Shown: one piece after another, positions 1 through 40,428 of the stretch | Layout: every line of letters begins with the position of its first letter | How positions within the stretch are numbered: position 1 is the first letter of the stretch | Assembly (NCBI GenBank): GCA_903890485.1 | Contig: CAITBM010000080.1 | Span: 1-40,428, forward strand | Length of the DNA: 40,428 nt | Origin: an uncultured Opitutaceae bacterium | GTDB lineage: Bacteria; Verrucomicrobiota; Verrucomicrobiia; Opitutales; Opitutaceae | Reading direction: 5' to 3' | The notes under the pieces: generated by a model | Databases searched by the model: none | The model's input: the letters and a program-made list of their open reading frames with translations, nothing else | What the model was told of the DNA's origin: nothing | Translations under genes and position numbers: made by a program

Positions 1-1
1 C

Positions 2-118
2 GATAAAATGCCCGTGGATTGCCCTGATTTTTCCCGGGACGATTTTGGTGCGGGCCTGTTCCCGGGTGAAAACATCACCGTAATTGTGCCAGATGTGCCT
101 TGCAAAGATGGAGTCTAG
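2..118 (+). CDS. 3' end of an unrecognised gene (partial)
   Basis: An open frame enters from the left edge and runs 38 codons to a TAG stop at 116-118. The tail contains SRDDFGAGLFPGENITVIVP. The 'FPGE' followed by alternating hydrophobic residues recalls the last beta-strands of C-terminal Ig-like domains in secreted glycoside hydrolases, but this is only a resemblance. A short hairpin follows the stop, and the next gene is convergent, which fits a gene end here. Codon use does not decide the matter over so few codons. The piece could also be chance open frame. Confidence 0.35.
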   Translation, partial: DKMPVDCPDFSRDDFGAGLFPGENITVIVPDVPCKDGV

Positions 119-124
119 GATTTT

Positions 125-141
125 CCGGAAGCTCGTTCCGG
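125..141. terminator. Hairpin between convergent gene ends
   Basis: CCGGAA, a five-base loop GCTCG, then TTCCGG form a perfect 6-bp stem seven bases after the stop at 118. No T-run follows on either strand. It is therefore a weak terminator candidate, supported mainly by its place between two convergent genes. Confidence 0.3.
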
Positions 142-175
142 CGCACTTCGGCGCACTTCGGCGCACTTCGGCGCA
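141..175. repeat. Tandem 10-bp repeat, three copies plus a half
   Basis: The unit GCGCACTTCG occurs three times without mismatch at 141-150, 151-160 and 161-170, followed by the partial unit GCGCA at 171-175. It lies in the non-coding gap between the left-edge gene end and the 3' end of the MocA-like gene. The rest of the gap (176-276) is comparatively AT-rich and I see no gene in it. Confidence 0.85.
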
Positions 176-276
176 TGAACACTGACGATCATCACCGAGG
201 TAAGACGTCATTGTTACAACGAGGCAACATTATTCTAATTCCATCCCTGAAAATCACTTATACTCAACGTCTGTGA

Positions 277-897
277 CTATTCCGATCCCTTTGCAGCTTT
301 CCACACTTCGAGGTCCTTGGGGGTGTCGAGATCCAGGCCGAGTTCAGGCAGGTCGATGGGAATCACAAGTGACGAAGGTGCATTGAGAAGGGCCCTTGCG
401 CCCTGGTCACCCGAAAGCGCCAGGAGGGCCTCGAAAAACCCCGAACCGAACAGGGCCGGGGAACCCAAGCGCCCGTTGTAGCGCGACGCCACGATCTGAT
501 CTGCCCCCCCGAGGGACCCCATCAGGCGCCGGACCGCGCCCGCAGATAGTGCGGGCTGGTCGCACGGGGTCACCAGGATGGCTCCGAGGCCAGGGAACCC
601 GGATACGAGCGCGGCAACCCCCGCCCGGATCGATGAAGCCATACCTGTGGCCCAGTCAGGATTCACCACGACTTGGGCGACACGCCGATCGACCTGTCCT
701 TCCACCATCTCGCTGTGGGCCCCGACGACAACGGCGATGGGATGAATCCCCGCTCCTGCCACAGCAGCCACCGCGTGGGCAACCAGGGACTCGCCGCGCA
801 CGTTCAGGAGTTGCTTGGGGGCACCCATCCGTGCCGAACCGCCAGCTGCCAGGACCACGGCCCCAAACTTAGTGGCCCCGGAGGGAAGCTTATCCAT
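277..897 (-). CDS. mocA: MocA/MobA-like molybdenum cofactor nucleotidyltransferase
   Basis: A 206-residue NTP-transferase-fold protein. It probably transfers CMP from CTP to molybdopterin to make the cytosine dinucleotide form used by xanthine-dehydrogenase-family enzymes. The N-terminus carries the nucleotide-binding signature LAAGGSARMGAPKQLL. The metal-binding TPCDQP motif lies mid-protein, followed by GSPALFG and GDQGARALL, all typical of the MocA group. I chose the ATG at 897 because the signature begins about 15 residues later; the longer frame upstream is non-homologous and lies inside the preceding gene. The start overlaps the XdhC stop by 8 bp, so the two are probably translationally coupled. 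It is the last gene of the molybdenum-hydroxylase operon. A MobA-type GMP transfer is a less likely alternative. Confidence 0.88.
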   Translation of the reverse strand: MDKLPSGATKFGAVVLAAGGSARMGAPKQLLNVRGESLVAHAVAAVAGAGIHPIAVVVGAHSEMVEGQVDRRVAQVVVNPDWATGMASSIRAGVAALVSGFPGLGAILVTPCDQPALSAGAVRRLMGSLGGADQIVASRYNGRLGSPALFGSGFFEALLALSGDQGARALLNAPSSLVIPIDLPELGLDLDTPKDLEVWKAAKGSE

Positions 898-1876
898 GGA
901 TCGGACTCCGCCTGTCCTTGAGCGGTCTGGCGTCCCTTCCCGAAAGTGCCGCCGCGACCTCGGCCACGATGCTGAGCGCCACCTCCTCGGGTGCGTCGCC
1001 TCCGAGGTCAAGCCCCACCGGGGCGTGGAGTATTCGCCCCATTTCAGGGGTGACCCGGAGCCCCTCGGCCGCCAGGTCCGCCAGGATCTTCTCCGATCGC
1101 TTCTTGGGTCCCAGAAGTCCCAGGAACGCCAAGGGGAGCGGCAGGAGGCTGCGAATAACGGGAAGATCGTGCCGGTAGTGGTGGGTCATCACAATCGCCA
1201 CGGAGCCCTGTGCCGGTGAAACCTTTCCTACGAGGTCCTCGGCGGGCGCCGCAACAACGCAATGTGCGCCTGGGAATCGCCGCTCTGTTGCCATCGCCGG
1301 CCTGGGATCAGCCACGGTTACCCGCCAGCCCATTTCCATCGCGATGCGGGCGAGGGGCTGAGCGTCGTCCCCGGCGCCGAAGACGGCGAGCTGGAGGGGG
1401 GGGGGCACCCGGTCCACAAAAACGCCGGGCGCGGATTCCGCCGCCGCACCTTTCAGGAGACGCGTCCCCAGCGCCCGGCCTTCGCCCCAGGAGGTCGCCA
1501 AGATCGTGGGCGCCCCTTTTTTGAGGTTGGCGGCCAGGTCCCGAACCCAATCTGGACGGGCACCAAGTGGCTCGAGAAGGATCTTCACGACGCCGTGGCA
1601 TCCGAGTCCAACCCCCCAAACCAGGTCGTTCTCGGCTGAGGTGTCGTAGGTCACCACCGACGGCGCTCCTGTTTTGGCGACCTGCCGGGCGTGCATCACA
1701 AGGTCCTCCTCCAGGCAGCCTCCGCTGATGGAGCCAATCCTCTCGCCCTTCGCGGTCACGAGCATCCGTGCGCCAGGCCTGCGGTAGGATGAGCCCTGGA
1801 CGCTGGTGAGCGTCACCAGGACCGAGCCGGCAGAAGAGCCCTCGAGGTACTCAACGATAGCCTGGAGTTCCTTCAT
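890..1876 (-). CDS. xdhC: XdhC family molybdenum cofactor insertion protein
   Basis: A 328-residue XdhC/CoxI family protein. Members bind the sulfurated molybdenum cofactor and insert it into the large subunit of molybdenum hydroxylases. The N-terminal XdhC domain shows TLTSVQGSSYRRPGARMLV and the following GSISGGCLEEDLV, the cofactor-handling region with its conserved cysteine. The C-terminal half is a Rossmann-like domain (AVFGAGDDAQPLARIA, later MTHHYRHDLPVI and FLGLLGPKKR). The ATG at 1876 is preferred; a TTG at 1900 would add eight residues. It lies 33 bp after the molybdopterin-subunit stop and overlaps the MocA-like gene, placing both maturation factors with their probable client enzyme. 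Confidence 0.9.
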   Translation of the reverse strand: MKELQAIVEYLEGSSAGSVLVTLTSVQGSSYRRPGARMLVTAKGERIGSISGGCLEEDLVMHARQVAKTGAPSVVTYDTSAENDLVWGVGLGCHGVVKILLEPLGARPDWVRDLAANLKKGAPTILATSWGEGRALGTRLLKGAAAESAPGVFVDRVPPPLQLAVFGAGDDAQPLARIAMEMGWRVTVADPRPAMATERRFPGAHCVVAAPAEDLVGKVSPAQGSVAIVMTHHYRHDLPVIRSLLPLPLAFLGLLGPKKRSEKILADLAAEGLRVTPEMGRILHAPVGLDLGGDAPEEVALSIVAEVAAALSGRDARPLKDRRSPIHG

Positions 1877-1909
1877 CGGAGGAGCCGGGCTGGCGCCCAA
1901 AGCTGCCGT

Positions 1910-4126
1910 CTAGGACCACGAAAGGTCCGTCCTTGAAAGAGGCAATTGCCTGACGCGCTTGCCCGTTGCCGCGAAGATTGCGTTGAAGACCGCGGGCGCC
2001 AGCGGCGGGAGCGCGGGCTCGCCCAGGCCCGTCGGCGGGTAGTTGGTCTTGGCAAAATGGATCTCAATCTTCCTTGGGGCGTCCGGGATCCGCAGCATCG
2101 TGTATTCGTCGAAGTTGGCCTGGACGACGTGGCCCTCACGAATGTCGAGCTCCTGGCGCCACGCGGCGTTGAGGCCGTCGATGATCGAACCCTGGACCTG
2201 GTTTTCGGCCCCGCTTAGGTTCACTATCTGTGAGCCGACGTCGACCACGGCCACGACCCGGTCGACCCTGAGGTCCCCCTTGGGGCTCACTGTCACCTCG
2301 GCCACCTCGGCAATATAGCCCTGGTGGCTGAAATAGTATCCAAGCCCCATTCCGCTTCCCTTGGGCATCGGCCTGCCCCATCCGGCCTTCTCGGCGACCA
2401 GTCGGACGACGTTTCGCATCCGCGAGGCGTTGTAGGCCCGACCCGTCGTGCCGGGATCGCTCACCAAGTCCTTGTCTCCAAGAAGCGCCAGGTTGAATTC
2501 GACCGGATCCTTAGAGGCGGCATGGGCAAGCTCGTCGAGGAAGCAGCCGGTCACCCAGGCATAAGTGTTGCTTCCCGGGGCCCTCCAGGGGCCCTGAGGC
2601 ACCCCGTTTTCCAGGGAGCTGTTCAGCAAAAGGTAGTTGGGTACAAATCTCGCCGGATAGTCATCGGCCCCCATGTTTGAGCCGAAGGAGACATGGTGGC
2701 TGCGCCATGCGCTCAATTTGCCCTGCGCATCGACGGCCCCCTTCAGGAAATGGAATCCTCCCGGCCTGTAGTGGTCGTGCTGGAGGTCATCGGTCCGGTT
2801 CCACAGGAGTTTCACCGGAAGGCCGGTCTTCTGCGCCAGCGCGGCGCATTCCGCAACGGGATCGGAGTCCAGGCGCCGCCCGAAACCCCCTCCAATTCGG
2901 GTGATCGTGACGTGGACATGGTCGGCTGGAACCCCCAGGACCTCGGCGGCGATCTTCTGGGCACCGCTCGGATTCTGGGTCGGGGCCCAAATGTCCGCCC
3001 GATCCCCGACCACCTCCACCAGGCAGTTCTGGGGCTCGAGATTTGCGTGGGATATGAATGGGTAGGAATAATTGGCCTCTATCACCTTTGCAGCGGCGGC
3101 GAACGCCTGGTCGATGTCCCCGTCCCTGCGCGTCTCCTTGACCTTGGGGGCATCAGCTCCGGCCGCGGCGATCTCCCGAGCTTGTCCGGCGAACCCTTCC
3201 CAGCTGCTGGAGGGGAACGCGCCCGCCTCCCAGGTGACCTTCAGCTCGGTTCGGGCGCTGAACGCGGACCAAGTCGAGTCAGCGATGATCGCCACCCCGG
3301 GGACGAGGCCTGTGATCTGGCCCGCTGGCACCGTCCGGTCGACGATAAAGGCGTCACGCACCCCGGGAAGCGTCTTCACGTGGTCCACGTTTGCCGATAG
3401 CGCCCGCGCGCCCCAAACCGGGCTCTTCACATAAACGGCGTAGACCATGGATGGCCGCTTCTGGTCGATTCCAAAGAGCGCCTGCCCGGTGACGACCTTC
3501 AGGTTGTCGACACCGCCCACACGGGTACCTAAGAGCGAAAAACTGTTGGGATCCTTGAGGACGACCGAGCCCGGATCGGGGATTGCAAGGGTGGAGGCTT
3601 TGCCCACCAGGTCGCCATACTTGAGGATTCTCCCCGTGGGCGTGTGGCGCACGGCACCGAGCTGGGCGACGCATTCCGACGCGGGAACCGACCAGGTCTG
3701 GGCGGCTGCTTCAAGCAGCATGGTGCGGGCCGTTGCGCCCATCTTGCGCATTTCGCCGTAGGACATCGGCGTGGAAACGCTTCCGCCCGCAAACTGTGGC
3801 CCAAACGACGGATCCAGGGGGCCCGAGACGACGGTTACGTCCTTCCAGTCCACTCCCAATTCCTCGGCGACGACCATCGGGAGGGAGGTCTTGATTCCCT
3901 GCCCAACCTCGGGCCGGGCCGAGACGATCGTAACAGCTCCGTTGGAGGCGATTCGCAAGAATACGTTCGGGGCAAAAAGATCCCCGGCTTTTTCGACACT
4001 TTCGGTGGGGAGCCCCGCGGGGGTGTCTGCCCGGACAAAACTGCCCAGCACGAATCCGCCCCCAGCAACCGTGGCCAGCTTTAGGAATCCGCGCCTGTCC
4101 ATCTGTGTCAGGGCCGGCGCGTTCAT
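1910..4126 (-). CDS. Tat-exported molybdopterin-binding subunit of an aldehyde/N-heterocycle oxidoreductase (IorB type)
   Basis: A 738-residue xanthine dehydrogenase/aldehyde oxidase family large subunit of the isoquinoline 1-oxidoreductase beta type. It hydroxylates a carbon centre or oxidises an aldehyde at the Mo site. The N-terminus has a twin-arginine signal ([20 protein letters not shown]), so the folded complex is probably exported. The molybdopterin motif GGGFGRR lies mid-protein, and [14 protein letters not shown] near the C-terminus carries the expected catalytic Glu. The start at 4126 gives the usual spacing to the Tat motif and forms an ATGA overlap with the small subunit. There is no FAD subunit gene, as is usual for IorAB enzymes that pass electrons to cytochromes or quinones. 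The substrate cannot be read from the sequence. Confidence 0.92.
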
Positions 4127-4605
4127 TTGCGGACCTCCGCTGCTGAAGATGCCAAATCGCTGGCCCGGTGGATGCCGGCCCGGATCCGGTAATAGGTGGC
4201 ACACCTGCACAGGTTGCCGGCCATTGCATCATCGATGTCCCCATCCGTGGGACGCGGGTTCTGAGCGAGAAGAGCCGCCGCCGACATGATTTGCCCAGCT
4301 TGGCAATAGCCACACTGCGCCACGTCGAGCTCGCACCAGGCCCTTTGCAGGGGGTGTGTGCCGTCAGGCGAGAGCCCCTCGATAGTCGTGATCTTCGAGG
4401 CGCCGGCCGCCGCGACCGGGGTCAGGCACCCCCGGGCCGGGTTGCCATCCAAGTGTATGGTGCAGGCCCCACATTGTCCGATGCCACAGCCAAACTTGGT
4501 GCCAACAAGCCCGAGGTGGTCGCGAAGAACCCAGAGTAGGGGGGTGTCCGGGGCGACGTCGACCTCGTGGGACTGCCCGTTGACCAACAAATTGAATTTG
4601 CTCAT
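4123..4605 (-). CDS. (2Fe-2S)-binding subunit of the molybdenum hydroxylase (IorA type)
   Basis: A 160-residue electron-transfer subunit with two 2Fe-2S clusters. The N-terminal plant-ferredoxin-like domain has [18 protein letters not shown] plus a following Cys (C-x4-C-x2-C...C). The C-terminal helical domain has [10 protein letters not shown] and [16 protein letters not shown] for the second cluster. The ATG at 4605 gives a start typical of the family ([11 protein letters not shown]); longer frames upstream are not homologous. It has no signal peptide, so it would be co-exported with the Tat-bearing large subunit. It is the first gene of the four-gene molybdenum operon and overlaps the next gene by ATGA. 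Confidence 0.93.
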
Positions 4606-4667
4606 GGAATCCGAGGGGGGTTCGAAAAAGGTATGATCGCCCTTACTCCTGTCAACGGCACTCGTCC

Positions 4668-6797
4668 TTATGCCTGCTTTCTTTTCACCAACCACTTGAT
4701 CAGGGCCGACTGGAGATCCGCCTTGCGCACCGGCTTTGAGAGGTAATCGTCCATCCCGACGGCCAGGCACTTCTCGCGGTCGCCTGTCATGGCGTGCGCC
4801 GTCATCGCGACAATCGGCACCGGTGACTTCCAGGTCACGGTCGAGGCCTTCTCCGCGACCCGGATTAGCCGCGAAGCCTCATATCCGTCCATCTCGGGCA
4901 TCTGGCAATCCATGAAAATGATGTCGTAGGGGACCTGCTTCAGGGCGCTTATGGCCTCGAGGCCGTTTGCGACGGCGTCGGCCGTGAAACCGAGCCCCTT
5001 GAGCTGGGCCAACGCAACCTTCTGGTTAACAATATTGTCCTCCGCCAGGAGGATGCGTGCATGGCTGGCTTGCCTTAGCTCTGCCGGGAATTCCGCCACA
5101 GAGGCGTCCTTGCTTGGCTTCACGAAAACGTGCTCCGCCGCCGCACGGCCGAGCACGGTTACCAGGCAGTCGAAAAGGCGCGATTGCTTCACCGGCTTTA
5201 CGAGATAGGCGTCGACTCCTGCCGCCTTCATTTCCTCCTGGGAATGCATGTAGCCCATCGAGGTCAGGATGATCAGGCGCGTGGACGAAATCGCCGGATC
5301 GGCCTTAATCGCCCGGGCCAGGGTGAGCCCGTCCATCTCGAGCATCTGCATGTCAAGCAGGGCCAGGTCGTAGGATTTCGTCTCGGCGGCGGCGGCCCGC
5401 AGGATCTCGAGGGCCTCATGCCCGTTGGCTGCGCTTCCCTTCTGCATTTTCCAGGCAAAGAGCTGGTGCCGCAGGATCTGTCGGTTGGTGGCGTTGTCGT
5501 CGACCACGAGGACGCGCAGGTCAAACAGGTCGCGAAAGTATATGGAAGGGGCGGGGACTGGCGGCCCGCTTTGCTTCTCCAGGCTGACGTTGAACCAGAA
5601 TGTGGAGCCCCTGCCGGCCTCGCTGGTCACCCCGATGGTTCCCCCCATCATCTCGACCAGCTGCTTGGAGATGGCGAGCCCGAGGCCGGTGCCGCCAAAT
5701 TTGCGGGTCGTCGAATTGTCCGCCTGGGTGAAGGCTTGGAAGAGCTTTGCCTGGACCTCCTCAGGTATCCCGATGCCGGTGTCATTGATCGAGAAGCTGA
5801 TCACGGCATTGGTTTCGCTCTCGCTGGCAAGACCAACTCGCACGACAACCTCCCCTTTGCTGGTAAACTTGATGGCATTGCCCATGAGGTTCGTGATCAC
5901 CTGCCTAAGGCGGCCCGGATCACCCTTTAGGCGCCGGGGAAGCGTGGCGGGCAGGTCGCAGGCCAATTCGATACCCTTGTGGCGGGCCCGCTCCGCGAAC
6001 ATGTCGAGTGCCCCCTCGACGGTCTCGACAAGGTCAAAGTCGAGAGTCTCGAACGTGAGTTTCCCGGCCTCGATCTTCGAGAAGTCGAGTATGTCGTTGA
6101 TGATCGTGAGCAGGGCATCTGCGGACCCCCGGATGGTCTCGGCGAACTCCCTCTGGGTGGGCGTAAGCTCCGTGTCCAAGAGCAATCCTGTCATCCCAAT
6201 GACTCCATTCATTGGGGTTCGAATCTCATGGCTCATGTTGGCCAGGAACTCGCTCTTCGTGCGTGAGGACTCCAGCGCCGCGTCCCGAGTCCTGGCGAGC
6301 TCAACCTCAGTCTCCTTGAGGCGAGTGATATCCACGATAACTCCCACAAGGTTCCACTCCCCGGACCCGAGCTTGTCGAGGGACACATGCTCGTGCATGC
6401 AGAATGTCTTTCCGCCAACGTTTACGTGGAACTCCTGGTCGTAGTCCTGCCTACCCTCGAGCATAGCCTTCCTGCACGTCGCGTTGATTTCTTTCCACTC
6501 GGGGATCATATCCTCGGTCCACAGGATCGATTGCCCGGGGACGGAATCCTTTCCGAAGATCCTGCGATATAGGACCGAGGGCGTAAGGTATATCCGCCAG
6601 TTTAAACTCACATCGGGCTGTCCCGTGACGAGCGCCTGCCAGAGCAGGCAGTCCGCGCCCTTCAGGATTTTCTCGAGCTGCCCTTCGGTCTGTTTGCGAG
6701 CCTCCTCGGCCTCGTGGCGTTTGGAAACGTCCACGACAACACCGGCAAGGTTCCACTCGTTTGGGCCCGCGGGTTGGATGGTTACTCTGTTTCGCAC
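4668..6797 (-). CDS. Hybrid sensor histidine kinase, 5' truncated at a junction
   Basis: The frame encodes, in order: the last residues of one PAS domain (...[11 protein letters not shown]), a full PAS-PAC domain ending [11 protein letters not shown], a HisKA domain with the phospho-accepting His in [12 protein letters not shown] (codon about 6228-6230), a HATPase domain ([34 protein letters not shown]) and two receiver domains ([11 protein letters not shown] with [17 protein letters not shown] with [11 protein letters not shown]). The layout resembles BarA-type hybrid kinases. Family-like sequence stops at about 6790. The frame stays open to 7091, but that part is the antisense of the plus-strand kinase and looks unrelated to sensors. 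GTG at 6797 is the nearest usable start. I read this as a 5'-truncated gene. Its sensory N-terminus is missing and the input signal is unknown. Confidence 0.85.
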
Positions 6798-7430
6798 GAC
6801 CTGCGTGCGCCACTGAGGGCGATGGACGGGTTTTCGCAGGCTGTGCTCGAGGACTACGGAACACTGGTTCCGGATGAGGGCCGCCGTTACCTGCAAATTA
6901 TAAGAGATGGCGCCCAAAGGATGGGGGCGTTGATCGATGATCTCCTTGCGTTTGCCCGCCTCAGCCGCGCGCCGCTCGTGAAGGCACCCATCGACATGTC
7001 CAAGCTTGTCGGCGATGCCCTGGTGGAACTTGACGCAAAGCCAGGCCGCCCGGGGCTCAAGGTTAGCGTAGGACCAATGCCGGCGGCGCAAGGCGACCCG
7101 GCGCTCATAAAGCAGGTGTGGGTGAACCTCATCTCAAACGCCCTCAAGTATTCCCAAAAACGGGCGGAACAGGTTGTGGAGATAGGTAGCCAGACTCGGG
7201 AGGGTCGTGATGTCTTTTTCATTAGGGACAACGGAACAGGCTTCGACATGCAATATGCGGGCAAGCTTTTAGGGGTATTCCAAAGGCTGCACCGGTCTGA
7301 CGAATACGAAGGCACCGGGGTCGGCTTGGCCATCGTGCAGCGGGTGATCCATAGGCACGGCGGGGAAGTTTGGGCCGAAGCTGCGGTCGATCGAGGCGCC
7401 ACATTCTATTTTAACCTTGGAGGGAAGTAA
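6714..7430 (+). pseudogene. Histidine kinase C-terminal fragment (HisKA plus HATPase), 5' truncated
   Basis: From about 6783 the frame encodes the HisKA domain of the phytochrome-like/bacteriophytochrome kinase group ([19 protein letters not shown], phospho-accepting His in SHDLRAP), then a HATPase domain ([41 protein letters not shown]). Such kinases normally carry PAS or GAF sensor domains before this point. Here the preceding codons (GTG at 6714 onward) are antisense to the minus-strand kinase and show no domain. The gene is followed by an Rcp1-type response regulator 4 bp after the stop, the usual partner of this kinase group. It may still be expressed as a chimeric short protein, but its sensor is lost. 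Confidence 0.75.
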
Positions 7431-7434
7431 TCTC

Positions 7435-7911
7435 ATGAATGACGAAAAATCCGGCGAGGGCGTTGAGTTGCTGATCGTCGAGGATTCCCCTCAGGACCTC
7501 GAGCTGGCGCTCCGTGCGCTAAAAAAAGCCAATTTCACAAACAAGATTCACGTCGCGAGGGACGGGGCGGAGGCGCTTGATTTCATTTTCGGCGGCGGCT
7601 CTTATGCTGGCAGGAAGCCTGAAGAGGCTCCCCGTCTCATTCTGCTCGACCTAAAACTACCCAAGGTGGACGGCCTGGAGGTGCTCCTTCGGGTAAAAAG
7701 TGACCCGCGCACGAGGTCGATTCCGGTCGTCATGCTCACGTCGTCTCGCGAGCAAAACGACATCGTGGAGAGCTATCGGCTCGGGGTTAACAGCTATATC
7801 GTGAAGCCGGTCAATTTCGAACGGTTCGCAAACGCGGTTGGAGACTTGGGCCTCTATTGGTTGCTGCTTAACGAGCCTCCCATGCCCATTCCTCCCGCCT
7901 CCCAAGGGTAG
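7435..7911 (+). CDS. Rcp1-type single-domain response regulator
   Basis: A 158-residue receiver-only protein. The acidic pocket is in [14 protein letters not shown], the phospho-accepting Asp in [13 protein letters not shown], the switch Thr/Ser in [10 protein letters not shown] and the conserved Lys in YIVKPVNF. There is no output domain, so it would act through protein contacts as in cyanobacterial Rcp1 phosphorelays. The ATG at 7435 is supported by the purine-rich GGAGGGA at 7419-7425. It sits 4 bp downstream of the truncated kinase, which would have been its phosphate donor. Confidence 0.9.
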
Positions 7912-7992
7912 GGCGGCCTTGCCCGCTGGCCCTCGGGGCTGGTGCCGTCATTTTAGGCTGCCCCTTTGGAGCGGGCTACCCCACCGTCTCTC

Positions 7993-9684
<1,692 letters not shown>

Positions 9685-9746
9685 TGGGGCCAGTAACGCT
9701 GCCGGGTGATTGACTTTGCCCGCGGGAGGAGAGGAGAGTGCGACCA

Positions 9747-10781
9747 ATGATGAGCACCCCGTCCGCCGGCCGCTGTCTCCTCGTTGCGTGCGCGATTGTT
9801 GGGCTGGCCCGTTTTGGACCCCCGGCGTTCGCCGCGGAGGGTTCAGCTCCCAAGGGACTGCTCCTTGTGGCCAACAAGCAGTCGAGAACGCTGTCGGTTG
9901 TGGAGCCCTCAAGTGGGCGCCAGATAGCTGTGATACCCGAGGACGGGGTCACAGGGCACGAGGTGGCTGCTAGCCCCGATGGCACGCGAGCCTTTGTGCC
10001 ACTTTACGGGGACTCGGGCGTCGGTAGGCCCGGAACCGACGGAAGATTAATCCGGGTCATCGACCTGAGGACGCGCTCGATTGTGGGGACCATCGATTTG
10101 GGAAGGGGCGTGCGACCCCACAAGCCGGTTTTCGGGCCCAAGGACGGCCTCGTTTACGTGACGACGGAGCTCGACCGCACCGTGACGATAATCGACCCCG
10201 TGACCCTACGGGTGATTGGATCGATCCCAACCGGTGCGGAACAGTCGCACATGCTGGCGATTTCAAGCGACGGCAAGACAGCCTACACGGCCAATGTTGG
10301 GCCGGGGACAGTCTCCGTGCTTGATCTCACGAGTCGCGCGCTTGTCGGAACGATCCGGGTTGCCCCGATGGTGCAACGCATAGCCCTGTCGGTAGACGAC
10401 AGGATGGCCTTCACTGCGGACCAGACCGCCCTGCGTATCGCCGTAATCGACACCGCAAGCCGCACGGTGACCCGGTCCATACCGCTTCCAGGTCTTGCGT
10501 TTGGAACGGCGGCGACGCCGGACGGCAAATGGCTTCTCGCTACGATTCCCGCCCTAAATCTGGTCGCCGAGATTGATTTGGGGACAATGAGGGTGGTGCG
10601 CACCCTGGAGGTGCCGCGCGCGCCGCAGGAGATCCTGGTGCAGCCGGGAGGGGCGGTCGCCTACGTATCGTGCGACCAGAGTGGCAGGGTGGCGGCGATC
10701 GACCTGGCCACGTGGCGCTTGGAAAAGCTCATCGAGGCCGGGAGTCTCGCCGACGGCTTGGCTTGGGCACCGGCAAATTGA
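9747..10781 (+). CDS. Secreted YncE-like beta-propeller protein
   Basis: A 344-residue protein with an N-terminal signal peptide ending near PAFAAEG. It continues with about six repeats of the YVTN/YncE type, each pairing a value-like strand with phrases such as VANKQSRTLSVVEPSSG, SPDGTRAFVP, YVTTELDRTVTIIDP and SSDGKTAYTANV. Such propellers act in the periplasm as binding platforms; no catalytic residues can be named. Purine-rich GGAGGAGAGGAG (9726-9737) supports the ATG at 9747 (or 9750) over the GTG at 9738. The 3' end overlaps the convergent dehydratase gene by 53 bp. The ligand is unknown. Confidence 0.82.
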   Translation: MMSTPSAGRCLLVACAIVGLARFGPPAFAAEGSAPKGLLLVANKQSRTLSVVEPSSGRQIAVIPEDGVTGHEVAASPDGTRAFVPLYGDSGVGRPGTDGRLIRVIDLRTRSIVGTIDLGRGVRPHKPVFGPKDGLVYVTTELDRTVTIIDPVTLRVIGSIPTGAEQSHMLAISSDGKTAYTANVGPGTVSVLDLTSRALVGTIRVAPMVQRIALSVDDRMAFTADQTALRIAVIDTASRTVTRSIPLPGLAFGTAATPDGKWLLATIPALNLVAEIDLGTMRVVRTLEVPRAPQEILVQPGGAVAYVSCDQSGRVAAIDLATWRLEKLIEAGSLADGLAWAPAN

Positions 10782-11082
10782 CGGGGCGCGCCCTCGCTTC
10801 CTCCGCGTAGATTTGGCTCATCCTTCGGGCCGCAAGGAAATCCTTTTCTGTCAATCCGCCCTGGGAATGCGTGGTGAATCCAAGCAAAACCCGGTTCCAC
10901 CGAACGCCGATTTCCGGATGGTGGTCCCGCTTTTCCGACTCTTCCTCGACCCTATTCACAAACCTCATCGCGGGAACAAACGATTCGAAGCAAAAAGTCC
11001 GAACAAGCTTCTTGCCCCGCTGGGACCATCCGGCGGTGGATTTGAGGCCGGACGCGATGAGTCTAGGTCCTAGAAGCGCCAC
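10729..11082 (-). CDS. phhB: Pterin-4a-carbinolamine dehydratase family protein
   Basis: A 117-residue COG2154/PCD family protein. It dehydrates 4a-hydroxytetrahydrobiopterin in pterin recycling, or serves other pterin roles. The active-site signature is complete: KRDHHPEIGVRWNRVLLGF followed by TTHSQGGLTEKDF. The start is a GTG at 11082, only 3 bp after the GH9 stop, so translation may be coupled to the GH9 gene. No aromatic amino acid hydroxylase is seen in the window, so the classic partner is absent here. The C-terminal 17 codons overlap the convergent beta-propeller gene, and the last residues (Arg/Pro-rich) are probably an unstructured tail. Confidence 0.85.
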   Translation of the reverse strand: MALLGPRLIASGLKSTAGWSQRGKKLVRTFCFESFVPAMRFVNRVEEESEKRDHHPEIGVRWNRVLLGFTTHSQGGLTEKDFLAARRMSQIYAEEARARPVNLPVPKPSRRRDSRPR

Positions 11083-11085
11083 GGT

Positions 11086-13635
11086 TCAGTTCTTCAGGAG
11101 GTGATCGGCAGCAAGAATGAGGAACACGTAATCGGAGGTTGAGTACCCCAGACAATATTCTCCCTGCTGCCAGAGGAACGGCCACTCGAGAAGCTCGGGG
11201 AAGTCGGGCCGAATCAGGGCGGTGCCCGAGGCGATCCCGCCGGGAATGTAGGACCAGTCGCCCCGGTTCATCCCGTAGGCGGGGATCATGGACTTCGCGC
11301 CAACGCCCGATACGAACGAGGCGGTGTTCGATCCGGGATGGCAGCCGAGGATGAAGTCGATCGAGTGCATCATGTACGTGGCGGGGAAGATATCCGGGGC
11401 TCCCACGTGCAGAAAGTACTGTTGGACCCCGAAACGCTCGACATTCCAGCCTGCTCCCCAGATCTCCGGCTCATAGGGGAGGCCGTAGGGGTTCTTCAGC
11501 TCCAAGGCATCGACCTGCTTTCGGTATTCGGCGAGGGCGGCCCGGATCTTGCCCGCATAGACGGGGTCCTTGATGAGGCCGAGCGCGCGCGCGCCGATCC
11601 AGCCAAAGCGCTGGACGCGCGAGATCGTCTTGTCGGCCAGGGAAACGACCACATCGGCATAGGCCTGCTCCCCAGTTGTCTGGTAAAGCTCAAGGGCCGG
11701 CTCAAGGCGGGAAAGTGAGGACTCGGGGGCCTTGGCCCTTGCCCAGAGCTCCCGCGCGATGCGGAGGCAATCCTTCGAGAGAGGGTCGTTGTAGCCGGCG
11801 AGGGCTCGGGATGCCGCTGCGAGGCCGCCGGCCGTGTTGAGCTCGCGATGGGGGTTCTCCTCGGTGAACACCCATCGGTCGTCAGCCGAGCCGAGCGACC
11901 CAAGGGGCGGCAGGTGGTCGATCTTCGGCTCGGACTGGTCGCCCGCGATAGCTGCTGCGGCAAGTGCCTTCATTGCTGCCCCGTCGGTGTCATGGAAAAC
12001 AACGTTGTCCGTCATGTCGGCCGCGTCGCCCAGAATTGTGTATTGGTGTAGCGAGGCGTCCTGTATGCCTCGGTAGAGCCTGCCCATGGAATTGTAGGCC
12101 CCGACGATGGAGAGGACCCCATGCTCAATCTGCTGAAGGACGTCGGGCTTCCCGTCCGGGCAGTGGATTTCGACAATGTGCGAAGCCTGGTCTATCGAGG
12201 TGTTGTCGAGCGCGGGGTGGAAAAGCTCCCAGGCCAGCGCCAGGCCGTGTACCGTGTCGATCTGGGACTCGATTCGCAGGTCATGGTCGCCCGCGTCAAA
12301 CCAGCCACCCTGGTCCAGGCCGGGGACGTGTTCGCCGGGCTTGAACTTTGTCAGGGTCGACGGACCCTGGGAATAGCCGTCAAAATGGTTGTAGTTTACA
12401 GGTGCCATGAGCGCGTCGTCCATGTGGTCAAGGCCGTGCCAAACCCGGTAGTGATCATTGACCCTCATATGGGCCATCTGGACGGCGAGGAAGTATTCCA
12501 CCGTTGGTTGCCAAACATTGCGTTCAAAGACGTGCTCACTCACCTGGAATGCGTTTGAGCGCTGGCTGCCGTAGCCCACCACATACATGCCGGGTTCGAC
12601 GACATCAGAGAAATCAAACTGGAGGTAGTGGAAGCGCAGGAAGCGCCCCCAGTCCTTGGCCTGCCGCTCGGCGACCTTTACCGTGCCTGAGTCCGTCAGC
12701 TTGTAGAGGGCGACCGGCTTAAGCTCCGTCTCGTGCCGGTCCAGCTCGATGACGGCAATCTTGGGCTGCTTCGGATGGTACCCCACCTGGGAAACCTGGA
12801 TGATCGGCTCGGATTTCCATCCAGCGATCGCATTTGGGGTGACGTGCCATTCGATCGCCCCCTTTGTCGCGCCCGCGGGAACAAGGGAGCGAACCACGAA
12901 CCAGCCGTTGTTGTGCTGCGCTCTCCCGTCGAGGAGCGTGAGCTCACCCCCGCGCACGGACTCGATGGTCATGCGTTGCGCGTCGGTCTCCGGGGCGACC
13001 GTGAGCTTGGTTCCGTGCCCCAACGGGTCCAACTCGTAGTCGCCGTCGGCGACCGCCCCCGGGCCGTTGGCCTGGCGCGAAAAGGTGCCAAACTGGCCGC
13101 CTATCTCGAACGATTTTCCAAAGAGAATCCCGGGATAAAGTTCAATATTGAAGCCCACCTTGCCTACCCATGCGTCGGGTAGGGGGGCGTCAAGATCCAC
13201 GATGATTCTAAATGACCTGCCCTCGGGCCTGACCTTCACGACGTAGCCCAGCTTCAGGTCGGGGTAGGTGATGGGATTGAATCCCTTCCTGTCCATGCTG
13301 TCGTCGGGATACGCCATGTGGACGCTGATCTCCTGGCTCGCCCGGTCGACTTTCCGGGGCCCGACCACAGGCGTCGGCTGCCACTGGCCGGGTGTGGGTT
13401 CTAGGCGAAGGTCGCCGTTGGTCGCCACCCGCTGTCCGTTGAGTATCACCCCGACTCCGCCCTGGTGACCGGACGGATAGTAGTCGTGCGCAAGCATCAC
13501 GTTGAGTCCATTCATCTCCAGGTACTCCTGGTCGTTGATGGAAAGCGTTTCTCCCTCGATTTCTCCCCGGACCGGGTGGGGCAGGGCGAAAGCGACGGCC
13601 AGAAGTAGGGGGAACAGGGTTCGGGGTGTAATCAT
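11086..13635 (-). CDS. Glycoside hydrolase family 9 protein (endoglucanase-like), secreted
   Basis: An 849-residue secreted enzyme with a signal peptide (LFPLLLAVAFALPHPVRG). About 260 residues of beta-rich N-terminal sequence of unknown role come first. A cellulase N-terminal Ig-like domain follows (IIQVSQVGYHPKQPKIAV to SNAFQVSEHVF), then the GH9 (alpha/alpha)6 domain. GH9 hallmarks are GGWFDAGDHD (catalytic base Asp), HPGSNTASFVSGVG (the conserved His motif) and a C-terminal GEYCLGYSTSDYVFLILAA with a Glu where the proton donor is expected. GH9 enzymes cut beta-1,4-glucans; exo-acting glucosaminidases also occur in the family, so the substrate is uncertain. ATG 13635 fits the signal peptide; 13656 would add seven residues. 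Confidence 0.88.
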   Translation of the reverse strand: MITPRTLFPLLLAVAFALPHPVRGEIEGETLSINDQEYLEMNGLNVMLAHDYYPSGHQGGVGVILNGQRVATNGDLRLEPTPGQWQPTPVVGPRKVDRASQEISVHMAYPDDSMDRKGFNPITYPDLKLGYVVKVRPEGRSFRIIVDLDAPLPDAWVGKVGFNIELYPGILFGKSFEIGGQFGTFSRQANGPGAVADGDYELDPLGHGTKLTVAPETDAQRMTIESVRGGELTLLDGRAQHNNGWFVVRSLVPAGATKGAIEWHVTPNAIAGWKSEPIIQVSQVGYHPKQPKIAVIELDRHETELKPVALYKLTDSGTVKVAERQAKDWGRFLRFHYLQFDFSDVVEPGMYVVGYGSQRSNAFQVSEHVFERNVWQPTVEYFLAVQMAHMRVNDHYRVWHGLDHMDDALMAPVNYNHFDGYSQGPSTLTKFKPGEHVPGLDQGGWFDAGDHDLRIESQIDTVHGLALAWELFHPALDNTSIDQASHIVEIHCPDGKPDVLQQIEHGVLSIVGAYNSMGRLYRGIQDASLHQYTILGDAADMTDNVVFHDTDGAAMKALAAAAIAGDQSEPKIDHLPPLGSLGSADDRWVFTEENPHRELNTAGGLAAASRALAGYNDPLSKDCLRIARELWARAKAPESSLSRLEPALELYQTTGEQAYADVVVSLADKTISRVQRFGWIGARALGLIKDPVYAGKIRAALAEYRKQVDALELKNPYGLPYEPEIWGAGWNVERFGVQQYFLHVGAPDIFPATYMMHSIDFILGCHPGSNTASFVSGVGAKSMIPAYGMNRGDWSYIPGGIASGTALIRPDFPELLEWPFLWQQGEYCLGYSTSDYVFLILAADHLLKN

Positions 13636-13656
13636 GGGGAATGGGGTTCCAATCAA

Positions 13657-13835
13657 AAGAGGTCGGCCATCACTTGCTTGGCTAAAACACGGATTGAAAT
13701 GCGAAATAAGGGAGCGTTCTATGGGGGATGAGGAGAGATCGCCCGGTGCGGATGCGGGCAGCTGCCGCGGGATGGAGTTGCTCTTGGCAACTGATCCTAT
13801 GGGCTTGTACCCGAATCACAAGACGGGCCTAAGCA
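13657..13835. promoter_or_regulatory. Divergent intergenic region between GH9 and the GGQ protein gene
   Basis: This 179-bp gap separates two divergent genes, so promoters for both should lie here. I could not pick a convincing -35/-10 pair. A GC-rich palindromic patch (GGCAGCTGCC) lies near 13758. Short open frames here have no recognisable content. Confidence 0.35.
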
Positions 13836-14222
13836 ATGAACCGAGAATTTGAAACACGCCTTTTAGCCCTGGGCGTATCCCTTGCCGATGTTGAGGAGAG
13901 TTTCGTGAGGGGCGCAGGTCCGGGGGGCCAGAAGATCAACAAGACCTCGTCCACCGTGTGCCTCAGACACAAGCCGAGCGGCGTCGTGGTGCGCTGTCAG
14001 GCCGAGCGGTCGCAGTTCGACAACCGCATCCGCGCCTGGAATGAGCTGTGCGAAAAACTCGAAAGCCGAAGGCGGGAGCAAAGCGAGGCCGCTCGCCAGG
14101 AAATGGAGAAGCGCCGTCGTCAGGTGCGGCAGAAAAGCCGAGGACAGAAGGCGCAAATGATTCGCGAGAAGAAGCACCGCGCGAAGCACAAAGCGGGACG
14201 GCGTCCCGTTGGAGACGAGTAG
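13836..14222 (+). CDS. Stand-alone GGQ-domain release-factor-like protein
   Basis: A 128-residue protein made only of a class I release-factor catalytic domain and a basic tail. The peptidyl-tRNA hydrolysis motif GGQ is at residues 30-32 in GAGPGGQKINKTSSTVCLRH, followed by the expected SGVVVRCQAERSQFDNR. The last 40 or so residues are rich in Lys and Arg (RQKSRGQKAQMIREKKHRAK), like the tail that ArfB/YaeJ inserts into the mRNA channel. There are no stop-codon recognition domains. The probable role is rescue of stalled ribosomes, or a mtRF-R/C12orf65-like function. I cannot tell whether it is a true ArfB. It precedes the GH95 gene by 114 bp. Confidence 0.85.
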   Translation: MNREFETRLLALGVSLADVEESFVRGAGPGGQKINKTSSTVCLRHKPSGVVVRCQAERSQFDNRIRAWNELCEKLESRRREQSEAARQEMEKRRRQVRQKSRGQKAQMIREKKHRAKHKAGRRPVGDE

Positions 14223-14235
14223 GTTCTTTTTCCAT

Positions 14236-14265
14236 TGGACGAAGCTTGCGCCCGGTCCAGCTTCG
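14236..14265 (+). promoter_or_regulatory. Interleaved alternative hairpins in the GH95 leader
   Basis: Two stems share this segment. TGGAC (14236-14240) can pair with GTCCA (14255-14259), and CGAAGCT (14240-14246) can pair with AGCTTCG (14259-14265). The arms interleave, so the stems exclude each other or form a very tight pseudoknot. The element lies 72 nt before the GH95 start. No T-run follows, so it is not a plain terminator. Confidence 0.35.
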
Positions 14266-14336
14266 GGGATCGAGCGATCTGGGGTTCCCGTCGCAGGGCA
14301 TGCTGGACGCACTCCCAATGCCCCGTTTTCACACCC

Positions 14337-16793
14337 ATGAATCATAGCCTCGTCCTTTTTCCCCGTTTTGTAGCTTGCTTGGGCATCGCTCTCGCAGGCT
14401 CCCTTGGGCACTCGGTTTCGGCAGGTGAGGCAGCTCCTGGCCTAATATTCTCCCATCCAGCTCGGGTCTGGACGGAAGCCCTTCCCGTTGGAAACGGTCG
14501 CCTTGGGGCAATGGTATTCGGCGGGGTGGAGGAGGAGCACCTCCAGCTGAACGAGGGGACGCTCTGGTCGGGCGCCCCTAGGGACTGGAACAACCCGGGA
14601 GCGCGTGAGGTTCTCCCTTTGGTCCGCGCCGCGATCTTCGCGGGCGACTACGTGAAGGCGGACGAACTCTGCAAGAAAATGCAGGGCCCCTACAACGAAT
14701 CGTACCAGCCGCTGGGCGATCTGAGGGTCAGGTTCGACGACGAGCAGGGAAGTGCCGCCACCGGCTATTCGCGCAGCCTGGATCTCTCCCGTGGTGTGGC
14801 CACGGTGCGCTACCGCCGGGGAAATACCACATTCACTCGGGAAGTCTTCTGCAGTAATCCCGACCAGTTGGTTGTGCTCAGAATCGCTTGCGATCAACCG
14901 GGCGGCATCAGCCTCTCGGCCTCTGTTGACAGCCCGTTACGCCACGAGGTTCGTCGGGGGTTGGGCATGGACCTGGTGATGCGGGGGCGGTGCCCCGTCC
15001 ATGTGGACCCAAGTTACCTAACTTCGCCGGACTCGGTGCGGTACGACGAGGGACCCAACCCTGAGGGGATGAGGTTTGAGCTCCACGTGCGGGCCGTTTC
15101 CTCGGGGGGCACCGTTACAAATGATGGCTCGTCGCTTGCGGTTAAGGGTGCGGATTCAGTCATTCTCCTGCTTTCTGCGGGTACGAGTTTCAACGGGTCC
15201 GACAAGTCCCCGGGCCACGACGGGCGCGATCCCGCCGTCCAGGCGCTTCGGCCCCTGCAGGCCGCTGAGGGCATTCCCTACGGGAAACTTTATGCGCGCC
15301 ACGTCGAGGACTTCCAAAGGCTATCGGGCCGCGTGAGCTTGGATCTGGGCTCCGACAAGGAGGCCAGTGCAATTCCCACGGACGAGAGGCTCGAGCGCTT
15401 CGTCGGGGGCAAGTCGGATCCCGAACTCGCGGCTATCCTCTTCCAGTACGGCCGCTACCTATTGATCTCCAGCTCCCGGCCCGGCGGGCTACCCGCCAAC
15501 TTGCAGGGCATCTGGAACGACTCGATGCGGCCGCCCTGGAGCTCGAATTGGACCCTCAACATCAACACGGAGATGAACTACTGGCCCTCCGAGGTGGCGA
15601 ACCTCGCCGAGTGCCATGAACCCCTGTACTCGTTTGTGGAGGTCCTGGCCGAGCACGGCCGCACGACGGCCCGGGTCAACTACGGGGCGTCGGGGTGGAT
15701 GGCCCACCACAACGCCGATGTCTGGGGCCAGACGGGCCCTGTCGGGGACTACGGTGGGGGTACGCCCGTGTGGGCGAACTGGTCAATGGGAGGGGCCTGG
15801 CTTAGCCGCGATTTCTGGGAGCACTACGCTTTCACGGGAGACAAGGAGTTCCTTCGTGGGCGGGCTTGGCCGATCCTTAAAGGCGCAGCCGAATTCTGCC
15901 TGGACTGGCTGGTGGACGACGGCCATGGGCACCTGGTCACCGCTCCCTCGGGATCGCCGGAGCTCGGGTTCATCGGTCCCGATGGCAAGCACGCTTACAT
16001 GAGCATGGCGACCACGATGGACATGGCGATCATCTGGGACCTCTTCACCAACTGCATCGAGGCCCAGAGAGTCCTTGGCACCGATCCCGAGTTTGCCGCA
16101 CGCCTGGAGGGCGCCAGGGCAAAGCTCTATCCCCTCAAGGTAGGTTCCCGAGGTCAGCTCCAGGAGTGGTTCCAGGACTTCATGGAGGACGACGTGCACC
16201 ACCGGCATACGTCCCACCTTTTCGGGGTGTACCCGGGAAGGCAGATCACGCCAGCAACTCCGCAGTTCTTTGCTGCCACCAAGAAGGCCCTTGAAATCCG
16301 GGGAGACGATGGAACGGGTTGGTCGCTCGGCTGGAAGATCAACTACTGGGCTCGATTCCGGGACGGTGACCACGCCTACCTCCTGATCAAGAACCTCCTT
16401 AGGCCCGTCCATAATGACTCCTCGACAAACTACGGTCCAGGCGGCGGCGTCTACCCCAACCTGATGGACGCACATCCCCCATTCCAGATTGACGGAAACT
16501 TTGCGTTCACTGCCGGGGTTTCAGAAATGCTCCTTCAGAGCCACCTGGGCGTGCTGGACCTACTCCCTGCGCTTCCCCGGGCATGGCCTGATGGGCACGT
16601 ATCGGGGCTTCGCGCGCGGGGCGGATTTGAGCTCATGCGGCTAGACTGGAAGAAGGGCGGTTTGTCCCGCGTCGAGATCAGGTCGAACCTTGGAGGGCCC
16701 TGCCGCGTAAGGAGCGGAAGATCGAATGCCGAGTTCATGACGAGGCCCGGCGAAGTGCTTGCACTCGACGGAGGGCTCGGGCGCCTGAACTAG
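14337..16793 (+). CDS. Glycoside hydrolase family 95 protein (alpha-L-fucosidase/galactosidase type), secreted
   Basis: An 818-residue secreted enzyme with a signal peptide ending near HSVSAGEAA. The N-terminal super-sandwich domain begins [20 protein letters not shown], the usual GH95 opening, with LNEGTLWSG shortly after. The (alpha/alpha)6 catalytic domain contains [20 protein letters not shown] (conserved Asn pair), [12 protein letters not shown] (conserved Glu) and [13 protein letters not shown] (conserved Asp). GH95 uses water activated by Asp and Asn to invert alpha-1,2-fucosides; some members act on alpha-L-galactosides. Length is close to the family norm of 750-850. ATG 14337 was chosen because the signal peptide starts there. 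With GH9 nearby it may act on plant polysaccharide, which is inference. Confidence 0.92.
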
Positions 16794-16802
16794 CGCTCGG
16801 GC

Positions 16803-17384
16803 TTATTTGGCGCTGAAGGCTTCCTTGAAGTGGCGCCGGCACATGGCCACGTACCGGTCATTGCCCCCAATCTCAACCTGGGCGCCAACCGTCACCGCCT
16901 TGCCGTCCTCGGTGACGCGCAGGTTCATGGTGGCTTTGCGCCCACAGTGGCAAATCGTCTTCAGCTCGATGAGGTTGTCGGCCACGGCGAGCAGCTCCGC
17001 GCTGCCGGGGAAGAGGCGCCCCTGGAAATCGGTGCGTAAACCGTAGCAAAGGACGGGGATCCGGAGCTCGTCGGCGACGTCGGTGACCTGGCGAACCTGC
17101 ATCGGGGTCAGGAATTGAGCCTCATCAATCAATACACAGGCCACGGGCTTTTCGGCGTGGGCCACCCGAACCTGCTCAAGGATATTGTCCGTGGCCTGGA
17201 GGGGGTTGGCGTCCGAGGTCAGGCCGATGCGCGACTGGATACGCCCGTAGCCCGCCCGCGTGTCCAAGGCGGGCATGAACATCATGGTTCGCATGCCGCG
17301 TTCCTGATAGTTGTAGCTCGACTGGAGGAGCACGGTGCTTTTGCCGGCGTTCATGGCCGAGTAGTAGAAGTAGACCTTCGACAT
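16803..17384 (-). CDS. tdk: Thymidine kinase (type II)
   Basis: A 193-residue cytosolic kinase that phosphorylates thymidine to dTMP with ATP in the salvage pathway. The P-loop is SAMNAGKST at residues 9-17, the Walker B-like segment is [10 protein letters not shown] with the catalytic Glu, and the lasso region appears near [14 protein letters not shown]. The C-terminal Cys/His set ([11 protein letters not shown] and CRRHF) forms the structural zinc site. Length matches E. coli-type Tdk. It is convergent with GH95, with only 9 bp between the stops. Confidence 0.96.
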
Positions 17385-17458
17385 GGTCCCTTGATCTTCA
17401 AGGGCGCGCCGAAAAAAGGCGAGAACTAGGGATCGCCCGGAGGGCCAGGGGCTTACCC

Positions 17459-18142
17459 TCAGCTCGAAGGCTTGAGCGCGATGCCCGACTGGTTCAATTC
17501 CTTCTCGAGTCGGCCGATCGTGCGATACAGCACGTTGATCTCTGTCATCTCGTCGTTTGTGAGCTTCTTCTTTGGCACCGAGCGGTCCACGTAGAAGAAC
17601 TTAAGCATGGGGTTGAATTCCAGGTCGCGGCCTGCCCAGACCAGTTCCGGTCGCGACTTAAGGCAGACGAAGTCCTCGCCGTCATAGGGGGTCTCCTGCG
17701 TCTTTCGAACGTCCACCTTGACGAAGTCAGGCTTCAGGGATCCTGCATCGAACCAAGTCGCGTATTCCCACACGCGCATTTTGGGGGTGCGCATCCCCAT
17801 CGGAGCCGGCTGGTTAATGATAAACTGGACGCGGGCTACGGCTTCCCTGAGCTCGCGCGCCGCGGACGCGAGGCGTTGTGCTGGGGTCCGGGGGGAGGTA
17901 GGCTTTGGCAGCGATTCGGTCCGGTTCGCCGGGACGATTGGGGTCAGCGACACGACCGTGTTGTCCCGGAGCTTAATCGTTAGGTCCGGGTAATTGAGGA
18001 TCTGCAGGCTGCCGGCCACCATCTTGCTGCGGGGCTCCCCTTTCTCCGCCGTCACCTGCTGATAGGTGTCTCCTACCGAGAGTGCGGAAGCTCCGGCGGA
18101 CAGAACCAGATAAAGGAAGCACGTCTTTATTGCTGAGGTCAT
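17459..18142 (-). CDS. Secreted protein of unknown function
   Basis: A 227-residue protein with a signal peptide ([20 protein letters not shown]). The next 45 residues ([20 protein letters not shown] ... [18 protein letters not shown]) resemble the short 'G-D-x-x-x-V...G-x-P' repeat seen in SmpA/BamE-like outer-membrane assembly proteins; the match is weak. The C-terminal part is charged and ends in a probable helix ([12 protein letters not shown]). I do not recognise the family. The ATG at 18142 fits the signal peptide and has GAGGGA a few bases upstream. No neighbour gives a clear functional hint. Confidence 0.7.
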
Positions 18143-18164
18143 GGTCCCTCTTTCGTGAGGGTGT

Positions 18165-18196
18165 CCCGATTTCTGCATGGATACACGCAGATCGGG
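18165..18196 (-). promoter_or_regulatory. Bulged hairpin in the leader of the secreted unknown
   Basis: CCCGAT (18165-18170) pairs with ATCGGG (18191-18196), and CTGC (18173-18176) pairs with GCAG (18187-18190). This gives ten base pairs with a two-base bulge and a ten-base loop, 23 nt before the start codon at 18142. No T-run follows on the minus strand. It could be a weak terminator of the gene upstream or a leader structure. Confidence 0.35.
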
Positions 18197-18270
18197 TTCG
18201 GACCTTCAAATCGATTGAGGCGCGATCCCCCCGAAAAGCTGTAAAGCTCCCGTGAAACTGGGGCGCTTAG

Positions 18271-18284
18271 AGGCCTTTCGGCCT
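18271..18284 (-). terminator. Short hairpin at the end of the binding-protein gene
   Basis: On the minus strand AGGCC-GAAA-GGCCT folds into a 5-bp stem capped by a GNRA tetraloop. It overlaps the stop codon at 18283-18285. There is no T-run, so Rho-independent termination is doubtful; it may simply stabilise the 3' end. Confidence 0.3.
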
Positions 18285-19428
18285 ATTTCACCGAGACTAT
18301 GGCGCCGCCCTTTACCTGGGTAAGGAAGACCTGGTTGGAGCCCTGATTGCTCGTCCCGGAGAAGCCAACCGTGAACCCGCCCAGGTCTATTGAAGAGGAT
18401 GCCCGTACCGCGGCCAGAAACGACTCCCGGGTCGGTTCGGGCCCAGAGGCCTTAGCGACCGAGGCAAAAAGTCTTCCCACGAGATATCCTTCCAGGGATA
18501 TCCAGTCGGGTTCTGAATCCGGTGCATATTTCTTAAGTGCAGAATGGTACGCGTCGACAACGGGAAGCTGGGCCGAAAGGGCGCTCGGCACCACCTGGGA
18601 TATGAAAATTCCCTCGGCCTCGGGCCCAAGCGCGCGAACTAGCGCCTTCGTGCCCACAAATGAGATGTTGCAGTAGAGTGTGTCGGACAACCCCAGCTTG
18701 TGAGACTGCTTGATGTACTCGGCGCACGCACTGTAGGCGCCAACCATGACGACGGCTTCGGGTGCGCTCTTGGCAATGGCAGCGGCAGCGGCCGCCACAT
18801 TGGTCGTGTTCCGCTCGTAAGACCCGAGGGCGACGGGCTCCAAGTCTCGTTTCTTAAGCGCGGTCTGGAGGGCCTTCAGCCCGGCTTGTCCGTAGAGGTC
18901 GTTCTGGAAGAAGCATGCGACCTTCTTCAGGTCCCGGCCATCGACAAGGAGGGCCACGATTCTCTCGATTTCCTGGCCGTAGGAGGCGCGCAGATTGACT
19001 ATCCGGGGATTGTAGGGAACCCGGAAAGTGGCGGCCCCAGTGAAAGGCCCGACAAGCGGCACGCCCGCGGCATCGCAAATCGGAACGACTTGCGCCGTGG
19101 TCGGCGTCCCAACCGTGCCGACTATGGCAAAGACCCCGTCCTGTTCGACCAGTGCCTTGGTGTTTTCAGCGGCGCGTGCTGGCTCGTAGCCGTCGTCGCG
19201 GCTCGTCAGCCGGATTTGCCTACCCTGGACTCCGCCGGCGGCGTTCACCTCGTCAAACGCGACCTGAAGGCCCGACTGCATCCCGTTTCCGAGCGCCTGG
19301 GAAGGTCCTGAAAGTGCAGCTGTCTGGCCTACAAGGATCTCCGTGGCGGTAACCCCGGGCGTGGCTCTCCCATGTGGCGCAACGAATCCAACGGCTAGGA
19401 CGACAACGGCGATTGGTTTCAATTTCAT
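18283..19428 (-). CDS. ABC transporter periplasmic binding protein, branched-chain amino acid type
   Basis: A 381-residue type I periplasmic binding protein (Peripla_BP_6/LivJ-like). A signal peptide (IAVVVLAVGFVAPHGRA) is followed by the usual first lobe: EILVGQTAALSGPSQALGNG, then GLQVAFDEVNAAGGVQGR with RQIRLTSRDDGYEPARA. Later ALVEQDGVFAIVGTVGTPTT and YGQAGLKALQTALKKRDLEP match the family. Such proteins capture amino acids, amides or aromatic acids in the periplasm and hand them to LivHMGF permeases. No permease or ATPase genes lie beside it, so it is an orphan here. The ligand cannot be inferred from sequence alone. Confidence 0.88.
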   Translation of the reverse strand: MKLKPIAVVVLAVGFVAPHGRATPGVTATEILVGQTAALSGPSQALGNGMQSGLQVAFDEVNAAGGVQGRQIRLTSRDDGYEPARAAENTKALVEQDGVFAIVGTVGTPTTAQVVPICDAAGVPLVGPFTGAATFRVPYNPRIVNLRASYGQEIERIVALLVDGRDLKKVACFFQNDLYGQAGLKALQTALKKRDLEPVALGSYERNTTNVAAAAAAIAKSAPEAVVMVGAYSACAEYIKQSHKLGLSDTLYCNISFVGTKALVRALGPEAEGIFISQVVPSALSAQLPVVDAYHSALKKYAPDSEPDWISLEGYLVGRLFASVAKASGPEPTRESFLAAVRASSSIDLGGFTVGFSGTSNQGSNQVFLTQVKGGAIVSVK

Positions 19429-19579
19429 GGGATAAGCGGGAGCCCGGACCCTCTAAATCGGTCGGGATGGGCCCGACTTGAGCTCTTATGGGTCCGCGCT
19501 GAAGTCCGGGTGACTGTCACCAAGTCGGATTCATGCGTTGCCTGTTGCCCGGTGTTAGGGGAGAAAATAATCACCCGCC

Positions 19580-20971
19580 ATGCTCCGATCCGCCCTCGAG
19601 GCCTTGCCCCCAGCCGCCTCCTGCGACCATTTCGTCCATGTGCTCAGGCTTCTTGGCGCGAGCACCGTTAAGGCTGTCGTCCTGGACGATGATCCCACGG
19701 GAACCCAGACGGTGCACGGGATTGACGTCCTTGCCGACTGGAGCATCCCGGCCCTTGCGGCTGCTTTGGCCGAACCCGGCCCGTGTTTCTTTGTCCTCAC
19801 CAATTCCCGGGGCATGTCCGGCGATAGGGCTGCCGAGGTAAACCGAGAGATTGTGGCCAACCTTCGGGAAGCGGGGCGGCTAGCAGGGCGCGAATTTGTC
19901 GTGGTGAGCAGGAGCGACTCGACCCTTCGCGGGCATTTTGCCGTCGAATTGTGTGCACTTGCCGAGTCCCTCGAAAATCCCGTGGACGGCGTCATCGTTA
20001 TCCCGGCGTTCTTTGAGGGCGGCCGATACACGGTTAACAACACTCACTTTGTGGCAGAGGGCGACCGGCTCGTTCCCGCTGCGCAGACCGAGTATGCCTG
20101 CGACACAACCTTCGGCTACACGAAATCGGACCTCACCGAGTGGATTGAGGAGAAGACTAACGGCAGGGTGCGCTCAGTCGATGTTGCCTCGATCGGAATC
20201 GACCTCTTGCGGGGAAAGGACGCCGTGGATCGGGTCCTCAAAAAACTCCATTCCCTGCCCAAGGGCGCACACTTGGTGGTCAATGCCGCCGCCTACTGCG
20301 ATCTTGAGGCGTTTGCCCATGCGCTTCTCCTGGCCGAGGCTGCCGGCAAGCGATACCTGTTCCGGACTGCGGCGAGCTTTGTGCGCGTGCGCTCGGGACT
20401 GGTGTCCAAGCCGCTGCTAGAGCCACGGGAATACTGCGAGCCGACAAGGGACGGCGGACTTGTTATTGCCGGATCCTACACGGAAAGGACGACGGCCCAG
20501 TTGGAGTCGCTGCTTCGGTTGCCGGGAACCTGCCCAATCGAGGTCCAGGTCGACAAGTTGGCCGACCCGGAGTCGAGAAACAGGGAGGTCTCGCGGACGG
20601 CGGGCCTCGCAAGGGATGCGATCAAGTCGGGGGTTCACGCTGTCGTTTTCTCGAGTCGGAAAAGGGAGTCTTCCCTTGGCCTAGCCGGGGATTTGCGCGT
20701 TGGGAGCATAGTGTCCGACGCGCTTGTGGCCGTCGCCCAAGCGGTCCCGACTCGACCCCGCTTCGTGATCGCAAAGGGGGGGATAACCTCCAGCGATATT
20801 GCGACAAGGGGTTTCGGGATGCGCCGGGCCCGGGTGCTCGGCCAGGTTTCGCCGGGGGTTCCGGTCTGGCTCATGGGCCCAGAAACCCGTTTTCCCGGGA
20901 TGAAGTTTATCGTCTGGCCCGGCAATGTGGGCGGCCCCGACTCCCTCAGGGACGTGGTCAGGGCTGCCTAG
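19580..20971 (+). CDS. Four-carbon acid sugar kinase family protein
   Basis: A 463-residue member of the former DUF1537 family, now known as kinases of four-carbon acid sugars such as D-erythronate, L-threonate or 3-oxo-tetronate. The N-terminal domain has LDDDPTGTQTVHGIDVL, TNSRGMS, SRSDSTLRGHF and FFEGGRYTVNNTHF. The C-terminal nucleotide-binding domain has GSYTERTTAQLESLL, IAKGGITSSDIATRG and WPGNVGGPDSLRDVV. These match the two-domain family along the full length. The start at 19580 is the ATG nearest the conserved region. The gene overlaps the convergent DenD-like gene by 14 bp. Which acid sugar it uses is open. Confidence 0.88.
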   Translation: MLRSALEALPPAASCDHFVHVLRLLGASTVKAVVLDDDPTGTQTVHGIDVLADWSIPALAAALAEPGPCFFVLTNSRGMSGDRAAEVNREIVANLREAGRLAGREFVVVSRSDSTLRGHFAVELCALAESLENPVDGVIVIPAFFEGGRYTVNNTHFVAEGDRLVPAAQTEYACDTTFGYTKSDLTEWIEEKTNGRVRSVDVASIGIDLLRGKDAVDRVLKKLHSLPKGAHLVVNAAAYCDLEAFAHALLLAEAAGKRYLFRTAASFVRVRSGLVSKPLLEPREYCEPTRDGGLVIAGSYTERTTAQLESLLRLPGTCPIEVQVDKLADPESRNREVSRTAGLARDAIKSGVHAVVFSSRKRESSLGLAGDLRVGSIVSDALVAVAQAVPTRPRFVIAKGGITSSDIATRGFGMRRARVLGQVSPGVPVWLMGPETRFPGMKFIVWPGNVGGPDSLRDVVRAA

Positions 20972-21914
20972 TTTTGGCAGCTCCCGATTCAAGGTAGTCG
21001 GCGATCAAATTCCCAAAGTCAGGGTCGCGGGAGAAACCCAGGGCCAGGGCCCTCGACACGTCGAAGCGAGCCGGCCAGCTCGAGACGATGCGATTCACCG
21101 ACGCGTCGGGGGTGAATGTGATCCTTGCCGAGGCCTCTTTCCCCGCGGTCTGCTCGAGGCAAGCGATCATCTGGCCAACGCTTACCGTAATCCCAGGCAG
21201 GTTCAGGATCCGATTCTCTCCCAGCGATCCACCCGGGATAAAAGCGGCATGGGCCAGGTTTGCCACGGCAGTCTTGGGTGAGGAAAGCCAGAGCTCGAGA
21301 TCCGGTCCCACGGGGCAATTTGCGCCCAGGCCGCTGAGGGGCTCACGGATTATCCCGCTCACAAAGCTTGAAGCGGCTGCATTCGGCCTCCCGGGCCTTA
21401 CGCATACGGTGGGAAGGCGCACGGCGCGCCCGTCGACAAAACCCCTCCGGCCGAAGTCGCTCACGAGCAGCTCTCCGATGGCCTTCTGGACCCCGTATGA
21501 GGAGCGCGGGTGCACCGCGGTCTCGTCCGTCACGATTTCGGGCAACGGTGGCCCGAAGACCGCCAGCGAGCTCGCGAAGACGAACCGGGGCGTCCTCCGG
21601 CTCTGGCGGGCGGCCTCGAGAAGGGACCGGGTCGCGTCCAGGTTCACGCCCATCCCGAGGTCGAACTCGGCCTCGGCCTGCCCGCTGACAACAGCGGCCA
21701 AGTGGAAGATCACGTCAGCACCATCGACGACGCCTGCCGCCGCTCCGGGGGTCGTGAGGTTCGCCTGCATTCGCTCGATCCGGCCGTCCTCGGCGAACGG
21801 AGCGATGGGCGAGGAATCCACCAGGCGGATGCGCCCCACCTCGGGTCGCGTGAGCAGCAGGTCGGCAAGCCTTCGGCCCAGAAATCCCCCTCCGCCTGTG
21901 ATCGCGACGTTCAT
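20958..21914 (-). CDS. denD: NAD-dependent epimerase/dehydratase family, D-erythronate dehydrogenase-like
   Basis: A 318-residue extended short-chain dehydrogenase. The NAD-binding motif GGGGFLGRRLAD is at the N-terminus, FHLAAVVSGQAEAEFD follows, and the active-site Tyr and Lys lie in SSYGVQKAIGELLV. FVFASSLAVFG and the RLPTVCVRPGRPNAAASSF segment are typical of DenD, which oxidises D-erythronate to 2-oxo-tetronate. DenD is a known pathway partner of the neighbouring kinase family, which supports the call. The ATG at 21914 sits right before the Rossmann fold. Isomerase (OtnI) and aldolase (OtnC/YgbL) genes of the pathway are not seen here. Confidence 0.8.
   Translation of the reverse strand: MNVAITGGGGFLGRRLADLLLTRPEVGRIRLVDSSPIAPFAEDGRIERMQANLTTPGAAAGVVDGADVIFHLAAVVSGQAEAEFDLGMGVNLDATRSLLEAARQSRRTPRFVFASSLAVFGPPLPEIVTDETAVHPRSSYGVQKAIGELLVSDFGRRGFVDGRAVRLPTVCVRPGRPNAAASSFVSGIIREPLSGLGANCPVGPDLELWLSSPKTAVANLAHAAFIPGGSLGENRILNLPGITVSVGQMIACLEQTAGKEASARITFTPDASVNRIVSSWPARFDVSRALALGFSRDPDFGNLIADYLESGAAKTRQP
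20961..20983. terminator. Hairpin shared by two convergent gene ends
   Basis: GCTGCC (20963-20968), a seven-base loop TAGTTTT and GGCAGC (20976-20981) form the core, extended by one G-T and one G-C pair. The structure covers both stop codons of the overlapping kinase and DenD-like genes. It is a plausible bidirectional terminator, though a T-run after the stem is missing. Confidence 0.4.
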
Positions 21915-21962
21915 AGCGTGGAGCCGAAGGTACGGAGGCGGAACCCCGGCGTGCAACAGGGA

Positions 21963-22850
21963 TTACGCGACCGGGGGTATCCTCAGCATTTCCCTCGCAA
22001 AACCAATTTCGACCAGGTCGATGCTGTCCTCTCGCGGTTGAAGGATCGCACCGGTGCGGGGTCGGCTTGCGCAGACTTCCCGGACCTCCTCCTCGCTCAA
22101 GCACATCCATGCGGTGGAAAGGGCGTCGGACTCGGCGGCGCTATCGCACAGGGCCCAAGCCCTGTGCACGTGACTCGGGGGCTCCAGGGAGAGGGGATCG
22201 AGGATATGCTTTCCCTTCACCGAGGTTCCCGAGCTTCCCACGGACTGCCTCTCGAGCCAGACGTGCCGTTTTTGGGTTCCGGCACCGAGAGTGATCTCCC
22301 ATCCCCCCGAGCCCAAGGGACGGTCCATGGCCAAGACGCTGCTTCCTCCCCCAACAAGGAGCACCTGGTCAACCTGCCAGCCCCGGAGGACTTCCGCCAT
22401 CCTGTCGAGGGCGAAGCCCTTTCCTATGGCACCCAGATCGAGCGATGCCTTTGCATCGAGCACCCGCACCGCGAGTGTCGCGGGGTCGAGCTCAAGGCGT
22501 GCTTTTTTTGCGGAGGCCGGGACCCTTGAGCCCGATGTAGCGTGGCCAATGGTGGGGTCAAATGCGCCTCCCGTAAGGGAATGCATCTCAAGGGCGGTCC
22601 GAAGGCATTCGAACGTGTCGGGACTCACCTTGAGGAATGCGCCGGGTTCCAGGGCGTTGATGCATGAAATCTCACTCGACTCCTGGTACCGGCTCAATAA
22701 CCCCTCGAGCCTGTCGAGCTCGGAAAACGCCGCGGAGGCGGCCTGCCCCGCGTAGTCAAGATGCTGCCCGGCGATATGAAGCTCAAAGCAGGTCGCCATG
22801 GCGTTGTGCCGAAAGACGCGCTGCGGCGCGCGGGCATCCGGGGTGCTCAT
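21963..22850 (-). CDS. ApbE-like FAD:protein FMN transferase family protein
   Basis: A 295-residue ApbE-fold protein. ApbE enzymes move FMN from FAD onto Thr/Ser of target proteins, using Mg2+. The motifs are DLGAIGKGFALDRMAEVL, LLVGGGSSVLAMDRPLG and the C-terminal ESDALSTAWMCLS with the metal-binding Asp. LSRYQESSEISCINAL is also family-like. The usual N-x-GG of classical ApbE is replaced by VGGGSS, so this belongs to a divergent branch. No signal peptide or lipobox is visible, whereas classical ApbE is exported. ATG 22850 forms an ATGA overlap with the upstream glycosyltransferase. No flavinylation target motif was seen in neighbouring proteins. Confidence 0.8.
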   Translation of the reverse strand: MSTPDARAPQRVFRHNAMATCFELHIAGQHLDYAGQAASAAFSELDRLEGLLSRYQESSEISCINALEPGAFLKVSPDTFECLRTALEMHSLTGGAFDPTIGHATSGSRVPASAKKARLELDPATLAVRVLDAKASLDLGAIGKGFALDRMAEVLRGWQVDQVLLVGGGSSVLAMDRPLGSGGWEITLGAGTQKRHVWLERQSVGSSGTSVKGKHILDPLSLEPPSHVHRAWALCDSAAESDALSTAWMCLSEEEVREVCASRPRTGAILQPREDSIDLVEIGFAREMLRIPPVA

Positions 22851-24268
22851 GGAGTGTTTGGAGCCTCGCCAGGATCCGGGCGGCAGAACAGGACGACAAG
22901 AACCTCGGGCCTTAGTCCGTAAATCTCCTGCTTCCAGCCCGGGCCCAGCGTGTTTGCAGTCTTCTCGTATAGCGCGGCCGAGCTGACAACTGCAGCGAGT
23001 ACGCGCGAGCTCGGGACCTCGTCCCAGTAACCTACGTTCCGGCAATGCCGAAGGTACCAGGGAAGAGGCCAGATGTCTGCGCCAACCACAGCCACGACAC
23101 CCCGCGGTGCGGGCGTTCCCGCCACGATTCCCTCAACCCGGGCGGCAAGCCGCTCGGCGTCGTGCACCGTCGGCGAGTAGGCCAACGGGTTGCCGGGATC
23201 TGAGGGATAGGTGAAGCACAAGCGCCTCGTTTCTGACGCAAGGACGGCGACGAGTCCCGCCAAGAGAACAAAGCTCGCGGCCCGCCCGGCACTGCCGGCG
23301 AGGGATGAGCACAGGCTCGAGAGTCCGATCCCGGCGATGACTGCCCCGGGGGTCAAGAAGTTCAGCTCGAGCCAGGGGGTCTTGTACGGGATAGCCGAGT
23401 AGATGCAGAGCGCCGCCGCGGTGTACGCCAGCAGGAATATTGGCAGCGAATCTGTGCGCCGCCTCCGCCAGGCCAGCACGGCACCGGGGATCCCGAAAGC
23501 GGCGAGCGTCCAGCCGCACCAGGGGACGCTCCGAATTCCCGGCACGAGCAGCCATTGGAGGTATGCGAGTGGCGTTTTCTCGTGGCCCTGACCGCCGGCC
23601 CGGGCCGCTGCGTGACCCATTGACTCAAGGGCGTCGATGACGCCGTGCGGGTTTCGCCCGAGCGAGGCAAAGAGGAGCATCGCGGTGGCCACCGCCGCCG
23701 CTATCCCGATCGAAATGTCCCTGGCAGCCGACCTGCGAGCCGGGAGGGCCAACGGGGCCCCCAGGAGTCGGACGGCGACCAAGGAGACAAAAGCCCCTGT
23801 AAGGGCCACCACGGCAGTTTCCTTGGTCGCGAGCAGGGCTCCCGCTGATGCCCCCGCGAGGATGGACGACCCCCGTTGCCCATCCCGAAGGTAGCGCCAT
23901 GCCGCTCCGATCATCATCGCGGTCAGCAATACAAATAGGGTCTCGTGGATCCAGTACCGGCCGTAGTAGACGAACGGCGCCCCAAGGCCCAGCCATAGCG
24001 ATGTGGCGAGAAGGACCCCGGGGGTTAGGCCTGGCCGCAGGAGCAGTAGGGCGGCCAAGAGAGCGGTCCCGAAAACGGCAGGGACAAGGCGGAGTTCCCA
24101 GGCTTCAAGCTCAGCGAGGGAATGGACCCCCAGGCACCTGACGAGGGGATAGGTCGCGAAATAGAGCGTGGGACCATGACGGTCCACCGGGTCGTATTCG
24201 TACCTCTTTCCCTCGAGCATCCCGCCGAGAATGGACGCGTTCACGGCCTCGTCGGTGTGTACCGGCAT
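22847..24268 (-). CDS. Agl23-like polytopic membrane glycosyltransferase (GT-C type), start uncertain
   Basis: A 473-residue polytopic protein resembling the TIGR03663 group ('flippase activity-associated Agl23'), related to PMT/GT-C glycosyltransferases. The acidic loop motif HTDEAVNAS, expected after the first helix, stands at residues 4-12. About nine to ten hydrophobic segments follow (for example LVPAVFGTALLAALLLL, FVLLAGLVAVLA), and the C-terminus is soluble. From ATG 24268 the first helix would be missing. The frame continues open upstream to a TGA at 24377-24379 and encodes a hydrophobic stretch (SLLAALALAGAALAV) that looks like that helix, but it holds no ATG, GTG or TTG. The gene joins ApbE by an ATGA overlap. 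Donor and acceptor are unknown. Confidence 0.75.
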   Translation of the reverse strand: MPVHTDEAVNASILGGMLEGKRYEYDPVDRHGPTLYFATYPLVRCLGVHSLAELEAWELRLVPAVFGTALLAALLLLRPGLTPGVLLATSLWLGLGAPFVYYGRYWIHETLFVLLTAMMIGAAWRYLRDGQRGSSILAGASAGALLATKETAVVALTGAFVSLVAVRLLGAPLALPARRSAARDISIGIAAAVATAMLLFASLGRNPHGVIDALESMGHAAARAGGQGHEKTPLAYLQWLLVPGIRSVPWCGWTLAAFGIPGAVLAWRRRRTDSLPIFLLAYTAAALCIYSAIPYKTPWLELNFLTPGAVIAGIGLSSLCSSLAGSAGRAASFVLLAGLVAVLASETRRLCFTYPSDPGNPLAYSPTVHDAERLAARVEGIVAGTPAPRGVVAVVGADIWPLPWYLRHCRNVGYWDEVPSSRVLAAVVSSAALYEKTANTLGPGWKQEIYGLRPEVLVVLFCRPDPGEAPNTP

Positions 24269-24338
24269 GGAGCCCGGAGCGATCGTCCGGACCGCGAGCG
24301 CGGCTCCGGCGAGCGCGAGTGCGGCTAGAAGACTGTAC

Positions 24339-25031
24339 TTACGGAGACCCGTAGACTTCGACCTCGATGTAGTGGTTCATCTCCGAGGTCGTGTTGCCGG
24401 CGCTGTAGAGGCGCACGTAACGAGCGGAGTTTCCCTTGGCGTCGATTATTCGGCCCTCGTACGTCTCGATGTAGGTCGGGTCGGTGCCCTTTCCGAGCCC
24501 GAGCACGTTTTGGTCATCGCTGTTGAAGAGGGTCACAACCCCCTTGGAGAACTCGGGATCGTCCGAGACCTGCACGGCGACGGCCTTGTAGGCGCGGGCC
24601 TGGGAATGGAAGTGCCACACGACCACCGCATAAAGCTTTGATGACTTGCCCAGGTCGATCTGGACCCACTGCTTTCCCTTGCCGAGTTCCACGTAGTTGC
24701 CCTCGTCGCCGGCCTTCTCGCCGTCGGTGATGAGCGTGAGGTCGCCGAGCACCGGCTCCATGTCGCTGCTGGTGACCTTCTTGTTGAGGGCAAGGTTCGT
24801 GGCGTCCTTTGGCGCCATGAAGTCCGGCCGACGACCGGAGCGCGGGGCTTCCAGGTTGGGCAGCTTAACGGGCACCGGGGTCCCGACAAACATGGGCTTG
24901 GGAAGGTCGAGCTTGAGCGGCACCAGGTCCTCGGCCCTGGCCAAGGTGAGCAGGCCGAGGGCAAGGAAGGCCGTCACCAGCAGGGCAGGGCGCCGCGACG
25001 CGAACGAATGGAAACGAGTCTGTATAGGCAT
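24339..25031 (-). CDS. Secreted discoidin (F5/8 type C)-like protein
   Basis: A 230-residue protein with a signal peptide (PALLVTAFLALGLLTLARAE). A Pro-rich spacer follows, then a C-terminal beta-sandwich of about 150 residues starting NLALNKKVTSSD and continuing KQWVQIDLGKSSKLYAVVVW, typical of discoidin domains that bind sugars or surfaces. No catalytic domain is present. It starts 4 bp after oxidoreductase B, so it belongs to the same operon and could help hold glycan substrate in the periplasm; that role is inference. Its stop lies within the region where the next gene's missing N-terminus should be. Confidence 0.78.
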   Translation of the reverse strand: MPIQTRFHSFASRRPALLVTAFLALGLLTLARAEDLVPLKLDLPKPMFVGTPVPVKLPNLEAPRSGRRPDFMAPKDATNLALNKKVTSSDMEPVLGDLTLITDGEKAGDEGNYVELGKGKQWVQIDLGKSSKLYAVVVWHFHSQARAYKAVAVQVSDDPEFSKGVVTLFNSDDQNVLGLGKGTDPTYIETYEGRIIDAKGNSARYVRLYSAGNTTSEMNHYIEVEVYGSP

Positions 25032-25035
25032 AGGA

Positions 25036-26397
25036 CTAGGCTATGAAATCCGAGGATTTGCAGGTTACAAGGCTCCGTGTCTCGACAGCCTCGATTGCCT
25101 TGAAGACGGCCATCTCGCTCTTAAAGGCCTCATCCGCCGGGCAGTTGAGCGTGCCGCGGCCGCGCACGGCGTTGAAGAAGTTCTCGAGGTGGGGCTGGTG
25201 GATCAGCTTTGAGAGGATCACAGGCAGGTAGTAGGCGGCGAGTTCCGCGGTTTCCCGCGCATCCACCTTGTCGTTTCCGGAAGAGCTGTCGTCGTCGGAT
25301 TTTGCCGGCGCCTTCTGGGCCGCGAGGAGGTGTCGGCTTATCCATTGGTCCCACGGCGGCGCAGCGGCTTCGCGGTTGATCTGCGTGTACTTGGGGTTTT
25401 CAGACATCCGGAGGGTTCCCTCCGTGCCCATGAACTGTTCGTAATAGCCGCCCCCGGCGCTTGTCGTGGTCTGCACCTGGTAGAAGGCGCGAGCGGTGCC
25501 CTCGGGCAGCTTGTACTCGTAGATGACCATCGCGTTGTCGAGCCACTCGTGGCCCGAATAGTAATCCCTGCCGCCCGACGCGATCACGGTGGAGGGGCTC
25601 ACGTCGAGAAACCAGTTGAGGATGTCGATCTGGTGCGCACCCAGGTCCGAAAGCGGGCCGCCCCCGCATTTCTTGAACCACCTCCAGTTGCGGAACTGGT
25701 GCATGTCCGAGTAGCCGTACTTCTCGAGAAGCTCCTTTGGCATTGCGGTGTGGTTGGGCCAGCCCAGGTCGGCGCTAACAGCCCTGTTCCACTGCGCGTT
25801 TGCCGCGGTGATTCGGCCCAGCAGGCGGGCCTCTCCAAGGAGCCTGTTCCTGGCAACCAAGTACCTTGGGTTGCTGCGGCGCTGGTGACCGATCTGCAGC
25901 AGTTTTCCCGTTTCCCTCATGGTCTGTACCATGGATCGAGCCCCCTCGATCGTGTTGGACATCATTTTCTCGCAATAGACGTGGTGACCGGCCCTTAGGC
26001 AGTCGTTCGTGATGGGAGCGTGCCAAAAATCGGGACAAGCAACGACGACAGCCTGCAGGTCCTTTTCCTTCTCGAGCATCTCCTTGTGGCTCTCGTACGC
26101 CCGGACCTCGAATCCGTTCTTTTTTAGGTAGCGCTGCCCATAGGTGCGGGCATAAGGCCAAATGTCGCAGATCGCGACGAAACGGACGCCTGGGATCTTG
26201 AGCATCGCGTCCATCAGGACCCGGCCCTGGGCGCCCAAGCCCACCAGCGCGATGTTGATGGAGTCGCCGGAATCGGCTTGGGCATAGGCCGAATGCAATG
26301 GCGCCAGGGCGATCGACAGGCCGGCGGCAGTCGCCGTCTTTAGGAACCGCCGGCGCCCGAGTCCGTCGGTCTTCACTTCAGGCTCGCGTGAACTCAT
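25036..26397 (-). CDS. Tat-exported Gfo/Idh/MocA family oxidoreductase (B)
   Basis: A 453-residue NAD(P)-dependent sugar oxidoreductase. A twin-arginine signal (GRRRFLKTATAAGLSIAL) opens the protein. The Rossmann domain starts NIALVGLGAQGRVLMDAM, with AVVVACPDFWHAPI and the dinucleotide-domain Lys in YCEKMMSNTIEGA, where the common EKP has become EKM. The C-terminal alpha/beta domain holds SDLGAHQIDILNWFLDVSPS, whose Asp and His are the usual catalytic positions. Family members oxidise or reduce sugar C-3 and similar positions; some exported ones keep the cofactor tightly bound. It overlaps the DoxX gene by ATGA. Substrate is unknown; the context suggests glycosides. Confidence 0.9.
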   Translation of the reverse strand: MSSREPEVKTDGLGRRRFLKTATAAGLSIALAPLHSAYAQADSGDSINIALVGLGAQGRVLMDAMLKIPGVRFVAICDIWPYARTYGQRYLKKNGFEVRAYESHKEMLEKEKDLQAVVVACPDFWHAPITNDCLRAGHHVYCEKMMSNTIEGARSMVQTMRETGKLLQIGHQRRSNPRYLVARNRLLGEARLLGRITAANAQWNRAVSADLGWPNHTAMPKELLEKYGYSDMHQFRNWRWFKKCGGGPLSDLGAHQIDILNWFLDVSPSTVIASGGRDYYSGHEWLDNAMVIYEYKLPEGTARAFYQVQTTTSAGGGYYEQFMGTEGTLRMSENPKYTQINREAAAPPWDQWISRHLLAAQKAPAKSDDDSSSGNDKVDARETAELAAYYLPVILSKLIHQPHLENFFNAVRGRGTLNCPADEAFKSEMAVFKAIEAVETRSLVTCKSSDFIA

Positions 26398-26912
26398 GAG
26401 CGGGTGAGGGCGAAGCGGTTATGCTTGGTCAGGCTCAGGGCGACGGCGATCAGGGCTACGTGGATGGCTAGCCAGGAGACGCCCCCATCCTGCTTGATGA
26501 GGATCAGCCCAAAGGTAAGGCTCACGTACAGGAGCCCCATCAGGAAGAGGCTCGCCCGGGTCCAGAGGCCGACGAGAACCGCGAGGCCCAATGCGATAAG
26601 CGCCCAGCCGAGGACGGCGTAATAGGGCGCCGTCATGAATGCGGGCAAGAGCGGCTCCTGGGAGAATTTCTCCTTCATGGAGTCGGGGATCGCGTGGTAG
26701 CTGTGGAGCGAGTAGAACTTCTGGGTCACTTCGACAACGGCGCCGCTCGAGTCGGGCTTCCCTGCAGCATCAAGCAGGGGAACCTGAAGGGTGCGGGTGT
26801 CCGAGAACTTCTCGAGTCCGGTAACGACCGCGCGAACACCGAGCCAGGCCCGAAGGAGCAGGAGGGCGAGCATCGATCCGCTGTCGCGGGTTTGGATTTG
26901 GGAGTCACTCAT
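26394..26912 (-). CDS. DoxX-like integral membrane protein
   Basis: A 172-residue protein with about four membrane helices (LALLLLRAWLGVRAVVTGLEK, YYAVLGWALIALGLAVLVGL, ASLFLMGLLYVSLTFGLILI, VSWLAIHVALIAVALSLT). This matches the DoxX/DoxD-like group, with an extra loop of about 60 residues between helices 1 and 2. DoxD-type proteins act as quinone-linked subunits of thiosulfate:quinone oxidoreductase; many relatives have no known role. Placed between a DUF1080 gene and an exported oxidoreductase, it could take electrons from that enzyme to the quinone pool, which is inference. ATG 26912 is preferred; 26945 would add 11 residues. Confidence 0.78.
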   Translation of the reverse strand: MSDSQIQTRDSGSMLALLLLRAWLGVRAVVTGLEKFSDTRTLQVPLLDAAGKPDSSGAVVEVTQKFYSLHSYHAIPDSMKEKFSQEPLLPAFMTAPYYAVLGWALIALGLAVLVGLWTRASLFLMGLLYVSLTFGLILIKQDGGVSWLAIHVALIAVALSLTKHNRFALTRS

Positions 26913-26945
26913 GATGGATGATTTCTTGGGTGTGCGGCGCGGCAA

Positions 26946-27656
26946 TTAGAGGCGGTCGACAACGATGTTCCTGAATTCGACCTTGTTGGTGTGGTACTGC
27001 AGGCCGATTCGCCCGGATCGCGCCATGTCCTTGTAGGCCTTTGAAAATTTGTTGGGTGTCCCATCCGGGTTCTTTCCGGCTTCCTTCCATTTGGTCAGAT
27101 CCATGTCCACAAGCTCCTCTCCGTTGAGCGTCACCTTGATGTGGTTCTCGATCGCGCTGATCGTGTAATGGTACCAGGTACCGGGAACAATCGCGATCTG
27201 GCGGTTCGGGGCCACGCAGTCGTAGACGGCTCCCACCAGATGTTTGTCAGGTGCATCTCCCTGGAGGATTTGCACCTCGATGGCTGAGTTAAGCCAGTCG
27301 GGGATGCTTGAACACCGCAGGAAGACGCCGCTGTTTGCCTTCTCCTGGCACCTGAAGTCCAGGTTAAGGACGAAGTCGCCGTAGGATTCCTTGGTCCAGA
27401 TATCGCCGCCACCTTTGGCGACCAAGGTGCCGTTTTCCCAGGCCCAGGACCCGGGCTTGAACTCGGCGTTTGAGAGGTCGGGCGCAAATACTGGGGCGGG
27501 TGCCGCCCAGCGTTTCGCGTCAGCGCCGTGGCCGGCGCCGATATCGTCGTGGACATTGGCCGTGAAGCCGGGAGCTGGGGCGGGGTTTCCCTGGGCGAGG
27601 GCGAGTGCCGCCGTAGCAAGGAACAGTCCGGGCCTAAGTAACGAGAGGGTTTTCAT
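26946..27656 (-). CDS. DUF1080 (3-keto-disaccharide hydrolase domain) secreted protein
   Basis: A 236-residue protein with a signal peptide (LLRPGLFLATAALALAQG). Its concanavalin-like DUF1080 domain shows GSWAWENGTLVAKGGGDIWT, SYGDFVLNLDFRCQEKANSG, VFLRCSS and the C-terminal GRIGLQYHTNKVEFRNIVV. Proteins of this domain were shown to hydrolyse or eliminate 3-keto-glycosides made by Gfo/Idh/MocA oxidoreductases. The gene lies between two such oxidoreductase genes, separated by 23 bp from A and 33 bp from DoxX, which fits that pathway well. The active-site residues cannot be named with certainty from sequence. Confidence 0.88.
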   Translation of the reverse strand: MKTLSLLRPGLFLATAALALAQGNPAPAPGFTANVHDDIGAGHGADAKRWAAPAPVFAPDLSNAEFKPGSWAWENGTLVAKGGGDIWTKESYGDFVLNLDFRCQEKANSGVFLRCSSIPDWLNSAIEVQILQGDAPDKHLVGAVYDCVAPNRQIAIVPGTWYHYTISAIENHIKVTLNGEELVDMDLTKWKEAGKNPDGTPNKFSKAYKDMARSGRIGLQYHTNKVEFRNIVVDRL

Positions 27657-27679
27657 GGGTAAGGAAGGTGGGTTATCTG

Positions 27680-29008
27680 TTAGAACAGGCGGTAGGACTT
27701 GGAGAGGAGGCGGTTGGCCTCAGGCAGGCCGACGCACACGCCTTTCACGGGATCCCAGTCGATCGGCTTTCCGGCGCGTATCGCCACATTTCCCAGGAGC
27801 ACGAGCTGCGAGAGGTCTCCGGAGTGGTCGACGATGTTCGAGCAGGGGGCGGGCCCGCCCTTGCATCCCGTGATCCAGTCCTGGTGGGAATTGGACTTCG
27901 GTATGCGTGCCAGCGTCTTCTTCGGGCGCTTGAACGTCGCCATCTTCGACTCCGGGATGAGACGCGGCGATTCGCCGTAGTCGCCCTCCGACAGGATGGC
28001 TCCCTTGTCGCCTCGATAGAGCGTGGCTCCCTGCGGGAGCTTCGCTCCGGGCCCGAGCTCTTCGGGCACGGGCGGAAGCTTTCCGCCGTCATACCAAGTG
28101 TAGGTAACCGGCGGCAGAGAACCGCGCTGGGGGAATTCATACTTAACGATGGACCACTTGGGCGCGACGAGTTCGGTCGCCCCTTCGCTTTCGGCGGATA
28201 CCCTGACGGGGCCGCGCAGGTTCAGGGCCCAGAACGGCGCGTCCATGCCGTGGCATCCCATGTCGCCGAGAGCCCCGCATCCATAGTCCCAGTAGCCGCG
28301 CCAATTGAATGGGGCGATCTGGGCGCTATACCCGCGGACGGGAGCCACTCCCAGCCAGAGATTCCAGTCCATTGTCGGAGGCACCACGGCGTCGTCGGCC
28401 GGCGGTGTCATTCCCTGGGGCCAGATGGGCCGGTTGGTCCACGTGTGGACTTCGCGCACGTTTCCGATCACGCCCGCTTCGACCCATTCCTTCAGCAGGC
28501 GCGTGCCTTCATTGCAGTGCCCCTGGTTGCCCATTTGCGTGACCACACCGGCCTTCAGGGCGGCCGCCTTGAGCGCCCGGACCTCGTCGATCGTGTGGCA
28601 CAAAGGCTTCTGAACGTAGACGTGTTTGCCCATCTCGATGGCCATCAGGGCCGCAGGAAAATGGGTGTGGTCGGGCGTCGTCACGATCACGGCGTCGATC
28701 TCGTCCGCCTTCTCGTTGAGCATCTGGCGGTAGTCCCGGTAGCGGGCTGCGTTCGGGAACATGCCGAAAATCTCGAGCCCCCTGTCGAAATCCACGTCGC
28801 AGATGGCGACGATATCCTCCGCCGAGCACGCCATGATGTCGCTGAAGGCCTTTCCGCCGGCGCCCACGCACGCGATACGCAGGCGCTTGTTCGGGGACAC
28901 CAGGTTTCTGAAGCGATCGGCCTCCGCGGCCCGAAGAGGGGGGCAACTGGCCGCGATCGCGGCGAGCGAGGCTGCTTGAAGGAAACGGCGACGACTGATT
29001 TGGGTCAT
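27680..29008 (-). CDS. Tat-exported Gfo/Idh/MocA family oxidoreductase (A)
   Basis: A 442-residue oxidoreductase and probable first gene of the keto-sugar operon. The Tat signal is SRRRFLQAASLAAIAAS at residues 5-21. The Rossmann fold starts RIACVGAGGKAFSDIMAC, with VIVTTPDHTHFPAALMAI and YVQKPLCHTIDEVRALK, where EKP has become QKP. The second domain contains GALGDMGCHGMDAPFWAL. The sequence belongs to the large exported subgroup common in Verrucomicrobiota, Planctomycetota and Bacteroidota. Together with oxidoreductase B it may supply the two half reactions of a keto-glycoside cycle. The 284-bp gap upstream should contain the promoter, but I cannot pick one out. Confidence 0.9.
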   Translation of the reverse strand: MTQISRRRFLQAASLAAIAASCPPLRAAEADRFRNLVSPNKRLRIACVGAGGKAFSDIMACSAEDIVAICDVDFDRGLEIFGMFPNAARYRDYRQMLNEKADEIDAVIVTTPDHTHFPAALMAIEMGKHVYVQKPLCHTIDEVRALKAAALKAGVVTQMGNQGHCNEGTRLLKEWVEAGVIGNVREVHTWTNRPIWPQGMTPPADDAVVPPTMDWNLWLGVAPVRGYSAQIAPFNWRGYWDYGCGALGDMGCHGMDAPFWALNLRGPVRVSAESEGATELVAPKWSIVKYEFPQRGSLPPVTYTWYDGGKLPPVPEELGPGAKLPQGATLYRGDKGAILSEGDYGESPRLIPESKMATFKRPKKTLARIPKSNSHQDWITGCKGGPAPCSNIVDHSGDLSQLVLLGNVAIRAGKPIDWDPVKGVCVGLPEANRLLSKSYRLF

Positions 29009-29292
29009 GGGGTGTTTTGTTTTCTGATGTTAGAGAAGATCAGGAAAGGGGTGCAGGGTAGCTCTGGGTTCGGTCCGAATGCGCCAGGCGGGGTCTAACG
29101 GTTCCGAAGGTAGGAAGAAATACGACATCCAACGGATTCTTGCAAGTACAGCCTCCGTTTCGTGATCCCGTTTAACTGCCCCCATGCACCCTATTAGATT
29201 TGCAAGCGAGAGCCGGCTGGGCGTTTGGTTCTCGCGACTCGCCTGCGCGCCTGCCTTCCAATTGGGCGTGCGTTCCGAGTCTGGCCGTGGAC

Positions 29293-30069
29293 TCAACGTT
29301 GGGGGCCGAGGCGGCGCGCCGCCAGTTTCGCCAAGCCCGCGAGCATTCCGGGTCCGTTTCGCCAGGCGCTTACCTTCCCACCCGGCTGGTCCGACCAGGC
29401 GATGGGGAGGGTATTGACCGCGATTCCCGCCGATCTGAGGGCGAGATAGAGCGCAGGATCGAAGCAGAAGCCGCAGCCGCCAACCTGGCGTTCAAGTTCC
29501 GGGAGCGCCCTGCCTGGGATAACCTTGAACCCGCATTGGAAGTCGATCGCCGGGGCGTGCAGGGCCAGGCCCGCCAGGGTCGAGAACATCCTGCTCAATG
29601 CCAGCTTGGACCAAGTCCTCCGCACTCGCAGCGGACCGGAGCGCGCGCGAACCGCAAAGTAGGAAGCAGCTTGGGCCGGATCGCGGTCCCTGATTTCGCC
29701 CAACACCCGCCGGACCTCAGAAGCGTTTGTCGAACCGTCGGCGTCGGCAAATGCTTTCCAGAGCGCCGGCGTTGACCGCCATCCCTCGAGTATCGCATCG
29801 CCCTTCTTTCCGTTTTTGGGGAGCAGAAGGGGTGCCAAGACCCTGCAGTTGCCTCTCTGGCCCGGAAAACAAGCCGCGCAGAGTTCACTCTGGTCCCCCG
29901 CTGGGGATCCGTCGTCGACAACAAGGATGTCCGTTCTGAAGGGCGCGGACTCCAGTGCTTGCACCAGGGATGCCAAGTACGGGGGAAGCCTATCCGCGTC
30001 GCGGTACGACGGCAGCACCAGCAGAAATTCGGGGATTTCTTGGGTTGAGTTGGGTGACGGGGGACTCAT
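29293..30069 (-). CDS. Family 2 glycosyltransferase
   Basis: A 258-residue GT-A glycosyltransferase resembling the dolichyl-phosphate/polyprenyl-phosphate hexose synthase branch. The N-terminal FLLVLPSYRDADRLPPYL and ILVVDDGSPAGDQSELC form the nucleotide-sugar site, and FADADGSTNASEV carries the DxD metal motif. KNGKKGDAILEGWR and APAIDFQCGFKVIPG match the acceptor-side region. It has no C-terminal membrane anchor, unlike many relatives, so it probably acts at the inner face of the membrane. Donor and lipid acceptor are not readable. The 284-bp gap on its left to oxidoreductase A holds no supportable gene. Confidence 0.82.
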   Translation of the reverse strand: MSPPSPNSTQEIPEFLLVLPSYRDADRLPPYLASLVQALESAPFRTDILVVDDGSPAGDQSELCAACFPGQRGNCRVLAPLLLPKNGKKGDAILEGWRSTPALWKAFADADGSTNASEVRRVLGEIRDRDPAQAASYFAVRARSGPLRVRRTWSKLALSRMFSTLAGLALHAPAIDFQCGFKVIPGRALPELERQVGGCGFCFDPALYLALRSAGIAVNTLPIAWSDQPGGKVSAWRNGPGMLAGLAKLAARRLGPQR

Positions 30070-30266
30070 CGCGGTTCTGGGCCTTTACCGAGCCCGCGCG
30101 GGGCTTAGTCAAGGGAGCATGAGGTGCTCAAATGCATCTCCACGACGGAGGGCGCTTGGTGCCGGGTAAGGGATTCATCTAGTCGTCCGCATATCCTCAA
30201 AACGTATTTTCTCCCAGACGGGGTCCCGGAGTCCGGCTTTGCTCCCAAAATGGGGGGTGTTCCACG

Positions 30267-31406
30267 CTAGTCCACTCCCAGGCAGGTCTCAGTCAAGCGA
30301 GCCGTCTGCACCCAGGCGTGGTCGGGCGGCACCGTGCGTTTGCGGCCCGCGACCTTTTCGAGCGCCACGGGCACACATTCGTTCCCCTTCAAAGCGACCA
30401 TCACGTTGTTTCGCCCCTTGAGGATCAACTCGACGGCCTTGGTGCCGAACCTCGTGCAGAGGAGCCGGTCAAATGAGGTGGGTGTGCCGCCGCGCTGGAC
30501 GTGCCCAAGCGAGGTCACGCGGGCCTCGGTGCCTGTCAGGCTCTGCAGCTGGCGGGCGATGCGGCTGGCAACGGGCTCATGGACCAGGCGAATGCCCTCG
30601 GTGCCGGGAGCTGTGAACGCTTCGAGGTGCGAGGGGGCCTTGCGCAGCGCGCCCGACTTGCCGGAGCCTTCCCTTGCCGCGGCCTCGTCCACCGAGACAA
30701 TCCCTTCTGCAACCGCCACGATCGAAAAGCGTTTTCCGGCCTTGTGCCTCCGGGAAAGGTGGCGCGCCACGGCTGCCAGATCGTAGGGAATCTCGGGGAT
30801 CAGGATCACGTCGGCACCCCCGGCGATGCCGGCACCCAGGCAAAGCCAACCCGCGTCGTGCCCCATGATTTCGCAGACGATGATCCTCTGGTGGCTGGTG
30901 GCCGTCGTGTGGAGCCGGTCGATCGCCTCCGTTGCGATGGCCATGGCCGAGTCAAATCCGAAGGTGATGTCAGTTTCGGCGACGTCGTTGTCGATGGTCT
31001 TTGGGAGCGTCAGGACGTTGATGCCCCCGTTCTGGCTGAGTGCCAACGCCGACTTCTGGGTGCCGTTGCCGCCAAGGCACACGAGGCAATCAAGCTTAAG
31101 CCTGTTGTAGGTGCGGACGGCTTCGGCGGTCATGTCCACCGTCTTTCCCCCGACCTTCATCTTGTGCGGCCTGTCTCTGCTGCTGCCAAGGAACGTTCCT
31201 CCCTGGGTCAGGATTCCGCTCACCAGCGGGTTGTCGATCAGCAGGGTTCGGTTCTCCACGAGGCCCCGGAAGCCATCGCGTATCCCGACCACGGTCATGC
31301 CGTAGTGCATGGCGGCTTTGGAAACCCCGCGAATGGCGGCGTTTAATCCTGGGCAGTCACCGCCTGCGGTGAGAATGCCGATCCTTTGGGTCGATTTCGG
31401 GGGCAT
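30267..31406 (-). CDS. pfkA: 6-phosphofructokinase, G104/K124 (group III-like) type
   Basis: A 379-residue phosphofructokinase; it phosphorylates fructose 6-phosphate in glycolysis. The N-terminal phosphate-donor loop is [29 protein letters not shown] keeps Gly at the position equal to E. coli residue 104, while [20 protein letters not shown] has Lys at the position equal to 124, together with the catalytic TIDND Asp. That pair is typical of atypical ATP enzymes, not of pyrophosphate enzymes (Asp104/Lys124). EIMGHDAGW and [16 protein letters not shown] complete the substrate site. Length and motifs indicate an intact enzyme. Phosphate donor use should be tested. Confidence 0.93.
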
Positions 31407-31492
31407 GGGGTGGGGGAATTCCTGCGCGGCTGGGCGAAAAGAACGCTAGTGGCGCCGCTGCCCGTTTTCGAGAGGGATTTTTGCCCCCTTTG

Positions 31493-32197
31493 TTACAAGT
31501 CGGTTCGGGCGGAAAGGGAAGCCGCGGCAAGGGCGGCGTGAAGGGGGCACGTGCCAGTGTCGACGGCGCGCCCGCTGCGGTAGCCGGACAAGAGCTGAAG
31601 CGATCGTTGGACGAGCATCCGCCTCACGGCCCGGCGCCGCCCCCGCACCCTTGGGATGACCATGTCGTCGTATGCCGTGGTCTGGTGGCGCATCCAGGCC
31701 AGGGTCGCGGCCGCGGCGCGTTCGCCGATGGGAATCCGCTCGGTCCTGGCCACCGTGCCGCTTCCCACCGGGACGGCGTGGGCTGTAACCCGGTCCGCCA
31801 GGCGCTCGGCCTGCGCGAGGTGGCAGGGATGGAAGCCAAGGTAGTCGAGGACGGCATCCCGGAAGTCCTTCGTGTAGGATTCCTGGGTCGCCGCGCGGCG
31901 CCTGCGCCCGGCCTCTAGCTTCTTCTGGTAGGAGGGGGCCTCGCGTTCGGAGAGGAGCTCGGCCCGCAAGGCCTCGATCCGGTCCGCCGGAGCCCAGATG
32001 CCCCGGGAGAACCTCTTGCGCCCTCTGAGCTCGATCACGGTCAGTGAGGGTCCATCCCTCTTGATCCGCAGGCTGAGGGCTGCGTCTCCTGGGGGCAGCA
32101 AGTCCCAGTGTGAGGGCACCTTCTCGACGACTCCGTATTCGTTCAACACGTGGCGTGGGAAGGCGCTGGGCCGGACTTCGCGGGTCTTGATAAGCAT
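31493..32197 (-). CDS. DUF2293 domain-containing protein
   Basis: A 234-residue protein of unknown function. After an N-terminal part with SHWDLLPPGDAALSLRIKRD and RFSRGIWAPADRIEALRAE comes the conserved DUF2293 block: FHPCHLAQAERLADRVTAHA, GSGTVARTERIPIGERA, AWMRHQTTAYDDMVIPRVRG, RRRAVRRMLVQRSLQLL. The domain is basic and helical, which would suit nucleic-acid contact, but this is a guess. I chose ATG 32197; the frame continues upstream, yet that portion is antisense to the S4 gene and looks non-homologous. It is divergent from the S4-domain gene. Confidence 0.8.
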   Translation of the reverse strand: MLIKTREVRPSAFPRHVLNEYGVVEKVPSHWDLLPPGDAALSLRIKRDGPSLTVIELRGRKRFSRGIWAPADRIEALRAELLSEREAPSYQKKLEAGRRRRAATQESYTKDFRDAVLDYLGFHPCHLAQAERLADRVTAHAVPVGSGTVARTERIPIGERAAAATLAWMRHQTTAYDDMVIPRVRGRRRAVRRMLVQRSLQLLSGYRSGRAVDTGTCPLHAALAAASLSARTDL

Positions 32198-32315
32198 CGA
32201 GGAGGTGGGAACGGCACATCCGACCCCCGGGTCAAAGACAAGCACTGAAGATCTTTTTCGTAGGGGCCCCACAGGGGGATGGACGCGGACCGGGCGGGTG
32301 CTAGGATCCCCGGCC

Positions 32316-32549
32316 ATGACGCGTCCCAATGCAGGCGAGGCCAGGTCAGTCCGGGTAACCGAGATGCCGATCGAACTGTGCCAGTTCATCAAATTCGGCG
32401 GCCTGTCTCCAAGCGGGGGCGAGGCCAAGGTCGCGATAAGCGAGGGTCGGGTTCTCCTGAACGGCGCCGTCGAGACCCGAAAGCGCAAGAAGCTGGCCGC
32501 GGGCGACCGAGTCACTTTTGCGGGCGAAACCATCGTCGTGGACGTGTAG
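32316..32549 (+). CDS. Small S4-domain RNA-binding protein (YbcJ-like)
   Basis: A 77-residue protein consisting of one S4 domain. Family features are PIELCQFIKFGGLSPSGGEA, KVAISEGRVLLNGAVETRK and GDRVTFAGETIVV. Small proteins of this type bind structured RNA and are linked with ribosome assembly or rRNA handling. The ATG at 32316 was taken; an internal ATG at 32364 would trim 16 residues and still leave the whole domain. The 118 bp between it and the divergent DUF2293 gene should carry both promoters. Confidence 0.85.
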   Translation: MTRPNAGEARSVRVTEMPIELCQFIKFGGLSPSGGEAKVAISEGRVLLNGAVETRKRKKLAAGDRVTFAGETIVVDV

Positions 32550-32598
32550 CGGATAACTTAACTCGTATTGGCTCGGGCAGCACTCTATCTACGAGGCC

Positions 32599-33255
32599 AT
32601 GCCCCAGGACCCCAACGCCCAGTTTGACCAGTCTGTGATGGAGATGATCGAGCACAGCCCCATCGGGGCTGTGCCCCACACGACGAGTTACGTCGAGTCC
32701 CTGAAGCGCCTCTACGATGCGCACCAGGTCTACTCCAGCGCGGACCACAAGGGCGGGCATGTCACCGCTCGCTCGCTCTCGGGTCAGCCATCCTTCATGG
32801 CGGGAAACATCGACGCGCTTGCCGCAGGATCGATCGAGTCCGGGGCCCTCGAGCCCAATTCTGCCGTCTTCGATCGCTATGTCGCTTGGCTGCCCCAGGC
32901 GAGCCGAGCCAAGGCCGAGGCATTTCGCCTGAAGGTAACGGGGAAACCCGTGCATCACCGCAAGCACCACAGCGGCGATGCGCCCGTCCACCACGACCCG
33001 GTCCATTCGCTCTTTCTGGTGGCGGGCGCCGGGCCGCACCACGGGCTGCCCGGAAATTACCTTTACGGATCGGTCTTCGAGGTTGGCGGTTCGCCTTCAA
33101 GCGGATGGGCGGTCCACCTTCATGACTGCGATGACGGAGCCTCGTTTTTCCAGGCCCCTGACATGCGGACCGCGCTTTCAAAGGTCCATGAACTGATCGA
33201 TACGGCTCCGTTTCACCTGAGCGAACTCGAGGATTTCGGGTTCAAGGCGATCTAG
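32599..33255 (+). CDS. Uncharacterised His-rich protein
   Basis: A 218-residue protein without signal peptide or membrane segment. I do not recognise a family. The N-terminal half is mixed helical (TSYVESLKRLYDAHQVYSSA). A central histidine-rich stretch (KPVHHRKHHSGDAPVHHDPV) leads into HSLFLVAGAGPHHGLPGNYL, then YGSVFEVGG and WAVHLHDCDDGASFF. The alternating strands and glycine-rich turns at the end look like a small beta-fold that could bind metal through its many His residues; that is inference. It lies 49 bp after the S4 gene and 42 bp before YjdM on the same strand, so the three may be cotranscribed. Length and codon use fit a real gene. Confidence 0.75.
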   Translation: MPQDPNAQFDQSVMEMIEHSPIGAVPHTTSYVESLKRLYDAHQVYSSADHKGGHVTARSLSGQPSFMAGNIDALAAGSIESGALEPNSAVFDRYVAWLPQASRAKAEAFRLKVTGKPVHHRKHHSGDAPVHHDPVHSLFLVAGAGPHHGLPGNYLYGSVFEVGGSPSSGWAVHLHDCDDGASFFQAPDMRTALSKVHELIDTAPFHLSELEDFGFKAI

Positions 33256-33297
33256 AGTTGGAATTCGGCAGCCCTCGAAGGCAGATTTTCCCCCTTT

Positions 33298-33624
33298 ATG
33301 ACCCGAAATGCCTGCCCGGCTTGCACACTTGAGGACGTCCTCAGCCATGACGACCACTGGGAATGTGCCACATGCGGACACGAATGGCCCAAGGAGGCGG
33401 CCGCCGAGGCGGCACGCATCGTCAAGGATCCCCACGGAAACACTCTGGCCGACGGCGACACCGTCGCCCTGATCAAGGACCTTAAGCTTGGGGGCGGCTC
33501 GCAGGTGCTCAAATCTGGCACCAAGGCGAAGAACATTCGACTCGTTGATGGCGACCACGAGATCGATTGCCGGATCGAAGGGGTTTCGATCGCCCTAAAG
33601 GCCTGCTTCGTGAAAAAGGCCTAG
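33298..33624 (+). CDS. yjdM: YjdM/PhnA family zinc-ribbon protein
   Basis: A 108-residue protein of the YjdM (PhnA-like) family. The N-terminal zinc ribbon has two Cys pairs (CPAC and CATC, about 20 residues apart in NACPACTLEDV and WECATCGHEW). The C-terminal SH3-like domain reads VKDPHGNTLADGDTVALIKD, then LKSGTKAKNIRLVDGDHEID and IALKACFVKK. The function is not established; the old link with phosphonate breakdown is not supported by its neighbours here. It ends 22 bp from the convergent rlmN stop with a strong hairpin between. Confidence 0.92.
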   Translation: MTRNACPACTLEDVLSHDDHWECATCGHEWPKEAAAEAARIVKDPHGNTLADGDTVALIKDLKLGGGSQVLKSGTKAKNIRLVDGDHEIDCRIEGVSIALKACFVKKA

Positions 33625-33641
33625 CGCCCGCTATGCGGGCG
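33625..33641. terminator. Bidirectional terminator-like hairpin between yjdM and rlmN
   Basis: CGCCCGC (33625-33631), loop TAT and GCGGGCG (33635-33641) form a perfect 7-bp GC stem exactly between two convergent stop codons. No T-run follows on the plus strand beyond a G-rich stretch. The position makes a terminator role likely. Confidence 0.5.
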
Positions 33642-33646
33642 GGGGT

Positions 33647-34735
33647 TCATTGAACGGCCCCTGCGCGCCGCCGAAGCTGCCCACAGGCTGCGTCAATGTC
33701 GGGACCGCGCGATCTCCGGATGTGGGCCACGACACCGCGCTCCCTGAGGATCGAAAGGAAGGTGTCGGTCGCCTGCTCGGTTGAGGGCGCATAGGTTTCC
33801 CCGCGAAGGCTCAGGCCCGTCGGGTTGTAGCTCAAGAGGTTCACGTGCATGCGCCTTCCGCCAACCAATGCAGCCAATTGCCTCGCCTGGTCGGGCGAAT
33901 CGTTCACCTCCTTCAGAAGGCAATACTGGATCGAAACGGGGCGTGCCGTCCGCGCCTGGTAGCGATCGGCAGCAGAAAGGATATCATCGACCCCGAATCG
34001 GCGTCCGGTTGGCAAGAGCCTGGCCCGGGTAGCATCGTCGGGCGCATGAAGGGACACGGCCAGGTGAACGTTTAGCCCCGATTGGGCCAGGGCGTCGATT
34101 CCTTGGACGATGCCGACGGTGGACACGGTGACCTGCCTGAAGCCCAGGGCCCCGGTCGCATTGTCCGCAATCCTTGAGATCGCAGCACACACGCTCTCTA
34201 GGTTGAGCATGGGCTCGCCCATGCCCATGAAGACGAGGGTCTGCAGTTTTCGCTTCACGAGGCCGGCTTCATGCCTGAGGGCAAGAAACTGCTCCACCAT
34301 CTCCGCTGGGGTGAGGTTGCGTTCGAACCCTGATTTCGTCGTGGCGCAGAAGTCGCAGCCCATGGCGCAGCCAACCTGCGACGAGATGCATCCTGCAGCC
34401 CGGTCTTCCCTGTAGTCGGGCATCAGGACGGACTCCACGGTCCGGGAGTCCCCCAGGCGCAACAGCAGCTTCGTTGTCCCGTCCCCGGAAACCCTTCGCG
34501 ACAGGATGGCGGACTGCCGGCGCTCCCGGTGCTCTGCCAGGCGCCTCGCGAGCTCCGGCGGGAAGCTTCGCCCGTTGGGAACCCCGGCGTGGTCGACCCT
34601 GTAGTGCGAACGCAGGAGCGGGCCGGCGTGTGACGCCTTGAAGCCCTCATTCTCGAGCTCTCTTTCGAGTGAGGCAACGGTATGCTCCGATAGATCCACG
34701 GGAGGGATCCACGCAGCAATTGTTCGCGATGCCAA
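33647..34735 (-). CDS. rlmN: Radical SAM 23S rRNA (adenine-C2)-methyltransferase RlmN family
   Basis: A 362-residue radical SAM enzyme that methylates C2 of A2503 in 23S rRNA (and A37 of some tRNAs). The iron-sulfur motif C-x3-C-x2-C is in SQVGCAMGCDFCATTKSGF, and GMGEPMLNLESV and HLAVSLHAPDDATRARL are typical. The C-terminal methyl-carrying Cys is present in DIDAACGQLRR. An N-terminal helical domain (ELENEGFKASHAGPLLRSHY) suits the accessory RNA-binding region. Several Verrucomicrobiota carry RlmN paralogs, and I cannot say which copy this is. It is divergent from the DUF3311-symporter pair. Confidence 0.92.
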   Translation of the reverse strand: MASRTIAAWIPPVDLSEHTVASLERELENEGFKASHAGPLLRSHYRVDHAGVPNGRSFPPELARRLAEHRERRQSAILSRRVSGDGTTKLLLRLGDSRTVESVLMPDYREDRAAGCISSQVGCAMGCDFCATTKSGFERNLTPAEMVEQFLALRHEAGLVKRKLQTLVFMGMGEPMLNLESVCAAISRIADNATGALGFRQVTVSTVGIVQGIDALAQSGLNVHLAVSLHAPDDATRARLLPTGRRFGVDDILSAADRYQARTARPVSIQYCLLKEVNDSPDQARQLAALVGGRRMHVNLLSYNPTGLSLRGETYAPSTEQATDTFLSILRERGVVAHIRRSRGPDIDAACGQLRRRAGAVQ

Positions 34736-34853
34736 GCCGCCAGCTCAGAGCGAAGGAGGTTCCTCTGGATGGGTTCTGCTTCGGCAAAGATGGCTGGGGG
34801 CAGGGTTGTTTCTTCTCGCTCCCATCCCGACATTGTTAAGGCTGCCCCCGCTC

Positions 34854-35048
34854 GTGAGGAAGCCCTCCATCGTGTCCCTGGTATTGGCCTTCATCCCGTT
34901 CTGCGGGTTGTGCTTCTCCGTCCCCATTTGGGACCGCCTCAACCCCCACGTGCTGGGACTGCCGTTCAACATGTTCTGGATCCTGGCGTGGGTCAGCGCG
35001 ACTCCGGTGCTCATGTCGATTGCTTTCAGGATCGAGAAACGCCGATGA
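34854..35048 (+). CDS. DUF3311 small membrane protein, partner of the symporter
   Basis: A roughly 64-residue protein with two membrane helices (VSLVLAFIPFCGLCFSV and FNMFWILAWVSATPVLMSIA) separated by PIWDRLNPHVLGLP, the DUF3311 signature. DUF3311 proteins are usually encoded just before a sodium:solute symporter and may form a complex with it, as with the Bacillus yhjC-yhjB pair. The start is uncertain: GTG 34854 gives the usual length, and TTG 34833 would add seven residues. The stop overlaps the symporter start as ATGA. Confidence 0.8.
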   Translation: MRKPSIVSLVLAFIPFCGLCFSVPIWDRLNPHVLGLPFNMFWILAWVSATPVLMSIAFRIEKRR

Positions 35049-36505
35049 GTCCGGGCGCCCTCGCATTATCCATCATATTTGGGATCGTCTTCGTGGGCTC
35101 GTGTGCCGGATTCCTGGCGGCCAAGAAACGCCAGCTCAACCTCGAGGAATGGGCTGTCGCGGGCCGGGGACTCGGCGTCATCCTGGTCTGGATCCTCATG
35201 GCGGGCGAGACGTTCACGGCGTTCTCGGTCCTCGGGATCAGCGGATGGATCTACTCCAAGGGCGGGCCCACCCTGTACGTGCTCGTCTACCTGACCCTAG
35301 GCCAAATCCTGTGCTTCTTCATAGGCCCCCCGCTGTGGGAATTCGGCCGGCGCCATGGGACGCAGACCATGGCCGATTTCTTTGGCAGGCGCTATGGAAG
35401 CACCTTCCTTGCGGGTTTCGTGGCGCTTGCAGGGGTCGTGTTCTTGGTGGTGTACCTGCAGCTGCAGGTCACCTCGCTCGGGATCATCGTGAATGTGGCC
35501 AGCTTTGAAAGCGTGGGCAGGACCCCGGCCATGTTCGTCGCCACCGTGGTCGTGGCCGCCTTTGTGCTGGTGAGCGGCGTGCGGGGCATCGTGTGGGTGA
35601 GTGTCCTCAAGGACTTCCTCCTCGTGTTCGTCGCGTTCCTCGTGGGCACCTGGATCCCCTACGCGCATTTCGGGGGAATCGGGGCCATGTTTGCCGCTGT
35701 CGAGCAGGCCAAGCCCGGTCACCTCACGATGCCGGGTGCCACGACCAACTACGGGCATTCCTGGTTCATCTCCACCGTGCTGATGAACTGCCTCATGTTC
35801 ACGTGGCCCCATTTCTTCGGCGGAGTGTTCACGGCGAAGAGCGGGGAAATCGTTCGCAAGAACACGATCCTGATGCCGCTCTACATGCTCCCGCTTGCGT
35901 TGATTATCTTCGCCGGTTGCGCCGCCATTCTCGTGGCGCCGGGGCTCAAGAACGGCGACTTGGCGCTCCTGACCGCCGTTCGCAAGACGTTTCCGCCCTG
36001 GATCCTGGGGGTGATCGGCGGGGCCGGCGCGCTCACCGCCATGGTGCCGGCCGCTGTCCAGATCCTGACGGCTTCGACCCTCCTCGCAAAGAACGTGTAC
36101 AGGCCGCTGTTCTCACCGGCGATGTCAGAGGACGACATTGGTCGCGTGGCCCGCGTGGCCGTCGTGGTGATCACCGCCGTGGCGCTTTATCTCTCGGTCC
36201 ACAGCTCTACGACTCTCGTGGGGCTTCTTCTCCTTGCCTATTCAGGGGTGGGCCAGTTCGCCCCGGGTATCGTGCTCGGCCTTTTTTCCACGCGTGTCAC
36301 CGCCCGAGGAATCCTCTGCGGCCTTGTGACTGGGCTATCGGTTACCGGCGTTCTTGTATTTACCCACAACGATCCTGTTTCGGGGATCAACGCAGGGCTT
36401 GTCGGCCTATTGGCCAATATAGCCGTCGTGGTTGGCGTTAGCCTGGTGTTCCCATTGCGGCCCGAGAACTCGATGGCCTCATCGGCCGAGCAGACGGGCG
36501 GCTGA
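35045..36505 (+). CDS. Sodium:solute symporter family (SSS) transporter
   Basis: A 486-residue polytopic permease of the SSS family (PanF/YhjB-like), using a sodium or proton gradient to import a solute. About 13 hydrophobic segments can be counted. Family-like features are KKRQLNLEEWAVAGRGLGVI, MAGETFTAFSVLGISGW, YGSTFLAGFVALAGVVFLVV and the central GAGALTAMVPAAVQILTAST. LLAYSGVGQFAPGIVLGLF near the end is also typical. ATG 35045 overlaps the DUF3311 stop, so both are one translation unit. Substrate is unknown; organic acids or nucleobase-like compounds are common for relatives. Confidence 0.88.
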   Translation: MSPGALALSIIFGIVFVGSCAGFLAAKKRQLNLEEWAVAGRGLGVILVWILMAGETFTAFSVLGISGWIYSKGGPTLYVLVYLTLGQILCFFIGPPLWEFGRRHGTQTMADFFGRRYGSTFLAGFVALAGVVFLVVYLQLQVTSLGIIVNVASFESVGRTPAMFVATVVVAAFVLVSGVRGIVWVSVLKDFLLVFVAFLVGTWIPYAHFGGIGAMFAAVEQAKPGHLTMPGATTNYGHSWFISTVLMNCLMFTWPHFFGGVFTAKSGEIVRKNTILMPLYMLPLALIIFAGCAAILVAPGLKNGDLALLTAVRKTFPPWILGVIGGAGALTAMVPAAVQILTASTLLAKNVYRPLFSPAMSEDDIGRVARVAVVVITAVALYLSVHSSTTLVGLLLLAYSGVGQFAPGIVLGLFSTRVTARGILCGLVTGLSVTGVLVFTHNDPVSGINAGLVGLLANIAVVVGVSLVFPLRPENSMASSAEQTGG

Positions 36506-36524
36506 TGGGCTCCAGGACCCTCCG

Positions 36525-37142
36525 CTAGGGCTCCACCTTGATCGCGAAATCCCGGCTGATTGCCGTCCCCTCTCGATTGTGGACCGTGGCGCTGTAGCGG
36601 CCCGAGTCCGCTTCGGTGAGGGAGCTCAGATGCAGCAGGGGATCGACGGCTCCCGGAACGGTGCGCCCGTCGTGAAGCCAGGCGAATTCAAGTGGCGGCG
36701 TGCCTGTTGCCTCGATCTTGAGGTCGAGGCTAGTCCCTGCCCTCGCCCTAGAAACGCTGGCCGGCTTCCGAGTGATTACGGGCACGGTTGCGCCCCTGAT
36801 TCCGAATTCGATCGCACTTGGAGCGACCTTGATTCCTCTCACCTCCGTCGCCGATCGGTGGCCGCGCAGGTCATCGATCGTGGCCACAAAACTCAGCGTC
36901 TCACCCGGGGCAAGGTCCGCAGGGGGGCGCCAATAGACACGGAATGGAGGGCGGTCCGCCGTTCCGATCAGCTCATACTGGCCGGGCCGTGACTCCCGTT
37001 TGAGGGCGAAGGTCACCTCGGCAAACCCGTCGCTCCCAGGGGCCTCGGCCAAAAGCTCATGCCGCCTGGGGATAACCTGTCCGTCATGCTCCTCGGCAGT
37101 GAACGAAAGCACCTCCCCTGGAGACAGCCCAACAAGACGCAC
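36525..37142 (-). pseudogene. Ig-domain protein C-terminal part, 5' truncated at a junction
   Basis: The frame encodes two beta-sandwich regions. The first is GETLSFVATIDDLRGHRSAT, preceded by PPFRVYWRPPADL; the second is an Ig-like domain with KPASVSRARAGTSLDLKIEA, PLEFAWLHDG and DSGRYSATVHNREG. GTG at 37142 is only the first usable start. The frame stays open upstream and still reads like the same protein (VVWQAVSSLDAAPAAPVV) to about 37195, so this is the tail of a larger secreted protein, perhaps a glycoside hydrolase. The catalytic part and signal peptide are missing from the window. Beyond about 37200 the sequence belongs to a plus-strand MFS gene. Confidence 0.65.
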
Positions 37143-37147
37143 GACGG

Positions 37148-37717
37148 GTGCCGCCGGTGCGGCGTCCAGGGATGAAACCGCCTGCCAGACGACCAGCTGC
37201 AGTGGGAACCGAGATATTCCACGGGGCTCCTGGATCCGAGGCCTACCAGCGGGGAGTTGAGTGGAGCGGCGTTTGCCTCTCCGCCTATAGCCTCATCGCG
37301 TTCTTGGTCTCTTTTGTCCTTGTCGGCTTGGCGCGCAAAGGCGTCGGTACGCGTACCCTTTACCGCACTGGTTTGATCTGCGCGGGCCTGGGACTCATCT
37401 CCACGTGCCTCTGGTCGAGGCAGGAACTGCTCCTGGTCTCGATGGTCGGTGTGGGCATCGGTTGGGCGACGATCCTGTCGATGCCTTATGCGATGCTCAC
37501 CGACGCCATACCCGCAGAAAAGATGGGGTTCTACATGGGCGTCTTTAACTTCTTCATCGTGCTGCCCCAGATCATTGCGGCAGCCGTTCTCGGGCCCGTG
37601 GTTAGGCACCTTTTTGCGGGCCATGCCATGCCTGCGGTTGTTACCGGCGGCGTCTCGCTACTGTTCGCGGCGGCCGCGCTATCGTTTGTTCCCCGAAACG
37701 ATCCCAGCCCGGCTTAG
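37148..37717 (+). pseudogene. MFS sugar transporter C-terminal fragment (SLC45/GPH-like), 5' truncated
   Basis: From about 37205 (GTEIFHGAPGSEAYQRGVEW) the frame encodes the second half of an MFS transporter of the sucrose/maltose type. About five membrane helices follow: CLSAYSLIAFLVSFVLVGLA, LICAGLGLIST, LVSMVGVGIGWATILSMPYA (with MLTDAIPAEKMGFYMGVFNF, a strong family signature), NFFIVLPQIIAAAVLGPVV and VTGGVSLLFAAAALSF. A full protein would be about 450 residues, so roughly 280 N-terminal residues are absent. Codons 37148-37204 are antisense to the Ig-domain gene. The 3' end overlaps the convergent AraC-type gene by 39 bp. It is probably not a working transporter as it stands. Confidence 0.75.
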
Positions 37718-38752
37718 GGCGACGGCGTCAAGAGGCGCCATCTTGTCAGGTACGATAGCTACCTTAGGCTGGCCGTGAGTGAAGTCGAGGCGGTCGAAAA
37801 ACACGGTCTTCGGCTGAAGTTCAACCTCGACGCGGTGGGCTTCGATCTGGGCACGGTATTCTTGGGGCGGCAGGCCCTTGTGCTGTTTGAATATCCGAGC
37901 AAAATAGGCTGGGTCTGCAAATCCCGCGGCATAGGCGATCTCCGAAATGTTCAGGGAGGTCGTCTCTAGGGCCAGGATGGCGCCCTCGATGCGGATGCGC
38001 TGGATGTAGTGGGTGAGCCTCTCCTTGGTCTCCGTGTGGAACAGATGGGAGAGATAATCGGCGGAACACCCGAGATGTTCCGCGATGTTCTGCACGCCAA
38101 GGTCCGGGTTTGCGAATTGTTCCCTGACAATGCATTTCGCGTGGAAGACCTTTCCGATGTCGCTATTGAGCTGCCCGGTGCCGGTCTCGACGATATTGCG
38201 GAAAAGGCCGATCAGGGCGATCGAAAGCCCCTTCAAAACGGAGTCACGCGCAGGTCCCTGGCTTTGGAAAGTTTGAGCCAGGCTGTTTGCCAGGGTAAGG
38301 AAGACGTCCAGGTTGGGGGCATCAAAAAATTCGATCACCTCGATGTCGGGATGATGGGGTCTCGCCTCGTAGGCGAAATGCAGGCTCAGAGTGTTGTTGT
38401 AAAAGCCGGCCACAAGGTTGCGGAAAGGCCTGGCGGCCTCGGGGTAGACGAGCTCGCCGTGGGGAACCCCCGCCGGAATGACGCAAAGCTCGTCGGGGCT
38501 GAGGCTGAAGGACTCCCTCGGAAACTGGAAGTCGGTGCGCCCCTGGAGCTGCAGGAACAGCTCGGGCCGGTAATGGTAGTGCATTCCCCGATGCTTGAGG
38601 GCGTGTTTCACCTCGTGGGGCACCTTGAGGCGCAACTTGTCCCTTTCGGCGAGCTCGATGGCCCGGTCAAATATATCCCGCATCTCCGCGCGATTGTGCG
38701 CGCTGAGCCGCTTGGCGGCAAAAATGCCTGTAGGCTCTCCTTTTTCAGCCAT
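37679..38752 (-). CDS. AraC family transcriptional regulator
   Basis: A 357-residue regulator. An N-terminal cupin-like sensor domain (MHYHYRPELFLQLQGRTDFQ and DELCVIPAGVPHGELVYPE) probably binds a sugar. It is followed by a helical linker and two helix-turn-helix units, NIAEHLGCSADYLSHLFHTE and ISEIAYAAGFADPAYFARIF. The order cupin then AraC HTH is typical of sugar-responsive activators. The C-terminal 50 or so residues after KQHKGLPPQEYRAQ are an extra tail. The target may be the neighbouring truncated transporter or Ig-domain gene, or genes to the right. An AT-rich stretch lies upstream. Confidence 0.9.
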   Translation of the reverse strand: MAEKGEPTGIFAAKRLSAHNRAEMRDIFDRAIELAERDKLRLKVPHEVKHALKHRGMHYHYRPELFLQLQGRTDFQFPRESFSLSPDELCVIPAGVPHGELVYPEAARPFRNLVAGFYNNTLSLHFAYEARPHHPDIEVIEFFDAPNLDVFLTLANSLAQTFQSQGPARDSVLKGLSIALIGLFRNIVETGTGQLNSDIGKVFHAKCIVREQFANPDLGVQNIAEHLGCSADYLSHLFHTETKERLTHYIQRIRIEGAILALETTSLNISEIAYAAGFADPAYFARIFKQHKGLPPQEYRAQIEAHRVEVELQPKTVFFDRLDFTHGQPKVAIVPDKMAPLDAVALSRAGIVSGNKR

Positions 38753-38819
38753 AGAAAACGTCGTGAATACGGGGGTGCAGCGGGGCGGGGTACCTAGGAC
38801 GGGTAGATTGCGGCGAATC

Positions 38820-38935
38820 TCTTGAAATACAAATTAAAAGCCCTGCAACTCGGGCCATCTCCCTTCGGTATCGCCTCGCTCAATACGTCTATAAATTGTT
38901 AATGAAAAATAAGATAGGGATCTTGCTTAATCGTT
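38820..38935. promoter_or_regulatory. AT-rich segment upstream of the AraC-type gene
   Basis: The 292-bp gap between the AraC start (38752) and the stop of the next gene (39045) holds an AT-rich part, for example TTGAAATACAAATTAAAAG near 38822 and ATAAATTGTTAATGAAAAAT near 38891. This contrasts with the GC-rich surroundings and would suit a promoter or regulator binding site. No clear -35/-10 pair or inverted repeat was found. Short open frames here look spurious. Confidence 0.3.
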
Positions 38936-39044
38936 CAGGGAGCAGATTCCCAGGTGTCGGGTTCATTCGGCAAAACGGGACCGAAGTCCACGCAAACCCG
39001 GTTCAAAATTCGATCGGTCGCGGGTTTCCAGCCGTGGGCGGCGA

Positions 39045-39806
39045 CTACCGCACCTTTCCGGCAGCATCCTCTAAGACGACATCGGTAAGAATGGCCGTGT
39101 CGGGGGTTGCGGGAAGGTGGGAGCAAAAGCCAATGCCGACGTAGAACGGGCCCTCCATGTGCAGATTCATCGACGGGCCGACCTGATGCATCGGCTCGCC
39201 ATGCTCGCTCAGGTAAAGCGTAAACTGGTCCCCGTGTTTTTCGATGCCCAGCCGCTTTGCGAGGGTGCCCGCTTTGGCCTCGATTCGGTGGTCTTCCTTG
39301 ATGTTGGCGCCCTTTTCCGGCCGCTCGGCCAGGTGGATCAACCCCGCCCCATGGAGGGCAACCATCGCCTCCTTAGAGTCGTCGTCGAGGTCCTGCCGGA
39401 TGACAAGCACGGCTTTTCGATCCCCGTAGCCGCCCGGGTTCGGAAACGACACGTCCGTGGCGAGCGAAACGTCCCCGGTGACCTTTCTCCAAAGATACGT
39501 GAACTCATCGCGCGTATACCAAATATTGTATCCGGCCGAGGTTATCGTATACGCGGCTGTGGAGCTGTTGAAGGTCGCGCTCCCCGGCACCACCGCTCCG
39601 CCGACGTCAGATTGGCCCTCAAAGGCGCCAATTGGGATCTGAAGATTTCTGGAGGTCCGATGGAAATTTGCCGGCGGTGGGACCTGTTGATGGGTGGCGG
39701 AACCGGGCTGGGCCCAGTCAGGAACATCGGGAGTTTGGGAGAAGAGCCCGTGGCGGGGGGTGCAAAAGCACAGGGCAATCAGAACGACAAAAGGTGGGCG
39801 TTTCAT
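39045..39806 (-). CDS. Secreted concanavalin-like domain protein
   Basis: A 253-residue protein with a signal peptide (FVVLIALCFCTPRHGLFSQ). The rest is a beta-sandwich of the type often annotated as 'biopolymer transporter Tol' or DUF1349-like in Opitutaceae: PIGAFEGQSDVGGAVVPGSA, TITSAGYNIWYTRDEFTYLW, GDVSLATDVSFPNPGGYGDR and KAVLVIRQDLDDDSKEAMVA. The fold is that of concanavalin-like lectins and laminarinase-type sandwiches. No catalytic pair can be named, so binding of a polysaccharide is the best guess. It is divergent from the FadL-like gene, with 232 bp between them. Confidence 0.72.
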   Translation of the reverse strand: MKRPPFVVLIALCFCTPRHGLFSQTPDVPDWAQPGSATHQQVPPPANFHRTSRNLQIPIGAFEGQSDVGGAVVPGSATFNSSTAAYTITSAGYNIWYTRDEFTYLWRKVTGDVSLATDVSFPNPGGYGDRKAVLVIRQDLDDDSKEAMVALHGAGLIHLAERPEKGANIKEDHRIEAKAGTLAKRLGIEKHGDQFTLYLSEHGEPMHQVGPSMNLHMEGPFYVGIGFCSHLPATPDTAILTDVVLEDAAGKVR

Positions 39807-40038
39807 GATGGGGTGGGGATGAGGAATCGACGCCTTGGCTTGAGGAAGGGCAACATCTTTCCTTGGACGCCGGGCTCGAGGTTTCAGGTTTCTTGAGAAA
39901 AGCCCGACAAGGCGATCCGTGGCGGTATCGTCATTATTAGGGCCTTTTGGATTCGGAATTTGTAGATATTTTGCTTCAATGCCTGCACTTTGATCGGGCC
40001 AGATGCTTCATTACCTTAATCCCAATCCCCCAAACCCC

Positions 40039-40305
40039 ATGTTCACCCCCAAGACTTCACCCGTTAGGGCACTGCTTACCGCCGCATTGGCCGCCCTTTG
40101 TGTTTCCCGACTTTTTGCCACCGACGGATATTTTGTTCAGGGCTTCGGCGCCGTAAATTCTTCCTTGGGCGGAGCCGCAACCGCCGGAAACTCCCAGGAT
40201 TTGATCGGCAGCATCTACAAGAACCCGGCAACGGGAATCCTGTTTGCGGATCGAACGGCGTCCGTGATTTTCGGAGACATTATCCCGAGCGCGCGGATCG
40301 ACTGA
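40039..40305 (+). pseudogene. FadL/OmpP1-like outer membrane protein, 3' cut off
   Basis: The start (ATG 40039) opens a signal peptide (VRALLTAALAALCVSRLFA). It is followed by the N-terminal hatch region of a FadL/TodX-type porin: GYFVQGFGAVNSSLGGAATA, DLIGSIYKNPATGILFADRT and ASVIFGDIIPSARI. Such porins are usually 400-500 residues and carry fatty acids or hydrophobic compounds across the outer membrane. Here the frame stops at TGA 40303-40305 after 88 codons, and the following bases no longer read as a barrel in any frame. The gene appears interrupted near 40300, perhaps by an inserted element. Confidence 0.7.
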
Positions 40306-40359
40306 CCGGACCGCATTTCTTGAGCCACCCCGAGTGAGAGTCTGGGCGGGTTGTTGATC

Positions 40360-40428
40360 TCAGTTCTGGTTGTGGTTGCTGGTGGGGACGAGCGCAAGCT
40401 CCAGGCGTAGGGAGGGCCCGGCTTGGCG
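40360..40428 (-). CDS. 3' end of an unidentified minus-strand gene, possibly a transposase (partial)
   Basis: An open minus-strand frame enters from the right edge and ends with TGA at 40360-40362 after 22 codons (RQAGPSLRLELALVPTSN near its end). The basic, compact tail and the position next to an interrupted gene would fit the end of an insertion-sequence transposase, with the element's end near 40302. I cannot name the family, and no terminal repeat or target duplication can be confirmed from what is visible. Confidence 0.3.
   Translation of the reverse strand, partial: RQAGPSLRLELALVPTSNHNQN

What the first reader, a model, noticed from the sequence alone, without database searches (positions are those of the whole stretch)
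37195..37208. Second head-to-head junction: Ig-domain tail against MFS transporter tail
The minus strand reads like one protein from 36525 up to about 37195 (VVWQAVSSLDAAPAAP). The plus strand reads an MFS sugar transporter from about 37205 (GTEIFHGAPGSEAY). About 280 N-terminal transporter residues and the N-terminal part of the Ig-domain protein are missing. The topology is the same as at 6790: two 3' parts pointing away from the join.
Basis: partly seen in the sequence, partly recalled or inferred. Interest (0 to 1): 0.6.

Follow-up and report, generated by a model that had tools for sequence, protein, structure and literature searches.

The report
Internal deletion in starch-use gene cluster
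A bacterium related to the Opitutaceae appears to have lost the middle of a starch-use gene cluster in one clean cut, which left the tail ends of an amylase gene and a sugar-transporter gene side by side; this is an ordinary kind of bacterial gene loss.

Summary
The junction is real in the assembled sequence, at 37199-37205. The minus strand keeps the last 226 residues (Ig-like tail) of a GH13 alpha-amylase; the plus strand keeps the last 172 residues of an MFS sugar transporter. They are not tails of unrelated loci. In six same-genus genomes with both genes on one contig, the genes have the same order and orientation, but the matching points lie 7.5-13.4 kb apart, with a TonB-dependent receptor and a GH77 4-alpha-glucanotransferase between them and an AraC regulator after the transporter. 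The window therefore lacks one internal piece of a starch/maltodextrin locus, including both divergent 5' ends. The bin shows no amylase catalytic part, no close transporter N-terminal half, no close receptor, and one GH77 gene, the non-locus copy. The two homologies overlap by 7 bp, as a short-repeat deletion would leave. The remnants have no stops and no sign of relaxed selection, so the cut is recent, or it is a strain variant or a library chimera; only reads can settle that. A second junction at 6783 looks alike. Ordinary gene loss; low interest.

The parts
36525..37205 (-). 3' remnant of a GH13 alpha-amylase gene (last 226 residues, Ig-like tail, and stop)
   Evidence: Ig Pfam matches; 51-59% identity to the tails of 852-1138-residue frames in 7 same-genus genomes; G005's full protein has the Alpha-amylase domain
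37199..37205 (.). join; 7 bp where both gene homologies hold (GCAGTGG), probably the short repeat at which the deletion happened
   Evidence: conserved transporter residues A-V-G begin at 37199 and conserved amylase residues P-L-Q begin at 37205 on the other strand; the codons before each in relatives are replaced in the window
37199..37717 (+). 3' remnant of an MFS sugar transporter gene (last 172 residues and stop)
   Evidence: MFS_1 match; 64-88% identity to longer frames in 7 same-genus genomes
37679..38752 (-). AraC-family regulator gene, full length, the right-hand end of the locus
   Evidence: HTH_18 and HTH_AraC; homologue next to the transporter in all 7 same-genus genomes compared
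34769..36505 (+). sodium:solute symporter gene, left flank (start codon uncertain)
   Evidence: SSF match; beside the amylase gene in G004 C364 too; not found by that comparison in the stretches of the other six genomes
39045..39806 (-). gene of unknown function, right flank
   Evidence: 75% identical gene after AraC in G004 C77; not found in the stretches of the other six genomes; no Pfam match

Best explanation
A recent internal deletion of a starch/maltodextrin-use locus. Shown: relatives carry, in one order, amylase (leftward), then TonB-dependent receptor, GH77 and MFS transporter (rightward), then AraC (leftward); the window has the two outer gene tails and AraC in the same order and orientation with nothing between the tails, and close copies of the missing genes were not found in its bin. 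Inferred: illegitimate, RecA-independent recombination at a short direct repeat of up to 7 bp removed about 7.5 to 13.4 kb, including the divergent promoter region and both 5' ends, so both tails are probably silent and the AraC gene has lost its neighbours and likely targets; this route of starch or maltodextrin use is lost. The size is estimated from relatives. That the deletion is in the chromosome of the cells, and not only in the sequenced DNA or assembly, is inferred.
For: Same order and orientation in 6 of 6 same-genus genomes with the locus on one contig, and consistent pieces on two contigs of G004, the genome with the most similar transporter and amylase tails (stretches). Distances between the matching points: 7,482, 7,672, 7,782, 7,799, 11,987 and 13,378 bp. 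In the bin: amylase query finds only the window's tail plus Ig-domain matches in other frames; transporter query finds the window's tail and one 31% match over residues 49-171; receptor's best match 36% over part; one GH77, whereas each of the 7 genomes with the locus has two. Homologies meet with a 7-bp overlap and no foreign base. G001, G009, G011 and G012 lack a transporter match and have one GH77, so the locus is patchy in the genus.
Against: No reads were available. The remnants are stop-free and show no relaxed selection, which a very recent deletion allows but which an artefact would also give. Two such joins in one 40-kb contig (6783 and 37199) is many for very recent deletions. The outer flanks are shared only with G004; in the other six genomes the symporter and the 39045-39806 gene were not found next to the locus. 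The bin is 97.0% complete, so absence from it is not proof.
Confidence: 0.83

Rival explanations
1. The join is a library or amplification chimera, or the assembler chose a minor deletion allele of a mixed population; most cells carry the intact locus.
For: Remnants look as if under selection until now; short complementary stretches are also typical of amplification chimeras, 90.9% of directly joined segments less than 10 kb apart having them (PMC1855051, passages); a second similar join lies at 6783.
Against: 85% of such chimeras are inverted (PMC1855051), this join is direct; the intact genes were not found elsewhere in the bin; a 7-bp overlap is too short for a false k-mer join (recalled). 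Window 14701-34700 runs along G004 contigs without another large break.
Confidence: 0.14
2. A rearrangement (inversion or translocation) split the locus and moved the 5' halves elsewhere in the genome.
For: Both tails end abruptly at one point, as a break would leave.
Against: No close 5' half of the amylase or the transporter, no close receptor and no locus-type GH77 in the bin; the tails keep the relative order and orientation of relatives.
Confidence: 0.01
3. The tails are kept for a function, for example as two short divergently transcribed genes.
For: Both frames are open past the join and replacing changes are not in excess.
Against: The parts of the frames beyond the join are reverse-strand readings of the other gene; the transporter tail holds 172 of 433-485 residues; the relatives' 5' ends and upstream regions are missing.
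Confidence: 0.02

Closest known systems
RecA-independent deletions between short repeats in reductive evolution, e.g. Streptococcus agalactiae ST260-261 (PMC3637634, passages seen)
   Same: long deletion with a short repeat at its ends, below the 23-27 nt that the paper gives for RecA-dependent recombination; whole functions lost
   Different: there many strains were compared; here one assembled genome, and the repeat is inferred from other species
Illegitimate recombination as a source of strain diversity in E. coli (PMC2884548, passages seen)
   Same: loss of a segment without a mobile element at the join
   Different: that study centres on small segments; here 7.5 kb or more
Chimeras of multiple displacement amplification (PMC1855051, passages seen)
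   Same: join at a short shared stretch between nearby segments
   Different: 85% of those are inverted; this join is direct, and no call says that this DNA was amplified
TonB-dependent maltodextrin uptake loci such as that of Caulobacter (recalled, no call)
   Same: outer-membrane receptor, inner-membrane MFS transporter, amylase and glucanotransferase genes together in the relatives
   Different: in the window only two tails and the AraC gene are left

Membership tests
Internal deletion relative to an ancestral locus | flanking parts in the order and orientation of intact relatives | tested here: met
   6 of 6 one-contig genomes, for amylase, transporter and AraC; outer flanks agree in G004 only
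Internal deletion relative to an ancestral locus | intervening genes absent from the genome | tested here: met
   in a bin estimated 97.0% complete
Internal deletion relative to an ancestral locus | reads across the join at normal depth | not testable with these tools
   no reads available
RecA-independent deletion at a short repeat | short direct repeat at both ends of the lost piece | tested here: inconclusive
   7-bp overlap of the two homologies, but the species' own intact sequence is unknown, so the true repeat may be shorter
IS-mediated deletion | insertion sequence or its end at the join | tested here: not met
   the two gene homologies meet and overlap, with no other base between
MDA chimera | usually inverted orientation of the joined segments | tested here: not met
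   direct orientation; 15% of chimeras in PMC1855051 are direct too, so this does not exclude one
Working starch/maltodextrin-use locus | amylase catalytic domain, receptor, GH77 and full transporter present | tested here: not met
   only tails and the AraC gene remain

The most novel reading that the evidence does not exclude
This lineage loses catabolic and signalling genes by a favoured kind of deletion that removes both 5' ends and the space between two divergent genes, leaving only untranscribed tails and so no truncated proteins; both junctions looked at in this contig (6783 and 37199) have this form.
Probability: 0.04. Interest if true: 0.4.

Novelty: new member of a known kind. Interest (0 to 1): 0.12.

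Why it matters
It would be a fresh loss of a starch-use locus in a genus where the locus is patchy (7 of 12 other same-genus genomes matched the transporter tail). It also shows that an odd join of two gene tails in an assembled genome can be read as a plain deletion once relatives are lined up. Little follows beyond that.

Tried and rejected
Rejected: join of unrelated loci (one locus in relatives); halves moved elsewhere in the bin; an insertion sequence at the join; the C69 GH77 being the missing one (it is the non-locus copy, found in 12 of 12 genomes). Dating by relaxed selection gave no signal (small counts, seven relatives per gene). NCBIfam gave for the transporter tail only matches far below its cut-offs. 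Paper searches. One search, for five parts of such a locus, listed one paper, which I did not open. No claim is made that this locus or its loss is absent from print.

Left out of counts: of the 80 loci only the titles were used, to name relatives; the gene order around L060-L135 was not examined. G025 and G028 have an amylase-tail match and a transporter match, but over 1 Mb apart (G025) or on different contigs (G028), and were not compared further. G007 (64% complete) was not. Extra transporter matches in several genomes were taken as paralogues by their lower identity. Window 11001-14700 was not compared with relatives. The list was cut by the tool.

Full report
Observation. The window is a whole contig (C80) of a 144-contig, 3,115,674-base bin estimated 97.03% complete and 2.08% contaminated. 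At 37199-37205 two gene tails meet. On the minus strand an Ig-domain frame ends at 36525; on the plus strand an MFS frame ends at 37717.

Relatives. The transporter tail was searched in 57 genomes, the window's own included: 17 match, among them 7 of the 12 other same-genus genomes (G002, G003, G004, G005, G006, G008, G010; 64-88% identity). G001, G007, G009, G011 and G012 have no match; G007 is only 64% complete. The Ig tail was searched in the same 57: matches over nearly the whole query at 51-59% are in the same 7, on the same contig as the transporter in 6. Two more genomes of the family (G025, G028) have such a match at 43-47%, but not near their transporter match.

Locus anatomy. In G005 the Ig-tailed protein is an alpha-amylase (Alpha-amylase E 2.6e-59); between it and the transporter lie a TonB-dependent receptor (Plug E 2e-16) and a 4-alpha-glucanotransferase (GH77, E 3.3e-157); after the transporter lies an AraC regulator. 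In G004 the receptor and GH77 match the same families. A comparison of eight stretches from the seven genomes shows, in the window's orientation, amylase leftward, receptor, GH77 and transporter rightward, AraC leftward, in 6 of 6 genomes with the locus on one contig. G002, G010 and G004 have one more gene (GDSL-like and TPR matches) beside the amylase on the receptor side; G008 has it on the other side. G004 has the locus on two contigs, C364 and C77, and shares the window's outer neighbours: the symporter beside the amylase and the 39045-39806 gene beyond AraC. In the other six genomes those neighbours were not found in the fetched stretches; in G002 and G005 the best symporter match is at another place.

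What the window lacks. The points that match the window's join lie 7,799 (G005), 7,672 (G003), 7,782 (G006), 7,482 (G008), 11,987 (G010) and 13,378 bp (G002) apart. In G004 the pieces up to the two contig ends add up to about 10 kb (my sum). So one internal piece of roughly 7.5-13.4 kb is gone. In the bin the amylase query finds the window's tail and five Ig-domain matches, none in the catalytic part; the transporter query finds the tail and one 31% match over residues 49-171, a distant transporter; the receptor query's best match is 36% over residues 18-222. GH77 occurs once (C69; 51% to the locus type). In one search the C69 protein was searched in 12 genomes: all 12 have that copy; the 7 with the locus have a second; G000, G001, G009, G011 and G012 do not.

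The join. The conserved transporter residues A-V-G begin at 37199 and the conserved amylase residues P-L-Q begin at 37205 on the other strand; the overlap is 7 bp, GCAGTGG. The codons that precede each in relatives are replaced. This fits a deletion at a short repeat; since the species' own intact sequence is unknown, the repeat may have been shorter. The junction at 6783-6785 has a similar form, two histidine-kinase tails whose homologies overlap by 3 bp; there the plus-strand side was compared with one relative only (G004 C263), and in G003 and G005 the flanks lie about 3.3-3.4 kb apart against 1.2 kb in the window.

Age. Changes seen only in the window are 21 silent and 4 replacing for the transporter tail (G004 14 and 5; G005 9 and 8), 24 and 27 for the amylase tail (G004 18 and 35; G005 12 and 26), and 41 and 6 for AraC (G004 32 and 10; G005 29 and 22). 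There is no sign of relaxed selection, so the cut is young, or variable in the population, or not in the cells at all. This is the main reason for leaving an artefact at about one in seven.

Artefact or not. A 7-bp overlap is too short for a false k-mer join (recalled), and the two sides being the two ends of one locus in proper orientation speaks for a deletion in the sequenced DNA. Amplification chimeras also use short shared stretches, but 85% of the 475 studied were inverted (PMC1855051, passages). Window 14701-34700 runs along G004 contigs C212, C237 and C201 without another large break; in G002, G003 and G005 the matches of this stretch are scattered over several contigs.

Precedents. 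Long deletions with short repeats, attributed to RecA-independent recombination, are described for Streptococcus agalactiae (PMC3637634, passages), and illegitimate recombination is held to explain much strain diversity in E. coli (PMC2884548, passages). Young pseudogenes are removed fast in Salmonella (PMC2916853, abstract). What is seen here fits these.

Names. 

Noticed in passing
6783-6785: Second junction of the same form: tails of two histidine-kinase genes pointing away from each other, homologies overlapping by 3 bp; probably another deletion.
   Followed up: partly
40003-40428: A gene start homologous to an OMPP1/FadL-type gene of G004 (L048:4494-6008) stops matching at 40302; 40303-40428 is 94% identical to C63:117392-117517, which overlaps the 3' end of a transposase frame with rve_3 and HTH_21 matches. 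Probably an insertion sequence in the gene, with the contig ending inside it.
   Followed up: partly
1-192: 94% identical, end to end and reversed, to C65:1-182; the stretch holds repeats of about 10 bp, so the two contigs are probably neighbours parted at a tandem repeat.
   Followed up: partly
37679-38752: The AraC gene next to the lost locus is full length, with changes mostly silent (41 to 6), though its neighbours are gone.
   Followed up: partly
L047:9936-12311, L046:9465-11849, L049:3290-5683, L045:86-2476: A protein with weak GDSL-like and TPR matches sits beside the amylase gene in four relatives, on either side of it; its role is unknown.
   Followed up: no
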